From positions 13,099 through 77,098 of the forward strand of contig VBWE01000001.1 in assembly GCA_006218065.1 (NCBI GenBank): a stretch of DNA of 64,000 nt, written 5' to 3'. Below, piece after piece: positions 1 through 64,000 of this stretch (the first letter of the stretch is position 1; every line of letters begins with the position of its first letter). This stretch comes from Bacteroidota bacterium. GTDB taxonomy: Bacteria > Bacteroidota > Bacteroidia > Palsa-965. Position numbers and translations under genes: made by a program. Under the pieces are notes generated by a model. That model was given only the letters and a program-made list of their open reading frames with translations, had not been told where the DNA came from and did no database searches.

Positions 1-80
1 TCCCACCCGGAAAAATACAATGCAGTGCCTGCTGCGGCCAGCAAAACTCCGGTAACTGCGAGCAGATCGAATTTGCGCAT
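1..80 (-). CDS. N-terminal fragment of a membrane or exported protein
   Basis: Only the first 26 codons are inside the window. The ATG is at 80 on the minus strand, 4 nt after the TGA of the redoxin gene, so the two are probably cotranscribed. The visible peptide begins MRKFDLLAVTG and continues as one hydrophobic stretch (LLAVTGVLLAAAGTALYF), which fits a signal anchor or first membrane segment. The family cannot be named from this fragment. Confidence 0.5.
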   Translation of the reverse strand, partial: MRKFDLLAVTGVLLAAAGTALYFSGW

Positions 81-84
81 GGCT

Positions 85-1065
85 TCAGTTCAGTTTTTCG
101 ATGATCGGGAATATCAGCGACGGGTTCAGGAACTCGCCTACACGGTCCGGGCGCGATACATAACGCACAACGCCTTGTTTATCGACCAGGAACGAGGCGG
201 GAAGCGGAATGCCTTCATCGTATTTTTCGGCGAAATCGTTGTCGTATTCCTGCATCTGTACACCGTAGATCATCGCCGTTTTCTGTCCTTCGTCAGCCAG
301 CACTTTGAAATCGAGACCGAGACGTTCCACCATTTCTTTGTTTACGCCCACCGGGTCGGGACCGACGGACAAAACGAAAATATTTTTGGAACGGAATCGT
401 TCCGCTTCTTTCTGGTACGTGCGCAGCATCATGTGACATCCCGGGCACCAGTCGCCGCGCACGAAAATCAGCAGCAGGTGACGACTTCCTTTGAAATCGG
501 AGAGCTGCACGAGTTCCCCGTTCTGGTCGGGAAGTGAAAAAGCGGGCGCCTCGCCGCCGATGGCGATCTTGTATCCTTTCAGCGTAACACCGAGCAATTG
601 TTTTTTATCCTTGAGAATTCCCCAGCCGATCACGGCGGCGAAAAAGAAAGCGGGAGCGGGAATCACCCAGGCTTTCCAATCGCCATGCCCCATGAAAATG
701 CCGGCGAGGTGAACGCCAAGCGCGATGATGAACGTCGCCGGTTCGAACCAGGCATAATTCGTATAACCGAAGAACCGGAAGAAAACAATCCGCCCGAAGG
801 TAACCAGCGCAGAAAGCAGCATGACCAGCACGAGGTACGGCACACCGGTCAGCGGCCAGTCGAGCAACACACCCACCGTTGCGGCCGAAAAGAATTGCGT
901 GAAAAACTGGAGCGGGGAAGTGAACTTCGAAAACTCTTTCATCGCCACCAGGTAACCGGTAAGCGCAAGCAGGGCCCCGGCCCAAAGCCATTCCGTAAGC
1001 AGAAAAGCGAGTCCGCCAAAAGCCAGGACAAGTCCGGAGACTGTGTACTTGGGAAAATGTTTCAT
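85..1065 (-). CDS. Membrane-anchored redoxin (AhpC/TSA, TlpA-like thiol oxidoreductase)
   Basis: The protein has 326 aa if translation starts at MKHFPKYT; an ATG 12 codons upstream is possible but adds nothing conserved. Residues 8-150 hold about five hydrophobic segments, and residues 168-326 form a thioredoxin-fold redoxin domain. The active site is GDWCPGC (Cys207, Cys210), followed by the usual SVGPDPVG and ASFLVDKQGVVRY segments. The expected role is peroxide or thiol reduction at the membrane. The orientation of the domain is inferred. The multi-pass membrane part in front of a redoxin domain is less common than a simple lipoprotein or signal-peptide form. Confidence 0.8.
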   Translation of the reverse strand: MKHFPKYTVSGLVLAFGGLAFLLTEWLWAGALLALTGYLVAMKEFSKFTSPLQFFTQFFSAATVGVLLDWPLTGVPYLVLVMLLSALVTFGRIVFFRFFGYTNYAWFEPATFIIALGVHLAGIFMGHGDWKAWVIPAPAFFFAAVIGWGILKDKKQLLGVTLKGYKIAIGGEAPAFSLPDQNGELVQLSDFKGSRHLLLIFVRGDWCPGCHMMLRTYQKEAERFRSKNIFVLSVGPDPVGVNKEMVERLGLDFKVLADEGQKTAMIYGVQMQEYDNDFAEKYDEGIPLPASFLVDKQGVVRYVSRPDRVGEFLNPSLIFPIIEKLN

Positions 1066-1140
1066 AGAGTCGGTGCTATCAAATATAAGAATAGTTGGCA
1101 ACCTCGTATCTCAACATACGCCGAAGACGCCGCGCCGGTT

Positions 1141-1167
1141 TTGCCGGGGAAGACTTTTTTAACTTTG
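1141..1167 (+). promoter_or_regulatory. Bacteroidota promoter of the HAD gene (predicted leaderless)
   Basis: TTG at 1141-1143, a 16-nt spacer and TAACTTTG at 1160-1167 match the Bacteroidota -33/-7 pattern (TTG, TAnnTTTG). Only five nt separate the -7 element from the ATG at 1173, so transcription should begin at or next to the start codon. Confidence 0.65.
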
Positions 1168-1172
1168 CGGCG

Positions 1173-1790
1173 ATGCAGCGGTTCCGGAACATCATCTTCG
1201 ACCTGGGAGGAGTAATACTCAATCTCGATTACCGGCGTACTTCCACGGCTTTTCAAAAACTCGGGCTGCAGTCCTTCGATGAAATTTACTCGCAGGTTCA
1301 GCAAAGCGGTTTGTTCGACGCGTATGAAAAAGGACTGATCGGCAGTGCGGCGTTCCGGGAAACGCTGGCGGAACACCTGCCCGCGGGAACAGTGCACGAA
1401 AAGATCGACGAAGCCTGGAACGCCATGCTGCTCGATCTTCCGCCGGAACGCCTGGAGAAACTGGAAGCGCTCGGAAAAACACACCGTATTTTCCTGCTGA
1501 GTAACACGAACGAAATTCATATCCGAGCCTTTACGGAAATACTGCGTCGCGATTTCGGTATAGAAAGTTTATCCGCGCTTTTTGAAAAAGAATACTTCTC
1601 TTTCCGGGTCGGCATGCGCAAACCGGATGTGGAAATTTTCCAGCACGTGCTTCTTGAAAACGGGCTGAGCGCTGCCGAAACGCTTTTCCTGGATGATTCC
1701 CCGCAGCACGTGGAAGGCGGGCGGCGGGCAGGTCTTACCGCGCGGCTGGTGAACGGTCCAGGAATACTGGATGATGGTTATTACCGATAA
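1173..1790 (+). CDS. HAD-superfamily phosphatase (YihX-like)
   Basis: The 205-aa start at MQRFRNIIFDLGG is chosen because the promoter lies just 5 nt upstream; the longer in-frame reading would begin before the promoter. HAD motif I is IFDLGGVILNLD (nucleophile Asp10), motif II LLSNTN (Ser110), motif III GMRKPD (Lys150) and motif IV FLDDSP (Asp174/175). The FDLGG form is typical of YihX-type sugar-phosphate phosphatases with a helical cap. The substrate is not evident. It is divergent from the redoxin gene. Confidence 0.88.
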   Translation: MQRFRNIIFDLGGVILNLDYRRTSTAFQKLGLQSFDEIYSQVQQSGLFDAYEKGLIGSAAFRETLAEHLPAGTVHEKIDEAWNAMLLDLPPERLEKLEALGKTHRIFLLSNTNEIHIRAFTEILRRDFGIESLSALFEKEYFSFRVGMRKPDVEIFQHVLLENGLSAAETLFLDDSPQHVEGGRRAGLTARLVNGPGILDDGYYR

Positions 1791-1814
1791 CTTTCAAATA
1801 CCAATTTCCACGAA

Positions 1815-1917
1815 CTAAAATATAACGATGTCACCCTGAGCGGAGTCGAAGAGCATGTACCGGGAACTTTTATACAACGGTTGTAATACATGCCCTTCGA
1901 CTCCCGCTCAGGGTGAC
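1815..1917. repeat. REP-like inverted repeat, family 1, copy A
   Basis: Two arms, 1830-1860 and 1883-1917, pair around GTCACCCTGAGCGGAGTCGA and its complement. The inner loop carries a smaller palindrome (TACAACGGTTGTA, 1873-1885). The flank CTAAAATATAACGATG (1815-1830) recurs, inverted, at the other side of copy B near 37.7 kb, so the mobile unit is about 103 bp. The copy lies between the HAD and epimerase genes, which converge. Confidence 0.8.
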
Positions 1918-1939
1918 GCTTTAATAATAATGTTGGTAT

Positions 1940-2344
1940 TTATGCTTCTATCTCCTGGCAAAGTTCCACCAGCACACCGTTCGCGTCTTTCGGGTGAACG
2001 AAGCAAACGAGTTTATTATCCGCACCGCGTTTGGGTTCGGCATTCAGCAGGGTGAATCCTTCGGCCTGCAACCGGCGCATCTCGGCATGAATATCATCCA
2101 CTTCGAAAGCGATATGGTGAATGCCTTCTCCGCGCTTCGCGATGAATTTTGCGACGGGGCTGTCTTCGCGGGTAGCTTCCAGCAGTTCGATTTTATTTTC
2201 GCCTGTTTTAAAAAAAGAAGTGGTTACGCCTTCGCTTTCCACGATTTCCGTTTTGTATGCGGCCGTTCCGAGCAGGCGCGCAAAAAGATCATTCGATGCA
2301 GCCAGGTTTTTTACAGCGATGCCGATATGTTCTATTTTGTTCAT
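1940..2344 (-). CDS. mce: Methylmalonyl-CoA epimerase
   Basis: A 134-aa VOC-superfamily protein of full family length. It interconverts (R)- and (S)-methylmalonyl-CoA in the propionate/succinate route. The metal-binding residues expected for the family are present: His6 (HIGIAV), His77 (GIHHIAFEV) and Glu127 (VLVELCQ), with Glu53 (NKIELLEA) at the usual Gln/Glu position. The strong terminator immediately upstream (2358-2392) separates it from the preceding minus-strand gene, so it needs its own promoter. Confidence 0.92.
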   Translation of the reverse strand: MNKIEHIGIAVKNLAASNDLFARLLGTAAYKTEIVESEGVTTSFFKTGENKIELLEATREDSPVAKFIAKRGEGIHHIAFEVDDIHAEMRRLQAEGFTLLNAEPKRGADNKLVCFVHPKDANGVLVELCQEIEA

Positions 2345-2357
2345 GTTTTTTCGGGCA

Positions 2358-2392
2358 AAAAAAATCCCGGTTTTTCCGACCGGGATTTTTTG
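2358..2392 (-). terminator. Rho-independent terminator (bidirectional)
   Basis: The stem AAAAAATCCCGG / CCGGGATTTTTT has a 9-nt loop and a T-run on both strands. It ends the secreted-protein gene at 2407-3213 and lies in front of mce. Confidence 0.85.
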
Positions 2393-2406
2393 TTTTTATG
2401 TTTTGA

Positions 2407-3213
2407 TCAGCGCTTGAAGAATTCGCCGGTTTTGTTGTCGTAGTTCAGGAAGTATCCGCCACGGGCAAGTCCGTTCAGGTCTATTTTACCTCCGAAGCCT
2501 TTTTTCACGATGTTTCCGAACTGGTCGTAAATTTCATACATCGTTTCTCCGCCGATGAAGGTGATTTCTTTATCCGCTTTCACCGGTTCGAATTTGATTT
2601 CCGGTGTGGGCGAAGTATACGGTGCAGCGCGCGATACACGGGGCTGCCCGGTATAGTCAACTTGTTTAACGCGGAACTGGTTTTGCCCGGAATGGGGAAC
2701 TACTTTAAAAGAATAGTCATTCGGTCCGCCCAGGCCTGTGCCGTCCACTTCACCGACTTTCACCCACTTGTTCCAGCGGAACTGTTCTACTATATAAGTA
2801 AGCTTACCGCTTTCGTTGCGTGTCTGCCACTTGAGGATATAATCGTTGCCTTCTTTTTTCACGTCCATCGTTGTGACTTCGAAGGTGCTTTTCGGCTTAA
2901 GAACTTCAGGATTGAGGACTTTGGGTTTGCAATCTCCTTTGTGGAAAATTTTGACTTCTACTTTATCTCCGGGATTAAGTTTGTAGTTGCGCAGGTCGAT
3001 CTCGAAAGCGCTGGACGCGATTTCGTCAATAGACACCTGGTCGTTAACACGAACTTCGTATACACAAAAGCCGATACCGTTTGAAGCAAACGGATTCTGC
3101 ACGTATAGGTTTTTTCCCTGGTAGTTGCCTTCAACAAGAATAACCTGCGATTTAACGCCAAAAGAGGCGAGAAATAACACGAGGAGAGTAAATAAGGATC
3201 TGTAGCTCATCAT
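2407..3213 (-). CDS. Conserved secreted Bacteroidota protein with a T9SS-like C-terminus
   Basis: 268 aa when started at MMSYRSLFTLL; a longer reading begins upstream of the likely promoter. A signal peptide (SLFTLLVLFLASFGVKSQ) precedes a mature region with two cysteine-containing beta segments (NGIGFCVYEV, FHKGDCKP) and a fibronectin III-like stretch at about 125-205. The last ~45 residues (YEIYDQFGNIVKKG, LARGGYFLNYDNKTGEFFKR) resemble a type A T9SS sorting domain. The function is unknown. I know of similar Bacteroidota hypothetical proteins but no characterised member. It is divergent from the peptide-binding lipoprotein gene. Confidence 0.75.
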   Translation of the reverse strand: MMSYRSLFTLLVLFLASFGVKSQVILVEGNYQGKNLYVQNPFASNGIGFCVYEVRVNDQVSIDEIASSAFEIDLRNYKLNPGDKVEVKIFHKGDCKPKVLNPEVLKPKSTFEVTTMDVKKEGNDYILKWQTRNESGKLTYIVEQFRWNKWVKVGEVDGTGLGGPNDYSFKVVPHSGQNQFRVKQVDYTGQPRVSRAAPYTSPTPEIKFEPVKADKEITFIGGETMYEIYDQFGNIVKKGFGGKIDLNGLARGGYFLNYDNKTGEFFKR

Positions 3214-3220
3214 AGAGAGT

Positions 3221-3235
3221 TGCGTACGGTACGCA
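3221..3235. promoter_or_regulatory. Perfect 15-bp palindrome over the predicted transcription start
   Basis: TGCGTAC-G-GTACGCA is symmetric around one central base. On the minus strand it overlaps the last two bases of a -7-like GAAATTTG and ends 7 nt before the first ATG of the secreted-protein gene. That is a typical repressor position, although the binding protein is unknown. Confidence 0.4.
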
Positions 3236-3432
3236 AATTTCGCACGCAATATTATAACGTTCCGGGTGAAATTCAAAATTAACAGCTAATTATTTTCGAC
3301 CAAAGCCATTTGAGCGAAGCCGAACTTGTTTTTGCTTTTGGCTGTTCGGATGAAAAACCGTATCCTTGCAGTGGTAAAAAGCAGGTGGTTGGCCCCTGTC
3401 AAGCCTGCTTTGCTTTAACCTTTAAAGTATTT

Positions 3433-5223
3433 ATGAAAAAAGCGCTTTTTTTTCTTTCCCTGGCTGCACTAGGGGTTTCGTGCAGCAACGACCCGGCAAC
3501 GGGCAAAGACCGCAAAGCTATTGGCAACCGGGCATACGGAGGCACTGTACGTTATAATGAAACCGAAAAGATTCAATCGCTCTATCCGGTCTTTATTACA
3601 GATGCCATTTCTTCGCATATCGCCTCGCAGATATATGAAGGTCTTGTCAAGTTCAGCCCGAAAACCCTCCAGATTATCCCCGCCATTGCCAAAAAATGGG
3701 ATATCGACGCCTCCCGGACTGTTTATACATTCCACCTGCGCGGGGACGTTTTTTTCCATGATGACGCGTGTTTCGACGGTGGCAAGGGCCGAAAAGTAAC
3801 GGCAAGAGACTTCGAATATTCCTTCAAGCAGCTTTGCACTAATTCCACCAATAATTTCAGTTTCGGAACTACTTTTAAAGACCGTGTAAAAGGAGCGAAT
3901 GCCTATTACGCTTCTGGCAGCGGCTCTATCGAAGGAGTTAAAGTGCTGAATGACTCTACGTTACAGCTTACTCTCGAAAAACCGAATAACGCATTCCTTT
4001 ATATACTGGCCAATCCTGCGGCTGCAGTAATTCCCGAAGAGGCCGTAAAAGAATACAACGATAAAATGCACGTCGGCACCGGTCCGTTCATCGTCCGGGA
4101 AATAAAAGCGGATACCAGTATGCTGGTCATGGTTCGTAATGACAATTATTACGGAATTGACTCGCTCGGCAATAAACTGCCTTTCCTCGATACTATTAAA
4201 GTATCGTTTATCGACAGCAAGCGTGCTGAACTGGAGGCCTTTACTGCCGGCGACCTGGACTTCGTATGGGGATTGAACGCCGATGCGATCAAGGACCTGG
4301 TTTCTTCGCAGATCCAGAATTTCCAGCAGAAACCGCCGAAATACGTGCTTGATCACACCGCGGAAATGGTGACGCAGATTTACGAATTCAATACTACACG
4401 CGCGCCTTTCAACGATCTGAAAGTACGCCAGGCTTTCTGCTATGCTGTAAACAGGAACAAAATCATCGACGGCGTACTCGGCGGTGAAGCCTACGGTCCC
4501 GGGGTAAACGGCATTTGCCCGCCCGCCCTCAAAGGATACAATATCAACGAAATCAAAGGATACGATTTCGATCCGCAAAAAGCGCAGGATCTTCTTGCTG
4601 CCGCCGGTTACAAAACAATCGGCCATCCGAACGGGAAAGATTTCCCCACCGTGCGCCTGATCCTGAACAGCGGCGGTGCAAAGAATACCAACGTGGCCAC
4701 CGAAATCCAGAGCCAGTTACGCGATGTGCTCGGTGTAAACGTGGACTTTGTAAACGTCAACTTCGCGCAGAAACTGGAAGACGCCAAATATGCACGTTCG
4801 GATATTTTCCGCTCGGCATGGGTGGCCGACTTTCCTTCTCCGGAGAACTTCCTCGCACTTTTTTACGGAGGAGATGTTCCCGACAGCACGAACAAACCAT
4901 CGTACCCGAATACCACGCGCTACAAGAACCCGGAATTTGACAAACTTTTTGAAGCCGCCAAAGCAGCGCCCAACCAGGAAGAAGCCAACAAACTTTTCCT
5001 GCAGGCCGAACAGCTGATGGTAAACGACGCGCCGTCTATGTTCCTCTGGTATGATGAGAATTACAAGCTCACGCAGTATCGTATAAAAAATTTCTACACC
5101 AATGCCATGCGTTACTACGACTTCTCGGAAGTGTATGTGAAAGAAGACACCGCTCCGAAAGAAGGCGAGAAGAAAGCGGATGACAAAAAAGGGGAGTCCG
5201 GGGACGGCCAGGACAAGCACTAA
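3433..5223 (+). CDS. ABC transporter peptide-binding lipoprotein (SBP family 5, OppA/DppA-like)
   Basis: 596 aa from MKKALFFLSLAALGVSC, a lipoprotein signal with the lipidated Cys at 17. The body follows the SBP_bac_5 pattern: GGTVRYNETEKIQSLYP at the start, IYEGLVKFSP, a Y-HLR-DV-FHD motif (YTFHLRGDVFFHD), VRQAFCYAVNR and the closing APSMFLWYDENY. It should capture oligopeptides or a similar substrate outside the inner membrane. No permease or ATPase gene lies nearby, so it is an orphan. The last ~30 residues are a charged low-complexity tail rich in Lys, Asp and Glu. Confidence 0.88.
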   Translation: MKKALFFLSLAALGVSCSNDPATGKDRKAIGNRAYGGTVRYNETEKIQSLYPVFITDAISSHIASQIYEGLVKFSPKTLQIIPAIAKKWDIDASRTVYTFHLRGDVFFHDDACFDGGKGRKVTARDFEYSFKQLCTNSTNNFSFGTTFKDRVKGANAYYASGSGSIEGVKVLNDSTLQLTLEKPNNAFLYILANPAAAVIPEEAVKEYNDKMHVGTGPFIVREIKADTSMLVMVRNDNYYGIDSLGNKLPFLDTIKVSFIDSKRAELEAFTAGDLDFVWGLNADAIKDLVSSQIQNFQQKPPKYVLDHTAEMVTQIYEFNTTRAPFNDLKVRQAFCYAVNRNKIIDGVLGGEAYGPGVNGICPPALKGYNINEIKGYDFDPQKAQDLLAAAGYKTIGHPNGKDFPTVRLILNSGGAKNTNVATEIQSQLRDVLGVNVDFVNVNFAQKLEDAKYARSDIFRSAWVADFPSPENFLALFYGGDVPDSTNKPSYPNTTRYKNPEFDKLFEAAKAAPNQEEANKLFLQAEQLMVNDAPSMFLWYDENYKLTQYRIKNFYTNAMRYYDFSEVYVKEDTAPKEGEKKADDKKGESGDGQDKH

Positions 5224-5243
5224 TATCCACTGTGGAAACTACG

Positions 5244-5279
5244 CGACCCTTGCATCTACATGCAAGGGTCGTTCATTTT
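5244..5279 (+). terminator. Rho-independent terminator
   Basis: A perfect 12-bp stem (CGACCCTTGCAT / ATGCAAGGGTCG) with a CTAC loop is followed by TTCATTTT. It ends the peptide-binding lipoprotein gene before the DUF4139 gene. Confidence 0.85.
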
Positions 5280-5296
5280 AAAAAAACATATACGTC

Positions 5297-6961
5297 ATGA
5301 AAACAAAATTTGCACTGCTAATGCTTTTCGTTTCCGCCACGCTGATGGCCAAAGATGAACATGAACAAAAAATCGATGTGCCGGTGAAGTCGGCGATCAT
5401 CTACCTGACCGGCGCGGAAGTGATGCACGCCAAGCAGGTAACACTCGAGGCCGGGCGCAACGTGCTTGTTTTTACAGGCCTCTCGCCGAAACTGAATTCG
5501 AAAAGTATCCAGTTCACCGCAGGCAATGCCGTTTCGATTTTGTCCATTTCCGATCGTATCGATTATATTACCAGCCAGCTGCGCGTGGAAACCCGCGGCC
5601 TGCAGCTTCGCGATTCGTCGGCGATGATCGGTGAAACACTTCAGCAGATCCAGTATGAAGTAGAAGCGTACGAAACGGAAAAACGCATGCTGAACCAGAA
5701 CCAGAGCATCGGCGGCGCCGACAAAGGCGTGGCGATAGCCGAACTGAAACTGGCCGCCGATTTCTACCGTTCGCGCATCAAAGACATCAACGCGGAATTA
5801 TTCAAACTCGAAAAGCGCCGCAAGCAGCAAAACGAAATCCTGGCACGCATCAACAAGCAGCTTACCGCCATGAAAGCGATGAATGCGCCACCGATGGCCG
5901 AAATTTCTGTACTCATGATCACCGCCGCACGCACTACAGTAGATGTGGAACTGCGTTACCTGGTAAACGACGCGGGCTGGGCGCCGAGTTACGACCTGCT
6001 GGCTGAAGATGTTTCCAAACCGATCGAACTGCGTTACCGTGCGAAAGTTTTTAATAATACGCAGGTGGACTGGAATGATATCAAGGTGAAACTTTCTACC
6101 GCCGACCCGATGCGCAGCGCCGCCAAGCCGGACCTGAATGCTTGGTACCTGAATTTTTCATCCGGGAATTATTCTTCGCAGGGCAGCAGCAACTGGCAGA
6201 AAAGTCAGCAGAGCAACGCTTACGGAAATGCGCCGGCCGCCGCCAACAATGATTACCAGAATATCGGCCAGGGCGACCTGGGCATCAAACAGCCGATCCA
6301 GTACGAAGAAATCCAGGTTTCGGAACTGAGCGCGGAGTTCGACATCAAACAAACGTACAGTGTTCCGGCCGACGCACGTCCGTATATCATCGACGTAACG
6401 AATTATACGCTGCCCGCGACGTACAAGCATTTCAGCGCGCCGAAGATCGACCGCGACGCATTCCTGCTCGCGCGCATCACCGGCTGGGAAGCGCTCGACC
6501 TGGTGGAAGGTCCGGCCAATATTTATTTCGGCGGCACGTATGTCGGCCAGTCGTACATCATCACGCGCACAGCCAACGATACGCTCGACCTTTCGCTCGG
6601 CCGTGATAATAAAGTACTCGTTACACGTACCAAGCTGAAGGATTTCAATAACGAGAAGATGATCGGCAGTTCGAAAAAAGTAACGCACGGGTACGAGATC
6701 ACCGTAAAAAACAACCGTAAGAGCCCGATCACGATCGACGTGGTGGACCAGTTACCGATCTCGCAGGATGCGGAAATCACCGTGGAAGCGATGGAAATTT
6801 CGGACGCTGCAAAAGAAGTGAATACGGGTAAACTGACCTGGTCCATGACCCTGCAGCCGGGCGATGCGAAAAAAGTAACGCTCACCTACTCCATAAAATA
6901 TCCGAAGAATAAAACCGTTATCTTGCAGAAGACCGAGAAGCGGATGAGAGCGAAGTTCTGA
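5297..6961 (+). CDS. DUF4140/DUF4139 secreted protein (MuiA-like)
   Basis: 554 aa with a signal peptide ([14 protein letters not shown]). The N-terminal DUF4140 part (about 25-90: [21 protein letters not shown]) is followed by a coiled coil (about 95-195, many Glu/Lys/Gln heptads ending [17 protein letters not shown]) and a C-terminal DUF4139 beta domain (about 200-554, including [16 protein letters not shown]). The family is named after a mucoidy inhibitor but its biochemical role is unknown. A Gln/Asn/Ser-rich insert lies at about 290-320. It is separated from the upstream gene by a terminator and from the downstream J-domain gene by a quasi-palindrome. Confidence 0.85.
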
Positions 6962-6995
6962 TCTGTTTAAAACAGCGGAGCTGTAACCCGTTTAC

Positions 6996-7073
6996 CATTT
7001 TCGATTGCCGATTGCGGATTGGCGATTCAGCAAAAAGAATAAGCGTATCGCTCAATCGGCAATCGAAAATCGG
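6996..7073. repeat. Intergenic quasi-palindrome made of CGATTGCC words
   Basis: TTTTCGATTGCCGATTG on the left pairs with CAATCGGCAATCGAAAA on the right, around a 37-nt loop that holds further copies of the same word (GCGGATTGGCGATT). It ends about 10 nt before the J-domain gene start, so it would be in or next to that gene's leader. Confidence 0.7.
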
Positions 7074-7083
7074 CATTCCGGTA

Positions 7084-8052
7084 ATGAAAAACTATTATTC
7101 CATACTTGGAGTTGACGAGCTTGCGGGTGATGAGGAAATCAAACGTGCATACCGCAGCCTGGCCAAACGCTGGCATCCCGACAAAAATCACGGGAACCCG
7201 GTAGCGGAAGAACGATTCAAGGAAATAGCCGAAGCCTATGCTGTGCTTTCCGACCCGATGCTCCGGCGGCAGCACGACCTGAAACTGCAGCGCAAACGTG
7301 TATACAGCGCCGACTTTGTTTTTTACGACTCTCCGAAAAACGATCAGAAAGAGAACCGCCGGCGCGGAAAACCGGAATATTCGGAAGGATTTCTCCGCTG
7401 GCGTTCGGTTAAACTGCGTGCTGATCAGCGCCGCCGCCGGGTGATCCTCGTGGGCATGATCATCGCCTTTATCGCCTGGATAGCCGGCGCACAGTGGCTT
7501 GAAAAATACAACGAAGAGCAGAGCCGGCTTTCTTCGCTCGAAATCGAAAGGCGTTTGCGCGAGATCGCCCAGGAGCGTCTCCGGATGGAAAAGAAAGAGA
7601 TCGACAATCTTGATTCTCCTTTCTACGCGGTATTCGGCGACGGGGACTACGACTGGCTGACGACGAATCATATCGAAGTGAATGTGCCGCATGCCGATGC
7701 GGTGATCTGCCTGCAGCAGGCCGACGAGCCTTACATGACCATCCGGAACGAATTTATTTTCGCGGGTAATTCTTTTACGCTGACCAATATTCCGTACGGC
7801 CGCTATTTTATAAAAGTGTATGAAGGCGCAGGCTGGAATTCGAAGCGCAAACTGGCCGGCGGAAAAGTAAACGGCGCGTTCGACAGGCAGGCGCGGTTTT
7901 ACCGCGTGGACCGGAAACCGTTTGTATTTATAGAGCCAACCGAAGAAAATCCGTACCCGAATACCGTCGATTCGCTCGATCTCAATCCCAAAACGATGAA
8001 AATCGTACCCATGACCGAGGCGGAGTTTTTCAAGTATCCGAAGGTGGAATAA
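7084..8052 (+). CDS. Membrane-anchored J-domain protein
   Basis: 322 aa from [10 protein letters not shown], directly after the quasi-palindrome; an ATG 24 codons upstream would translate through the repeat. Residues 1-65 form a complete J domain with HPD at 31-33. A basic region (65-120) leads to one transmembrane helix at about 120-138 ([16 protein letters not shown]). A short coiled coil and a C-terminal domain rich in beta strands follow. The HPD loop should recruit and stimulate DnaK near the membrane. There is no zinc-finger or DnaJ C-terminal substrate domain, so it is not the general DnaJ. Confidence 0.85.
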
Positions 8053-8055
8053 AAT

Positions 8056-8093
8056 CAGTTGGCGGTTTGGTGTAATACCCAAACTGCCAACTG
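8056..8093 (+). terminator. Hairpin between the J-domain and typA genes
   Basis: CAGTTGGCGGTTTGG and CCAAACTGCCAACTG form a 15-bp stem with one G-T mismatch and an 8-nt loop, starting 3 nt after the stop codon. A third copy of the word (CTGCCAACTGCC) follows. The U-run is missing, so termination is only inferred; it also belongs to the word-type quasi-palindromes. Confidence 0.5.
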
Positions 8094-8178
8094 CTCGCTG
8101 CCAACTGCCGGCTGGGTCTATTCCGAAGGAATTTTAAACAGTATATGCGGTTCCGAAGGTCTTCTCGCCGAAAAGCCG

Positions 8179-8186
8179 TACTTTTG
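8179..8186 (+). promoter_or_regulatory. -7 element of typA
   Basis: TACTTTTG matches TAnnTTTG and ends 19 nt before the ATG at 8206, the same distance seen for the C10 protease, rseP and dxr starts. Confidence 0.6.
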
Positions 8187-8205
8187 CACCTCTTTTTACA
8201 GGAAC

Positions 8206-10017
8206 ATGCAAAACATCCGAAATATCGCGATCATCGCGCACGTCGACCATGGTAAAACCACGCTGGTTGACAAAATGCTTTTACAGGGCAAGCTTTTCCG
8301 GGAAAACCAGGAAACCGGCGAGCTCATTCTCGATAATAACGACCTGGAACGCGAACGCGGGATCACCATCCTCGCCAAGAACGTTTCGGTGAATTACAAG
8401 GGAACAAAAATCAATATCATCGATACACCGGGCCACGCGGATTTCGGCGGGGAGGTGGAACGTGTGCTGAACATGGCCGACGGCGTACTGCTCCTGGTAG
8501 ACGCTTTCGAAGGACCGATGCCGCAAACGCGCTTCGTGCTGCAGAAAGCGCTTCAGCAGGGAAAGCGGGCTGTGCTCGTGATCAATAAGGTGGACAAGCC
8601 GAACTGCCGCCCGGATGAAGTGCACGATCATGTTTTCGATCTGTTCTTCAACCTCGACGCGACCGAAGAGCAACTCAACTTTCCGACCGTGTACGGATCA
8701 TCGAAACACGGCTGGATGGGTCCGGACTGGAAAACGCCGACGAACGACATCAGCTTCCTGCTCGATACGATTCTCGATTATATCCCGGATGCTCCCGGGT
8801 ATGAAGGTACTTTGCAGTTGCAGGTTACTTCGCTCGATTACTCTTCCTACATCGGCCGTATCGCCGTGGGTCGCGTTTACCGCGGAAGCATCCGCGAAAA
8901 CATGCCGTTCACCCTGGTGAAGCGCGACGGCACACTGGTAAAAGGCCGCACGAAAGAAGTTTTTGTTTTCGAAGGTCTCGGCAAAAAGAAAGTGGAAAGT
9001 GTTTCCGCCGGCGAAATTGCAGCCGTAACCGGCATTGAAGGATTCGATATCGGCGACACGATCGCTGATTTCGAAAATCCCGAAGGGCTGGCGCCGATCT
9101 CGGTCGATGAGCCTACGATGAGTATGCTCTTTACCATCAACAATTCGCCTTTCTTCGGCAAAGAAGGAAAATTCGTGACCTCCCGCCACCTGCGCGATCG
9201 TCTTTTCAAAGAGCTGGAGAAAAACCTGGCGCTCCGCGTGGAAGAAACCGGCTCGCCTGATTCGTACCTCGTTTACGGCCGCGGCATCCTGCACCTGTCC
9301 ATCCTGATCGAAACCATGCGCCGTGAAGGATACGAACTGCAGGTCGGCCAGCCGCAGGTTATCATCAAAGAGATCGACGGCGTTAAACACGAGCCGGTAG
9401 AAGTACTGAGTATCGACACGCCGGAAGAAACTTCGGGCAAGGTGATCGAACTGGTCAGCCAGCGCAAAGCCGAAATGCTTGTGATGGAACCGAAAGGCGA
9501 CCTGATTCACATGGAATTCGAAATACCGGCCCGCGGACTGATCGGGCTGCGTAATAATATTCTTACCGCAACGCAGGGCGAAGCGATCATGGCGCACCGC
9601 TTCAAAGCATTCGAGCCCTGGAAAGGTGTCATCCCGCAGCGTATCGCCGGCGTACTCATCGCCAAGGAAAAAGGAATCGCCGTTGCTTACTCGATCGACA
9701 AACTCCAGGACCGCGGACATTTCTTCGTTCCGCCCGGCGCCGAAGTTTACGGCGGACAGGTGATCGGCGAACATATCCGGCCCGACGATCTCGTGGTGAA
9801 CCTGGTTACCGAGAAAAAACTCACGAACATGCGCGCATCGGGCAGCGACGTTAAAACGGCGATTGCTCCGCCGCGCAAGTTCTCACTCGAAGAAGCGATG
9901 GAATATATCCAGGCCGACGAGTACGTGGAAGTTACCCCGCTCTCCATCCGCCTGCGCAAAGTGTACCTCGATTCGAACGAACGCGACCGGAATAAGAAGA
10001 AGGCGGCGGCGGAGTAG
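8206..10017 (+). CDS. typA: Ribosome-associated GTPase TypA/BipA
   Basis: 603 aa, the usual family length, starting at [19 protein letters not shown] 19 nt after a -7 element. An in-frame ATG 49 codons upstream is ignored because it precedes the promoter. Visible GTPase motifs are G1 AHVDHGKT (11-18), the switch I region ERGITI, G3 DTPGHADF and G4 NKVDKP. Translational-GTPase domains II-V and the TypA-specific C-terminal domain follow. TypA acts on ribosome assembly and stress adaptation. The gene stands alone, bounded by a hairpin and a tandem repeat. Confidence 0.97.
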
Positions 10018-10033
10018 GTATTACGTCATACTT

Positions 10034-10190
10034 CGACTACCGCTCAGTATGACGAGTTAATGGAAGCATTCGGTGCGACTACCGCTCAGTATGACAAGTT
10101 AATGGAAGCATTCGGTGCGACTACCGCTCAGTATGACAAGTTAACGGAAGCATTCGGTGCGACTGCCGTTCAGATGACGAGTTAATGGAA
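10034..10190. repeat. Four tandem copies of a 42-bp unit
   Basis: CGACTACCGCTCAGTATGAC followed by AAGTTAATGGAAGCATTCGG recurs with starts at 10034, 10076, 10118 and 10160, an exact 42-bp period. The last copy is degenerate. The core is a diverged form of one arm of the family 1 REP-like repeat (CGACT..CGCTCAG..TGAC). The units touch each other with no unique spacers, so this is not a CRISPR array. Confidence 0.9.
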
Positions 10191-10240
10191 ATACTCATAT
10201 AGCAACGATAAAGCGGTTTCATCAGAAACCCAGGCAATAA

Positions 10241-10275
10241 AAAAGAGGTCCCGGAATCCGGGACCTCTTTTTTTG
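10241..10275. terminator. Bidirectional Rho-independent terminator
   Basis: AAAAGAGGTCCCGG / CCGGGACCTCTTTT with a short loop and T-runs on both strands lies between the convergent typA and lipoprotein genes. Confidence 0.88.
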
Positions 10276-10285
10276 ACGGTATGTT

Positions 10286-10846
10286 TTACGATTTCGGTTC
10301 GGCGGCGGGCTTCGGGTTGTTGCGAAGGGTTTTGGCCGATTCCATCATCTTCTTGATATGATCTTCCAGGAATTCGTTTTCCGGGTCGTTGATGTCGCGG
10401 ATAACATACTTCTCGGTACCGATTTTGATGACCTGGTAGAAATGGTTGCGTTTTACCTCTTCACCGAACTTGGTGACGTAAACCAGCAACGAATCCGATT
10501 CGGTAGTATAGGTGCATTCACCGGCATCGGTTGCGGCCAGGAGTTCCTTCTGCATTTTAAGGTTGGTGCTTTCTTCATCGCCCACGTTAATATTGAGCTG
10601 GAATGTTTTGCCGATGCGGATGGAAACGCCACCCCAGCTTTCTCCTTCCGAAACTTCCAGTTTGCCCATGTTGGCGGTAGAATCGGGAATATTGATTTTT
10701 AAAGGAAATCCGTAAGGCGTGAGATCAAGGGCCATCATGCCGGCCGGAATTGTTTCATCGACCTGTTCGGTGCCTTTTTTATCACCGCATGCATTAAAAA
10801 GCACCGGCATACCTGCGACAGCAAGGAGAAGGAGAATTTTTTTCAT
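10286..10846 (-). CDS. Small lipoprotein of unknown function
   Basis: 186 aa from MKKILLLLAVAGMPVLFNAC, with the lipidated Cys at 20; the reading 19 codons upstream has no signal. The mature part is predicted beta-rich with an acidic start (DKKGTEQVDET) and a basic, proline-containing end (NNPKPAAEPKS). No family is recognised. The 137 bp upstream contain no other gene. Confidence 0.75.
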   Translation of the reverse strand: MKKILLLLAVAGMPVLFNACGDKKGTEQVDETIPAGMMALDLTPYGFPLKINIPDSTANMGKLEVSEGESWGGVSIRIGKTFQLNINVGDEESTNLKMQKELLAATDAGECTYTTESDSLLVYVTKFGEEVKRNHFYQVIKIGTEKYVIRDINDPENEFLEDHIKKMMESAKTLRNNPKPAAEPKS

Positions 10847-11040
10847 GTCTTGTTTTGATTTAGCGTTTTCCGTGTTCAGCGTGTATCTGTAACAGCTTTT
10901 CAAAGATACAATATCCGGACAATTGATAAATACGGATGAGTCGGGAACGCTAACGGGAATTTATCGCGGGTAAAAATTGTGTGAAGGAGACCGGGGCAGG
11001 AGAAAGAGATAAAGCAGATGAATCGTTATAAAAACAAAAG

Positions 11041-11060
11041 TCCCTCGGTAAACCGAGGGA
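11041..11060 (-). terminator. Terminator of the 38-aa H1-like gene
   Basis: TCCCTCGGTAAACCGAGGGA is a perfect hairpin 8 nt beyond the stop codon of the minus-strand gene and is followed on that strand by ACTTTTGTTTTT. Confidence 0.85.
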
Positions 11061-11067
11061 CCATTTG

Positions 11068-11184
11068 TTACTTCTTCTTGGCAGCCTTCTTTTTCGGTGC
11101 TGCTTTCTTTGCGGCCTTCTTGGCCGGTTTTTTGGCTGCTGCCTTCTTCTTAGGAGCTGCCTTCTTTGCTGCTTTCTTTGCCAT
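11068..11184 (-). CDS. Tiny lysine/alanine-rich histone H1-like protein (38 aa)
   Basis: Reading the minus strand from the ATG at 11184 gives MAKKAAKKAAPKKKAAAKKP and 18 more residues of the same kind, ending KKAAKKK before TAA. About half the residues are Lys; the rest are Ala and Pro. This composition matches histone H1 C-terminal-tail-like DNA-compacting proteins of bacteria. A Rho-independent terminator follows immediately, which supports a real gene; the opposite strand only gives a Phe/Ala-rich shadow frame. The same MAKKA-KKAA start recurs in the long gene after ileS at the end of the window. DNA binding is inferred from composition. Confidence 0.75.
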   Translation of the reverse strand: MAKKAAKKAAPKKKAAAKKPAKKAAKKAAPKKKAAKKK

Positions 11185-11584
11185 GGTTTTTGGTTTTGAA
11201 AAATTTATATTGAACACGAAGTAAGAAAAAATCATTATGCAAAACAAAATTCGGCATGATTATTTTTTCAACACGCCTATGTTGATATCGTTAATAAGTC
11301 TCTGAAGTGTTCCGGATGAAATTGCTGTTGTGATTTTTTTCTGCGCAATTTTTTTCCGCGCAATTTTTTTTGAATCGTCTGCACATATTGATTTTACAGG
11401 TGTTACAGCGTGTCGTGATTTTTTTTTGAAAACGCACGTCGTGTTTTTCCGAATTTATTTTTCGCCCGGATTGTGTCGCCCGATATCGCTTTTACGTCCC
11501 AAAAAATAATTTCCGGAGGTGGTGATTTTTTTCTGCTTCGGGGCGATTATTCGTTGTTTTTGAGAAAAACGCGCGTCCGGCAAT
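11185..11584. other. 400-bp gene-free T-tract region
   Basis: No convincing gene. On the + strand it is rich in T-runs of 6-9; two and a half copies of a 15-bp unit (TTTTTTTCYGCGCAA) lie at 11334-11371, and further T-runs are near 11420 and 11530. It is the upstream region of the 38-aa H1-like gene and the downstream region of the methyltransferase gene. Confidence 0.6.
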
Positions 11585-12799
11585 TCATTTCGCACGACAC
11601 AAACGCGCCATATAAAATCCGTCGCCGGCATGTTGAATCAGTCCTGCGCGTTTCTCTTCTTCGAGTGTCCACACTTCTGCGTGACGCTGAACAAAAGCAC
11701 GAATACGCTCTTCTCCTTCGGATGAAAAAACGCTGCACACCGCGTAAACCATTTTTCCGCCTGGCTTCACCATGGCCGAATAACGTTCGAGCAGGTCATC
11801 CTGCTGCTGCTGCAGGTGCACGATATCTTCTTCCTCCAGTCTCCAGCGGATATCCGGGTTACGCCGCAGCACCCCGGTTCCCGAACAGGGCGCGTCGATC
11901 AGCAGGCGGTCGGCGGTAGCGGCGAGGCGCTTGATCACTTTTCCCGAATCGATATGTTTTGCTTCCACGATACCTGCACCCGCTCTTTTCGCCCGGATGC
12001 GTAATTCCTCGAGCTTGCTTTCCGAAACATCGAGCGCCAGCAGTCGTCCTTTATTCTTCATGAAGGTGGCGAGATGCATCGTTTTACCTCCCGCTCCCGC
12101 ACATGCATCGATTACCCGCATACCGGGTTCGGCTTCGACAAAAGGAGCGACGAGCTGGGAAGAAAGATCCTGCACTTCAAACAGTCCTTCCTTAAATGCT
12201 TTTGAACGGAATACATTTCCGCCTTTCATCAGCAGCGCATCCCAGCCGTCGGGAGTATCTTCCGCCATAAATCCTTCGTCGCGCATCCGCAGGTAAAGAT
12301 CGGGCTTGGTAACCCGGAGCGTGTTCACGCGGATGAAAAGCGGGGCCGGTTTGTTCGATGCTTCGAGTATCGCCGTCCAGTTCTCTCCCGTTTCTTTTTC
12401 ACCGCGCCGGTCGAGCCAGTCGGGAATGGAATGCCAGATCGCACGGATCTTCTTATACTGCTCCAGCTTGTCTTCGATCCGTTTTACATTCACGCGTTCG
12501 AATACGCCTTCGGCCGGAAGATTGTAATGCTTATAAAGGAGCCAGGTCCCGAACAGTTGCCAGAAAATCGTTTTGTCGATCCGGTCGCCGGTTCCCGCAG
12601 CGGTCGCCAGTAATCTCCAGCGCCTGATCATATCGTAAAACACATCCGCCACCCAGGCGCGATCCCTTTCCATCCAGGAACGATTTTTCTTCATCACGAA
12701 CTGCAGGGCGCGGTCGGCGGGAATATTTTTCACCAGCGTAGCTTCGAAAGCATCGTAAATGGCATCGAGCTGCGGGCGTCTTTTATAAAAGTCGAACAT
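11585..12799 (-). CDS. rRNA cytosine-C5 methyltransferase (RsmB/NOP family)
   Basis: 404 aa. The N-terminal ~140 residues are helical. A RsmB-type fold follows, with the SAM motif DACAGAGGKT (231-240), motif IV DAPCSGTGVLRRNPD (Cys305) and motif VI AVCSVFSSEGE (Cys355). These are the two cysteines needed for release and catalysis. It should methylate C5 of a cytosine in 16S rRNA (RsmB C967-like), although the exact site cannot be told from sequence. The -7 element TACCTTTG (12811-12804) is only 4 nt before the ATG, so the mRNA is predicted to be leaderless. Confidence 0.92.
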   Translation of the reverse strand: MFDFYKRRPQLDAIYDAFEATLVKNIPADRALQFVMKKNRSWMERDRAWVADVFYDMIRRWRLLATAAGTGDRIDKTIFWQLFGTWLLYKHYNLPAEGVFERVNVKRIEDKLEQYKKIRAIWHSIPDWLDRRGEKETGENWTAILEASNKPAPLFIRVNTLRVTKPDLYLRMRDEGFMAEDTPDGWDALLMKGGNVFRSKAFKEGLFEVQDLSSQLVAPFVEAEPGMRVIDACAGAGGKTMHLATFMKNKGRLLALDVSESKLEELRIRAKRAGAGIVEAKHIDSGKVIKRLAATADRLLIDAPCSGTGVLRRNPDIRWRLEEEDIVHLQQQQDDLLERYSAMVKPGGKMVYAVCSVFSSEGEERIRAFVQRHAEVWTLEEEKRAGLIQHAGDGFYMARLCRAK

Positions 12800-12803
12800 C
12801 GGG

Positions 12804-12811
12804 CAAAGGTA
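12804..12811 (-). promoter_or_regulatory. -7 element of the rRNA methyltransferase gene
   Basis: On the minus strand TACCTTTG is followed by CCCG and then the ATG, which predicts a leaderless transcript. Confidence 0.6.
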
Positions 12812-12814
12812 GGT

Positions 12815-12891
12815 TCATTTTCGATTGGCGATTGGCGATTGGCGATTTCGCAATGATCTCTGCACCGGGTTGCACAAATCGGCAACCGGAG
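12815..12891. repeat. Quasi-palindrome with triple GATTGGC word
   Basis: Three perfect tandem copies of GATTGGC (12823-12843) begin a left arm that pairs imperfectly with the right part (TTGCACAAATCGGCAACCGG) around a ~25-nt loop. It lies between the divergent methyltransferase and symporter promoters. It is the same type of structure as at 6996 and 40972. Confidence 0.65.
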
Positions 12892-12918
12892 TTGGTTTTC
12901 CCTTCTTTACTATTTTTG
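12892..12918 (+). promoter_or_regulatory. Promoter of the symporter gene (predicted leaderless)
   Basis: TTG at 12892, a 16-nt spacer and TATTTTTG at 12911-12918, then five nt to the ATG at 12924. Spacer and start distance are identical to the HAD promoter. Confidence 0.65.
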
Positions 12919-12923
12919 GCTTC

Positions 12924-14306
12924 ATGCTGCTTGGCTTTGTCGTCGGATATTTAATCCTGAACCTGCTTGCCGGTTTATATGCTTCGCGCCGGGTGAAAAA
13001 ATCGGACGACTTTATCCTTGCAGGGCGCAAACTTCCGCTTCTGCTTGCTACCACAACCGTATTCGCCACCTGGTTCGGATCGGAGACGGTGATGGGCGCT
13101 TCGGCGGAAATGGCCGAACACGGTTTGCGGGGCGTGATCGAAGATCCTTTCGGCGCGTCGTTATGTCTTTTGCTCGTCGGTGTTTTTTTTGCGCGGAAGC
13201 TTTACCGGATGAACCTGCTCACCTTCGGCGACTTTTATAAAATATGTTTCGGACGTAAAGCGGAACTGTTCGCCGGGATCAGCCTGGTGGTTTCATACAT
13301 CGGCTGGATCGCTGCGCAGATGGTGGCCATGGGCCTGGTGATTCACACCTTCCTGCCGGAAATCAATATCCAGCTGGCCATTATCGTGTCGTCGCTCTGC
13401 GTAGTCGGTTATACCTGGCTCGGCGGACTTTGGGCTGTGTCCATCACCGACTTCGTGCAAACAGTCCTTATAATAGTTGGACTGATCATCGTATTGATCA
13501 TCGTTTCCGACGCTGCCGGCGGAATCGGTCACGTGATCGAACAAACGCCGGCATCGTATTTCCGTTTTTTCCCGGATAACGATTGGACATCCTGGGTAGG
13601 TTGGTTTGCCGCTTGGATCACCATCGGGCTGGGATCGATTCCGCAGCAGGATGTTTTCCAGCGCGTGATGGCTTCCGATTCTGAAAAAACGGCGGTGCGT
13701 TCGTCTTTAATCGCTGCGGGGATGTATCTCACCGTCGCCATGATCCCGCTATTGCTGGCGCTTTGTGCCCGGCAACTTATTGCTGCACCGGGCGACAGTC
13801 AATTGCTGCTGACGGAACTCATCCGGCAGAAAACGGGGTTGTGGGTGCAGGTTTTGTTTTTCGGCGCATTGCTTTCGGCCATCATGAGTACGGCCAGCGG
13901 CGCGTTACTTGCACCTTCCGTGATTTTAAGCGAGAATATCGTGCGGCCCTTTCTTAAAATAAAAAACGACCGGGCCCTGCTCCGGCTCACGCGGTTCTGC
14001 ATCATTATTGTCGCCTGCATTGCCCTGGCGATGGCGCTCGTGCGCAAAGACATTTACGAACTCGTCGGCGAAGCGTCGGAAATCAGTCTCGTTTCTTTAT
14101 TTGTTCCGCTTTGTGCCGGACTTTTCCTGAAAAGCCGCAACGAAAAAGCGGCACTTGTATCCATGTTTTCCGGTTTTGCCGGCTGGATTATCGCCCGTTT
14201 TTTCGAAACGGAATTCCCGCCCATGCTCATTGGTACCGGGGCAAGTCTTGCAGGAATGATTTTGTTTTCGGTACTTTGCCGCCGGTCTGCCGCATCTGAC
14301 AACTGA
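12924..14306 (+). CDS. Sodium:solute symporter family protein
   Basis: 460 aa with about 12-13 membrane helices. The start MLLGFVVGYLILNLLAG is set by the promoter 5 nt upstream; upstream codons would translate through the repeat. Family marks are KSDDFILAGRKLPLLLATTTVFATWFGSETVMGAS near the start, GGLWAVSITDFVQ in the middle and ALLSAIMSTASGALLAPSVILSEN (TM8-like Na+ site). It belongs to the SSS family (PutP/PanF type), which couples Na+ entry to uptake of a small solute. The substrate cannot be assigned. The next gene starts 32 nt later and is probably cotranscribed. Confidence 0.88.
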   Translation: MLLGFVVGYLILNLLAGLYASRRVKKSDDFILAGRKLPLLLATTTVFATWFGSETVMGASAEMAEHGLRGVIEDPFGASLCLLLVGVFFARKLYRMNLLTFGDFYKICFGRKAELFAGISLVVSYIGWIAAQMVAMGLVIHTFLPEINIQLAIIVSSLCVVGYTWLGGLWAVSITDFVQTVLIIVGLIIVLIIVSDAAGGIGHVIEQTPASYFRFFPDNDWTSWVGWFAAWITIGLGSIPQQDVFQRVMASDSEKTAVRSSLIAAGMYLTVAMIPLLLALCARQLIAAPGDSQLLLTELIRQKTGLWVQVLFFGALLSAIMSTASGALLAPSVILSENIVRPFLKIKNDRALLRLTRFCIIIVACIALAMALVRKDIYELVGEASEISLVSLFVPLCAGLFLKSRNEKAALVSMFSGFAGWIIARFFETEFPPMLIGTGASLAGMILFSVLCRRSAASDN

Positions 14307-14338
14307 GCAGTCAACATGCAGGACGGACATTTTCCCGT

Positions 14339-15010
14339 ATGATCAAATATTTCATCGAAGAAGAGTGGTTTGGGATTGTTTTTCGCGACCCGGTAACTGC
14401 GCTCACAAACCTCCTCACTTTTATACTGACCTTGTGGTGTTTCCGGAAACTCAGGCGTGCCGAGTTGAACGAAATTGATTCCGGCTGGCGCTGGTTTTTC
14501 CTGTTTATGGGTATTTCTGCGCTGATGGCTATCGTCGTTCACGGGTTCTCTTATTATACCCCGGTGAAAGTACATGCCGGCATCTGGATATTCATGTGCC
14601 TGGTCCAGGGACTGGGCATTACGTTTGCGCAGCGTGCAACTGTACAACGGTATTTCAGTGAGCAGAACAAAAAAACCTGGCTTCTTGTTCCCGTTATCCA
14701 GTTTGCGGTTTTTGCAGCCCTGCTTGTAACTATCCAGAGCTACACGGTAACAAAAATTCATGTTGCAGTTGGACTTGTTCCGCTGATGGTCTGGTATACG
14801 ATCCAGCACTTTTCCGGGAATCCTTCCGGCGCAGGAATTGCTTCCGGAATTTTAGTGGCTTCGCTTACGGCTTTTATTCACGGGTTTAAACTGAGCTTCA
14901 GCGACTGGTTCAATTACAACGATATTTCGCATGTAGTGATTTGCATCGCACTCTGGCTGATGTGCAAAGGGGTTTTGCGCAAGAACCTGGCAACTGCGAC
15001 AGCGGAGTAA
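14339..15010 (+). CDS. Multi-pass membrane protein with conserved-looking histidines
   Basis: 223 aa with about seven hydrophobic helices. Histidines lie near helix ends (VVHGFSYY, KVHAGIW, KIHVAVG, FIHGFK) and the last helix starts NDISHVVICIALWLM. This arrangement recalls membrane hydrolases of the CREST type and an uncharacterised Bacteroidota family, but I cannot assign either with certainty. It follows the symporter by 32 nt in the same direction, so a shared transport or modification role is possible. Confidence 0.65.
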   Translation: MIKYFIEEEWFGIVFRDPVTALTNLLTFILTLWCFRKLRRAELNEIDSGWRWFFLFMGISALMAIVVHGFSYYTPVKVHAGIWIFMCLVQGLGITFAQRATVQRYFSEQNKKTWLLVPVIQFAVFAALLVTIQSYTVTKIHVAVGLVPLMVWYTIQHFSGNPSGAGIASGILVASLTAFIHGFKLSFSDWFNYNDISHVVICIALWLMCKGVLRKNLATATAE

Positions 15011-15026
15011 TCTTTCTCGCGGGTTT

Positions 15027-15419
15027 TCAATCCACAGGTACACGATCCTTCCCGTCGAAGTAAGGAGCCTGGACCGAGATCACCTTCATTGGTTTTTTCG
15101 AAGTGACTTTTACAGCATGCGGAGTTCCTTTGGGAATGAATATCACATCTCCTTTTTTCACCTGCAGGATTTTATCCCCGAGGATCATTTCACCGGCGCC
15201 TTCGAGTATATAAACATGTTCGGCGTGATGAACGTGCTTATGTTTTTTGACCTCCTTCTTTATAACGATAGCAAAACTGCTCACCAGCGAATCGCTGTAA
15301 AGCGCCCGGACATAATTGCCTTCGATGCCGGCCGGGACTTTCAGGGTATCCAGGAATTGCTGTTGCGCCGGCAGAGCCGATGACAGGAGCAGGAAAATAA
15401 GCGGGAGCAATGATCTCAT
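15027..15419 (-). CDS. Secreted single-domain cupin
   Basis: 130 aa with a signal peptide ending ALPAQQ. The cupin motif 1 is HKHVHHAEHVYILEGAGEM (His60, His62, Glu67), and motif 2 is GDVIFIPKGTPHAV (His101), so a metal site is likely. The activity is unknown. Its ATG overlaps the stop codon of the upstream helical-repeat gene by 4 nt, which shows translational coupling with it. Confidence 0.82.
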   Translation of the reverse strand: MRSLLPLIFLLLSSALPAQQQFLDTLKVPAGIEGNYVRALYSDSLVSSFAIVIKKEVKKHKHVHHAEHVYILEGAGEMILGDKILQVKKGDVIFIPKGTPHAVKVTSKKPMKVISVQAPYFDGKDRVPVD

Positions 15420-16888
15420 TTGTGTTTTTTTGATTTGTTGTTCTCTTTCAGTATGTCCAGGAGCGGCTTTCCTGTCGCTTTGCTTCGCGCATACGAAACC
15501 AGGTCGAATTTATGGATGTAGTTTTCTTTCATTTTGACATCGCGCGACAGCAGGGCCAGTTCTTTTTCCAGTTCACCGAATGCTTTCCGTTTATCCGCAC
15601 GGTCGGGCAGTTCGCGGAAGAACGAAACGACCGCTTTTTCAAAATTATCCATTTTCCCGTCCCGCACGAAACGATCGCAGATCCTGTCGAGCAGGTCTTC
15701 GTGACCGAGTTCGTAATGGACGAATAAATTGAACAGCCGGCCGGCCCTGGTAATATCCGGGCGGATGCCTTCGAGTTTCTTATTCAGCAGGCGGTTCAGG
15801 TAACGCAGGGCCGCGCGGAATTCGCCGAGCATAAAATGCAGCACAAAAGCATCGAGCAGGAAAAGCATCTGGTACACGGGACTGGTCAGTCCCTGGTCCA
15901 CCAGTTGTATCGCTTCGGTCAGCGCTTCGCGGGCGGCGGGAATATCGCACAGGCGGCGGTAAATATTCTGCTCCACGTTGATCACACGTTCGCGGATACG
16001 CATGTTCTTTTCTTTCGAACGCGTGTCGATGGCGCGCAGCTTCGTCGCATTTTCAAGTGCCGCATCGAATGTTCCGCGGTCGACCAGGAGTACGTTCAGG
16101 TTATTCAGCAAAGCGATATACTGGTTGGGCATGGCCTGCTGCAGGCGCGGATGTTTCGTGAACAATTTCGCCATGCCGGTAAGTGTCCGGAAAGCCGCTT
16201 CGCTTTTGCCCGCGGAAAACTGCCTTGCGCTGAGCACCTGCCCGTAAATAATTTTTCCCTGCAGCGATTTCAGTTTACCGGCCGGGTATTGTTCAATTTT
16301 TTCGAGAATGCTGTCGTTCTTTTTATCCAGCCAGTGTTTCTTCAGGCTGAGAAAACTTTCGTACGACATTTTCTGCAGGCTCAGCATCTGCTGCATTTCT
16401 TCGAGCAGGTCCATCTGCTCGCGGAAAGCCGGGCCATATCGTGCAGAGAGTTTCCGCGTATCCTGCCGGGCATGAAGCAGGCGAAGCTCGCGCACAAGTA
16501 ATTCGATTCTTAACTGCGGGCGGATATGCGGACCGGAAAGCCGGGTCAGCCGCCTGAGCAGAAGCCCGCACTGGTCGGGCAGTTTTTTTTCGAAGAGTAT
16601 ATCTATTTCCGCGATGCCTTCCGCCAGTCGTGTTTCCGCCGACCGACCGGCGTGATAAAGGCGCAGTGCTTTGAGCACCTGCCCGTAAAGCAGGTGACGG
16701 GTTACCGCCAGTTTCGCCGCTGATTTTTTTTGGCTGGCTGGCTGTTCATTTTTATTCGCATCAAGGTACACCGCATACAACTGTCGGTAATTTTCTCCGC
16801 CCACACCCGGCCGCTCCAGGAAAAGCCGGACATATCTTTTTTCCTGCCGGTCGAGTGTTTTCAGCAAAATGGCAAGCTTATCTTGCAT
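15416..16888 (-). CDS. Helical-repeat (TPR-like) cytoplasmic protein, paralogue 1
   Basis: 490 aa, no signal peptide, almost wholly alpha-helical. It starts with the family hallmark LLKTLDRQEKRYVRLFLE and ends with repeats such as LGEFRAALRYLNRLLN and ARLFNLFVHYELGHEDLLD-like segments. The gene at 56934-58394 is its paralogue: EKRY-RL at the N-terminus, FR--L-WLNR-LN and LNL--H-EL-H-DLLE near the C-terminus are shared in the same order. It is divergent from the secreted C10 protease gene with 139 bp between them and overlaps the cupin gene downstream. A regulatory or adaptor role is only inferred from the context. Confidence 0.8.
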   Translation of the reverse strand: MQDKLAILLKTLDRQEKRYVRLFLERPGVGGENYRQLYAVYLDANKNEQPASQKKSAAKLAVTRHLLYGQVLKALRLYHAGRSAETRLAEGIAEIDILFEKKLPDQCGLLLRRLTRLSGPHIRPQLRIELLVRELRLLHARQDTRKLSARYGPAFREQMDLLEEMQQMLSLQKMSYESFLSLKKHWLDKKNDSILEKIEQYPAGKLKSLQGKIIYGQVLSARQFSAGKSEAAFRTLTGMAKLFTKHPRLQQAMPNQYIALLNNLNVLLVDRGTFDAALENATKLRAIDTRSKEKNMRIRERVINVEQNIYRRLCDIPAAREALTEAIQLVDQGLTSPVYQMLFLLDAFVLHFMLGEFRAALRYLNRLLNKKLEGIRPDITRAGRLFNLFVHYELGHEDLLDRICDRFVRDGKMDNFEKAVVSFFRELPDRADKRKAFGELEKELALLSRDVKMKENYIHKFDLVSYARSKATGKPLLDILKENNKSKKHK

Positions 16889-16970
16889 AGTTGGATTTTA
16901 AATATTTTTCTGAATAAATTCTGTATTTATAGGTATTTAATTGCCATAATGCCATTCAGGATATTAAATA

Positions 16971-16982
16971 TACCTGATTTTT
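16971..16982 (-). promoter_or_regulatory. Shared 12-bp motif upstream of helical-repeat paralogue 1
   Basis: AAAAATCAGGTA on the minus strand ends exactly 82 nt before the ATG of paralogue 1. The same 12-mer stands exactly 82 nt before the ATG of paralogue 2. It is also 27 nt upstream of the -7 element of the divergent protease gene. Confidence 0.55.
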
Positions 16983-17009
16983 CTTATTTAATACGGTATG
17001 CTGAACCTT

Positions 17010-17017
17010 TAGTTTTG
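17010..17017 (+). promoter_or_regulatory. -7 element of the C10 protease gene
   Basis: TAGTTTTG matches TAnnTTTG and ends 19 nt before the ATG at 17037, which favours that start over the ATG at 17028. Confidence 0.55.
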
Positions 17018-17036
17018 ATTTCATAAAATGATCGCC

Positions 17037-19787
17037 ATGAAAAAACCGATACTTTTTTTCTTCCTGGTATTCCTGCTGATCGCGGGAATAAATTCCGTCA
17101 CGGCACAGGTGAGTCCGCTCACCAGTACCACCTGGAACCAGGGCTGTAACTACAACACCGATTGCCCGGCCGACGGCGCAGGAGCATGCGGCCATGTATA
17201 TACCGGCTGCGGAGCAACAGCATATGCACAAATGCTGAAGTACCATGCTTTTCCACCGGCAGGCTGGGGTTCGCATAGTTATACTGCGGGAAGCTACGGC
17301 CTCCAGTCGGCTAACTATGCCGCCACAAGCTACAACTGGACTTCCATGCCGAACGCCCTGAGTTCGATGAACGCCGACGTAGCACAACTCATGTACCATT
17401 GCGGCGTAGCGCTCGATATGGGTTACGGTCCGAGCGGTTCATACTGCAGTGCGAACAGCCAGGTGCTGAAACAGTATTTCAAATATTCGCTTTCCGTTCG
17501 CGGCGCGCTTCAATCGCAGTACACGAGTACCGCCTGGGAAAACCTGGTCATCAGCGAACTGAATGCAGGGCGCGTGGTTTTTGCCAGCGGGGGCGCTCAC
17601 TTTTATATCATCGACGGGTACCAGACCACGCCGAGCCTGAAGTTTCATCTCAATTTCGGCTGGGGCGGTTTTGCCGACGGATACTATGATATTCATAACG
17701 TGGTGGTGAGCAGTACAAACTTTACACCGTACAGCGTCATCGTCGGCATCAAACCGCTCGCGGGTCTCGAAGCTTCGCCGGATACGGTTACAGTCGGCTC
17801 GGGCGGAGGCAACGCCAATTATGAAGTCGCGTCACTTGCAACAAACTGGACGGCATCAACAGCCGATTCGTGGATCACGCCGGCTTTGCTTTCCGGCGGA
17901 CCCGGGTTTTACAATTACACAAACGGCGCATCGGCGACAATCGGTTCGCATAGTTTGTACACGCCGCGTTACGGCAGCGTCACCTATACCGACGGTTCGA
18001 CGACCAAAAACATCGTGGTAAAACAAAACGGCATCCAGCCTTTCCTCTACTGTGCGCAAAACAACCTCACCTACTCGTCTTCGTCCAGTATGCAAACGGT
18101 GAACATCAGCTGCGACAGTAACTGGACGGTCACTCCGTCGGCGCCGTGGATTACGGTTACGCCAATCTCGGGAACCGGCAACGGATCGATCGACATTACC
18201 GTTGCCGGAAATCCATCCACAAGCACACGCATCGGAACGGTGATCGTAACGCGGAATAATCTTCAGCAGGTGATAAACATCACGCAGGCCGGCTCGGGAA
18301 GTTTCTGGTGCACACCGGCGATGATTACACCCGGAACAAACGGCATCACCAACGTTACCCTGAACACGCTGAACCGCACATCGGCCATCAACGAAGGTTA
18401 TATTAATACGAGTACGGGCACCACGCTGAAGATCGATACCAGCTATACGATTTATGTCACTTTCAGCGGCGGTAACGCTCCGGCGGTGTGGATCGACTGG
18501 AACATCGACGGTGATTTCGGCGATCCGGGCGAAGCCGTTGTTTCTCCTTCGGGAACCTGGTACCCGTCCTTCTCTTCTACAAAAAATATGGCGTTCACTG
18601 TTCCCGCAACAGCGGTGGAAGGTGTGACACGCATGCGCGTTTATGCAAAAGCATTCGGCACAGGGCCTGTTTCCGGCCCCTGCAATACCACGGATAACGG
18701 CGGCGATATCGAAGATTACGACATCACCGTGATGAACCAGCGGCATATCTGGGCAACGCCTTCGTCGCTGAGTTACCTGAACGCCGGCGGAACACAAAAC
18801 GTAACGATCGATTGCGACAGCGCGTGGACGGTGAACAGCCCGGCAAGCTGGATTTCCTTCACCGCCGGTTCGGGCAGCGGCAACGGAACTAACGGGGTTA
18901 TCACCACGGCAAATACATCCACGGTTCCGCGCACGGCTTCGGTTACCTATACGCGCGGCACACGCACTGCCGTAGTGGCGGTTTACCAGGACGGCGCCGA
19001 TACGATACTGCTGGCAAACACACTCGCCGCCACAATTCCGAATTCCGGCGGGACGCAGAACGTGATCATGACGTCGAACGTCGCTTATACCATGACCAGT
19101 TCACAATCGTGGATCACCACGAGCGTTTCTTCCGGTTCGGGCAACGGCAGTTTTGATATTATCGTGAGCAGCAACCCGACGCCGCTGATCCGCACCGGGA
19201 ACGTAACCGTGCAAAGCGGAACGTTTACGCAGGTGATCAGCATAACGCAGGACAGCACAAGCACCGTGCTGAACGTAGCTCCGCCGAGCCTGAACTATTC
19301 TTCCGCCGGCGGAGTACAATCGTTTTCGATCACCACGAGTTCCGGCTGGACGGCATCCACCGGCGACAGCTGGATCGGCATCGACCAGAACAGCGGAAGC
19401 GGAAATGCGACGATCAATGTAACGGCGACGATGAACGGAACAACATCCATCCGCACCGGTTCGGTTACCGTTACGAACGGACTGGTTTTACAGGTGGTAA
19501 CCGTTACGCAGGATTCGATGATCACCACCGGTGTAAAAACATACGGAGCAAACGGGCTGCACGTTTACCCGAACCCGGCGAACGATTTTATCACGATCGA
19601 ATCTTCGGAATACGTGGATGCACAACTGCAGCTGTTTGATGCAACCGGTCGCCTGGTGCTGGAAGGGAATATGAATTCCGGCCGCACAATGCTTTCCACG
19701 TCGGAACTCGGCAAAGGCATGTATCTTTTACTCGTGAAAGAAAACGGTTCGGTGGTCGCTCAGCACCGGCTGATCATTCAGCATTGA
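17037..19787 (+). CDS. Secreted C10 (streptopain-like) protease with five BACON domains, GEVED domain and T9SS type A sorting domain
   Basis: 916 aa. A signal peptide (ILFFFLVFLLIAGINSVTAQ) precedes a C10 cysteine protease at about 30-245. The nucleophile lies in VYTGCGATAYAQ (Cys58 counted from this start), the catalytic His in GGAHFYIIDGY (His188), and the family motif FHLNFGWGGFADGYY follows. Then come two BACON domains (DSNWTVTPSAPWI-type), a GEVED domain (AVWIDWNIDGDF, DIEDYDI), three more BACON domains and a C-terminal sorting domain starting LHVYPNPANDF. It should be exported by T9SS and act on extracellular protein, with the BACON domains binding polymers. The usual inhibitory propeptide between signal and protease is very short or absent. 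Confidence 0.92.
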   Translation: MKKPILFFFLVFLLIAGINSVTAQVSPLTSTTWNQGCNYNTDCPADGAGACGHVYTGCGATAYAQMLKYHAFPPAGWGSHSYTAGSYGLQSANYAATSYNWTSMPNALSSMNADVAQLMYHCGVALDMGYGPSGSYCSANSQVLKQYFKYSLSVRGALQSQYTSTAWENLVISELNAGRVVFASGGAHFYIIDGYQTTPSLKFHLNFGWGGFADGYYDIHNVVVSSTNFTPYSVIVGIKPLAGLEASPDTVTVGSGGGNANYEVASLATNWTASTADSWITPALLSGGPGFYNYTNGASATIGSHSLYTPRYGSVTYTDGSTTKNIVVKQNGIQPFLYCAQNNLTYSSSSSMQTVNISCDSNWTVTPSAPWITVTPISGTGNGSIDITVAGNPSTSTRIGTVIVTRNNLQQVINITQAGSGSFWCTPAMITPGTNGITNVTLNTLNRTSAINEGYINTSTGTTLKIDTSYTIYVTFSGGNAPAVWIDWNIDGDFGDPGEAVVSPSGTWYPSFSSTKNMAFTVPATAVEGVTRMRVYAKAFGTGPVSGPCNTTDNGGDIEDYDITVMNQRHIWATPSSLSYLNAGGTQNVTIDCDSAWTVNSPASWISFTAGSGSGNGTNGVITTANTSTVPRTASVTYTRGTRTAVVAVYQDGADTILLANTLAATIPNSGGTQNVIMTSNVAYTMTSSQSWITTSVSSGSGNGSFDIIVSSNPTPLIRTGNVTVQSGTFTQVISITQDSTSTVLNVAPPSLNYSSAGGVQSFSITTSSGWTASTGDSWIGIDQNSGSGNATINVTATMNGTTSIRTGSVTVTNGLVLQVVTVTQDSMITTGVKTYGANGLHVYPNPANDFITIESSEYVDAQLQLFDATGRLVLEGNMNSGRTMLSTSELGKGMYLLLVKENGSVVAQHRLIIQH

Positions 19788-19810
19788 GCGTATTCTTCGG
19801 GAGAGAATAA

Positions 19811-19848
19811 AACAAGCCGGATGTATCGTCCGGCTTGTTTTTGTTTTG
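19811..19848. terminator. Bidirectional Rho-independent terminator
   Basis: AACAAGCCGG / CCGGCTTGTT with a 9-nt loop and a T-rich tail lies between the convergent C10 protease and 1015-aa cargo genes. Confidence 0.85.
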
Positions 19849-19873
19849 CTAAGGATATCTTCCCGTCGTGCGG

Positions 19874-22800
19874 TCAATACTGTATCAGCCGGTAATGGTA
19901 TGTTTTACCTCCCAGCTGAACATGCGCAAAATAAATTCCGGGCGCGAGTCCGTCGAATGCAATCGATAAACGCGACGATCCTTTTTCTATATACTGATTC
20001 CCGGCCGGAACCAGTATTCGCCGGCCGGTAGCATCATAGATGTTGATCGTGAGATAAGTATCCGCAGCCGTTACAACAGTGCAAACTGTGCTGCCGGTAA
20101 ACGGGTTCGGGTAAATTTCCACATGCTGTTCATCGTCGAGACAATTTTCTGTGGTGATCATGGAAATGACTTCGGGCGCGTGGTTGTAATCTTTCTGCAG
20201 AAGACGATATACTGCAGGCGCGGCGAGCGGATTTTCATCCGTCCACGTATAATGAACCGGCTGCGAACTGTTCCCGGCGCCGTCGATGCGTGCCAGCGAC
20301 TGGAAATTCATTCCGTCTGTCGTGCGTTCGATGAAAAAAGCTTCGTTGCTGGTTTCGGTAGCCGTAGTCCAGCGCAGGACAGGTTTTTCATTCTCGCAGG
20401 TTCCTGCAAAACTCACTAAACCTACCGGGAGCGGCGACGAGGTTTGAACCGAGGCCAGCGTAAAATACGGCGTCGTTGTGAAATTGGATGCGGCAACTGT
20501 TACGGTTACTACTGTTCCCACAACGGAAACTGAAATCGCGGGCGAAGCAAGAATAGTCGCATTCGTAAAATTCCCGTCGGCATCAACCAGCAGGCGCAGG
20601 TCGGTTGCCACCAGCGGACCGTAACCGGAAAGCGAAGTGAAATCAAATTCCAGTTTCAGATCGGTGTTCGTGAAGTTGCTCATCTGCGCCAGCCATTCTC
20701 TTTGCAGTTTGCAGCAGATGCCCGGGGGAATTTCCGGGTGCGGCCAGGTGGTGTTGATTGCGGCTGCGCTGTTGCTTCCCGAAAGAAAAAAGGAAAGATT
20801 TCCCGCGGTAAAAGTTCCCGTATTCGCCGACTGGTTCGTTTGCTTCGTGGGACCGATATAAATCGTGAGCATATCCGCCGTGGTCGATGTGCTTTTCGAT
20901 TGTTTCTGGCTGAGTACGCTGTTATCGTCGCGGGCGATGCCGATGATATTGTTGTTGTATGAAGCGTTCGTGGTTGTACTCCAGACTGTCGTGCCGGTGG
21001 ACGATACATAATTATGCGAAAGCGTAACGCCGTATTTGATGGCGAGATACGTTTCCACTTTATTGCGCGAACTTTGTGAATGCGAAGTAGACGTATATGT
21101 TACGATCTCCGCGATATTCCCGTCGTAAAGCTCGAGCACCGGCGAAGCGGAACGCTGGCAGCCCAGCGCTGAATTCGTATTGGTGGACGTACGTCCTCCG
21201 CTGGCAACTGATCCCACCGATGTTCCGGAAATATACATGTCGCGCTGCGTGGAATTAAAATTGAACGCCGCCAGCGCAGGATATCCCGAAGTCCAGGTAC
21301 TGCCGGCGATGACATCGTTCAGGTTCCACGAATCGTTGAACGAATTTCCCGAACGCACATCGAACGAACAGAAATTATTCGGACCCGCTGCACCGGAGAA
21401 AAGAAATTTTCCGGGAGTGGACAGGTTATTCGGCCCGGGTTTGATCACGGCGTAAACGGCGTACTGGTTACTTCCCGAAGGCAAAATGCCGTTGCTCGCA
21501 ATATCCATGTAGTCGCCGTTCGCTGCACTCTGCGAAGCGTCGTCAAAATCGATCACGGGATTGAAATTGATATTGTCCGTGGCATTATCGTAATACGTCG
21601 GGCGGTTTGCGGCAGCGGGTGCAGCAGCGTTCCGGGCGTTCCCGGACTGATCGTTCCAGGTGGCGAGTGCGGCGGCATTCGTCGTGGTGGATGTCCCGGC
21701 ATTGGCTTTTATCCAGAATGCGATATTGGTTCCCACGGCGCCCGGTGCGGTGGAACAAACAGCGATCGTGCGGCTGCCTGCGGGAGCTGTCGTTGTCGGC
21801 GTGCGGGGCAAACCTCCGACGGTAAGCTGCGTGCATTGCGCGTCCACCACGTTGCCCGCCGTTCCGGTAACGCCGTTCATATCGTACGCGATCCAGAAAT
21901 AATTGGTCCCTGCGGAAAGCGACTGCGAACCGTTGATCGTCATCGTGCCTGCAGCTGGCGTTGTTCCCCCGCTGAAAAATTCATTGGACGCGGCAAAGGT
22001 TGCGGACGTGCCCGTGTAATAAATATGAATTTGGGTTACATCGTTCGTATTTGTTCCCGGGATCGTGGAACCGGTCATGTTCACCTGGAACTGTGTAACC
22101 GACATCGGGCTTCCGCAGCCTCCCGCAGTCACCACCTGCACGGCGATGATATCCTGGTCGGCATCACAGCGGATCACATTGGCGGTGTTCGGCTGCGTGG
22201 CGGTGCACGAAGTAAATGTCATGGCTCCTGCGGGCGTCCAGCGGTACACCTGCCCGGTGGCCGGCTTGGCGGAAAGATTATTCGTTTCGGTTCCGTAGTT
22301 CGCCGCCGGCGAGCCACCCGTTCCGTTGAGCGAATAAAAATCGGTTCCCGAAGTTCCGCCGTTCAGCCCGATGGATGCCGACGGACTGGCTGTCGCACCG
22401 GCGTCCTGGCGATAAATATATTCGATCACGTTCGTCGTTTCGTACAGTTTCACCTGGCACGAAATACCGGCGCTTGCAGCCGTGTACGACCATTCCATAT
22501 TCAGCCATTCCACGGTGAGCACGCGGTTCGGCGCTGAACCGGTCATCACGTAATTCACGCTGCCGCCCGTTCCCACCAAAAGATCATCCCAGAGCGGTGC
22601 AACGATCGGGCCCTGGCCGGTTGTCGCAAGCGCATTGCCGAACATGTTCGCCGTGGCTGCAGAACCGAGACTCAGCCAGCCGTTCGAACTCGCCTTGAAT
22701 TGCGTATAGGTTACACAATTGTACGTGAAGCTGAAACCGATATTCGTCGCCGCCGAAAGCGCATCGTCAATGCCCGCAGCATGCAGCGTTGTCGCCCCGC

Positions 22801-22921
22801 TGTTTGCAGTAAATGTTCCGGCCACGGCCGTAAAAGTGAAGCTGATCTGCGCAAAGGCTTTCGGGTGGAATGCCAGGACAAGGACGAAAGCCAGGAACGC
22901 ATGGGTCAAATTGCGTTTCAT
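19874..22921 (-). CDS. Large secreted T9SS cargo with neuraminidase-N-like and LamG-like regions
   Basis: 1015 aa. The signal peptide ends AFHPKAFAQ. Residues 30-240 form a beta domain typical of Bacteroidota cargo (SNGWLSLGS, APLWDDLL). Residues ~250-390 resemble the domain in front of BNR sialidases (GTNYFWIAYDMNG). Residues ~400-640 look like a concanavalin/LamG jelly roll (WNDQSGNARNAA, IAEIVTYTS, VETYLAIKYGVTL). A fibronectin-like segment (LRWTTATETSNEAFFIERT) and a type A sorting domain (VEIYPNPFTGS to the end) close the protein. Probable role is adhesion or binding at the cell surface. No catalytic motif was recognised. Confidence 0.85.
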   Translation of the reverse strand: MKRNLTHAFLAFVLVLAFHPKAFAQISFTFTAVAGTFTANSGATTLHAAGIDDALSAATNIGFSFTYNCVTYTQFKASSNGWLSLGSAATANMFGNALATTGQGPIVAPLWDDLLVGTGGSVNYVMTGSAPNRVLTVEWLNMEWSYTAASAGISCQVKLYETTNVIEYIYRQDAGATASPSASIGLNGGTSGTDFYSLNGTGGSPAANYGTETNNLSAKPATGQVYRWTPAGAMTFTSCTATQPNTANVIRCDADQDIIAVQVVTAGGCGSPMSVTQFQVNMTGSTIPGTNTNDVTQIHIYYTGTSATFAASNEFFSGGTTPAAGTMTINGSQSLSAGTNYFWIAYDMNGVTGTAGNVVDAQCTQLTVGGLPRTPTTTAPAGSRTIAVCSTAPGAVGTNIAFWIKANAGTSTTTNAAALATWNDQSGNARNAAAPAAANRPTYYDNATDNINFNPVIDFDDASQSAANGDYMDIASNGILPSGSNQYAVYAVIKPGPNNLSTPGKFLFSGAAGPNNFCSFDVRSGNSFNDSWNLNDVIAGSTWTSGYPALAAFNFNSTQRDMYISGTSVGSVASGGRTSTNTNSALGCQRSASPVLELYDGNIAEIVTYTSTSHSQSSRNKVETYLAIKYGVTLSHNYVSSTGTTVWSTTTNASYNNNIIGIARDDNSVLSQKQSKSTSTTADMLTIYIGPTKQTNQSANTGTFTAGNLSFFLSGSNSAAAINTTWPHPEIPPGICCKLQREWLAQMSNFTNTDLKLEFDFTSLSGYGPLVATDLRLLVDADGNFTNATILASPAISVSVVGTVVTVTVAASNFTTTPYFTLASVQTSSPLPVGLVSFAGTCENEKPVLRWTTATETSNEAFFIERTTDGMNFQSLARIDGAGNSSQPVHYTWTDENPLAAPAVYRLLQKDYNHAPEVISMITTENCLDDEQHVEIYPNPFTGSTVCTVVTAADTYLTINIYDATGRRILVPAGNQYIEKGSSRLSIAFDGLAPGIYFAHVQLGGKTYHYRLIQY

Positions 22922-22933
22922 GGGATTTGTTAT

Positions 22934-23011
22934 TTAAACCGATTTAGTTATAAATCTGCGCAATATAGCTGAATTATAACGATTCCGAAATCTTTTATTA
23001 AACCGATTTAG
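22934..23011. promoter_or_regulatory. Two 14-bp operator-like direct repeats
   Basis: TTAAACCGATTTAG occurs at 22934-22947 and 22998-23011, exactly 64 bp apart. Each is a near-palindrome (TAAA-nCGn-TTTA). The nearer copy is 12 nt upstream of the cargo start codon, so a transcription factor binding both sites could control this gene. Confidence 0.5.
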
Positions 23012-23086
23012 ATGTCGTAACGCGAAATTTTGTTAAAAACGGGGAACCGGGGCTTCTGCCGGGATATCCTCGCGGTAAAAATTCAG

Positions 23087-23162
23087 AATGCACAATGATC
23101 CATGAATCGGCCAGTCCGATGAACATTGTGCGTTGTGCGTTTGACATTGTGCGTTCTGTCGC
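23087..23162. repeat. Quasi-palindrome made of CATTGTGCGTT words
   Basis: The left arm (CAGAATGCACAATG) pairs with CATTGTGCGTTCTG at the far right. The right arm has two extra copies of the word (CATTGTGCGTTGTGCGTTTG), so the arms differ in length. It is related in wording to the repeats at 31658 and 52412. Confidence 0.65.
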
Positions 23163-23176
23163 CTGTAAAAAGCAAA

Positions 23177-23202
23177 AGCCGGGAAGATCACTCTTCCCGG
23201 CT
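23177..23202 (-). terminator. Terminator of the alpha-2-macroglobulin gene
   Basis: AGCCGGGAAG / CTTCCCGGCT hairpin; on the minus strand it is followed by TTTGCTTTTT. Confidence 0.85.
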
Positions 23203-23222
23203 TGCACAAACGGATGGTCTTT

Positions 23223-26200
23223 CTACTTGCTCACTTTCACCCGCACGCCTTCGGAATGCCCGGCGAATTCAGGTGCATACATGCACTGGATCGTGCTGAT
23301 ACCGTTCGAGAAATTACCGGCATGCGAAACAAAAACCGGGTACTCGAATACATAAGTGCCTTTGGGCAGACGGTCGAAAAAGAAATTCGTGGACGCATCG
23401 CGGGTGCTTTCGTAATACCCGAGCCCGTCCTGCCACTTGTATTGTGAGAACACGTTCACCGGCTCGAAAGCGGATGCGCGCATGTCTTTCAGGTGTACGT
23501 ATTCCATGTCGCGGTCCACGCGAAGTTCGATGCGCACTTTTACTTTATCGCCAACTTTGAGCGTGGTTCCATCGCTGATGGGTGTGATCACCGGGCCGCT
23601 GGATGTATTCTGCTGCAGGAATAATTTTTTGCTCAGCTTCAGCGGCGTTTCATGCGGCGTGATGCGGTCGAGCTGTTCGAAATACTGCCAGTACAAAGCG
23701 CCCCAGGAAACGCCGGCGTCTTTTTTGGTCACTTTCACCGTACCCATGTCGGGCGTGATTTCTTTTCCGCTCCAGGATGTTTTGAAATATCCCGTCCCGG
23801 CTTCCTGTTTCACGCCGTCCATTTTCTTCGGATCAACGACGATCGAACCGACCATGATTTCCACGCCGCTTTCCGTCGCCAGCCAGTCTGTTCCGCGCAT
23901 AAGCAGCGCATAGCAGGCTTCCGTAGTGGCTTTCGTCGTTTTCCAGTCCTGGGTTTGCTTGCTCTTGAGCAGCCACACTTTCAGATCGTCGACCGCTTTA
24001 GTGTCTTTCGCTACTTCGTCGAATGCTTCGATGAGCAGCGCCTGTGTTTCGATCGGGGCCTGGTACCAGTAGTAGCCGGCATAATTTTCTTTCCAGTACA
24101 TGCCCATTTCATCGCTCACGATCGCATTATCTTTCAGCGATTTCATGATGAGCGGCGGCGTTACTTTATCCGCGTTGCGGCTCAGGCCGAGTGCGATCAT
24201 GCCCTGCATGTAGCGGCTTTTCGACGTCCAGTATTTTTTCGCCTGGCCTGTATAATAATCGAAGGCTTTTTTGTTGCGGTTGTCCACGGCGATGTCTTTG
24301 AAATAGCTGCGCGCGTAGAGATACTGGATCTGCGTATAACCGAGATGATCGTCGTTCAGGTGCGCTTTGTCATGCTTCAGTATCCATTCGTAATCTTCGC
24401 AGATACGGTCATCCAGGTAACGCACGGCATTGCTCACCATGTTCCAGATTTTCGATTCGCCGCGGACGGATTTTACGCCGAGCTTATCGAGATGTCCCAT
24501 GCCGGTTACCACGTGCTGCGTGATGTAGCGATCGTCCGGGCCGCCCTCGAACCAGGGCCATCCGCCGTTGGAATACTGCATCTTGAGCAGTTTGCGTTCT
24601 GCACGGTCCAGTTCGCTGCTCATCCTGTTCAGGTCGAAGAGCAGGGCCACGCGGCGTTTGCGTTCGCTCTCGTCTTTTGCGTCGAGCACCCAGGGCGTTT
24701 CTTCGAGCATCAGCGCTTTCAGTTCCTGGTTCTTTTCAAGATTCGAGAGCAGCGCTTTCGGATCCTGCGTGCGCCAGCTGTCGAAAACCGCTTTGATTTT
24801 CGGCGAACTGTTCGCGATATGCGATGCGATGCTGTTGGCATAATACCGGCTGAACGTTTGCTCCGCGCATTCGTACGGGTATTCCATCAGGTACGGCAGC
24901 GACTGCACTGCGTACCATGCGGGGTTCGAGGTAAACTCGAGCGTGAGTTTGTGGTTGCGCAGCGTGGGCGAACCACCGCCCTGCGAAATCAGTTTGTCGA
25001 AACGGAAATCTTTTGTTTGCCCGCCGCGGATCGGTAAAGGCATCGTTTCGGTTACGAGCATACGGTTGCTGAGCACGGGCAAAGCCGCTTCTTCACCGTC
25101 GGTAAATTTTCCTGCCGAAGCCACGACTTTATATTGAATGGCGCCGATGCCTTCGGGAATACCGACGTTCCAGCTCAGCGCCGCGCTCTGGCCTTTCTTC
25201 GCCGAGAAAGTAACCACGCCGTCGTTCATCGCTTCGATATCCGGACCGGCGCCGTGTACCTGCTCGATCATGCGGCGTGTGATGTCCTGCATCGTGGTGG
25301 CGTCGTAAAAATAAATCTGCGCTTTGCCGTTCAGATCGCCTTCACTCAGGTTCGACACTTTTGCGGTGAATGTAATGCGGTCATTCTCGCGGAAGAAACG
25401 CGGCGCATGCGGCATCACCATGAGGTCTTTCTGCGTAACGAGTTCATTCTGGATTTGCCCGTACTCGAGGTTCTGCGTATGCGCAAAGCCCATCATCTTC
25501 CAGCGGGTAAGCGCTTCGGGAATGGTGAACTTGATGATGATCTCGCCTTTTTCGTTCGTCTGCAGCTGCGGATAGAAGAACGCCGTTTCAGCTAGATTGC
25601 TCCGCGCTTTGATCTCGTTCATCTTCCCGGACTGCTCTTCACCCGATGCAAGCAGATCTACATTTTTTCCTTCAAACTGCGTGAATTGGGGATCGCCGCC
25701 GGATTTGCCGGTTGCCGTGGTTGTTCCCTGCCCGTTTGCGCTGCGGCTGACGGACGAATCTTCTTTTTTGCCGCCTTTGGAAGAATCCTTTTCCGATTCC
25801 TCACGCGGGGCTCCACCGGCCGGGGCTTCGGCAGATTTAGCCAATACCCGGTTGCGGTTGCCCCGGTAGCTCCGGTTGTCTCCGTCGTAATCATCGTAAC
25901 CGTAATAGCCGTAATAATAATTGCTGATGGAAAATCCGAACCAGTTCAGTTGATCATAGTAACGCGTGCGTCGTCCGCCGTAATATTCGTTCCAGTGTTC
26001 CTGGTACATGCGTGCACCCGAAGTACTGAAATCGGAAGGCTGCTGCCAGTTGAGCGAGGAATACGAATAGTTCCAGATATTGAAATACCAGTAGTTCGGG
26101 CGGAACGCATCGAGGGAAGCGTCGTAGAGTGCAGCGACCATTTCGGCGGCCAGTTTTTCCCCTTTCGGACCTTTGACTTTAATTTTCCATTCTTCCTGCT

Positions 26201-29200
26201 GGCCGGGCGTAAGCTTGCTGCGGAAGGATTCGAACTCGAGTTCCAGTTCTTTATTGCTCCAGGCTACGTTCACGGTAGCGTCGTTCCGGTACGAACGGTT
26301 ATCGTAATGATGCACGAGATGGAACGAGAAATTACCGCGGTGTTTTTCTTCGATCGGGATTTCGATCAGTTTCTGTTCTTTGTTCAGGCGCAGCCATTCG
26401 CGGGCAACGATGCGGTTCTTGTGCTCGATTTCGTACAGCACGGTTACATCCGCCGCGGAGCCGACAAGGAAGGACGCTTTTTCGCCGGGCTGACCGGTTA
26501 CGTCAATCGGCGTGAACCAGGCGAAATCATTTTTCGCCAGGGCTGTTTCTTTCGCACCGTATACAGTGAAGTAGCGCACATCTTTCACTTCCTGCCCGTA
26601 CTTGTCTTTCGTGATCGCTTCCAGCACGTACAACCCTTGTTTCCACGAAGAGAGATCGAACTTCCGTTTTTTCTCCTTACCCGTATCGAATTTACCGTCG
26701 TACACTTTTTCGGCGCGGGCCCATTTGAACATGTTGGCTTCTTCGTTGTACTCGTCGTTCGGGAACCACTGCGTCCATTCTTCTTTTTTGAAAATGAATT
26801 TGTCGGGACGCTCCCAGTGGCGGCTGCGATACGCTACCGAAGGCTCGTTTACTTTCCAGATGCCGATCGTTCCCTGCGCTTTTTCCGGTTCGCCCGCGAG
26901 GTTGTTGCAGTTGATCGTCCAGGGAATCGTATCGTTCTTCTCCATCTTCTCGGACACGCCGATGTTCAGGCTGAGCGCAGCATAACCGACACTCACGTAC
27001 CCGCTGGCGCTGTGCGTTTCGCCGCTCACATCGGTAACGTCGGCGTAAATGGAATACGAATACGTCGGTTTGCTCTCCGAAGAAACGGAAGGATCGGGCA
27101 CGGCTTTAAATTTGATGACGAAGCCGCCGGTATCGTTCGAGGTAACTGTTCCGTTGGTTACTTCCACTTCGGGCGAGCTGGGATAATACCCGCGCCAGCA
27201 CCACCACCAGTAAGGAAACGAAGCATTGCGCACCACGCGGAAATTCACTTTCGCACCGTCGATATTCGAACCGGCGTAAGCTTTGGCAAAACCTTCCACG
27301 CTGATCTCTTCGCCGAGGCGGTACATGCCTTTCACGGGATTTATTTTCACTTCGAATTTCGGACGCTTGTATTCTTCTACCGAGAGGTAAATATTTCCGT
27401 AGCCGTTATCGATGCGCATCTGCCCGGTGAGCACACCCTGCGGCGCAACGAAGCTTCCGCTGAACGTGCCGTACTCGTTTGTCGTGAGATCGAGCGAAGA
27501 AATTTTCTGGTAGTTCGCATCGTAAAACGTCACCGTTGTACTGCGGTTTTTCAGGATCGCATGTGTTTCGCCATCCGTTTCGATCATGATGCCTTTGAAA
27601 TAAATCGTCTGGCCCGGACGGTAAATCATGCGGTCGGTGAAAAAATTTGTGCGCGTGCGTTTCTGGTCATCCTGGTGATACCGGTACTGGTACGCATAAT
27701 CGGTAAACAGCACATCGTTGTCCTGGCGGAACTCGAGCATGAAGTTGCGCCATTCGCCCGGGGGCGGGATGCGCACGTAACCGTCTTTATCGGTAACCAG
27801 TGCATCGCCTTTCACCATTTTATACTGGCGCGCGGACTGATCGTATTTTTCGAACCAGAGCTGCGTTTTCAGGCCGGCGAGCGGCTGGCCGGTTGCGCGG
27901 TGCAGCGCGAGGTATTCGTCGGAACCGTCGTTTGTGCGGCGGTGAACGTAGCTGATATTCGAACAGTAATATTCCGCGTGCGCGATGGCGTTTTTCTCCA
28001 GCGAGAATTTTTCATCGGCGCTCACCAGGAGCATATAGCGTCCTACGGGCTGTTCCGGCACTTTGATCTCGGCTTTGTGCTGCTGGTAATCGCCGTCGTC
28101 GGGCAGGTCGAGCGACCAGGTGGCGACGGTTTTCAGCTTCAGGTAATATTCCATCCGCTTCTTTTCATTGTCGAAACCGTCGCCGCCGTAACGGTAGCGG
28201 ACTGTTTCTTCGGGCATCTGGACCAGGCGCAGGTAAGCTTTTTTCACGTTGTAAAAATTCATCAGCACGATGCCGGGTTTCCCGGGCAGCATGGTCTGTT
28301 CGATCTGGAAACTGAAATTTTTAACCTGGATGCTTTTCTTCAGTTGTTCGCAGTTGAATGCGCCGTCGGTACCGGGATATTTTTTGATCGCGGCTTCGCA
28401 GATTTCGATCGCTTTTTTATTCTCCCATTTGTGCGCATCGTTTTCCAGCGGCTTGTATTTGCCGGCCTGGTCGTGGTAATACATCGCGATTTCGTACTGC
28501 ACTTCCGCAGCCATCGGGATCTCGCCGATCGACGCGGCGATATTTTCAAGCGCTTTGATGTACAAACTGTCCTTGCTTTCGGAAGCGAGTTTGTTTTTGC
28601 AGAATTTGAGGCGCTTCAGGTCCGCATCGATCCGCGCTTCGGAACGGCTGTCGGTGGCGTGGAACGCGATCAGGGCCTGCAGGTTTTTGATCGCAAAATA
28701 TTTGAGCGACATGGAATCCTTCGACTCGATATTCAGTTTGATGAAATCCGCATAATTGCTCATGTAACGCGTATCGGTCAGTTCGAAACGGTCGGCCGGG
28801 CGCGTGATGTCCGGTTCTTCGTTCATGAAAAAATCGACGGCGCGGTGCGCGACGAAATCATACAGCGTGGGGCGGAATTCGCGCGTGGTTTTATACCCGT
28901 TGTACAAAACCGGGTCGTAGATTTCGATCTTCGTCCGTTTCAGGCTGTCAACCGGTTCGAGCGAAAGCCGGTAGTTTTTGATGCACTGGTCGACAATCGT
29001 ATTGATGTCCCAGGTCGCGATATCGTCGAGTTTGAAATTCACCGTTTGTGAGCGCTGCTGGATCGTCCAGCGGTTGACCTCGTAATACTGCCAGTACATT
29101 TCGGCGAGCATGGAATGCAACACGGGCTTGAGCGGGTACCCGGCCGTTTTCAGTTCCAGTTGCAGGTCGGTGATCGTTTTTTCCTGGCTGGCTTCTTCCA

Positions 29201-29513
29201 CCTGTCCCGAAAACTTGAACCGGTGCATCAGCGCTTTGACGATCTGCGCGGCGTTGTTTTCCGTTTTCGCTTTCTGGTAGATGGAATTGGTCAGGTCGAG
29301 CGCCGATTTGAACTGGGCTTTCTGCTCCAGCGAATCCACGCGCTTCCATTCTTTTTCATAAGTGCTTCCGGGAGGAAATACGAACATCGCTTCGGCGCGG
29401 GAAGTTTTATACGAATAAATCGCTGCTGCTGTGAGCAGGAGAGAAAACATGACAAAAAAGTACAGCCGCCGCTTCGATCGGGCGGGTGCTGCAGGTTGAT
29501 GGCTGGTATCCAT
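23223..29513 (-). CDS. Alpha-2-macroglobulin family protein with intact thioester motif
   Basis: 2096 aa. One N-terminal membrane anchor (LYFFVMFSLLLTAAAIYSY, about 17-36) holds it in the envelope. A helical repeat region (about 50-410) is followed by macroglobulin beta domains; MG2/MG3 motifs such as DRMIYRPGQTIYFKGI and VEEYKRPKFEV are clear. A Tyr/Gly- and Ser/Lys-rich linker (about 1190-1310) leads to the alpha-2-macroglobulin core (LTRWKMMGFAH). The thioester motif is YECAEQ (Cys1549, Gln1552) and is followed by an alpha-alpha toroid. Such proteins trap proteases. No penicillin-binding protein gene (pbpC) accompanies it here. Confidence 0.93.
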   Translation of the reverse strand: MDTSHQPAAPARSKRRLYFFVMFSLLLTAAAIYSYKTSRAEAMFVFPPGSTYEKEWKRVDSLEQKAQFKSALDLTNSIYQKAKTENNAAQIVKALMHRFKFSGQVEEASQEKTITDLQLELKTAGYPLKPVLHSMLAEMYWQYYEVNRWTIQQRSQTVNFKLDDIATWDINTIVDQCIKNYRLSLEPVDSLKRTKIEIYDPVLYNGYKTTREFRPTLYDFVAHRAVDFFMNEEPDITRPADRFELTDTRYMSNYADFIKLNIESKDSMSLKYFAIKNLQALIAFHATDSRSEARIDADLKRLKFCKNKLASESKDSLYIKALENIAASIGEIPMAAEVQYEIAMYYHDQAGKYKPLENDAHKWENKKAIEICEAAIKKYPGTDGAFNCEQLKKSIQVKNFSFQIEQTMLPGKPGIVLMNFYNVKKAYLRLVQMPEETVRYRYGGDGFDNEKKRMEYYLKLKTVATWSLDLPDDGDYQQHKAEIKVPEQPVGRYMLLVSADEKFSLEKNAIAHAEYYCSNISYVHRRTNDGSDEYLALHRATGQPLAGLKTQLWFEKYDQSARQYKMVKGDALVTDKDGYVRIPPPGEWRNFMLEFRQDNDVLFTDYAYQYRYHQDDQKRTRTNFFTDRMIYRPGQTIYFKGIMIETDGETHAILKNRSTTVTFYDANYQKISSLDLTTNEYGTFSGSFVAPQGVLTGQMRIDNGYGNIYLSVEEYKRPKFEVKINPVKGMYRLGEEISVEGFAKAYAGSNIDGAKVNFRVVRNASFPYWWWCWRGYYPSSPEVEVTNGTVTSNDTGGFVIKFKAVPDPSVSSESKPTYSYSIYADVTDVSGETHSASGYVSVGYAALSLNIGVSEKMEKNDTIPWTINCNNLAGEPEKAQGTIGIWKVNEPSVAYRSRHWERPDKFIFKKEEWTQWFPNDEYNEEANMFKWARAEKVYDGKFDTGKEKKRKFDLSSWKQGLYVLEAITKDKYGQEVKDVRYFTVYGAKETALAKNDFAWFTPIDVTGQPGEKASFLVGSAADVTVLYEIEHKNRIVAREWLRLNKEQKLIEIPIEEKHRGNFSFHLVHHYDNRSYRNDATVNVAWSNKELELEFESFRSKLTPGQQEEWKIKVKGPKGEKLAAEMVAALYDASLDAFRPNYWYFNIWNYSYSSLNWQQPSDFSTSGARMYQEHWNEYYGGRRTRYYDQLNWFGFSISNYYYGYYGYDDYDGDNRSYRGNRNRVLAKSAEAPAGGAPREESEKDSSKGGKKEDSSVSRSANGQGTTTATGKSGGDPQFTQFEGKNVDLLASGEEQSGKMNEIKARSNLAETAFFYPQLQTNEKGEIIIKFTIPEALTRWKMMGFAHTQNLEYGQIQNELVTQKDLMVMPHAPRFFRENDRITFTAKVSNLSEGDLNGKAQIYFYDATTMQDITRRMIEQVHGAGPDIEAMNDGVVTFSAKKGQSAALSWNVGIPEGIGAIQYKVVASAGKFTDGEEAALPVLSNRMLVTETMPLPIRGGQTKDFRFDKLISQGGGSPTLRNHKLTLEFTSNPAWYAVQSLPYLMEYPYECAEQTFSRYYANSIASHIANSSPKIKAVFDSWRTQDPKALLSNLEKNQELKALMLEETPWVLDAKDESERKRRVALLFDLNRMSSELDRAERKLLKMQYSNGGWPWFEGGPDDRYITQHVVTGMGHLDKLGVKSVRGESKIWNMVSNAVRYLDDRICEDYEWILKHDKAHLNDDHLGYTQIQYLYARSYFKDIAVDNRNKKAFDYYTGQAKKYWTSKSRYMQGMIALGLSRNADKVTPPLIMKSLKDNAIVSDEMGMYWKENYAGYYWYQAPIETQALLIEAFDEVAKDTKAVDDLKVWLLKSKQTQDWKTTKATTEACYALLMRGTDWLATESGVEIMVGSIVVDPKKMDGVKQEAGTGYFKTSWSGKEITPDMGTVKVTKKDAGVSWGALYWQYFEQLDRITPHETPLKLSKKLFLQQNTSSGPVITPISDGTTLKVGDKVKVRIELRVDRDMEYVHLKDMRASAFEPVNVFSQYKWQDGLGYYESTRDASTNFFFDRLPKGTYVFEYPVFVSHAGNFSNGISTIQCMYAPEFAGHSEGVRVKVSK

Positions 29514-29582
29514 AGGTAAAATACATCTGTAGGTTGTCTTTCAGATGCAAGGTAGAGGGAATTTCCACACGCCGCGACAAAG

Positions 29583-29609
29583 AAAAACCGCCCGGAAACA
29601 GGCGGTTTT
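29583..29609 (-). terminator. Terminator of the nidogen-like cargo gene
   Basis: AAAACCGCC / GGCGGTTTT hairpin; a second stem (CCCGGAACA / TGTTTCCGGG, about 29623-29646) lies just before it in the direction of transcription. Confidence 0.6.
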
Positions 29610-29660
29610 ACCTTGTGGAGTTTCCCGGAACAGTCCTGTTTCCGGGTACCTGACCGCCCG

Positions 29661-30611
29661 TTATTCCACGATCACCTTTTTTACTGCACGTTCGCCGGTT
29701 TTGGAAACCAACTGCAGCATATATATGCCCGGTGCAACTGTACTTATATCTAAAGTTTGCTCCTGCCCGTTTTGTTCCGAAAACTGCAGCACCGTTCTGC
29801 CAGAGCAATCGGCCAGCGCGATTTCATACGTTTCCGCCGGCGGATTTTTGAACCGGATATTCAGTTTTCCGTTGGCCGGGTTGGGGAAAACGGACAGGCC
29901 GTCGTCGGTGATGACGGGTTCTTCCACCGATACGTCGCTGCACACGTTGCAGGAAGGTGAAAACAGGTAGCCGTCGTTCGTGGCTGTCCATTGTGTGGGG
30001 CTGTTACGACCGGGAACAACCGTCGCCATCATACCGGTCTGATTGTGCAAACCGTGAATCCCTTTTCCCGCGTTCCATTGGGCACAAAGCGGTTTATTCA
30101 GGATATGCGTTTCGATTTCGTTGCTGGTTTCGCTGAGCACGACCTGCCCGGTGAAATAGCTGGTGGTGCATGAATACATCGGTATGCTGTCGAAGCTGAC
30201 GATAAACTTCCGGTTCGGCGCCAGGCCTGTTGTCGAATACGTAATCACTCCGCCGAATGTATTATTGATATCCTGCCAGGGAAACATGATCGCATTTTTC
30301 GGGGTTGAAGCCGTGCTCGGTATTGCCATAGTTATGGCCCATTGCGAAAAGGTGGAAGCCAGCGTGCCGTCAAAGGTCAGGTACCCGTTACTCGAAACCA
30401 CCACGTTGTTATAGGATGCCCCGTAAAAACAAAAGGGAAAACCGATCGGGATCGCCACCGAATGCCAATCGTCATTCACGCTCAGTACATTCGGCTGCGG
30501 TTGCGGCTGCGGATTGTAGGGAATCGCAGTTACATTATAACATTGCGCTTGGGCAAGCACAGGCAGCAGAATCGTTCCGGCGGCAAGGATTGTTTTGGTA
30601 AAAATATGCAT
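29661..30611 (-). CDS. Secreted nidogen-like T9SS cargo
   Basis: 316 aa from MHIFTKTILAAG; a longer in-frame reading lacks a proper signal. The signal ends VLAQAQ. The beta domain (GFPFCFYGASYNNVVVSSNGYLTF, FPWQDIN, GVITYSTTGLAPNRKFIVSF) is of the kind seen at the start of many Bacteroidota surface proteins. The last ~75 residues (LSVFPNPANGKLNIRF to KKVIVE) form a type A sorting domain. A -7-like CACTTTTG lies 21 nt upstream. The ligand is unknown. Confidence 0.85.
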   Translation of the reverse strand: MHIFTKTILAAGTILLPVLAQAQCYNVTAIPYNPQPQPQPNVLSVNDDWHSVAIPIGFPFCFYGASYNNVVVSSNGYLTFDGTLASTFSQWAITMAIPSTASTPKNAIMFPWQDINNTFGGVITYSTTGLAPNRKFIVSFDSIPMYSCTTSYFTGQVVLSETSNEIETHILNKPLCAQWNAGKGIHGLHNQTGMMATVVPGRNSPTQWTATNDGYLFSPSCNVCSDVSVEEPVITDDGLSVFPNPANGKLNIRFKNPPAETYEIALADCSGRTVLQFSEQNGQEQTLDISTVAPGIYMLQLVSKTGERAVKKVIVE

Positions 30612-30695
30612 GGTTTCACATTTGGGTTCGGTCAAAAGTGAAACGATTATTCCGACTGGCAAAAACAATCGCGGGATTTCTTACGTCCTCAAATG

Positions 30696-30737
30696 AAAAA
30701 CCCCGGGAATTCCGATTGTTATCCGAGTCCCCGGGAT
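30696..30737 (-). terminator. Terminator of the crotonase gene
   Basis: On the minus strand ATCCCGGGGA pairs with TTCCCGGGGT (two G-U pairs) and is followed by TTTTCATTTG. Confidence 0.6.
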
Positions 30738-30755
30738 CAAAACGTATTTTCGAAA

Positions 30756-31553
30756 TTATTTTCCTTTGAAAACGGCTTTCCGTTTTTCCATGAATGCGCT
30801 GGCGCCTTCTTTGAAATCCTCGGTTCCCGAGCAGCGGCCGAAAGCATCCACTTCAAAAGCGTAGCCGTCCACACCGTCGGTATAATGCGCATCCACGCAT
30901 TTTACGATCTCCGCAACGGCAAGCGGCGCTTTCGAAGCGATACGCTGCAGGATTTCCGTGCATTTGGGAATGAGCTGTTCGGGCGGAACGAGATAATTGA
31001 CAAGACCTACACGATACGCATCCTGCGCGTTGATGATGTCGCCGGTCATGAGCAGTTCGGTCGCGCGGCCGCGGCCGATATGCATGGTCAGGCGCTGGGT
31101 GCCGCCGTAGCCGGGAATCAGGCCCAGGTTTACTTCGGGCTGTCCGAATTTAGCGAGTTCCGATGCAATGCGCATGTGGCAGGCCATAGCCAGTTCGCAG
31201 CCGCCACCGAGCGCAAACCCGTTCACTGCGGCAATCACCGGTTTGGGACATAATTCAATCGCGCGGAATATTTCGTGACCGTTTGCTGCAAAAGCGCGGC
31301 CCTGTTCTTCATTCAAACCGGAGAATTCGGAAATATCAGCACCCGCCACAAAAGCTTTCGGTCCGGCGCCGGTAATGATAATGCCTTTCACTTCGGGGTC
31401 GGCAACCGCTTCGTTCAGCGCCTGGCGCAGCTCTTTCAAGGTAGCCTGGTTCAGCGCATTCAGTTTATCCGGACGGTTGATCGTGATCGTACAAATGCCG
31501 TTCTCAGCAGCGGAAAGCAGGTTTTGAAATGCCATGATGGTCTCAGTTTGCAT
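30756..31553 (-). CDS. Enoyl-CoA hydratase/crotonase family protein
   Basis: 265 aa from MQTETIMAF; this start is preferred over the ATG six codons later because TAACTTCG stands only 4 nt before it. The crotonase fold is complete: oxyanion-hole region KAFVAGADISE, then GGGCELAMA (Glu120) and GQPEVNLGLIPGYGGTQRL (Glu140), the two acid residues 20 apart as in active hydratases. It probably hydrates short-chain enoyl-CoA (3-hydroxybutyryl-CoA dehydratase type). No other beta-oxidation gene is adjacent. Confidence 0.9.
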   Translation of the reverse strand: MQTETIMAFQNLLSAAENGICTITINRPDKLNALNQATLKELRQALNEAVADPEVKGIIITGAGPKAFVAGADISEFSGLNEEQGRAFAANGHEIFRAIELCPKPVIAAVNGFALGGGCELAMACHMRIASELAKFGQPEVNLGLIPGYGGTQRLTMHIGRGRATELLMTGDIINAQDAYRVGLVNYLVPPEQLIPKCTEILQRIASKAPLAVAEIVKCVDAHYTDGVDGYAFEVDAFGRCSGTEDFKEGASAFMEKRKAVFKGK

Positions 31554-31768
31554 CCGGCGAAGTTAGCGTTTGACGCCGCACGTGATTTCAGAAGTTATTC
31601 ACAGGGCCGGGGCGGATTGTGTATAAATCAGGGGAATAGTACGGACTGAAAAACAAAAACACACAACGCCAAACGCACAATGTTCAATGATCATCGGAAG
31701 CATCCTTGATAATTGAACATTGTGCGTTTGAAATTGAGCGTTCCATTTTCAGAAAGGAGAAGTGTCTT
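31554..31768. other. Intergenic region with two DnaA-box-like sites and a quasi-palindrome
   Basis: TTATTCACA (31595-31603) and, inverted, TGTGTATAA (31618-31626) both match the TTWTNCACA DnaA-box consensus. A word-type quasi-palindrome follows at 31658-31743. No gene is visible. Confidence 0.4.
31658..31743. repeat. Quasi-palindrome made of CAAACGCACAATG words
   Basis: CAAACGCACAATGTTCAAT (left arm) pairs with ATTGAACATTGTGCGTTTG (right arm); outer words differ (ACACAACGCC against AATTGAGCGTT). The repeat lies downstream of rnhA's neighbour and upstream of crotonase, without fixed relation to either. Confidence 0.75.
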
Positions 31769-32245
31769 TTACAAATTCATCGTATTCGCCGGATCGCTTT
31801 CATATCCCGCGTCGATCAGCAGTTTTCCGCCCAGCGCGGCAGCTACGGCCAGCTCGTCGCAGCGTTCGTTATGCGGATTTGCGGCGTGACCTTTTACCCA
31901 GACGAAACGGATATTGTGTTTAGGATAAATGCGCAGGAAACGCGACCAGAGGTCCGGATTTTTTTTCCCGTGGAATCCTTTTTTCTGCCAGCCCCAGACC
32001 CATTTTTTTTCCACGCTGTCCACTACATATTTCGAATCGGAGTAAATTGTAACGGTGCTGCCGGGAATTTTCAGCGACTCCAGCGCAACGATCACACTCA
32101 GCAGTTCCATGCGGTTATTCGTAGTCCGCCGGTAGCCTTCCGAAATTTCCCTGCAGTGCTTTCCCGACATGAGCACGATACCGAAACCGCCCGGACCGGG
32201 ATTTCCGCGGGAAGCGCCATCGGTATAAATGATGATGTCGGCCAT
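31769..32245 (-). CDS. rnhA: Ribonuclease HI
   Basis: 158 aa from MADIIIYTDGASRGNPGPGG; an upstream in-frame ATG adds 11 residues not found in the family. The catalytic set is complete: Asp9 (TDGA), Glu47 (NRMELL), Asp70 (YSDSKY), and Asp130 (NERCDELA), with His120 (KGHAANP). It cleaves RNA in RNA-DNA hybrids during replication and repair. It stands alone between the crotonase gene and the divergent SprB-repeat cargo gene. Confidence 0.96.
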   Translation of the reverse strand: MADIIIYTDGASRGNPGPGGFGIVLMSGKHCREISEGYRRTTNNRMELLSVIVALESLKIPGSTVTIYSDSKYVVDSVEKKWVWGWQKKGFHGKKNPDLWSRFLRIYPKHNIRFVWVKGHAANPHNERCDELAVAAALGGKLLIDAGYESDPANTMNL

Positions 32246-32377
32246 TTTCGGCGTGGTTAATTTTGTACTCGTCGTCAAAAATAGCTATCCGGGCAAAAAG
32301 ATTGTACACGTTTCAGGAATATTCTATCTTTCATTTGGCTAACACACGGAGCGCCTGCTCCATTAAATCTTAAGAAG

Positions 32378-35221
32378 ATGAAACAATCGCTACTTCCCCG
32401 GGTTGCGTTGCTGGGCATTATGCTGCTCGGTCTCTCCCTGAACAAATTATCCGCACAGGTTTCTGTGAGCATATCCTCGCAAACGAACCTGTTATGCAAC
32501 GGTTCATGCACAGGCTCTGTAACAGCGCTCGCCTCGGGCGGGACTACTCCGTACACATACGCCTGGGCTCCCGGAGGCGGAACAGCGCCCACGGCGAGCG
32601 GGCTTTGTGCAGGAGCATATACGGTGACAGTGACTGATAATATAGGAGCCACCGCAACGGCGACTGTCAACATCACACAGCCCGCACAACTGGTATTATC
32701 CGTGAGTTCGAACCCGGCCTCCTGCGGTTCTCCCAACGGCTGGGCAACGGTTGTATCATCAGGAGGAGTCGCGGGATACACCTACAACTGGGTGCCGACA
32801 GGCGGAACAGGAGCGACTGCAACAGGCCTTGCGCCGGGAACATACACGGTAACGGTTACCGATATGAACGGCTGTACAGTTGCGCAGCCGGTGGTAGTAG
32901 GAAACATCCCGGGCCCGATGGTTACTATTGCTCCCGGCGGGACAATCTGCTCCGGGCAAACGGTACAGCTCACGCCAAACGTAAGCGGCGGAACTGCACC
33001 TTATACTTATAACTGGACCCCGGGTCTTTACCTTTCCAACACCAACGTTTATAACCCGATCGCATCGCCGCCGAATTCCATGACATACACTATGACCGTA
33101 ACGGATTCGTGGGGTTGCGTGTCGACACAAACCGTGATGATTATTGTCAATCCCTCTTTCCAGTCAACCGTTACGATTACGGATGCTACATGCAACCAGT
33201 CCAACGGATCGGCAGCCGCGTCCATTACTTCGGGCGGCACTGCGCCGTTCAATTACAGCTGGTCGAACAGCGCGACTACAGCAACGATCAGCAACGTCAC
33301 AGCAGGATCATACACGCTGAATATCACTGACGCGGCAGGCTGTACGGCCAACCATGTGGCCAACGTAGCCAATATCGGCGGACCGGCGGTTTCTGTTTCC
33401 ACGCAATCTGCACCCTGTGCCAACTATCCGCTCGGGTATGCAGTAGCCACCGCCACAGGCAACGCGCCGCCGTTCAGCTACACCTGGCTCACTACGCCTC
33501 AGGTGATGAACGATACGCTTGCCGGGCTTGCTCCCGGAACATACACCGTGCAGGTAACGGATAATGCCGGGTGCATTTCATTCGGACAGGGAACCGTGGG
33601 GCAGGTTGCGGGAAATCTTTTTTTCTATGCCGCCACTTCTGTGCCTTCCAATTGCAATACATCCACCGGCAGCGCCTATTCCATTACCCAGGGCGGAACA
33701 CCGCCTTACAGTTATCTCTGGTCAAACGGAGCGACAACACAGAATATCTCCGGTGTGCTTGCAGGATCGTATTCGGTTACTGTGACCGATGCCAATGGCT
33801 GCCAGCAAAGCGGAAACCTGGCCATCGGAAATTATTGCGTGAATATCGTGAAGGGGAAATTTTATACCGACAACAATGCCAACTGCGTATTTGATTCGCT
33901 CACCGATCAGCCCGCAGTAAATAAAATGATCCAGGCGCAGCCGGGAGGTTATTATGCCTGGGCGAATGCGAACGGAGATTATACCATGCATGTGCAGCAG
34001 CCCGGTACATACACCGTTTCGCCGGTTGCTTCGCAGAACCTGTATTACAATATAAATTGCCCTCCGTCCGGGGACTATACGATTAATTTCCTGTCGGTAG
34101 GCGATACGGTTACCGGGCAGGATTTCGGACGGCAGCAGATTCCGGGCGTACAGGATCTCACGCTTTCACTCAGCTCCGGCCCGGCCCGGCCGGGATTCCT
34201 GCAATACTACTCGATTTATTATACGAATGTGGGCAGCACGATCGTGAGCGATACGATTTTCTTCGGCCATGATTCGATCCTCACGTTCGTTTCTTCCTAT
34301 CCGCCTATGGATGGTTATACCGCGCCCAACGGTTACTGGCTGTTCAACAACCTGCAGCCGGGTCAGTCCGGATATATCAGCATTACTTTGCAGGTACCGA
34401 CGATTCCCAACGGAGGTTATCTCGGCCGCCAGCTCATCAGCAACGCACGCATCGAGCCTACGGCAACGGATACCACGCCTATCAATAACGGCGACGACGA
34501 ATTGGATATCATCGTCGGTTCCTTTGATCCGAACCTGAAAGAATGCTGGTCGCCGGGCATGGATTCGCTCGGCAATATTTTATTGAGCGATACGCTGCTG
34601 GCCTACACGATCCAGTTCCAGAATACCGGAACGGATACCGCGTTTACTGTTGTGGTGAAAGACACGCTTCCGCCGCAGCTCGACATCACCACGCTGATGC
34701 CCGGCGCTTCGAGTCATCCCTACTCGCTCAACGTAGAAGGCGCGCAGGGCATGAACATACTCACCTTCACGTTCAGCAATATCCTGCTGCCCGACAGTTT
34801 TGTGAACGAACCCCGCAGCCACGGCTTCGTGAAATTTAAAATCCAGACGCTGCCGGGACAAACGGTCGGGACCACGATCTCGAACTCCGCTTCGAATTAT
34901 TTCGATTTCAATCCGCCGGTGCTGACCAATACCGTGAACAATACGATCATCAGCCCGCTTTCGGTGCAGCCGTCAACCGTAACACAAAACGGTATGCTCA
35001 TCGCGCCCAACCCGTTTGATGAAAGCGCCGTGATTTATTTTGAAAAATCAGCGGACTTCGAAGTCGAAATTTTCGACATCGCCGGTCGTTCGGTTTTGCG
35101 CAGCGGAAAACAGCACGGCAGCAAATACCTGCTGAAAACCGACGGATTCGAAAGCGGTGTTTATATTTGTAAGGTGAAAACGGGCGGCACGTCGGTTACG
35201 ACGCGGATCGTGAAGAAGTAA
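32378..35221 (+). CDS. SprB-repeat T9SS cargo protein
   Basis: 947 aa. The signal ends NKLSAQ. About six SprB-type repeats fill residues 30-490, each with the pattern C--NG-----SGG--PY-Y-W-------GL-AG-Y-V-VTD--GC (for example GTYTVTVTDMNGCT). A CNA/SdrD-like segment (about 490-590, GKFYTDNNANCVFD) and two DUF11/DUF7619-like beta domains (GSFDPNLKECWSPG, YTIQFQNTGTDTAF) follow. The C-terminus (LIAPNPFDESAVIYF to RIVKK) is a type A sorting domain. A role in adhesion or gliding is plausible from SprB, but it is much shorter than SprB itself. Confidence 0.88.
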   Translation: MKQSLLPRVALLGIMLLGLSLNKLSAQVSVSISSQTNLLCNGSCTGSVTALASGGTTPYTYAWAPGGGTAPTASGLCAGAYTVTVTDNIGATATATVNITQPAQLVLSVSSNPASCGSPNGWATVVSSGGVAGYTYNWVPTGGTGATATGLAPGTYTVTVTDMNGCTVAQPVVVGNIPGPMVTIAPGGTICSGQTVQLTPNVSGGTAPYTYNWTPGLYLSNTNVYNPIASPPNSMTYTMTVTDSWGCVSTQTVMIIVNPSFQSTVTITDATCNQSNGSAAASITSGGTAPFNYSWSNSATTATISNVTAGSYTLNITDAAGCTANHVANVANIGGPAVSVSTQSAPCANYPLGYAVATATGNAPPFSYTWLTTPQVMNDTLAGLAPGTYTVQVTDNAGCISFGQGTVGQVAGNLFFYAATSVPSNCNTSTGSAYSITQGGTPPYSYLWSNGATTQNISGVLAGSYSVTVTDANGCQQSGNLAIGNYCVNIVKGKFYTDNNANCVFDSLTDQPAVNKMIQAQPGGYYAWANANGDYTMHVQQPGTYTVSPVASQNLYYNINCPPSGDYTINFLSVGDTVTGQDFGRQQIPGVQDLTLSLSSGPARPGFLQYYSIYYTNVGSTIVSDTIFFGHDSILTFVSSYPPMDGYTAPNGYWLFNNLQPGQSGYISITLQVPTIPNGGYLGRQLISNARIEPTATDTTPINNGDDELDIIVGSFDPNLKECWSPGMDSLGNILLSDTLLAYTIQFQNTGTDTAFTVVVKDTLPPQLDITTLMPGASSHPYSLNVEGAQGMNILTFTFSNILLPDSFVNEPRSHGFVKFKIQTLPGQTVGTTISNSASNYFDFNPPVLTNTVNNTIISPLSVQPSTVTQNGMLIAPNPFDESAVIYFEKSADFEVEIFDIAGRSVLRSGKQHGSKYLLKTDGFESGVYICKVKTGGTSVTTRIVKK

Positions 35222-35294
35222 GCGAGAACGCTTGCGGGAAAAACGGCCTGATTTTTCTGCCGGTATTATTGTTTTACCTTAAACTCAACAAACT

Positions 35295-36119
35295 ATGTCG
35301 TACCGATATGGCTATGGCGGCTTAGGCTCCGGGGAAGTAATTGTGCTTTTGTTAGTCGTCCTGGCCGTTGTCCTGCCGATTGCAATTTTCTACCTGCTCA
35401 ACCTGCAGCGCACACTCGAAGCGGTTTCGCCCGAGTGCCGGAAACATTCACCCGGCAGTGTCTGGCTGCTGCTCATTCCGATTTTCAATTACATCTGGAT
35501 TTTTATTCTCGTCGCCGGGATAGCCGAGTCGCTTGAAAACGAGTACCGGAAGCGCGGCATGCACGTTGAACCGCGTCCGACTTACAGTATCGGGATTACA
35601 TACGCGTCGCTCAACATTGCTTCCGCAGTTTTTAATATTATTCCCAACCCGGCGACCAAAATTCTTGCCGCACTGATCGGATTAACCGGTTTTGTTTTCT
35701 GGATTATTTACTGGGTGAAAACCGCCGAGCATAAAAACCGGCTCAACCAGATGAACATGGGCTACCCGCCGAACAATTACAATCCTTACAATCAGCAGTA
35801 CAACCAGCAGCAGTATAACCCTTACAATCAGCAGCAATATAATCCCTACAACCAGCAGAATCCGAACTATAATCCGAATCAACAGTACAACCAGCAGAAT
35901 CCCAATTACAATAATCCGAACCAGCAGTACAACCAGAATCCCCAAACACCGCCTTTACCACCGCCCGATCCGAACGATCACAACCGCTGGAAACCGAACA
36001 CCGACAACCCGAACGATCCGAATAATAATAACGGGGGAAACAACAACAATCCGAATACCGGTAACCCGAACGATCCGAATAATATCTGGCAGCCGCCTCA
36101 GCCGCCGCCGGCTAGTTGA
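35295..36119 (+). CDS. Membrane protein with Asn/Gln/Tyr/Pro-rich prion-like tail
   Basis: 274 aa. Residues 12-36, 54-78 and about 97-143 are membrane helices. The motif LNLQRTLEAVSPECRKHSPG and SVWLLLIPIFNYIWIF between them are shared with small Bacteroidota membrane proteins of unknown function. From about residue 152 to the end the protein is a low-complexity cytoplasmic or periplasmic tail: first YNPYNQQ-type repeats, then Asn/Pro/Asp-rich repeats (NPNDPNN). The function is unknown. It follows the SprB-repeat cargo by 73 nt on the same strand. Confidence 0.8.
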   Translation: MSYRYGYGGLGSGEVIVLLLVVLAVVLPIAIFYLLNLQRTLEAVSPECRKHSPGSVWLLLIPIFNYIWIFILVAGIAESLENEYRKRGMHVEPRPTYSIGITYASLNIASAVFNIIPNPATKILAALIGLTGFVFWIIYWVKTAEHKNRLNQMNMGYPPNNYNPYNQQYNQQQYNPYNQQQYNPYNQQNPNYNPNQQYNQQNPNYNNPNQQYNQNPQTPPLPPPDPNDHNRWKPNTDNPNDPNNNNGGNNNNPNTGNPNDPNNIWQPPQPPPAS

Positions 36120-36177
36120 TGAAGCGCTGATCAAAAAGATTATTCCGAGTTCGGCATTCGAAATTCGCCATTCCTTT

Positions 36178-37122
36178 TTATTCCGTCCCGATATGCACCA
36201 GCGCGTCCCCCTGGTTCACCACCGGCTGGTTGTTTAATCCAACAATGTACCCTTTCGCCGGCGCGTACAGTTCATGTTCCACATCACCGTACGGATCGCA
36301 GATCATGCCGATTTTTTCATCCTTCCGCACTTTTGATCCGTATTTTTTAAAGGCGTGAAAAAGCCCGGAACTTTTTGCGCGCACCCAGGTTGTTTTGCCG
36401 AGGAAAACGGTTTTGTTTTTCGGCGCGCCCTGCGGGATCATGCGGAATTTATTCAGCACGCGCAGGCAGCCGTTCAGTCCTTCTTCCACGCTGTAGGGAT
36501 CGAAACGGTGTGATTCGCCGCCTTCGAAAACGAGAATTTTCTTCCCGAGCTTCGATGCCGACTGCCGCAGCGTATTGTCACGGAAAGGCGCATTGAGTAC
36601 AAGCGGCGCGCCGAAAATTCTGGCCAGTACCTGGTTTTTCGAATCGCTGAACACACAGCGGATCTGCGGATAATTCGAAATCTTCGCGCCGCCGGTATGA
36701 AAGTCGATACCGAAATCGATCTGCGGAATAATCGTTTCCATCAAATCGTGCGCGATGCGGCTGCCCAGCGAGCCGTTTTTCGAGCCGGGAAAACAGCGGT
36801 TCAGGTCGCGACCGTCGGGCAGGTCGCGCGTGCCGTAGAGAAACGAAACGATATTGATGAGCGGAATGGCGACGACACAACCGCGCCGCAGTTTTTTCAC
36901 ATCCTCGCGCATGATCAGGCTGCGCACCACTTCAATCCCGTTGATCTCATCGCCGTGCATGCCGGCAAGAAAAAGCACGGTCGGACCGTCTTCTTTCCCG
37001 TTAAAAATAAAAACCGGGATTTCGATCAGCGTATGCGTGGGCAGTTTGTAAATATTCAGCGCCACCTGCGCATGCTCACCTGCTGAAATTGTTTGTCCTT
37101 GTATGTGGAAAGGTTTTCCCAT
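36178..37122 (-). CDS. Succinylglutamate desuccinylase/aspartoacylase family zinc hydrolase
   Basis: 314 aa. Zinc ligands are GMHGDE (His56, Glu59) and DFHTGG (His142). The substrate-binding PDGRDLNRCFPG and the catalytic VFEGGE (Glu200) are present. The C-terminal ~70 residues form a small beta domain (YAPAKGYIVGLNNQPVVNQGDALVHIG) like a biotinyl/lipoyl fold, usual in this bacterial subgroup. It removes an acyl group from an amino-acid derivative or peptide-like substrate. The RimK-type ligase that often accompanies this subgroup is not nearby. Confidence 0.9.
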   Translation of the reverse strand: MGKPFHIQGQTISAGEHAQVALNIYKLPTHTLIEIPVFIFNGKEDGPTVLFLAGMHGDEINGIEVVRSLIMREDVKKLRRGCVVAIPLINIVSFLYGTRDLPDGRDLNRCFPGSKNGSLGSRIAHDLMETIIPQIDFGIDFHTGGAKISNYPQIRCVFSDSKNQVLARIFGAPLVLNAPFRDNTLRQSASKLGKKILVFEGGESHRFDPYSVEEGLNGCLRVLNKFRMIPQGAPKNKTVFLGKTTWVRAKSSGLFHAFKKYGSKVRKDEKIGMICDPYGDVEHELYAPAKGYIVGLNNQPVVNQGDALVHIGTE

Positions 37123-37207
37123 TATTGATTACCTGCCTTAGCCGAAATGTGTTTTTACAAAGTTATTTAAAACCGGCTGCGCAGGCAGTCCTGCGCCCAG
37201 GCATGGA

Positions 37208-37606
37208 TTATTTAATCATCACGCCTTTTTTGCCGATGATCGGAACCTGCGTGAAATTGCTTTCCTGGATTGTTTCGGGAAGAAACACGTATCGTTTATC
37301 GTACATCTGTTCGCCGATGGAAAAACTGACCCAGTATTCGTTGCTGAGTCCGAAAGTATATTCCATGATCGGCTCCACTTTTTCGTAACTGTTTGGCGGA
37401 ACTGCCGCAAAAAAATGCCGCAGCGTAGACGTTTTTTTCGGCGTACCGTCGATATCGCCGTAGCCGGTAGATGTGATCAGCACGTTTTTCAATTCCTCCC
37501 CGCGCAGGTTCACCAGGTACACATTCCATTCTTCCCCTTCGGGTTTTTCACGTACGATCGCCACCGAAACATTTTCGACGGCAGGCATCGGAATGTCTTT
37601 TTTCAT
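37208..37606 (-). CDS. Conserved Bacteroidota hypothetical protein
   Basis: 132 aa from MKKDIPMPAVENVS; the start is fixed by TATTTTTG 5 nt upstream. The longer in-frame reading would translate through the REP-like repeat. Strings such as LITSTGYGDIDGTPKKTSTL and VFLPETIQESNFTQVPIIGK look highly conserved from memory of related genomes, but I know of no experimental function. There is no signal peptide or membrane helix, so it is cytoplasmic. Confidence 0.85.
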   Translation of the reverse strand: MKKDIPMPAVENVSVAIVREKPEGEEWNVYLVNLRGEELKNVLITSTGYGDIDGTPKKTSTLRHFFAAVPPNSYEKVEPIMEYTFGLSNEYWVSFSIGEQMYDKRYVFLPETIQESNFTQVPIIGKKGVMIK

Positions 37607-37611
37607 GGGTG

Positions 37612-37619
37612 CAAAAATA
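37612..37619 (-). promoter_or_regulatory. -7 element, predicted leaderless
   Basis: TATTTTTG, then CACCC, then the ATG at 37606. Confidence 0.6.
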
Positions 37620-37660
37620 CAGGAATCATGCCGAAGCAGAAACACCAATGCTACCAGAAC

Positions 37661-37763
37661 GTCACCCCGAGCGGAGTCGAGGGGCGTGTACTGCAATCCT
37701 GTGTACATAAGTTCCAGGTACACGCCCTTCGACTCCGCTCAGGGTGACGTCGTTATATTTTAG
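37661..37763. repeat. REP-like inverted repeat, family 1, copy B
   Basis: Arms 37661-37690 and 37718-37747 (GTCACCCCGAGCGGAGTCGA and its complement) match copy A at 1815-1917 in both sequence and length (87-88 bp between outer ends). The flank CGTTATATTTTAG (37751-37763) is the inverted counterpart of the flank of copy A, so copy B is inserted in the opposite orientation. Confidence 0.8.
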
Positions 37764-37833
37764 CTATTGGAATAGTTTTAAATGCAGAATGGGAACGGAA
37801 ATGGAGGGGGTTTTGAAAATCAGTGGGGTGCGA

Positions 37834-38934
37834 CTACTCCACCGTCACCATCACCGTAGCATCAATATCGCCCTTGCCGGAATTCCAGGCGGGCATATTC
37901 TGGAAAACGCGCACGATTTCGGCATCGACTTCTTTCGATATGCCGCGCATGATTTCCACTTTGGTGACTTTTCCTTTGGAGCTCACACTCACGATGAGCA
38001 TGGCGGAGAAATTTTTGATCTGGTCCCGGTCGCATTTTACCGGGTTGAAATTTTTCTGAACGTACCCGTTGATGCTGCCATCGCCACCGGAGAACTGGGG
38101 CATTTCATCAAGAGTTTGCTCGTTCTTTTTCTTTTTGTTGGACCGTGTGAACTGACCGTTGTCCATATTTCCCGAAGAAGAACCGCTGCCGGAATTGGAA
38201 CTCAGCTTCATGGTGATGCGTGAAGAAATTACTTCAAGCGGCTGGGCGGAAGCGGTGCGCGTATTCTCGTTATTCGGATTGGTTTGCGTGGAAGCCGTTT
38301 TTGCCGGCTCGGGATTTACGGGTGTTTGCGTAGCCGGTTCGGGCTGCGGTTTCCGGTCGTTTGCGGAAGGACCGGCAGGAGTAAGATTCTTTTTCGGATC
38401 ACCGGGAGCAGCGACCTGTTTCGAAACAGGCTCGTTATGCTGAACCGGCGGCGGAGCCATCGTATTGGATTCGGGCGCCTGACGGGTAGTCGTATTGTTG
38501 TTTGATGAAACGGTATTCGGTATGGAAGCCGACCCGACTCCGGCCATGCTGACTACAGGCGGGTCCTGGGTTAATGAATCAATGTTTTTGTCTTCCTGGT
38601 TAGTGAGCCACCATGCCATTCCACCCCCCGCGGCCAGTAACAGCGCGCCTGCGGTGATGGCCAAACCGAAGCGCTGAAAAAAACCCAGGCGAGGCGGCGT
38701 ATTCATGTACGTGGCTAGTCGTTTATTTACGCGGGCGGCCATGCGGTCGACATCGGCCATGCGCTGAAGGTCAAGAGAATCAAAGGCTTCGGCGCAAAGC
38801 GCACACGACAACAGGTGTTTTTCCACCAGGTGTGCACTCTTCGCGGCCAGTTTGCTTTGCTTGTAAAGCTTCATGCTTTCAAGCGAAAGGCAGCCCTGGC
38901 TCTGGAAGATTCCTTTTATTTCTTGAGCAGTCAT
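37834..38934 (-). CDS. Anti-sigma factor fused to a TonB C-terminal domain
   Basis: 366 aa. The N-terminal cytoplasmic part carries a zinc anti-sigma motif HLLSCALC (His40, Cys44, Cys47). One membrane helix lies at about 88-110, and a Pro/Asn/Thr-rich periplasmic linker at about 115-250. The C-terminal ~95 residues form a TonB-C domain (MPQFSGGDGSINGYVQKNF, GKVTKVEIMRGISKEVDAEI). The gene begins directly after the stop codon of the ECF sigma gene (TAAATG), so the two form one unit. It should hold the sigma factor until the TonB-like domain senses an envelope partner, which is inferred. Confidence 0.88.
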   Translation of the reverse strand: MTAQEIKGIFQSQGCLSLESMKLYKQSKLAAKSAHLVEKHLLSCALCAEAFDSLDLQRMADVDRMAARVNKRLATYMNTPPRLGFFQRFGLAITAGALLLAAGGGMAWWLTNQEDKNIDSLTQDPPVVSMAGVGSASIPNTVSSNNNTTTRQAPESNTMAPPPVQHNEPVSKQVAAPGDPKKNLTPAGPSANDRKPQPEPATQTPVNPEPAKTASTQTNPNNENTRTASAQPLEVISSRITMKLSSNSGSGSSSGNMDNGQFTRSNKKKKNEQTLDEMPQFSGGDGSINGYVQKNFNPVKCDRDQIKNFSAMLIVSVSSKGKVTKVEIMRGISKEVDAEIVRVFQNMPAWNSGKGDIDATVMVTVE

Positions 38935-39510
38935 TTATTTTGTGCTGACAAGGTGACCTTTCAGGTTTCGCTTGCCGTTTTGCAGGTAACTTTTTACTTC
39001 GTTAACGGAGTAGCCGGTTTCGTCGGATACTTCCTTGTAACTCTTATGCTTGAAGTAGAAGAGTTCGATACACTGTTTCTGCTCGTCGGAGAGCTGCGTG
39101 AGGGCCTTTTTGAGCTCCTCAATCTGCTGCTCCTGCCGGACTGCTTCGGCGGTGTTGGTTTCTTCTGCTTCGAGATGCCGCAGAGCCTGTTCCACATCGG
39201 TAATTTCGACGGTGTCTTTGCGGAGTTTCTTCAGGCAGTGGTGCTTGGTTACACTGTAGACCCAGGTTTTGAAGTTGTTCACCTGGTGCTGGCGAAGATC
39301 GCGAAGGATGATCTCAAAGACCTCCATCACCGCGTCCTCGGTGTCTGCCGTGTTTTGCAGATAGTTGTAGGCTACTGCAGTAATCAACTGCGTGTAGCGC
39401 TGAAACAGCTCGCCTACGTACCAGGTATTTGCCGATTTCTTGTAGAGATCGATCAATTCCTGATCAGTCAGGTCGGTCTGTTTTTTCGACCAAAAAAATT
39501 TGAAAGCCAT
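38935..39510 (-). CDS. ECF-type RNA polymerase sigma factor
   Basis: 191 aa. Region 2 is at about 25-95 (YTQLITAVAYNYLQNTADTEDAVMEVFEIIL), followed by the WVYSVTKHHCLKKLRK segment. Region 4 is at about 135-185 (LSDEQKQCIELFYFKHKSYKEVSDETG helix-turn-helix). It should direct RNA polymerase to its own regulon and be held by the adjacent anti-sigma protein. The start MAFKFFWSKKQ is the only reasonable one. The promoter was not recognised, which fits autoregulation by a non-housekeeping sigma. Confidence 0.93.
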   Translation of the reverse strand: MAFKFFWSKKQTDLTDQELIDLYKKSANTWYVGELFQRYTQLITAVAYNYLQNTADTEDAVMEVFEIILRDLRQHQVNNFKTWVYSVTKHHCLKKLRKDTVEITDVEQALRHLEAEETNTAEAVRQEQQIEELKKALTQLSDEQKQCIELFYFKHKSYKEVSDETGYSVNEVKSYLQNGKRNLKGHLVSTK

Positions 39511-39830
39511 CGTTGTTCTTTATAGTGTTCGTTTTTGCCAAAAAACTTACACTTCAATGTTACGATAACTTATCCACAAATCCAAGCACTCGCCGGTGCA
39601 TTTTCGTCTATAAGGGCTTAGGAATCTGATTTTCCACAGAATAATGCCAAAAAAGCCGTCGACAACCGCAGGAATTTCTTCGGCCAAAACTTCCCATAAA
39701 AAAGATTTAAAAATAAAATACTGATTATCAGTATATTATAAAATAAGTGCATTTTTTTTTGTGGAAAGGTTGATATACCCTCCCTATTCATCAGAAAGCA
39801 GTTAGTTGAATCAAATCAAAAGTGAAAGAG
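39511..39830. other. AT-rich intergenic region with DnaA-box-like sites (possible origin or regulatory region)
   Basis: The 320 bp hold TTATCCACA (39570-39578), TTTTCCACA (39630-39638) and, inverted, TGTGGAAAG (39761-39769). The first two match TTWTNCACA fully and the third at 8 of 9 positions. An AT-rich block (about 39695-39760) includes a perfect 15-bp palindrome TACTGATTATCAGTA (39719-39733). Genes diverge on either side. An origin is possible but there is no other support (no dnaA or gidA nearby). Confidence 0.3.
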
Positions 39831-40043
39831 ATGATCGTTAAAAGGGCCCACAATTCAATCAGGAAGAACTTACTTCGTTCTTTGTTAATCGCCGGTGTCA
39901 TTGTAATGGCACTTCCTTCCTGCAAACGTGGTGGACCCGGATGCGACGCTTACCAGGGCAGTTCCCGCTCAACAGGGAAAGCCAAGCGTAAGTCAGTGAA
40001 CGTGATTCAGCGAACCCAGCTTCCTACCTCTACAATCTCGTAA
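39831..40043 (+). CDS. Small basic lipoprotein
   Basis: 70 aa from MIVKRAHNSIRKN. A signal with membrane stretch (LLRSLLIAGVIVMALPSC) leads to a lipidation-type Cys at 31 and a mature part of 40 residues (KRGGPGCDAYQGS, then Lys/Arg-rich). The function is unknown. It lies next to the ECF sigma operon in divergent orientation, so it could be a target of that sigma factor. Confidence 0.55.
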   Translation: MIVKRAHNSIRKNLLRSLLIAGVIVMALPSCKRGGPGCDAYQGSSRSTGKAKRKSVNVIQRTQLPTSTIS

Positions 40044-40400
40044 TAGGGACCAAAAGAGCGAATTTCCATAAGTACTCCCGAAGAGCGAGCCTTTCTAACG
40101 AACGACCGTTCTTCACCTTTATCATGTGTTTCATGTGTTTGCCAAGCGAAGGCGTCCCGTTCAGGGACTTCTTCGTTTATAAGCGGTTCGGCCTCACCCC
40201 AACCCCTCTCCGGCAGAGAGGGGAATTGGTTCGGCAAAGGCTGACGTTACTTTACACGGGAGTTTTTCCGGGAACTGATGTTGGGGGGACTTAATCCCTG
40301 GCGGGATTAATTGGTCCTTTGGGGGAACTGAACTTCCGCGAGCGGCAAACACATGTGATACAACGGTTTCAAATCTTACTTTTGCTAAAACCTGCTGATC
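40044..40400. other. Intergenic region with REP-type palindrome and hairpin
   Basis: No gene is visible. It holds the REP-type palindrome at 40191-40235 and an imperfect hairpin at 40286-40317 (GGACTTAATCCC / GGGATTAATTGGTCC). Confidence 0.6.
40191..40235 (-). repeat. REP-type palindrome, family 2 (intergenic copy)
   Basis: Read on the minus strand it contains TTCCCCTCTCTGCCGGAGAG and ends GGGGTGAGGC. It is nearly identical over its 45 bp to the segment at 60203-60250 inside ileS. The core CCCCTCTC-tgccg-GAGAGGGG is a strong hairpin. Confidence 0.85.
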
Positions 40401-40898
40401 ATGCGCATTCACCTGCTTATTGCTCTTTCCGGACTTTTGCTTGCCGGTTCCTGCGGGAGTCCCGGGAAAGATGCTGCGGACTTCAACGACGACCTGGTCG
40501 AGCTGGCCAACAAGTGTATCGACCGGCAGGAAGCGCTGACGCAAACCGTTAAAGGCGGCGACTGCGTGAAAACGAATGCTGCGCTGAAAGCCCTTGCAAA
40601 AAGTACACAGCACGCACTCGATTCGCTGAAACAAATCACGCCCGGGAAAGCGACCGAAGACAAAAATTTTTACGAAGCCGCCCGGAAATATTTCACCAAC
40701 CTGAACGAGCTTGCGGCCAATGAGTATGCGGAGTATTGCCGGCTCTTCTGTAAAGCCGACAGCCTGTTCACCGAAAACGACGAACTGCGCCACGCTGAAC
40801 TTGCAAAAGCGATCAACCGGAAAGATTCTGCGGCGGATGCTGCTTTTGAAATGGCACAGAAACGATTTGCTACCAAACACCAGATCAATATCCGGTAA
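40401..40898 (+). CDS. Helical lipoprotein of unknown function
   Basis: 165 aa. The lipoprotein signal MRIHLLIALSGLLLAGSC puts the lipidated Cys at 18. The mature domain is all-helical and Lys/Glu/Ala-rich (DDLVELANKCIDRQEAL, FYEAARKYFTNLNELAANEYAEY), with paired cysteines (CIDRQ, DCVKT, LFCKAD). It has no recognised catalytic motif. Similar helical lipoproteins are common in Bacteroidota. Confidence 0.75.
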   Translation: MRIHLLIALSGLLLAGSCGSPGKDAADFNDDLVELANKCIDRQEALTQTVKGGDCVKTNAALKALAKSTQHALDSLKQITPGKATEDKNFYEAARKYFTNLNELAANEYAEYCRLFCKADSLFTENDELRHAELAKAINRKDSAADAAFEMAQKRFATKHQINIR

Positions 40899-40971
40899 AG
40901 AAATCTGTTTAAAATTCCTCCGCGTATTTTTTTCGCGAAAGTTCCTTTTCTTCGGAATAGCACTGCACTGA

Positions 40972-41092
40972 TTTTCGATTGCGGATTGCCGATTTGCGAT
41001 TGTGCACAACCCTAACACACAAGAGCATTCCCTGTAGTACGGGCAGGGCAGCATGTGCGCAATCGCAAATCGGCAATCCGCAATCGCCATAA
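40972..41092. repeat. Quasi-palindrome made of GATTGCGGATTGCC words
   Basis: GATTGCGGATTGCCGATTTGCGATTGTGC on the left pairs almost perfectly with GCGCAATCGCAAATCGGCAATCCGCAATC on the right, around a ~55-nt loop. This is a ~29-bp stem (each arm quoted here has been checked against its complement; five positions differ or are shifted). It ends just before the -7 element of the DUF3109 gene. Confidence 0.75.
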
Positions 41093-41095
41093 ACG

Positions 41096-41103
41096 TATCT
41101 TTG
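41096..41103 (+). promoter_or_regulatory. -7 element of the DUF3109 gene (predicted leaderless)
   Basis: TATCTTTG ends five nt before the ATG at 41109. Confidence 0.6.
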
Positions 41104-41108
41104 TCTCC

Positions 41109-41681
41109 ATGATCGCTATCGACAATACTTTAGTTTCCGACGACCTGCTTGAAAAACGTTTTGTTTGCGACCTCGCCGCCTGCAAAGGAGCATGCTGCGT
41201 GGAAGGCGATTCCGGCGCGCCGCTGGAAGATTCGGAGACGAAAAAACTGGAAGACGTGTACCCGGTTGTAAAGTCGTACATGACCAAAGAAGGCATCAAA
41301 GCCGTGGAAAAACAAGGTACCTGGGTGATCGACAGCGACGGCGATAAAGTTACCCCGCTGGTCGGTGGAGATAAAGAATGCGCCTATACCGGCTTCGATG
41401 AAAAAGGAATCGCATACTGCACCATCGAACGCGCGTGGAAAGACGGCAAAGTAAAATTCCGCAAACCGGTTTCCTGTCACCTCTACCCCGTACGCATTAC
41501 GAAGCACGCAACATTCGATGCCGTGAATTACGAAAGCTGGAATATCTGCAAACCGGCCTGCGCCTGCGGTGAAAAATTAAATGTGCCTGTTTATGTTTTT
41601 GTAAAGGATGCGCTGATTGTGAAATACGGAAAAGATTGGTACAAGAAATTAGAACTGGCTGCGAAGGAGAAAAATGTTTAA
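41109..41681 (+). CDS. DUF3109 family cysteine-rich protein
   Basis: 190 aa from MIAIDNTLVSDDLLEKRFVC, the start being 5 nt after TATCTTTG. Conserved cysteines are CDLAACKGACC near the N-terminus, ECAYT and YCTIE in the middle, SCHLYPVRI, and CKPACACG near the end. They suggest a metal or Fe-S cluster site, as in the YkgJ-like cysteine-cluster proteins. The function is unknown. It converges on the propeller cargo gene with a quasi-palindrome between them. Confidence 0.88.
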   Translation: MIAIDNTLVSDDLLEKRFVCDLAACKGACCVEGDSGAPLEDSETKKLEDVYPVVKSYMTKEGIKAVEKQGTWVIDSDGDKVTPLVGGDKECAYTGFDEKGIAYCTIERAWKDGKVKFRKPVSCHLYPVRITKHATFDAVNYESWNICKPACACGEKLNVPVYVFVKDALIVKYGKDWYKKLELAAKEKNV

Positions 41682-41755
41682 GGTTTAATGTTTCAAGGTT
41701 AACGTTTTATACCTACAAAACTTTGAACATTAAACTTGAAACCTTAAACAGGCGA
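41678..41755. repeat. Quasi-palindrome with permuted words between convergent genes
   Basis: The left arm reads GTTTAAGGTTTAATGTTTCA and the complement of the right arm reads GTTTAAGGTTTCAAGTTTAA. The words TTTAATG and TTTCAAG occur in swapped order. The structure starts at the stop codon of the DUF3109 gene. Confidence 0.7.
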
Positions 41756-41778
41756 GGGCAGATTTGCGGGAAGATTTA

Positions 41779-43026
41779 TTATTGTAAAATTAGTTTCGCT
41801 CTCAGCGGAGGTCTTCCATACGCAGAAATAATTTCCACAAAATAAATTCCGGCATGTAATCCCGACGTGCGCAGTATGTTTTCTCCGCCGGAAAAAATTT
41901 CAGCCACCGATCCTTTCATGTCTATGATACGAATGATATCCTGCTGCTGAACGCCGTTGAGAAAAACGGGCTCGCCGGCCCTGACGGGATTCGGATAGAT
42001 GTTCAGTAAATTATTTTCCGTGATTTCCGCTACGTTGTTCAACGCGCTTTCATCCAGCCGCACCAGCCCGCCCTCGCGCGTGCCCACCCAAATGTACCCG
42101 CTGCTGTCCTTCGCCACCGCCTGCACGTAACCGTCGGGCATCGGCGAGTTCAGCGTATCGTAATACGACCAGTTGGCGGGAAAACGGAATGTCAGCAAAC
42201 CGGATTGCATCGATCCCATGTACTTGGTTTGCTGATCGTCGATAACCAGCGCAGTGATGGCGTTTGATGCGATGGCGGAATTGGTCGTGTTGAACCAGGA
42301 CCATAAATTCCCGGCTTCGTAATGCACTTCAAGTCCCGCAGCGGCCGATCCGTACCAGCGGTTTCCTGCCGAATCGAGCGCAACGGCCATCGCGGAATTA
42401 TCCGGGATGCCGGTCGTGGCGATCGTATAAACCGAAAATGTTGTGTCAAGCAGATCGTATAATCCGCCGTTGATCGTGCCGAAAAATTTTTCATCGTTCG
42501 CATCGATCGTGATGCAGGCAATGTTGTTCGACAGCAGTGGAGAATTCGCCATCGTGTACGTGTACCAGGTATTCCCGTCGAAAACCGAAAGCCCGTTGAT
42601 CGTACCGATCCAGGCTTTGCCGGAAGTATCAAAAGCAATCGCGCGAACATAATCCGCACCGATGCCGGAATTGGCCGTACTGTAATTCGTCCAGGTCGTG
42701 CCGTCGAAAATATCGATCCCCGAAACAAAAGTCCCGATCCACGCGCGGCCCTGCTCATCGAAGGAAAGCGAGCGGACATAATTATCGGACAATCCCGAGT
42801 TCGATGTATCGTAAATCGTCCAGCTCACGTCATCGAAAACGGCGAGACCATGATCGGTACCGATCCATTTCCGGTTCTGTGCGTCAACGGTAATGCAGCG
42901 CACACTGTTTTCAGGCAGCGGCGAATTGACGGTATCGTAAATCGTCCAGGGAGACGTTTGCGCAGAAACGAAAATGCTCCCGCAGGAGAGAACCGGCAGG
43001 AGCATTTTCGAAAATAATTTCCGCAT
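41779..43026 (-). CDS. Secreted two-component-regulator-type propeller protein with T9SS sorting domain
   Basis: 415 aa. The signal ends FVSAQ. Seven propeller blades of about 45 residues follow the pattern WT-YDT-NS-L--N-VR-I--D--G--WIGT--GL-VFD (for example WIGTDHGLAVFDDVSWTIYD). The C-terminal ~85 residues (LLNIYPNPVRAGEPVFL to AKLILQ) form a type A sorting domain. The blades are those of the reg_prop sensor of hybrid two-component systems, here without a membrane or kinase part. It lies 6 nt downstream of the lysyl-oxidase-like gene and is probably cotranscribed. Confidence 0.88.
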   Translation of the reverse strand: MRKLFSKMLLPVLSCGSIFVSAQTSPWTIYDTVNSPLPENSVRCITVDAQNRKWIGTDHGLAVFDDVSWTIYDTSNSGLSDNYVRSLSFDEQGRAWIGTFVSGIDIFDGTTWTNYSTANSGIGADYVRAIAFDTSGKAWIGTINGLSVFDGNTWYTYTMANSPLLSNNIACITIDANDEKFFGTINGGLYDLLDTTFSVYTIATTGIPDNSAMAVALDSAGNRWYGSAAAGLEVHYEAGNLWSWFNTTNSAIASNAITALVIDDQQTKYMGSMQSGLLTFRFPANWSYYDTLNSPMPDGYVQAVAKDSSGYIWVGTREGGLVRLDESALNNVAEITENNLLNIYPNPVRAGEPVFLNGVQQQDIIRIIDMKGSVAEIFSGGENILRTSGLHAGIYFVEIISAYGRPPLRAKLILQ

Positions 43027-43032
43027 TATGTT

Positions 43033-45153
43033 TTACCTGATCACCAGTTTGCTGGTGTAGGGTTTGCCTTCATAAACAACATTGAAAACATACACGCCTT
43101 TGGCCAGTGAAGAAAGATCCATGTTATGCGCCACTTTTCCGCCCACGCCGTTCATACGTTCGGTATATACTCCGCGGCCGGCAAGATCGGTAACATAAAT
43201 CATCATGTCCGATTTTTTGGCCGTGGTGAAGTTCAGGCTGAACTGCCCGTTGTTCGGGTTCGGCACGAGCTGCAGGGAAGCCTGGAAATTCAGGTCGGCG
43301 CCCAGGCCGAGGCAGGGATCTACCAAAGCAACAGCTTCGGTAGCTGCGCTTGTGCAGGTTTCATTCGTTGTGGCAAGTTCCAGGTTGTAGAGATAGTAGT
43401 ACGATGCTGCGCCGTTCGATGAGCCGGTGAAACGGAATACGCCGGGAATATCATACGGGTAAGAAACACCGCCGTTGTTGCGGTACAATCCGCCCGAAGG
43501 CAGTGAAGTAACCGCAAGACGGTAATTGTTTCCGGCCGGAACGCTGAAATTGAGCGGTACGCGCTGAACACCGGCGTTCGCCAATGCAACAGTAGTAGTC
43601 TGCAACATACCTCCCGATGAATCCTGCAACTGGATCGTTACGTTGCCGGCAGTGGTATTCTCCAGCTCGGCGGAAACGATCGTCAGGTTGGAGTACGCAT
43701 TGAAAATGTTGTACTGCGATGAAGTGACAAAAGCCCCGCTGCCGATATTCGAATTGTAAGGAGGAACATTCGTGGTATCAGTATGGTTCAATATGTTCAC
43801 CGCGTAGAAGGATGTTGTTGCACTCAGTGTCGGCGTGGTGTAGCTTGTACCGGTCCCCATCAGGTTATTCGAACCGTCGTACCAGTTTACTGTGCCGCTG
43901 CTTACGTTGGCGTTGAATGTTGCCGAACCCTGTGTGCAGATAATTACGGTATCTGCCGACAGTGCGGGTGCGACCGGCGCCGGCGCTGCATATACTTCGA
44001 AAGTAGCGACGCCGCTTCCGCAGAAAGTAGTTACCGTGCAGGAATAAGTGCCGGGCTGGTTTACCGTGATGCTTTGCGAGGTTGCACCGGTGCTCCAGGC
44101 AAAAGCTGTTCCTGCGCTTGCGGTGAGCGTGATGTTTTCACCGGAGCAGATCGTTGTATTCTGGCTGGCGGAAATGGAGATGATCGGGTTGCTGCTTACC
44201 TGTTGCGTAAGTGTTACCGGCACCGCCGTGTAGTTGTTGCCTTCGTTTTCTTCCTGGAAATTATCGTTCGGGTCGACATCAATCACGATGTAATAATTAC
44301 CGTTGCAGGTTCCGGGAGGAATGTTGATCCACATGCCGTCGAGGTGTTTTCCGTACACGTCGGTATAACCGGCTGAAATACCTTGCTCTACCTGTGAGCA
44401 GCCGTAGTTTCCGCCGCCGAGGCCGTAGTTGTCAAAATCACCGTTGAGCAGCGTATTGCCCTGGTTGTAAACCGTATTGTCATCACGGCAGTGGCCGGTA
44501 TAACCCGAGCAGGTGCTGTAATCCATGAGACAGAATCCCATTTTTTGTCCTTGTCCTACGATCGGCCAGTTCAGCGGGTTGGGATCGCCGTTGTCGATGC
44601 GGAGTGTGAAAACGCCCCAGTCGTCTACGTGGTTGTGGCCGTGCGTGGGGTGATAGGTCATCGTTCCCGCTTCGCGCTCAAGGTAGCCCATCGTACTGTT
44701 CATCTTATGATAGATACGCTGGAAAACGATCTGGTGCGGCGAAGGATTTCCGTTCGGGCAGGTAAACTGCTGCGTGGAATTCGGGTCGTAGATGCTGAAC
44801 GTATCGGTTCCGCAAACGAAATGACGGTAGCCGAGCGAATCCACTCCGCGAACGGTAAGCGGTCCGTGACCGATGTTCGGCGTGGAAGCCGAAACGCGCA
44901 GGCGGCCGGCATTGTAACCCTGGCTGTACGTATTGTCGGTGCTGGTCTGCGAGTATTCGATGTAACCGCAAACCGTGCAGCCGCCGGTCGTACTCAGGAT
45001 GCCCTGCCAGGAAACCGTAATGTCCGGGTACAGGTAGCAGTCGGTTTGCGACTGTGTCTGACACTGGCAGGAAGTAGCGTTTGTGGTGGTGCATTGCGCG
45101 GAGGCGAACAAAGCGGCCATACCGAACAAAGCGAAGAGTACCAGTTTTTTCAT
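43033..45153 (-). CDS. Lysyl-oxidase-like secreted protein with T9SS sorting domain
   Basis: 706 aa. The signal ends LFASAQ. Residues ~35-315 match the lysyl oxidase family. The copper motif is YHPTHGHNHVDDWG (His171, His173, His175), and YGKHLDGMWINIPPGTCNGNYYIVIDVDP followed by ENEGNN corresponds to the family end region. Ig-like beta domains follow (STTICSGENITLTAS, WYDGSNNLMGTGTSYT-type), with a type A sorting domain at the end (LVPNPNNGQFSLNF to KLVIR). In animals these enzymes oxidise lysine side chains to cross-link matrix. The same activity on extracellular protein is inferred and needs the quinone-forming Lys and Tyr. Confidence 0.85.
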   Translation of the reverse strand: MKKLVLFALFGMAALFASAQCTTTNATSCQCQTQSQTDCYLYPDITVSWQGILSTTGGCTVCGYIEYSQTSTDNTYSQGYNAGRLRVSASTPNIGHGPLTVRGVDSLGYRHFVCGTDTFSIYDPNSTQQFTCPNGNPSPHQIVFQRIYHKMNSTMGYLEREAGTMTYHPTHGHNHVDDWGVFTLRIDNGDPNPLNWPIVGQGQKMGFCLMDYSTCSGYTGHCRDDNTVYNQGNTLLNGDFDNYGLGGGNYGCSQVEQGISAGYTDVYGKHLDGMWINIPPGTCNGNYYIVIDVDPNDNFQEENEGNNYTAVPVTLTQQVSSNPIISISASQNTTICSGENITLTASAGTAFAWSTGATSQSITVNQPGTYSCTVTTFCGSGVATFEVYAAPAPVAPALSADTVIICTQGSATFNANVSSGTVNWYDGSNNLMGTGTSYTTPTLSATTSFYAVNILNHTDTTNVPPYNSNIGSGAFVTSSQYNIFNAYSNLTIVSAELENTTAGNVTIQLQDSSGGMLQTTTVALANAGVQRVPLNFSVPAGNNYRLAVTSLPSGGLYRNNGGVSYPYDIPGVFRFTGSSNGAASYYYLYNLELATTNETCTSAATEAVALVDPCLGLGADLNFQASLQLVPNPNNGQFSLNFTTAKKSDMMIYVTDLAGRGVYTERMNGVGGKVAHNMDLSSLAKGVYVFNVVYEGKPYTSKLVIR

Positions 45154-45267
45154 GAAATTCTGTTTTGGGTGTGTTTTCGTGGATTATTCAGGAAGCACAA
45201 GGTAATAAAATAACCTTGAAAAAAGTGGCTGGAAAAGGGATAAATACCTGTTGTCCAATAACTAAAG

Positions 45268-46503
45268 TTATTCCGCCAATAACATTTCCATGAACCGCGT
45301 AGTCTCGTCAAGGAACTTCTGGTGGCTGGCGCCTGTTCCCGGCCCGATATAACCCGTATAAATCTTGCGGATCCGTCCTCTTTTATCAATCCAGATCGTG
45401 GTCGGAAAAGCCATGATCCCGTTCAGGAAAGGAAGACTTTGGCCGGCCTCGTCTTTGCCGGTTTTCCCCGTGACCAGGATTTCATACTCCACGCCGAAAT
45501 GTTTTTTGAGCCGGTTCACGCTAGCCGCCGACCTGTCGAAATCCGTAGTCCTTTCATAAGCCAGGCCGATGATTTCGAGTCCTTTATTGTTGTAGCGTTT
45601 ATAAAGATCCGCAAGCATGGCCGTTTCATCCATGCAGTTCGGGCACCAGGAACCCATCACCTGCAGGATCAGCACTTTGCCTTTGTAACGCTCGTCAACC
45701 GGTGAAACGGGGCGCTTTTCTGTATTCAGAAAACTGAAATAAATGCCTTGTGTCGTATCCACCGCGAAAGTCAGTTTTTCCGGGTCGCGCAGGTGGGCGG
45801 TATCGTTGCGGAATGCCTGCCAGGGTTCCTGCCAGTGACTGCCGGACCAGAATCCGCCGGTAAGAAAACCGTGACGCATATCGTATTTCGCTTTAAAAAG
45901 AAAAGCATGCGACCCGTCGAAACACGAAAGCCATAAACTGTCGGCGGACACATCTCCCTCGAGGAAACGGTAATCACCGGTTTCGGTAAGGAAAGTTCCG
46001 GTGACTTTGCCTCCGGATTGTTTGAATTCACCGACAGCCATCGTAAGGTCTTTCTCCGAACCCGGGCTGAACGTGGTTTGCCAGCGCCCGGAATAATCGA
46101 CGGTGATGCCGACATTTTTTTTGAACCGCCAGGGCTGATTTTTATTTGCGCGAAAACGGATATTCTGTGTCGTTTTCCGTGAGTGATTGCTCCACCAGCC
46201 GGAGATGATGGAATCGTTTTTCTTTTTGCAGAAAAATTCCGAATCGAAAACGGGCATGCGCCAGTTCAGTGAATCTTTCGTATCGCGCACTTCGTCGCAA
46301 ACGATTCTTTCTTCTGCGTTGCGGATGATGACCGTTGTTTTGCCGTTTTCGCGGACGATCTCGAAATTGAACGGAAGTATCGTGCTGTCGTTGAGCAGCA
46401 ACTCGCCGCGCCAGGTGGTAGTTTCGGCGGAGGCGGGGGAATAAGAAAGCAAAAAGGCAAAAAGCAAAAGGCAATGACCAAAAAATCCTGTGACGTTTGC
46501 CAT
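45268..46503 (-). CDS. TlpA-like thioredoxin-fold protein with N-terminal beta domain
   Basis: 411 aa. A signal peptide (LLLFAFLLSYSPASA) is partly encoded by a quasi-palindromic repeat. Residues ~30-250 are a beta-rich domain, and residues ~255-411 a TlpA/thioredoxin domain with GSWCPNC (Cys287, Cys290) and FPTTIWIDKRGRIRKIYTG. It should reduce disulfides or resist oxidative damage in the periplasm. It starts 19 nt after the stop of the aldehyde dehydrogenase gene on the same strand and may be cotranscribed with it. Confidence 0.85.
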   Translation of the reverse strand: MANVTGFFGHCLLLFAFLLSYSPASAETTTWRGELLLNDSTILPFNFEIVRENGKTTVIIRNAEERIVCDEVRDTKDSLNWRMPVFDSEFFCKKKNDSIISGWWSNHSRKTTQNIRFRANKNQPWRFKKNVGITVDYSGRWQTTFSPGSEKDLTMAVGEFKQSGGKVTGTFLTETGDYRFLEGDVSADSLWLSCFDGSHAFLFKAKYDMRHGFLTGGFWSGSHWQEPWQAFRNDTAHLRDPEKLTFAVDTTQGIYFSFLNTEKRPVSPVDERYKGKVLILQVMGSWCPNCMDETAMLADLYKRYNNKGLEIIGLAYERTTDFDRSAASVNRLKKHFGVEYEILVTGKTGKDEAGQSLPFLNGIMAFPTTIWIDKRGRIRKIYTGYIGPGTGASHQKFLDETTRFMEMLLAE

Positions 46504-46513
46504 TTGCTTTTTG
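46449..46513. repeat. Quasi-palindrome overlapping the 5' end of the TlpA-like gene
   Basis: CAAAAAGCAAAAGGCAATGAC pairs with GTTTGCCATTTGCTTTTTG; the ATG of the TlpA-like gene (46503) lies in the right arm. The first ~18 codons, including much of the signal peptide, are therefore repeat-encoded. Confidence 0.6.
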
Positions 46514-46522
46514 AATTATGGA

Positions 46523-48076
46523 TCAGATATTGAATTCTATTCCCTGGGCCAGCGGCAGCGTGGTGCTGTAATTGATCGTATTGGTCTGGCGCCGCATGTA
46601 GGCTTTCCAGGCATCCGAACCCGATTCGCGGCCGCCGCCGGTTTCTTTTTCACCGCCGAAAGCGCCGCCGATTTCCGCACCGGAAGTGCCGATGTTCACG
46701 TTGGCAATCCCGCAGTCCGAACCTTCGTGCGAAAGGAATTGTTCCATCTCGCGCATGTTGCTGGTGAAAATCGACGACGACAAACCCTGCGGAACATTAT
46801 TCTGCATGCGGATCGCTTCGTCGATGGTACTGTATTTCATCACGTACAGGATCGGCGCGAAGGTTTCTTCCTGCACGATATGGAATTCATTCTTCGCTTC
46901 CACAATGCAGGGTTTTACGTAGCAGCCGCTTTCGAAACCGTCGCCGGTAACTACACCGCCTTCGACGATCATTTTGCCGCCTTCTTTTTTCGCACGTTCG
47001 ATGGCGTTCAGGTAATCTTCCACCGCTTTTTTATCGATGAGCGGGCCCACGTGATTTTTCTGATCGAGCGGGTTGCCGATTTTCAACTGGCCGTATGCGT
47101 TTTTCAGTACGCCAATCGTTTTGTCGTAAATGCTTTCGTGCACGATCAGGCGGCGTGTGCTGGTGCAGCGTTGTCCCGCCGTACCTACCGCGCCGAATAC
47201 CGCGCCCACGAGTACCATGTTCAGGTCGGCATGCTGCGAAACGATGATCGCGTTGTTGCCGCCGAGTTCGAGGATGCTGCGCCCGAAACGCTGCGCGGTT
47301 GCACCCGCCACGATTTTACCGATGCGCGTGGAACCGGTGAAGGAAACCATCGGAACACGTTTGTCGTTGTTCATCAGGTCGCCCACGGGATTGCCCACGA
47401 GCAGGCAGCTTACGCCTTCGGGGACATTATTTTTTTTCAGTACGGAGGTGATGATGTTCTGGCAGGCCACTGCGCAGAGCGGTGTTTTGGAAGACGGTTT
47501 CCAAACGCATACGTCGCCGCAAACCCAGGCGATGGCGGCATTCCAGCTCCATACGGCTACCGGGAAGTTGAACGCGGAAATAATGCCGACGATCCCGAGC
47601 GGGTGCCACTGTTCGTACATGCGGTGCAGCGGGCGTTCGCTGTGCATGGTGAGCCCGTAAAGCTGGCGCGAAAGTCCGACCGCGAAATCGCAGATGTCAA
47701 TCATTTCCTGCACTTCGCCAAGACCTTCCTGCAGGCTTTTTCCCATTTCGTAGGAAACGAGTTTGCCGAGCGGTTCTTTGTAGCGGCGGATTTCTTCACC
47801 CATCTGCCGCACGATTTCCCCGCGCTTGGGAGCGGGCATCATGCGCCAGGTACGGAATGCTTCTTCGGCCGTGCGGATCACCGTTTCGTAGTCTTCGGGA
47901 GTAGAGAGTTTCACTTTCCCGATGAGCGAACCGTCCACAGGCGAATACGAGTCGAGCATACCGCCTTTGCAGTCGATCCATTTCACACCGGTAGAAGCGC
48001 CGTTATTGATTTCTTTTACGCCGAGTTGTTCGAGCGCTTCGGCAATGCCGAAAGAATCCGTAGCAATCTGAGTCAT
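46523..48076 (-). CDS. Aldehyde dehydrogenase, ALDH7 type (alpha-aminoadipic semialdehyde dehydrogenase-like)
   Basis: 517 aa. Catalytic Glu270 is in LELGGNNAI and Cys304 in GTAGQRCTSTRRL. WHPLGIVGIISAFNFPVAVW and FTGSTRIGK form the NAD-binding part. The C-terminal ETGGGRESGSDAWKAYMRRQT is characteristic of ALDH7. The likely reaction is NAD+-dependent oxidation of aminoadipate semialdehyde (piperideine-6-carboxylate) in lysine degradation, although related aldehydes are possible. TACCTTTG at 48107-48100 is a -7 element 23 nt upstream. Confidence 0.93.
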   Translation of the reverse strand: MTQIATDSFGIAEALEQLGVKEINNGASTGVKWIDCKGGMLDSYSPVDGSLIGKVKLSTPEDYETVIRTAEEAFRTWRMMPAPKRGEIVRQMGEEIRRYKEPLGKLVSYEMGKSLQEGLGEVQEMIDICDFAVGLSRQLYGLTMHSERPLHRMYEQWHPLGIVGIISAFNFPVAVWSWNAAIAWVCGDVCVWKPSSKTPLCAVACQNIITSVLKKNNVPEGVSCLLVGNPVGDLMNNDKRVPMVSFTGSTRIGKIVAGATAQRFGRSILELGGNNAIIVSQHADLNMVLVGAVFGAVGTAGQRCTSTRRLIVHESIYDKTIGVLKNAYGQLKIGNPLDQKNHVGPLIDKKAVEDYLNAIERAKKEGGKMIVEGGVVTGDGFESGCYVKPCIVEAKNEFHIVQEETFAPILYVMKYSTIDEAIRMQNNVPQGLSSSIFTSNMREMEQFLSHEGSDCGIANVNIGTSGAEIGGAFGGEKETGGGRESGSDAWKAYMRRQTNTINYSTTLPLAQGIEFNI

Positions 48077-48157
48077 TTTTCGTGCTTTTGAAAGGGGAGC
48101 AAAGGTAGTAAAATCGGGCGAAATGGCCAGATAACCGGGAGTAGATAGGAGTAAATA

Positions 48158-48186
48158 CTAATCGAAGTCTTAAAGACTTCGATTAG
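48158..48186 (-). terminator. Hairpin at the end of the rseP group
   Basis: CTAATCGAAGTCT / AGACTTCGATTAG is a perfect 13-bp stem with a 3-nt loop. It lies downstream of the last gene of the dxr-rseP group; the U-run is weak (TATTTAC). Confidence 0.55.
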
Positions 48187-48205
48187 CGAAGTATGAATAA
48201 ATAAG

Positions 48206-49051
48206 TCAGAGTTTCCGCCCGGCTTCGAACTTCTCGAAGATCGTTTTGGAAATGGACGAGAATTGTCCGTCGATGATCTTCTGGGGTTTGTTTGTTTTCG
48301 CGCTGAAGAAGGATTTCGCTTTCCCCGCCGCGATACGTTTGCCGGTGGCGGTGGCAACCACGGTATAATGTGCGCTGGCGCTGCGGCGGTAGTCGTCGCT
48401 TCCGCTCATGTTGTAGGGATCTTCTCCCAGCTCATTTTTCAGGTCGAGCTCATTTACGAAAACAATATAATCGGCTCCGTATTTTTTCTTGAAATAGGTC
48501 AGCAGGTTCGGGCTCAGGATCAGCGTATTCATGAACTTTTCCTGATCGTTGGTTTCTACGGCGAGCTGTCCTTTTTTCACGCCGGTGGCGGTTTTCGGCG
48601 GATTTTTCGAGGTGTCTTTTTTCGGCGCGGCCTGTTGTTTCGTGGCAGTTCCGACAGGATCGTAGGAGCAGGAAGTAACCTCGTAGACATAATCGAGGTC
48701 TTTTTTCATTTTCACGGTATCGTCGAGCAGGGAAACGACCGTACAGGTTTTGCGGAATTCCTGCGCGATGGCTTTGTTCAGCCCGACGCGGAAACCTTCC
48801 CGGATCTGGCGGTAGTTCATGCTCGTTTCGCGGTTGATGCTCATATCGATTTCCGACATGTACATGCGCGGGCTGAACGGGACAATAAGCACTTTGGTTT
48901 TGGTCGTGGCCGCCGGAACAGGTTGTTTCTGCACCGGTTTGGTATCGCCTTTGGTGGTAGTCGATGTTTGCGCGGCACCCCCAACTGACAGCATGAGTGC
49001 GGCCACAAACGCAGCTATGGAAAATGTACGTACGGAATGACGTCGGGTCAT
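48206..49051 (-). CDS. Secreted protein of unknown function, coupled to rseP
   Basis: 281 aa. The signal ends MLSVGGAAQ. After a Thr/Lys/Pro-rich segment the mature protein has a nucleotide-free alpha/beta look: VLIVPFSPRMYMSEIDMSIN, then FRVGLNKAIAQEFRK, and YGADYIVFVNELDLKNE, ending FSSISKTIFEKFEAGRKL. The pattern recalls CsgG/LpoB-type lipoprotein domains but is not decisive. Its ATG overlaps the stop codon of rseP (ATGA), so translation is coupled and a role in the envelope is likely. Confidence 0.75.
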   Translation of the reverse strand: MTRRHSVRTFSIAAFVAALMLSVGGAAQTSTTTKGDTKPVQKQPVPAATTKTKVLIVPFSPRMYMSEIDMSINRETSMNYRQIREGFRVGLNKAIAQEFRKTCTVVSLLDDTVKMKKDLDYVYEVTSCSYDPVGTATKQQAAPKKDTSKNPPKTATGVKKGQLAVETNDQEKFMNTLILSPNLLTYFKKKYGADYIVFVNELDLKNELGEDPYNMSGSDDYRRSASAHYTVVATATGKRIAAGKAKSFFSAKTNKPQKIIDGQFSSISKTIFEKFEAGRKL

Positions 49052-50406
49052 CAGAGATATTTACTCAGCACCATGCGGTACAGGTCGTTTCCATTGGAGT
49101 ACAAGAACAATGCCAGTACAATCCACATGCCCACGGTCAGCGAGTGTTTCATGACCTTGTCCGGTACTTTGCGGCGCGTTACCATTTCCCAGAGCGTGAA
49201 CAGCATATACCCGCCATCGAACACCGGGATCGGGAGCAGGTTCATGAACGCGAGGATCACGGAAAGCGTGGCCGTCAGTGTCCAAAAAGCCTGCCAGTTC
49301 AGTTCTTCCGGGAAAAGGCTGCCGATAGCCGCAATTCCCCCGATCTGTTTGGCGCCGGCCTTGGTGAAAACCAGCTTGAACTGTTTTACATAATTCACCA
49401 GCCTTTCGGTGGTCTTTTCCCAGCCCCGGCCCAGTGAGCTGCCGAAACTGTATGCTTTGTGCTTCAGGCCGTAATGCCCGACGGAACTTTTCGGGTAAAC
49501 GCCGATGGTGGCGCTTTCATTCACCCAGAGTTTGAACTCGCGGTAACTGCCGTCACGGATAACGCCGACAACGGCGACTTTCTTGCGCAGCGGAACGAGT
49601 TTTTCGCGCCATAAATGGAAGTACGGAATGGTATCGCCGTTGAGCCGCACCACCTGGTCGCCTTTTTTCAAACCGCCCCAGTGAGCAACGGTCCGCGGCA
49701 TCACGCTGTCGATTATAAACGGCATGCGCGGGCTGACCAGTTTCATGTTGGTGGCTACCATTTTGTATTCGATGTCTTCGGGAAGACTGACGGCGACTTT
49801 TTGCCCGTCGCGATCCACTTCGAGTTGTTCGGCGTTGTCGAGCATCATCCAGAGTACGGCCTGGTCGAGTGTTTCGGGTGTTTTTCCGCCGACGGTAAGA
49901 ATTTTATCGCCGTCGCGCAGGCCATGCGCGCGGGCCAGTGAGTCGCAGGCGATTCCCTGTTTCAGGTTGCCGATCGGTTGTATGTCTTCGCCCCAAACGT
50001 TCAGGATCATCACGAAAAGCAGGTAGCCGAGTATCAGGTTCACGGTGATGCCGCCGGCGAGAATGATCATGCGCTGCCAGGGTTTTTTGTTGCGGAATTT
50101 TTCGTTGTCGGGAACGCCGGCTTCTGCGGCGATTTCTTCAGGCTCTTCGGGTTCGCCGAACATGCCCACGATATTCACATAGCCGCCGAACGGAAACCAG
50201 CCCAGGCCGAATTCCGTTTGGCCCACTTTCTTTTTGAAAAGCGTAAAACGAAACCGGTTGACCACCGGGAAAAAGAAAATACTGTCGAAGAAAAGGTAGA
50301 AACGCTCAACGCGCGTATTGAACCAGCGTGCCGGTAAAAAATGGCCGAGTTCGTGCAAAAACACCAGGATGGATAAGCACAGGATAAGCTGTAAGGTCTG
50401 CGACAA
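49051..50406 (-). CDS. rseP: Site-2 metalloprotease RseP family
   Basis: 451 aa if translation starts at the TTG at 50406 (MSQTLQLILCLSILVFLHELGH). The first ATG, 25 codons upstream, precedes the predicted promoter (TATCTTTG at 50433-50426), and 19 nt separate that element from the TTG. Zinc motif HELGH (18-22), two PDZ-like segments in the middle (LARAHGLRDGDKILTVGG, HWGGLKKGDQVVRLNG) and the membrane motif MNLLPIPVFDGG are present. It cleaves membrane-bound anti-sigma factors within the membrane. It lies downstream of dxr, as in many Bacteroidota. Confidence 0.92.
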   Translation of the reverse strand: MSQTLQLILCLSILVFLHELGHFLPARWFNTRVERFYLFFDSIFFFPVVNRFRFTLFKKKVGQTEFGLGWFPFGGYVNIVGMFGEPEEPEEIAAEAGVPDNEKFRNKKPWQRMIILAGGITVNLILGYLLFVMILNVWGEDIQPIGNLKQGIACDSLARAHGLRDGDKILTVGGKTPETLDQAVLWMMLDNAEQLEVDRDGQKVAVSLPEDIEYKMVATNMKLVSPRMPFIIDSVMPRTVAHWGGLKKGDQVVRLNGDTIPYFHLWREKLVPLRKKVAVVGVIRDGSYREFKLWVNESATIGVYPKSSVGHYGLKHKAYSFGSSLGRGWEKTTERLVNYVKQFKLVFTKAGAKQIGGIAAIGSLFPEELNWQAFWTLTATLSVILAFMNLLPIPVFDGGYMLFTLWEMVTRRKVPDKVMKHSLTVGMWIVLALFLYSNGNDLYRMVLSKYL

Positions 50407-50425
50407 GGTTATTGAGTTTAAGCGG

Positions 50426-50433
50426 CAAAGATA
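50426..50433 (-). promoter_or_regulatory. -7 element of rseP
   Basis: TATCTTTG on the minus strand, 19 nt before the proposed TTG start. Confidence 0.55.
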
Positions 50434-50554
50434 AGGATTCGTTACGCTCCAAAACCCGGCTGTTGAAACGGACGGGCACAATCATGAATAAACGGCTCCC
50501 GCTTATCGTGAAATAAGCCGGTTTTCCGAAAAACCGCTTTTGAAAAACGATCGC

Positions 50555-51100
50555 TTATTTGAACCGGAACTGATCGAAGAAACTGTCGGCAATGGTGGTA
50601 TGCGGGTAGATATTCGGACCTTGTATATAAAGTACGCAAAGCCCTGTTTTATTCGCCCAGCCTTTCAGGGCGTATTCTTTTCCGTCTTTGTCCGACCAGT
50701 AATCGATCACCCCGCGCGCCTTGCTGTCGCTCGCCAGGGTTTTGCCGCCGCCGTAGCCGTTTGTTTTTACAATGTTCCAGGATTTCTGCACCGAATCGAG
50801 ATACGTAACGAGCAGATCTTCCAGTTCATCCGGCGTGCTGTTGTCGAATTCCTGGAATTTCACCGCAATAAAACCGAATGTAAAACCGCCGCCCACGTCT
50901 TTGGTACCTGTAAAGCGTTGCGAACTGTCGGGCGTAATCACCGGTCCGTTCATCGGCATACCGTCGGGCATCATAGCCGAATAGCCTGTTTTACCGATTT
51001 CCTGCCTGCTCATATTCGGGCGCGGGGCATCGGCTGTGGTTTGTGCGGAAAGCTGGAACGAAAAAATCGTTACGGAGAGGAGTACAACTATTTTTTTCAT
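50555..51100 (-). CDS. Secreted protein of unknown function between dxr and rseP
   Basis: 181 aa from MKKIVVLLSVTIFSFQLSAQ, a clear signal peptide; the longer reading has 17 extra residues without function. The mature domain is small and mixed alpha/beta (FTFGFIAVKFQEFDNSTPDE, KTNGYGGGKTLASDSKARG, LCVLYIQGPNIYPHTTIADSF). This general pattern (small molecule-independent, PsbP/DUF1795-like) is only a resemblance. It sits in the dxr-rseP series on the same strand. Confidence 0.7.
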   Translation of the reverse strand: MKKIVVLLSVTIFSFQLSAQTTADAPRPNMSRQEIGKTGYSAMMPDGMPMNGPVITPDSSQRFTGTKDVGGGFTFGFIAVKFQEFDNSTPDELEDLLVTYLDSVQKSWNIVKTNGYGGGKTLASDSKARGVIDYWSDKDGKEYALKGWANKTGLCVLYIQGPNIYPHTTIADSFFDQFRFK

Positions 51101-51186
51101 GCGGTTAGAATTGTGAAAGGTTGAAAATAACGGAAAAATTGCTTTCAACAATCGGGCCAGAAAAAGAATGTGAAAAAGAACCCATT

Positions 51187-52344
51187 TCAGGAAATCAACC
51201 CTTGCGCAATTTGCCGCGCTTCCGCATCCGTGGCTACGTAATCATCATACGAAGGCTTCGCGATGAAGGTAGTTTTCGCCATCGCGTTTTCGATGATTTC
51301 GGCGATGCGCAGGAAGCCGGTTTTTTCCTGCAGGAAAGCGGCTACGGCTATTTCGTTGGCGGCGTTCAGGGCGCAGGCCGCGTTGCCTCCTTTTTTCAGC
51401 GCTTCGAATGCAAGCGGCAGGCAACGGAATGTTTCGGTATCGGCCTGCTCGAAAGTCAGCGCGGGGTATTCCAGGAAATCGAAACGCTCGAATTTCGACG
51501 GCATACGTTTGGGATAACCGAGCGCGTATTGAATCGGCAGGCGCATGTCGGGCAAACCCATCTGCGCTTTCATGCTGCCGTCGGAAAACTGCACGATGCT
51601 GTGAATGATACTTTGCGGATGCACGATGATGTCGATCTGCTCCGGGCGCAGGTGAAAAAGCCACTTCGCTTCGATCACTTCCAGCCCTTTGTTCATGAGC
51701 GTTGCCGAGTCGATCGTAATCTTCGCGCCCATCTCCCAGTTCGGATGTTTGAGCGCCTGCTGTTTGGTGACCTGCGCGAGATCGGCGCGTTTTTTTCCGC
51801 GGAACGGTCCGCCCGAAGCCGTGAGGTAAATCTTCTCCACCGGGTTGTGAAACTCTCCCGCAAGACATTGAAAAATGGCCGAGTGTTCAGAATCGACCGG
51901 GTAAATATTCACGGCTTTTTCGCGGGCCAGCTGCGTAACGAGATCGCCGGCGACGACCAGTGTTTCTTTATTCGCCAGTGCGACCTGTTTTCCTGCGCGG
52001 ATGGCGGCGAGCGTGGATCGCAGCCCGGCATAACCGACAATAGCCGCAAGCACCATGTCGATATTTTCCAGTTCAACGGCCTGTGAAATCGCTTCTTCGC
52101 CGGCCCAGACTTTAATATCGTGCGGAAGTAAAACTTCTTTTACGGCGGCGTATTTTTTTTCATCCGCGATAACCACCGCGTTCGGTTTGAACTGCAGAGC
52201 CTGTTTGATCAGCAGGTCGGCATTCCCGTTGGCCGCGAGCAGTTCCACCGAAAATTGTCCGGGGTTTGCGGCCACGACGTCAAGCGCCTGCGTACCGATG
52301 GAGCCGGTGGAACCGAGAATGGCGAGACGGGTTGGTTGTGACAA
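51187..52344 (-). CDS. dxr: 1-deoxy-D-xylulose 5-phosphate reductoisomerase
   Basis: 385 aa, full length. The start codon is TTG at 52344; no ATG lies in a suitable place, and a -7 element (TACTTTTG, 52371-52364) ends exactly 19 nt upstream. The NADPH motif is LGSTGSIGTQ at the N-terminus, then ALANKETLV, the metal and substrate residues DSEHSA and ASGGPF, and HPQSIIHSIVQF. It catalyses the second step of the MEP isoprenoid pathway. It heads the group with the secreted protein, rseP and the rseP-coupled gene. Confidence 0.96.
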   Translation of the reverse strand: MSQPTRLAILGSTGSIGTQALDVVAANPGQFSVELLAANGNADLLIKQALQFKPNAVVIADEKKYAAVKEVLLPHDIKVWAGEEAISQAVELENIDMVLAAIVGYAGLRSTLAAIRAGKQVALANKETLVVAGDLVTQLAREKAVNIYPVDSEHSAIFQCLAGEFHNPVEKIYLTASGGPFRGKKRADLAQVTKQQALKHPNWEMGAKITIDSATLMNKGLEVIEAKWLFHLRPEQIDIIVHPQSIIHSIVQFSDGSMKAQMGLPDMRLPIQYALGYPKRMPSKFERFDFLEYPALTFEQADTETFRCLPLAFEALKKGGNAACALNAANEIAVAAFLQEKTGFLRIAEIIENAMAKTTFIAKPSYDDYVATDAEARQIAQGLIS

Positions 52345-52363
52345 GTGAAAAGAAATTGCTTCG

Positions 52364-52371
52364 CAAAAGTA
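52364..52371 (-). promoter_or_regulatory. -7 element of dxr
   Basis: TACTTTTG on the minus strand, 19 nt before the TTG start codon. Confidence 0.6.
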
Positions 52372-52411
52372 CCGAATAAATGAAAGAAGCTATTTATTCC
52401 TCCCGGGCATT

Positions 52412-52504
52412 GAAAAACGCTCAACGCCAAACGCTCAGTTATCAATAACCATCGGACTAATTCATTGATAATTGTGCGTTGTATGTTTGGCGTTGAGCGT
52501 TTAA
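52412..52504. repeat. Quasi-palindrome made of CGCTCAACGCCAAAC words
   Basis: AAACGCTCAACGCCAAAC (left arm) is complementary to GTTTGGCGTTGAGCGTTT (right arm), and TTATCAAT to ATTGATAA. The right arm has an 8-nt insertion with another form of the word (GTGCGTTGTAT). Confidence 0.75.
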
Positions 52505-52524
52505 ATTTCCCGGAAGGTTTCGGA

Positions 52525-52563
52525 TTAAAAAACGTCCCGCCCTGTTTGGTTCAGAGCGGGACG
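52525..52563 (-). terminator. Terminator of the 1380-aa cargo gene
   Basis: CGTCCCGC / GCGGGACG stem with a 14-nt loop; on the minus strand it is followed by TTTTTTAATCC. Confidence 0.85.
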
Positions 52564-52588
52564 GACCGGTAAACTGCTTGGCTCCCGC

Positions 52589-55500
52589 TTACCGGATTAC
52601 GTTCACATGGCCGATCAGTTGTTTCGTTTGTCCGCCATACAGCGCATAACGGATGCGATAAACATACGTATCGATCTGCACGACCTCGCCTTTGTACATG
52701 CCATTCCAACCGTTGCTCAAATCACTTGTTTCGAAAAGCAGGTTTCCCCAGCGATCAAAAATCCACATCCGGAAATCTTCGATCAGCACGCCTTTCGGAG
52801 AAAAAATATCATTCAACCCGTCGCCATCCGGCGTAAACGTATTCGGAACATAAAAGCTCGACTCGGGAAGAATATGCACATCCAGTTCAGCGGAGTCGGT
52901 ACAACCGAAACCGTTCACGATGTATTGCGTGATGGTGTACCAGCCGGTGTCGGAATACATGTACGTAAACGTTCCCCCGCACCCGTCCTGCCCGCTGCCG
53001 GGCGGATTGTTCTGGTTGTCGCCCATATCCCAGGCCAGCTGCCCGCAATCCGAAGAAAGATCCGTAACCACCACGGGCTGTTCGAAAAAACCATACTCCT
53101 GTGCGCTGGTTCCGAACGCCGCCACCGGCAAAGGATACACGTGAATGTAGTTGGTGAACGTGACCGTTTGCTGGCAGCCACCCGCCGAACTTACCGTGAG
53201 CGAAACATCATAATCGCCCGGCGTATTGAAACAGATATTCTGCGGATCCTGCTGCGCAGAAGTCATGTTGTTCGAAAACGTCCACTGCCAGTTGCTGATC
53301 GAATCGCCGTTCAGCGTGCTGTTGTCGGTAAAATTCACACACAGCGGCGCGCAGCCGGAAAGCTGGCTCGCAGTGAATGCAGGCACAGGCTGCGGAGCGG
53401 AACTCACCACTACCGTGTCGGATGACGTGCAGCCGTTTACCGTTACCTGCACCCAGTACGTGCCGGGTGTGGTCGCCGTGAAGGTCGCGCCGGTGCCGCC
53501 GCTTTGCCAGAGATACGTTGCATTCGGTGTGCCTGCGTTTAATGAAACCGATCCCTGGCAAATCGCAGTATCATTTCCGAGCCAAACCTGCGGCAAAGGC
53601 AGCAGCGTAACCTGCACGGTATCGGTGGAAGTACACAAGCCCTGCGAAACCTGTATCCAGTAATTGCCTGCGGAATTAACGGTGATGGAATTCGTCGTCG
53701 CGCCGGTTGACCAGAGATATCCGCCGCCGGGAAGCAGCGAAGTAAAAAGCGTTGCCGAATCACCCGGGCAGATGGAAACGTTGCTGCCGAGATTCACCGG
53801 CGGACCGGGATTAAAAAGTACCTGCACCGTGTCGCTGGCCTGGCAACCGTTGCTGTCGGTACCGGTAACGATATACGCAGTTGGCGATGCCGGGCTTGCC
53901 GTTACCGATGCGCCGCCTGTGGAACTCAAACCGGCTGCCGGCGACCACGCATACGTAAATGCACCGGTTGCAGAAAGCATAACCGAATCGCCGGGACAGA
54001 CAGAAACATCGGCGCCTGCATTTACCGGCGGACCGGGACTGAAATTCACCTGCACGCTGTCGATGCTTTGGCAGCCGTTCGTGTCGGTTCCGGTGACGAT
54101 GTAGGTCATCGGAACGGACGGGCTTGCGGTTACTGTTGCGCCGGTGGTGCTGCTCAGCCCGGTTGCCGGCGACCAGTTGTACGTGAATGATCCGCTCGCG
54201 GTGAATACGACTGATCCGCCCGGACAGATATTTCCGGAACCGGGCGTTACATTGAGTGAAGCCGGCGCAGGTTGCGTGATTGTTATCGTTGCGGTGTACG
54301 TATTCGGGACGCAACTGCTGACATCGGAATCGGTGATCAGGACGGAATAAGTTCCTGCGGCGAGATTATTTACGGAAGCGGTCGTTTGCCCGCCGGGCGT
54401 CCATAGATACGTGTACGGTGCAACGCCGCCGCTTACGGTAATCGTTGCGCTGCCGTCGCTCGCGCCGTAGCAGCTCACATCGTTTTGCGAAACGGAAACC
54501 ACGAGCGGCGTAGTGCTGTTCCCGCTGAATTTCAGAATACCGATATCGTCGGAGCCGCCGCAGCCGGTTACATAATACGCGCCGCTGCCCGGGTCGACGG
54601 TAGGTGTGCCGTTATTCGTGTACTCGCCGATTACGAAAAAATTTCCGCTGGCATCGATGCAGCAGCCTGCGGCGAATTCGTAATTGGCGCCGCCGAAATT
54701 GGTTGACCATTGCAGCACGCCGTTGTTGTCGAATTGCGAGACGGACATGTCGGTGCCGCCGCCGAAAACACCCTGGTAATACGCACCGCCGCCGGGATTG
54801 AGCGTCGGGTAATTGGACGACCAGGTAATGCCCACCAGGTAAACGCGACCGGCGTTGTCGGTGCAGAGCTGATCGCCGTTGAAGTCATTTCCTTTTTCCG
54901 TTCCGTTTCCGCCGACGAAGGTGGACCAGAGCAGGTTTTTCGATGCATTGAATTTGGCGATGTATTTATCCGTTGCGCCGCCGCCGTAGGTCGACTGGAA
55001 ATAAGCGCCGTTACCGGGATTCATCAACGGGAAATTTGAACCTGAGCCGGTCAGCCCGCTGATGAAAATATTATTTGCGCAATCATCCAGCGTAATGCCG
55101 ATGCCGGAATCTTCGCCGCTCCCGCCGAAATACGTGGACCATTGCAGCACGTTCGCCGGACTGAACTCCAGGATGATCGCATCCATGCTTCCTCCGCCGT
55201 AAGTTCCCTGGAAATACGCGCCACCGCCTGGGTTGAGCGTGGGAAAAGCATTGGATGAGCTGTATCCGGCAACAAAAATATTTCCCGCGGGATCGGTTAC
55301 CACGCCCTGGAAACTGCCAGCTCCATTATAATACGTGGACCAGGTTTGCACCCCGCTGTTGGTGAATTTGACGATCACCGGGAAGATCCATCCCCCGGGA
55401 TTGGTTCCCTGGAAATATGCGCCGCCGCCGGGATTCAGTACCGGGAAGTCGGGCGAATTGGAACTGCCGGTCAGGATCACATTTCCCGAAGGATCGGTGG

Positions 55501-56731
55501 TGATGCCGCTCCAGCCCCATTCGCCGCCGCTTCCGCCGTAGTATGTGGCCCACAGGCGCACGCCCGCGTTGCTGAATTTTAAAATGAACATATCGTTTCC
55601 GCCGGCATTCGTTCCCTGGAAATACGCACCGCCGCCGGGATTGTACACCGGGAAATTGCTACTCATGGTCCAGCCGCTCACAAAAACATTCCCGCTGTTG
55701 TCGGTGCAGATGCCGTACGATGCGTCGCCGCCATTGCCCCCGTAATACGTAGCCCAGAGCCGCACGCCGCCGGTGGTGAATTTTAAAATCATGGCCACAC
55801 CGAAAGTCGTTCCCGTTCCCTGGTAGTATGCGCCGCCGCCGGGATTGTACCCGGGAAAATTCAGCGAGCTGCAGTATCCGCAGGAAAAAATATTGCCCAG
55901 TCCGTCCGAAACCACGCTGCGCACACCGTCGAGCACACCGCCGCCGTAATAGGTTGACCAGACCAGCGGAGGATCGATGGTCAGTGTTTCTTTTTTCGGA
56001 TAATCGCCGAGCAAAAAACGGATCGTATCGCCGCTGAGCTGAAAAGCCGAACGGACGGTAACGGCGTTTTTCCCGGCAAAACTTTCCACGTTGCCTTCGG
56101 TCAGTTCGCCGCAGCGTGTGCGGATGCGCAGTGCCCGGCCGTTATTCTCCAGGCTGATTTTCCCTGCGCCGCGTTTGATCATCCGCACCTGTGCAGGATC
56201 GGCGCCGGGATGCACGATGAAATCATACTTGATGCCTTTGATTCCGTCGCGGTAAAGTATCCAGTCGATGCCTTCGTACACGTTGCGGATACATACGCGG
56301 TGAAAAGATTGCACCTCGCGGATGCCTTGCGGACAATGCGGCAGGTAATAATTACTCACGCCGTTTTCCGGCAGGGAAGTTTCGATGTTCTCCGGGCGGA
56401 TCGTTGCACCCTGCAGAACGAGATCGACGCGGCACCAGCGGACTTCGCCGATTACCGGCTCGGCTTTTCCTTCGCGTTTTTCACGTACGAGTTCTTCTTC
56501 GTCTTCCCCTTCGTAAAACGCATACGTCAAACCCTGCGTGGTGATGTACATATCAAAACCGGGAGCCGACGTTTTAAAGAGCACGCCCGGAACGGGAAGT
56601 CCGTTTTCACTGACGATTTGCCCTTTGTTTTCGGTAAAACCGATACCCGGTTTGTAAGTGCCGTCATGCGTTCCCGCGCGAGAGAGCATGGAAAACAGGA
56701 TGGCGGCAAACAGGGTAATAGTGCGGAGCAT
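52589..56731 (-). CDS. Giant SBBP-repeat/PKD surface protein with T9SS type B (CHU_C) domain
   Basis: 1380 aa. A signal peptide precedes a DUF7948-type domain (about 28-255, FTENKGQIV, YRDGIKGIKYDFIVHPGAD). About nine SBBP repeats of ~50 residues follow (LNPGGGAYFQGT, WSTYYGG patterns). A SprB repeat, three nearly identical Ig-like units (CPGDSVMLSATGAFTYAWSP), a PKD domain (WQWTFSNN) and the C-terminal gliding-motility-type domain (FYVPNTFTPDGDGLNDIF to the end) complete it. It should be exported through T9SS with a type B signal. It is divergent from helical-repeat paralogue 2; TATGTTTG at 56805-56798 is its -7 element, giving a leader of about 60 nt. Confidence 0.92.
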   Translation of the reverse strand: MLRTITLFAAILFSMLSRAGTHDGTYKPGIGFTENKGQIVSENGLPVPGVLFKTSAPGFDMYITTQGLTYAFYEGEDEEELVREKREGKAEPVIGEVRWCRVDLVLQGATIRPENIETSLPENGVSNYYLPHCPQGIREVQSFHRVCIRNVYEGIDWILYRDGIKGIKYDFIVHPGADPAQVRMIKRGAGKISLENNGRALRIRTRCGELTEGNVESFAGKNAVTVRSAFQLSGDTIRFLLGDYPKKETLTIDPPLVWSTYYGGGVLDGVRSVVSDGLGNIFSCGYCSSLNFPGYNPGGGAYYQGTGTTFGVAMILKFTTGGVRLWATYYGGNGGDASYGICTDNSGNVFVSGWTMSSNFPVYNPGGGAYFQGTNAGGNDMFILKFSNAGVRLWATYYGGSGGEWGWSGITTDPSGNVILTGSSNSPDFPVLNPGGGAYFQGTNPGGWIFPVIVKFTNSGVQTWSTYYNGAGSFQGVVTDPAGNIFVAGYSSSNAFPTLNPGGGAYFQGTYGGGSMDAIILEFSPANVLQWSTYFGGSGEDSGIGITLDDCANNIFISGLTGSGSNFPLMNPGNGAYFQSTYGGGATDKYIAKFNASKNLLWSTFVGGNGTEKGNDFNGDQLCTDNAGRVYLVGITWSSNYPTLNPGGGAYYQGVFGGGTDMSVSQFDNNGVLQWSTNFGGANYEFAAGCCIDASGNFFVIGEYTNNGTPTVDPGSGAYYVTGCGGSDDIGILKFSGNSTTPLVVSVSQNDVSCYGASDGSATITVSGGVAPYTYLWTPGGQTTASVNNLAAGTYSVLITDSDVSSCVPNTYTATITITQPAPASLNVTPGSGNICPGGSVVFTASGSFTYNWSPATGLSSTTGATVTASPSVPMTYIVTGTDTNGCQSIDSVQVNFSPGPPVNAGADVSVCPGDSVMLSATGAFTYAWSPAAGLSSTGGASVTASPASPTAYIVTGTDSNGCQASDTVQVLFNPGPPVNLGSNVSICPGDSATLFTSLLPGGGYLWSTGATTNSITVNSAGNYWIQVSQGLCTSTDTVQVTLLPLPQVWLGNDTAICQGSVSLNAGTPNATYLWQSGGTGATFTATTPGTYWVQVTVNGCTSSDTVVVSSAPQPVPAFTASQLSGCAPLCVNFTDNSTLNGDSISNWQWTFSNNMTSAQQDPQNICFNTPGDYDVSLTVSSAGGCQQTVTFTNYIHVYPLPVAAFGTSAQEYGFFEQPVVVTDLSSDCGQLAWDMGDNQNNPPGSGQDGCGGTFTYMYSDTGWYTITQYIVNGFGCTDSAELDVHILPESSFYVPNTFTPDGDGLNDIFSPKGVLIEDFRMWIFDRWGNLLFETSDLSNGWNGMYKGEVVQIDTYVYRIRYALYGGQTKQLIGHVNVIR

Positions 56732-56797
56732 ACTTGTTTTTTTCGAGTATTTACGGGCAGATGAGGATGATCATAGCTTGGGTGGTTTGTTGTGCGG

Positions 56798-56805
56798 CAA
56801 ACATA
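56798..56805 (-). promoter_or_regulatory. -7 element of the 1380-aa cargo gene
   Basis: TATGTTTG on the minus strand, 66 nt before the ATG. The shared 12-bp motif lies 34 nt further upstream. Confidence 0.4.
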
Positions 56806-56839
56806 TCGGCGGAGTGCAGTTCAGGCAAGTCAAAATCAA

Positions 56840-56851
56840 AAAAATCAGGTA
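56840..56851 (+). promoter_or_regulatory. Shared 12-bp motif upstream of helical-repeat paralogue 2
   Basis: AAAAATCAGGTA ends exactly 82 nt before the ATG at 56934 and lies between the two divergent -7 elements. The identical 12-mer at identical distance precedes paralogue 1. Confidence 0.55.
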
Positions 56852-56892
56852 ATTCCAAAATCAATAAAATGAGTAAAACTGTATTTAATTAA

Positions 56893-56919
56893 TTGATTTA
56901 TAATATTTTATTATTTTTG
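56893..56919 (+). promoter_or_regulatory. Promoter of helical-repeat paralogue 2
   Basis: TTG at 56893-56895, a 16-nt spacer and TATTTTTG at 56912-56919, 14 nt before the ATG. The shared motif lies about 41 nt upstream of the TTG. Confidence 0.6.
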
Positions 56920-56933
56920 ATTCTGGTAACTCT

Positions 56934-58394
56934 ATGCGCTATTCCGAAGATCTCGAAAAACTGGTCCGTTCGCTTTCCAAAGCGGAAAAACGGTATTTCC
57001 GGCTTTCGGCGGAGATGCACGAAGGCGATAAATCATATCTCACGCTTTTTGAAAAACTGGCAAAGAAACGCGCCGTAAAAAAAGAAAGCCCCGATTACGA
57101 TACGCGGCGTTACCTGTTCAGCCAGCTGATGAAAAGCCTGGCGGCTTGTCGCGACAAGCATTCAGTGGATGCGGAAATTTACGGGCTGCTCACGGCGGTT
57201 GACGTACTGTATGAAAAAGACCTGCGCAATGTGCGCCGGAAAGCGTTGCAGCGTGCACGCAAACTGGCCGTGCAATTCGAACGCATCGAGCTGCTGCTGG
57301 AAATTAACCGGCTCGAACGTGTCGGCATTCTCGATGAAGCGCTTTCCGAAAAAATACTGCTCGAACAACGGGCTTTGCTGCTGCAGGCCGCCAACATAAA
57401 CGAGTACCGGCACCTGGCAGCCCGTGTTTCGTCGCTGTATGCACGCGAAGGCGAAATCCGCTCACCGGAACAGCTTGCCGTTTACGAAAACCTGATGCGG
57501 CACGAATTGCTGCAATCGGAAAGCGCTGCTTTATCTACCGAGGCGCAGTATTTTTTCTTTTTCATTCACGTGGTTTTTACGCTGCTCGCCGACCGGCCGC
57601 ACGAAGCCTACGCGCACAACCGCAAACTGATCGCCCTGCTCGAAGCCCGTCCCTGGCTGCTTCGCCAGCAGCAGTGGCAGAAACGGTACGCCGATATTCT
57701 CGACAACCAGTTTCTCATCTGCTCCACCCTGTCCGAAACCGGCGAAGCCGAAGAACTGCTGCGCCGCTCGCGCCAGTTGCCCGGTTATGCACGCACCTTT
57801 ACGCTCAAATACCTGAACCTGCTCGGCGTATATATCCGTAACGGCGATTTCGAAAAAGGGCAAAACGCGCTGAAAGAGCTGGAAGATTATCTCGCCCGTC
57901 CTGACGCTTTTATTCCCGCCGAAAGTAAAACGGTATTGTATTGCAACATCGCCGTGATGCACTTCGGAGCCGGGCAGTTCCGCAAATCGCTCGACTGGCT
58001 GAACCGCATACTGAACGATGCGCCCGGCGGCGCGCGCGAAGACGTACTGGCCCTTGCGCGCCTGCTTAACCTGATGCTGCACTTCGAACTGCAGCACACC
58101 GACCTGCTCGAATACCTGGTCAAATCCACGTATCGTTTCCTCGGCAAAAAGAGCCGCCTGTACAAATTCGAATCCGTTTTCCTGCACTCGGTGCGTGAAC
58201 GCCTGCTCGATTATGCCGACCCGCGCGAACTGCGTACCTCCTTCGCCACGCTGAAAGCGGAACTCGAAGAAGTATTGAAAGATCCCTACGAAAAACGCGT
58301 CCTTGAATATTTCGATATCATCGCCTGGCTGCAGAGCAAAGTCGAACAACGGTCTTTTGCGGAAATCGTGAAGGAGCGCGCCGGGAAACCCTGA
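56934..58394 (+). CDS. Helical-repeat (TPR-like) cytoplasmic protein, paralogue 2
   Basis: 486 aa, no signal peptide, almost all alpha-helical. It opens with LEKLVRSLSKAEKRYFRL and has TPR-like helical pairs throughout (LKYLNLLGVYIRNGDFEKGQ, FGAGQFRKSLDWLNRILN, LLNLMLHFELQHTDLLEYL). It is the paralogue of the gene at 15416-16888, with the same order of conserved segments and nearly the same length. It is divergent from the 1380-aa T9SS cargo gene (202 bp between starts). A small GldM-C-like secreted protein follows after 87 nt. Function unknown; a regulator or adaptor for the cargo is an inference from the repeated context. Confidence 0.8.
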   Translation: MRYSEDLEKLVRSLSKAEKRYFRLSAEMHEGDKSYLTLFEKLAKKRAVKKESPDYDTRRYLFSQLMKSLAACRDKHSVDAEIYGLLTAVDVLYEKDLRNVRRKALQRARKLAVQFERIELLLEINRLERVGILDEALSEKILLEQRALLLQAANINEYRHLAARVSSLYAREGEIRSPEQLAVYENLMRHELLQSESAALSTEAQYFFFFIHVVFTLLADRPHEAYAHNRKLIALLEARPWLLRQQQWQKRYADILDNQFLICSTLSETGEAEELLRRSRQLPGYARTFTLKYLNLLGVYIRNGDFEKGQNALKELEDYLARPDAFIPAESKTVLYCNIAVMHFGAGQFRKSLDWLNRILNDAPGGAREDVLALARLLNLMLHFELQHTDLLEYLVKSTYRFLGKKSRLYKFESVFLHSVRERLLDYADPRELRTSFATLKAELEEVLKDPYEKRVLEYFDIIAWLQSKVEQRSFAEIVKERAGKP

Positions 58395-58469
58395 ACCGTT
58401 GCCCGGAGGAAACCTGATTTCCGGGGAACAATCAGGCACAAAAGAAACGGAATTGAAGCCGATATAGCG

Positions 58470-58477
58470 TATATTTG
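58470..58477 (+). promoter_or_regulatory. -7 element of the GldM-C-like gene (predicted leaderless)
   Basis: TATATTTG, then ATAG, then the ATG at 58482. Confidence 0.55.
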
Positions 58478-58481
58478 ATAG

Positions 58482-58898
58482 ATGAGATTACTTGCTTTTT
58501 TATTATTCCTTTCCGGCTTCAGTTTCGGGCTCCAGGCCCGGCATCACGATACGGTCCGGGTAAAAAAAGCAACCTTGCAGGATACGGCAAATGCCTCCGC
58601 CAGTTTTGGAAAAATTTCGGCCAGCGGAAACATGACCGTGCAGGAAATCGCAACGATCGATTCGCTCACTATTTTGCCGGCTGAAACCTGGGAAGTGGTT
58701 TCCTTTTCCATTACCATGGTCAGCAAGGGAAGTCTTTACAGTTTCCGGATGAACTCCGCACAACTCACCGGGGAGGTGAAAAAAATCTTCGCCGGCCTGC
58801 AGCCCGGCGATAAGTTTTTTGTGGAGGAAATTCTCGTCAGGCACCGGAAAACCCGGGAAACACGACGGTTTCCTGTAATTACGGTGCGGGTAAACTGA
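58482..58898 (+). CDS. Small secreted protein resembling the GldM C-terminal domain
   Basis: 138 aa. The signal (LLAFLLFLSGFSFGLQA) is followed by a short spacer and a beta domain from about residue 50: VVSFSITMVSKGSLYSFRMN, then LTGEVKKIFAGLQPGDKFFVEEILVR and RRFPVITVRVN. This order of strands matches the last domain of GldM, the periplasmic arm of the T9SS motor. Here the domain stands alone without membrane helix or other GldM domains. The start is fixed by TATATTTG 4 nt upstream. Confidence 0.65.
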   Translation: MRLLAFLLFLSGFSFGLQARHHDTVRVKKATLQDTANASASFGKISASGNMTVQEIATIDSLTILPAETWEVVSFSITMVSKGSLYSFRMNSAQLTGEVKKIFAGLQPGDKFFVEEILVRHRKTRETRRFPVITVRVN

Positions 58899-58962
58899 AA
58901 ATGATCCGGGACTCCGATTGTATTCCGGCCTGAACCAATTTCGTGTGACTTTGTGGCGATTT

Positions 58963-59153
58963 GTACAAATCCTGCCACGAAGACACCAAAGCACAAAGAA
59001 TCACAAAGAGTATGATTAAAACTGAGAAACTGTTTAAGAATCATCCTTGGGTTTTTGGACTGCTGTTAAACGTACCCGAAAAAAACAGGCAAAAACGCCT
59101 CTGTGATCTCTCTGTGCGTTGATTTGTGCGACCTCTGTGGTCTCCGTGTTTAA
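58963..59153. repeat. Long quasi-palindrome made of CACGAAG/CACAAAG words
   Basis: CACGAAGACACCAAAGCACA on the left is matched, imperfectly, by CTGTGCGTTGATTTGTGCGA and TCTGTGGTCTCCGTG on the right, around a ~75-nt loop. Word order and number differ between the arms. Confidence 0.55.
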
Positions 59154-59406
59154 AAGCTATCCCGGTTTTTGCCTGTTTTTTGAGAATTGAAATTTGTTTC
59201 GTTACTTCGTCCATCATGCAGCAGTTGCTCCGCTTCTTTTCAAAACTTCTCCGGGAAATATTTTCTTCGGACGAACGTGCGCTGCAGATAATCCATATTC
59301 GAATTCGATAGCCCGGCGGCGGGTACTCTCGTATTTCCGTTTCCGTCGGGCCTCTTCCGCAACCTGGACAAATGTCCCGGGAATGAATAGTTCGTTTTCC
59401 TCAAAA

Positions 59407-59493
59407 AAATGTCAAATGCAAAACGCTAAATGTCAAATTTCAAAGTTGGATTCCCTTTGATATTCAGCGTTTGACATTTTGCATTTGACATTT
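59407..59493. repeat. Quasi-palindrome with permuted words ATGTCAA and ACGCT
   Basis: The outer parts AAATGTCAAATGCAAAA and CAAAG are perfectly complementary between the arms. In between the left arm reads CGCTAAATGTCAAA while the complement of the right arm reads TGTCAAACGCTGAA; the two words have changed places. Confidence 0.75.
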
Positions 59494-59543
59494 GTCGAAC
59501 ATCCGGGGAAACCCACTAAACAGGCGATAAGCCGTCTTTTCCT

Positions 59544-59551
59544 TAATTTCG
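59544..59551 (+). promoter_or_regulatory. -7-like element of ileS
   Basis: TAATTTCG (TAnnTTCG variant, as before crotonase) ends six nt before the ATG at 59558. Confidence 0.4.
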
Positions 59552-59557
59552 CGCGCT

Positions 59558-62500
59558 ATGAATAAATATACCGAATACAAACAGCTGAACCTTCCCGCAT
59601 TGGCCAAAGAAGTGCTGGAGGAATGGGACCGGAACGCTGTTTTTGAAAAAAGCATCACCACCCGTGAAGGCGCAGAGCCTTTCGTGTTTTATGAAGGACC
59701 GCCTTCGGCAAACGGCATGCCCGGCATTCACCACGTGATGGCGCGTTCCATCAAGGATATTTTCTGCCGTTACCAGACACTGAAAGGCAAGCAGGTGAAA
59801 CGCAAAGCCGGCTGGGATACGCACGGACTGCCCATCGAACTGAGCGTGGAAAAACGGCTGGGCATTACCAAAGAAGATATCGGTAAAAAAATCACCGTCG
59901 AGCAGTACAACGAAGAGTGCCGTAAGGACGTGATGAAGTACACCGACCTCTGGGAAAACGTAACGCGCCAGATGGGTTACTGGGTGGATATGAAAGACCC
60001 GTACATCACCTACGAAAACAAATACATCGAAAGTGTATGGTGGCTGCTTGGCGAACTTTACAAAAAGAATCTTCTTTATAAAGGCTACACCATCCAGCCG
60101 TATTCCCCTGCCGCCGGTACGGGACTTTCCTCGCACGAACTGAACCAGCCCGGCTGCTACCGGAACGTGAAAGATCGCACGGCGACGGCGATGTTTAAAC
60201 TAACCGAACCACTTCCCCTCTCTGCAGGAGAGGGGGCAGGGGGTGAGGTCTTTATACTGGCCTGGACCACCACGCCGTGGACGCTTCCGTCGAACACCGC
60301 TCTCGCTGTAGGAAATAAAATCACCTACGTGCTGGTGAAAACATACAATGCGTACAGCCATCAGCAGATTCATGTAGTGCTTGCGAAAGACCGGCTGGCA
60401 GCATACTTCCCGGAAAAAAATGCGGCGCTGGATTTTGCAGCATACAAAGCCGGTGATAAAAATATTCCGTTCCAGGTCCTCGGAGAATTCACCGGCGCCG
60501 ATCTCGTCGGACTACGTTACGAACAACTGCTGCCCTTCGCGCTCCCGCATGAAAATGCAGACAAAGCATTCCAGGTTATCGCCGGCGATTTCGTTACTAC
60601 GAGCGACGGTACCGGTATCGTGCACATTGCACCCACTTTCGGAGCGGATGATATGCGCGCCGCAAAAGCCGCGGGTGTTCCGCCCATGCTCGTGATGGAC
60701 GAAACCGGTAAAGCCGTTCCGCTGGTCGATCTCACCGGCCGTTTCCGCAAAGAAGTCAGCGATCCTGTTTTCGGTCTCGCCGGCGAATTCGTGAAAGAAG
60801 ATTATCTCAGCGAAAAAGAAAAAGCCGCCGAACTCGCGAAACAGAAAGAAATGCTGAAAAGTATCATCTCCGATACCAGCAAGCTGCATTACCTGAGTGT
60901 GGATGAGCGCATCGTGCTGAAACTGCAGAACGAAAACAAGCTCTTCAAAAAAGAAACCTACGAACACAATTACCCGCACTGCTGGCGTACGGACAAACCG
61001 GTACTGTATTACCCGCTCGACAGTTGGTTCATCAAAGTCACCGACTGCAAAGAACGGATGGTGGAACTGAACAAAACCATCAACTGGAAACCGGAAAGTA
61101 CCGGCACGGGCCGTTTCGGCGAATGGCTGAACAACCTGCAGGACTGGAACCTTTCCCGTTCGCGTTTCTGGGGAATCCCGATCCCGATCTGGACCAGTGA
61201 GGACCGCAGCGAGCAGATCTGCATCAGTTCGCTCGAACAGATGAAAGCGGAAGTGGACAACGCCGTGAAAACCGGCGTGATGAAAAACAATCCGCTGGAA
61301 AAATTTACTCCCGGCGATTTTTCGAAAACGAATTACGATGTGTTCGATATGCACCGTCCGTATGTGGACGAAATCGTGCTCGAAAAAAACGGCAAAAAAC
61401 TTTTCCGCGAGACCGACCTGATCGACGTATGGTTCGACTCGGGTGCGATGCCGTATGCGCAGTTGCATTATCCGTTTGAAAACAAGGACGCGATCAAAAG
61501 CCCATACATGGCCCTTCCCGGGGGGAAGGGTGAAAAACCGGGATACCATACCGCACGGGCCTCCATGTATGGGCTTTTGAAGGAATTCGCGAAAGAGAAG
61601 AAAAAAGAACAAACAGAAGCCGAAGAAATTCTTTGGAAACAACTCAAAGGAAAAAAACTGGCCGACTATAAGTTTCGCAGGCAGCATGTCATTGACGAGT
61701 TCATTGTTGACTTTGTTTGTTTGTCAAGACGCCTTGTGGTTGAAGTTGATGGCGGCTATCACATGCGCCCGGAAGTTGCCGAAGCGGATCAGATGCGAAC
61801 TGAAATCCTGGAAAGTTTAGGCTACCAGGTAATCAGATTTACGAACGACGAAGTCGTGAGTGATATCGAAAACGTGCTCCTCAAATTAAAGAACCGGCTC
61901 GACACCCTTCCCCCGGGGGGGGGCCGGGGATGGGCTTTTCCCGCCGATTTCATCGCTGAAGGCGTTGACCAGACCCGCGGCTGGTTTTACACGCTGCACG
62001 CCATCGCCGCGATGCTTTTCGACAGCGTGGCTTATAAAGCGGTTGTCTCCAACGGCCTGGTGCTCGATAAAGAAGGAAAGAAAATGAGCAAGCGTCTCGG
62101 CAATGCCGTTGATCCGTTTGCCTGTCTCGATAAATACGGTCCCGATGCCACGCGCTGGTATATGATCACAAGCGCCGCACCCTGGGAGAATCTGAAATTC
62201 AACTGGGATAATATCAAAAATGAAAAAGGCGAAATCGTCGACGGAAAATCGGACGCGATCGTGGATGTGCAGCGCGGTTTTTTCGGGACGCTTTATAATA
62301 CGTACCAGTTTTTCGCACTCTATTCCAACATCGACGGCTTCAGTTATGCGGAGCCCGATGTACCGATGAAAGACCGCGCGGAAATAGATCGCTGGATTTT
62401 GTCGGAACTGCATTCGCTTATCAAAACGGTTGATGCGGCCTATTCGGATTATGAACCGACCAAAGCGGGAAAAGCGATCGAGTATTTCCTGGACGAGCAC

Positions 62501-63496
62501 CTGAGCAACTGGTACGTGCGTTTATGCCGCCGCCGTTTCTGGAAGGGCGAATACTCGCAGGATAAAATTGCGGCTTACCAGACGCTTTATACCTGCCTGG
62601 AAACGCTGGCTTTGCTGGCTTCGCCGATTGCGCCGTTTTTCATGGACCGGCTTTTCAACGACCTGAACAAGGTAACGGGCAGGCACAAGGCCATTTCCGT
62701 CCACCTGGCCGATTTCCCGGTTGCGGACGAAACGATGATTGACAAAATGCTGGAAGAGCGCATGGAAATGGCCCAGCAGGCCGCTTCACTGGTGCTTTCG
62801 CTGCGCAAAAAGCTCAATATCCGCGTGCGGCAACCCCTGGCGCGCATCATGGTACCGGTGCTCGATACCCATTTCCGGGAGCAGCTGGACCTGGTCAAAA
62901 ACCTTGTTTTGAGCGAGGTGAACGTCAAAAACCTGGAATACATCACCGAAACGGGCGTATTTGTCCGGAAAATCAAGCCCGATTTCAAGGCGCTGGGGCC
63001 GCGGGCGGGCAAGCAGATGAAGGCGGTTGCGGCGGCGGTAACGGCTTTTTCGCAGGCCGATATCGCCCGGCTGGAAGCCGACGGTTTTTATGACCTGCAG
63101 CTGCCGGAAGGCCCGTTCCGGCTGGGTTTGAGCGATGCGGAGATCACCTCGCAGGACATCCCCGGGTGGGAAGTGGCTTCGCAGGGTCGGCTTACCGTAG
63201 CCCTCGATACGGCGATCAGTCCCGAACTGAAAGATGAAGGCATTGCCCGGGAACTGGTGAACCGTATTCAGAACATCAGGAAAGACAAGGCTTTCGACGT
63301 TACCGACAAAATAGCGGTGAAGATCAAAGCAAATAATTTCATCGAATCCGCTGTAAATAATAATTTCAATTATATTTGCTCGGAAACTCTTGCAGTCACG
63401 CTCGAACTGGTCAGCGAAATTCCTAATGACGACGCTGTTTTCGTGGAGGTTGACGAAGAGATAAACACACTCGTAAAAATTACCAAATACAACTAA
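59558..63496 (+). CDS. ileS: Isoleucyl-tRNA synthetase carrying an in-frame DUF559 nuclease element
   Basis: 1312 aa, against roughly 1150 usual in Bacteroidota. The signature GIHHV (56-60) stands for HIGH, GWDTHGLPIE follows, the editing domain is in the middle, and KMSKR is at 842-846. Two foreign segments interrupt the frame without breaking it. Residues ~216-230 (EPLPLSAGEGAGGE) are a translated REP-type palindrome just before ILAWTTTPWTLPSNTALAVG. Residues 647-794 are a complete mobile element between YPFENKDAI and PADFIAEGVDQTRGW, a loop of the catalytic domain. If both are removed, length and sequence continuity become normal. The enzyme charges tRNA-Ile and is essential, so the inserted protein must be tolerated or removed. 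Confidence 0.95.
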   Translation: MNKYTEYKQLNLPALAKEVLEEWDRNAVFEKSITTREGAEPFVFYEGPPSANGMPGIHHVMARSIKDIFCRYQTLKGKQVKRKAGWDTHGLPIELSVEKRLGITKEDIGKKITVEQYNEECRKDVMKYTDLWENVTRQMGYWVDMKDPYITYENKYIESVWWLLGELYKKNLLYKGYTIQPYSPAAGTGLSSHELNQPGCYRNVKDRTATAMFKLTEPLPLSAGEGAGGEVFILAWTTTPWTLPSNTALAVGNKITYVLVKTYNAYSHQQIHVVLAKDRLAAYFPEKNAALDFAAYKAGDKNIPFQVLGEFTGADLVGLRYEQLLPFALPHENADKAFQVIAGDFVTTSDGTGIVHIAPTFGADDMRAAKAAGVPPMLVMDETGKAVPLVDLTGRFRKEVSDPVFGLAGEFVKEDYLSEKEKAAELAKQKEMLKSIISDTSKLHYLSVDERIVLKLQNENKLFKKETYEHNYPHCWRTDKPVLYYPLDSWFIKVTDCKERMVELNKTINWKPESTGTGRFGEWLNNLQDWNLSRSRFWGIPIPIWTSEDRSEQICISSLEQMKAEVDNAVKTGVMKNNPLEKFTPGDFSKTNYDVFDMHRPYVDEIVLEKNGKKLFRETDLIDVWFDSGAMPYAQLHYPFENKDAIKSPYMALPGGKGEKPGYHTARASMYGLLKEFAKEKKKEQTEAEEILWKQLKGKKLADYKFRRQHVIDEFIVDFVCLSRRLVVEVDGGYHMRPEVAEADQMRTEILESLGYQVIRFTNDEVVSDIENVLLKLKNRLDTLPPGGGRGWAFPADFIAEGVDQTRGWFYTLHAIAAMLFDSVAYKAVVSNGLVLDKEGKKMSKRLGNAVDPFACLDKYGPDATRWYMITSAAPWENLKFNWDNIKNEKGEIVDGKSDAIVDVQRGFFGTLYNTYQFFALYSNIDGFSYAEPDVPMKDRAEIDRWILSELHSLIKTVDAAYSDYEPTKAGKAIEYFLDEHLSNWYVRLCRRRFWKGEYSQDKIAAYQTLYTCLETLALLASPIAPFFMDRLFNDLNKVTGRHKAISVHLADFPVADETMIDKMLEERMEMAQQAASLVLSLRKKLNIRVRQPLARIMVPVLDTHFREQLDLVKNLVLSEVNVKNLEYITETGVFVRKIKPDFKALGPRAGKQMKAVAAAVTAFSQADIARLEADGFYDLQLPEGPFRLGLSDAEITSQDIPGWEVASQGRLTVALDTAISPELKDEGIARELVNRIQNIRKDKAFDVTDKIAVKIKANNFIESAVNNNFNYICSETLAVTLELVSEIPNDDAVFVEVDEEINTLVKITKYN
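60203..60250 (+). repeat. REP-type palindrome, family 2, inserted in frame in ileS
   Basis: CCGAACCACTTCCCCTCTCT continues with GCAGGAGAGGGG and ends GGGGGTGAGGT. It is nearly identical to the intergenic copy at 40191-40235, with two extra bases. It encodes the peptide EPLPLSAGEGAGGE in the IleS frame, in a loop in front of the conserved AWTTTPW strand. Confidence 0.85.
61496..61939 (+). mobile_element. 444-bp DUF559 nuclease element with inverted terminal repeats, inserted in frame in ileS
   Basis: The ends are inverted repeats of 37 bp (61496-61532 and 61903-61939), identical at 31 of 37 positions without gaps. The outer end is AAAAGCCCAT and the inner end GGGGGAAGGGTG. The length is exactly 148 codons and the element begins and ends on codon boundaries of ileS. 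Inside is a nuclease frame (see separate entry). I counted G+C at 49 of 120 in 61621-61740 against 62 of 120 in 61021-61140. There is no transposase and no intein motif. A longer nested hairpin (CCCATACATGG / CCATGTATGGG, 61501-61573) includes the left end. No clear target duplication is visible. Confidence 0.85.
61565..61939 (+). CDS. DUF559/Vsr-like PD-(D/E)XK endonuclease domain within IleS
   Basis: The domain corresponds to IleS residues 670-794; an in-frame ATG at 61565 would allow separate translation but no internal stop ends it. Conserved DUF559 features are all present: KEFAKEKKKEQTEAEEILW, then KFRRQHVIDEFIVDF (Asp in the active site), LVVEVDGGYH (Glu-x-Asp-Gly-Gly, His) and VIRFTNDEVVSDIENVL at the end. 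The family shares the fold of very-short-patch-repair endonucleases. Its natural target is unknown. Nothing suggests a degenerate nuclease, so it may still be active within the synthetase. Confidence 0.85.
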
Positions 63497-63510
63497 AACA
63501 CACCTGATCC

Positions 63511-64000
63511 ATGGCAAAGAAGGCAAAGAAAGCAGCTAAAAAAGCGGCTAAGAAGCCCGCCAAGAAAGCCAAGAAGGCAGCTCCGAAGAAAAAAGCGGCT
63601 AAAAAAGCAGCGCCCAAGAAAAAAGCAGCTCCTAAAAAGAAAGCCGCTAAAAAGGCAGCGCCGAAAAAGGTGAAAAAAGCGGCGAAAAAGGCAGCTCCCA
63701 AGAAAAAGGCGGCGCCGAAAAAAGCGGCTAAAAAAGCAGCTCCGAAGAAAAAAGCAGCTCCTAAAAAAGCAGCGAAAAAGGCAGCTCCCAAGAAAAAAGC
63801 AGCTCCTAAAAAAGCAGCAGCCCCAAAAAAGGCCGCCGCTCCAAAAAAGGCAGCAGCTCCCAAGGCGCCCGCAGCTCCTAAAAAAGCGGCGGCTCCGAAG
63901 AAACCGGCAGCTCCTAAACCGAAACCGGAACCTGTTGTTGAACCCATGATCCCCGCGGATGAACCGATCCAGGAAGCAGCCCTGGACATGGACATGGAAG
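63511..64000 (+). CDS. Lysine/alanine/proline-rich histone H1-like protein (partial; possible DksA/TraR fusion)
   Basis: The ATG is 14 nt after the ileS stop, so the two genes are probably cotranscribed. The first ~140 codons are repeats of KKAAPKKKAA and KKAAAPKK type without any other residue except a single VK. The composition then changes to Pro-rich and acidic (PKPEPVVEPMIPADEPIQ, ALDMDME) where the window ends. In Bacteroidota the gene after ileS is often a TraR/DksA zinc-finger protein with such a tail, so this may be its N-terminal extension; the zinc finger would lie beyond the window. The opposite strand gives only a Phe/Ala-rich shadow. DNA binding is inferred from composition. Confidence 0.75.
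   Translation, partial: MAKKAKKAAKKAAKKPAKKAKKAAPKKKAAKKAAPKKKAAPKKKAAKKAAPKKVKKAAKKAAPKKKAAPKKAAKKAAPKKKAAPKKAAKKAAPKKKAAPKKAAAPKKAAAPKKAAAPKAPAAPKKAAAPKKPAAPKPKPEPVVEPMIPADEPIQEAALDMDME

Follow-up and report, generated by a model that had tools for sequence, protein, structure and literature searches.

The divergent loci of M27 and M1

Bacteroidota encode very many T9SS cargos and, to our knowledge, how individual cargos are switched on is largely open. Two loci in the window (the whole 64,000-nt stretch of DNA analysed) bring this question into focus. At each, a helical-repeat gene is divergent from a large T9SS cargo gene, and the same 12-mer, AAAAATCAGGTA, lies between them. Are the helical-repeat proteins regulators or chaperones of individual cargos, and does the 12-mer mark a common regulator? 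The features of the two loci are as follows.

15416..16888, minus strand: RusR-like helical-repeat (TPR) protein, paralogue M27, 490 aa (ORF; NF058569 BT_2802_fam E=3.8e-24; included in the family alignment)
16889..17027: divergent intergenic region, 139 nt, common to M27 and the C10-peptidase cargo
16971..16982, minus strand: 12-mer AAAAATCAGGTA, 82 nt upstream of the M27 ATG
17010..17017, plus strand: possible Bacteroidota -7 element TAGTTTTG of the M27 cargo gene (putative; consensus match only)
17028..19787, plus strand: T9SS cargo of M27, 919 aa, with Peptidase C10, BACON, GEVED and type A sorting domain (curated models)
52589..56731, minus strand: T9SS cargo of M1, 1380 aa, with DUF7948, SBBP, SprB, PKD and type B sorting domain (CHU_C) (curated models)
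56732..56933: divergent intergenic region, 202 nt, common to M1 and its cargo
56798..56805, minus strand: possible Bacteroidota -7 element TATGTTTG of the M1 cargo (putative; consensus match only)
56840..56851, plus strand: 12-mer AAAAATCAGGTA, 82 nt upstream of the M1 ATG
56912..56919, plus strand: possible Bacteroidota -7 element TATTTTTG of M1 (putative; consensus match only)
56934..58394, plus strand: RusR-like helical-repeat (TPR) protein, paralogue M1, 486 aa (NF058569 E=5.8e-45 over residues 1-478; AF2 pLDDT 90.9)

M27 and M1 are ~22% identical over the family alignment. The first-pass annotation called them paralogues, and this is borne out by the alignment of all 34 family members from their own genome, which match one NCBIfam model. 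It had also assigned the whole of 15416-17017 to the first gene. The coding part is 15416-16888 on the minus strand, and the remainder is the divergent intergenic region. Curated domain and sorting-domain models agree that both genes are divergent from a T9SS cargo, with C-terminal sorting domains above the curated cut-off in the gene at 17028 (TIGR04183, 50.0 bits) and the gene at 52589 (TIGR04131, 58.6 bits).

A small secreted-looking, cupin-like protein (MRSLLPLIFLLLSSALPAQ...) is encoded at window positions 15027-15419 on the minus strand and adjoins the M27 gene. Since its start overlaps the M27 stop (ATGA), the regulator may be translationally coupled to the cupin-like gene. More T9SS cargo genes crowd the window. 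TIGR04183 matches were obtained at 19874-22921 (minus), 29661-30668 (minus) and 32378-35221 (plus), and two genes at 41779-43026 (minus) and 43033-45153 (minus) were judged to be cargo genes only by the appearance of their C-termini.

Family membership and relation to RusR

Protein and profile searches identified 34 full-length family members in the genome; one profile search gave 37 matches. All 34 match NCBIfam NF058569 (BT_2802_fam) at E<=0.001 and no other NCBIfam model. NF058569, named 'BT2802 family ribose utilization protein', has a profile length of 502 and a curated cut-off of 550 bits, which neither M1 (154.2 bits) nor M27 (85.6 bits) reaches. Because their scores are so far below the cut-off, M1 and M27 are distant relatives rather than members of the curated BT_2802 family. 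The homology of M1 is full-length, with residues 1-478 aligned to profile positions 1-501, while M27 matches in two stretches, the better of which spans residues 225-480. The sole sequence above the cut-off in the class sample is from G301 (676 bits).

RusR is reported to regulate the rus locus in Bacteroides thetaiotaomicron, with an iModulon of its own that spans the rus PUL (PMC12596196). We take RusR to be BT2802 on the basis of that paper and the NCBIfam name. No ribose gene was seen beside M27 or M1, whose divergent neighbours are T9SS cargos.

Pairing with T9SS cargo genes

The neighbours of all 34 members were listed with a hexamer-based gene caller. A neighbour was called a T9SS cargo if its C-terminus scored above the NCBIfam curated cut-off for TIGR04183 or TIGR04131. 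A divergent upstream T9SS cargo was found for 18/34 members, all 18 candidate partners tested having passed the cut-off, compared with 7/256 controls taken from those contigs (Fisher p=4e-14). A conservative binomial estimate, in which all 424 TIGR04183 first-look candidates and 63 TIGR04131 matches were counted as real and ~4300 genes were assumed, gave p=3e-9. The partner of M25 runs off the contig end and is outside the 18 tested. Sixteen of the 34 members are missing the divergent-cargo arrangement, several of them having a cargo downstream; M7, M8, M23 and M34 have a cargo on that side. M12 and M18 form a tandem pair arranged end to start (L041:5420-8538, minus strand), whereas members usually stand singly and divergent.

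At least 150 type A and ~56 type B T9SS matches score above cut-off in the genome, and a RusR-type protein stands head-to-head with about one cargo in ten. The divergence first noted at two loci is therefore no two-locus coincidence, as it extends to 18 paralogues by the curated CTD models and recurs across Bacteroidota. Since over half of the members are head-to-head with the gene of a T9SS-exported protein, many surface proteins may have a private on/off switch. Each pair predicts a regulator to delete and a transcript expected to respond. A literature search, with most subscription papers outside its coverage, found no published account of a pairing between RusR-like proteins and T9SS cargos.

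Arrangement in other Bacteroidota

Across five sets of Bacteroidota loci the nearest upstream ORF is divergent in 182/207 members and co-directional in 25. Among control genes of the genome under study it is divergent in 82/256. The median start-to-start spacing is ~170-230 nt. Seventy-one of the 182 divergent neighbours carry a T9SS CTD, a count in which single cases can be wrong, as the neighbour was the longest ORF nearby, and which will miss divergent CTDs because the models applied to other genomes were built from the genome under study. The divergent-CTD arrangement was found in 9/47 members in G213, 16/41 in other relatives, 21/67 on named Bacteroidota contigs and 7/18 class-wide matches.

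G213, from the same class but a different taxonomic family, yields at least 75 matches to the RusR-like proteins. Nearly all of its usable members (46/47) are divergent, mostly from secreted-looking proteins of ~1100 aa. Many of these partners are 900-1600 aa long and have a common SprB-like ending without a recognised CTD, and several are homologous to the cargo of M1 (E down to 3e-169). Dozens of giant secreted-looking partners in G213 (at L097, L098, L100, L105 and L134-L137, for example) end in a common sequence like QLCPGTYTINIKDKNGCSVNVNLTAP. No recognised T9SS domain was found at the C-terminal ends of these partners, and the common ending may be a C-terminal signal of a kind not yet recognised.

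Certain members retain their partner in more than one genus, M28 being the clearest case. The M28 pair was found in 3 genomes, those of M4, M15 and M5 in 2, and M14 with its LeuA-like gene in 9, these reciprocal-best-hit counts being too high, since named contigs were each counted as a separate genome. Orthologous partners are kept for 46% of regulators at >=400 bits and for 1% at 150-250 bits. Co-inheritance of regulator and cargo was rejected as a general rule, as it is strong only among close regulators.

Partners that are not secreted

The partners of other orthologue groups include a LeuA-like synthase, FabH, a VOC protein, a pirin-like protein and a 175-aa protein, all named by sequence inspection. 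Opposite the G301 member, at a divergent spacing of 164 nt, is an operon that, by inspection, encodes a ribokinase, an ADP-ribosylglycohydrolase-like protein, a nucleoside hydrolase and a sugar transporter. A family that faces both metabolic operons and cargos is more readily explained by local regulation than by a chaperone function for cargos.

The LeuA-like divergent partner (IQIFDTTLRDGEQVPGC) is kept across several Bacteroidota lineages (L043, L115, L195, L207, L210, L216, L221, L228 and L230), which hints that the family also includes a housekeeping regulator. One Bacteroidales orthologue group (L174, L176, L178-L183, L185 and L187) is divergent from a conserved protein of ~175 aa (MSISKVSTLTSGVLAIAKDVKKS...).

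The shared 12-mer

The coordinates confirm that AAAAATCAGGTA is present at both loci with exactly 82 nt to each ATG. The 5.26 Mb genome has four exact copies, two beside M27 and M1, one at an unrelated intergenic spot and one in the interior of a transporter-like gene. The upstream regions of M27 and M1 shared a 12-mer at any offset in 37/3000 dinucleotide shuffles (~1%) and at equal offset in 9/160,000 shuffles. Over all 561 paralogue pairs, about 0.03 same-offset shared 12-mers are expected. The equal spacing is unlikely by chance, yet it concerns 2/34 members.

No copy of AAAAATCAGGTA with 0 or 1 mismatch was found upstream of any of the other 32 members, and it is absent from the closest homologues of M27, which are in G213. 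In 9 other members the best match has two mismatches, where mononucleotide shuffles predict ~1 such member. A looser form, [AT]CAGGTA, is found upstream of 6/34 members versus 9/199 control regions (uncorrected p=0.012). These matches and this enrichment are a weak lead on a motif. A de novo word search of the 34 upstream regions against the 199 control regions returned AT-rich words, attributable to the lower GC of the former (0.35 versus 0.45), and no family-wide site. Footprinting of orthologous intergenic regions (M28, M4, M15, M14 and M5) showed no clear conserved site. As a family-wide operator AAAAATCAGGTA was rejected, given its copies elsewhere, the 32 members without it and the exclusively AT-rich yield of the word search.

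The first-pass annotation had proposed that one common regulator reads AAAAATCAGGTA and governs both the M27 and M1 loci. The exact match at a spacing so seldom equalled in shuffles points that way, as does the slight enrichment of [AT]CAGGTA. At the two loci AAAAATCAGGTA is also ~27 and 34 nt upstream of the possible cargo -7 elements, which are consensus matches only, and an activator could use this placement. Nevertheless the proposal is quite unlikely, since the site is absent at 0-1 mismatch from the remaining 32 members, two of the four copies in the genome lie away from these loci (one being intragenic) and the closest homologues of M27 lack it. The genome scan that the annotation had suggested, for the motif and for divergent secreted neighbours, thus gave a split result. 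Other members are without the motif, and most have the neighbour.

Predicted fold

The AlphaFold2 model of M1 is all-helical (pLDDT 90.9) and predicts a TPR fold. The best matches among PDB structures, over M1 residues about 107-486 (118-486 for the TPR domains of Rap), are Rap (4gyo_B, Z 21.1, 306 residues, rmsd 4.4) and NprR (4gpk_K, Z 18.4). Because other TPR proteins (LGN and Rpn6) reach Z 17-18, the match indicates a TPR superhelix in general and not RRNPP membership. A sequence search of the PDB gave only generic TPR matches such as kinesin light chain.

A separate model of the N-terminal 117 residues had a pLDDT of 91.9. Comparison of residues 1-75 with PDB structures gave no convincing match, and no DNA-binding fold was recognised. 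The N-terminal region has an invariant E18-K19 within the motif SLSxxEKRYF. No signal peptide was seen in these proteins and no receiver domain was found.

Local regulators, chaperones or duplicated cassettes

The cytoplasmic TPR proteins are probably local transcription regulators of the divergent neighbour, in a family that has expanded and is mostly devoted to T9SS cargos. In the mechanism we propose, a helical N-terminal region (~115 residues) would be joined to a TPR superhelix of Rap/NprR shape, which may sense a ligand or peptide. The protein would then control the promoter of the divergently transcribed neighbour, whether as activator or repressor, perhaps by contacting DNA or RNA polymerase. 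The family has grown to 34 copies in this lineage, and most copies would serve one T9SS cargo gene each. We counted against this reading that no DNA-binding fold was recognised, that no conserved operator was found, that 16/34 members are without a divergent cargo and that M1 and M27, at 154 and 86 bits, fall far short of the 550-bit cut-off.

The first-pass annotation had left a choice between cytoplasmic chaperones and regulators matched to individual cargos. Regulators are the best-supported reading because the family is that of RusR, and this reading is far more general than the two window loci. The chaperone option fares worse, since the partners of many members are not secreted, examples being the ribokinase operon, the LeuA-like synthase and FabH. 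As chaperones or export pilots in the cytoplasm, each specific to one cargo, the helical-repeat proteins would bind their own T9SS cargos before Sec export. TPR superhelices do bind peptides, no signal peptide was seen and the partners include large secreted proteins, all of which would suit such a role. It is unlikely all the same, since the VOC protein and the pirin-like protein also have to be accommodated as partners, a regulatory role is reported for the characterised relative (PMC12596196) and a divergent (182) rather than co-directional (25) arrangement suits a regulator better than a co-operonic partner. Adjacency could also reflect shared duplication rather than present function, with regulator-cargo cassettes multiplying together. 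Several cassettes are close together on single G213 contigs, and orthologous partners are kept mainly among close regulators, as this explanation would have it. We consider it very unlikely because the partners vary in family and length but remain head-to-head with the RusR-like gene in many genomes, even where they are unrelated to T9SS.

Local regulation of the divergent neighbour may extend further. It is possible, and we suggest it tentatively, that these proteins form a class of TPR regulators spread throughout Bacteroidota, which have no recognised DNA-binding domain and control T9SS surface proteins singly. Some genomes would then have 30-75 dedicated regulators, each responding to a ligand or peptide of its own, as RRNPP receptors do.

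Comparison with known systems

A defence system was considered and rejected, as there was no PADLOC match. Like the RRNPP receptors (Rap, NprR and PlcR), the modelled protein has a C-terminal TPR superhelix (Z 21.1 for Rap and 18.4 for NprR). It differs in that identity is 10%, no XRE-type HTH was found and the hosts are Bacteroidota rather than Bacillota. In the structure comparison, residues 1-75 gave no match to an XRE HTH or to the three-helix bundle of Rap. PorX is a response regulator whose action is on the entire secretion system, whereas each RusR-like protein adjoins one cargo and is without a detected receiver domain. The PorX/PorY system is similar in that its regulation is linked to type IX secretion (for PorX, PMC11320123).

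RusR/BT2802 itself differs in the distance of M1 and M27 from the curated family (154 and 86 bits versus 550), in the tens of paralogues per genome found here and in the partner, which is a T9SS cargo and not a ribose operon. The likeness consists of full-length homology (M1), similar length, the N-terminal SLSxxEKRYF motif and a divergent partner gene at the one locus above the cut-off (G301). If the regulator reading is true, a little-studied ribose regulator would become the type member of a large family of TPR regulators whose N-terminal domain has no recognised fold.
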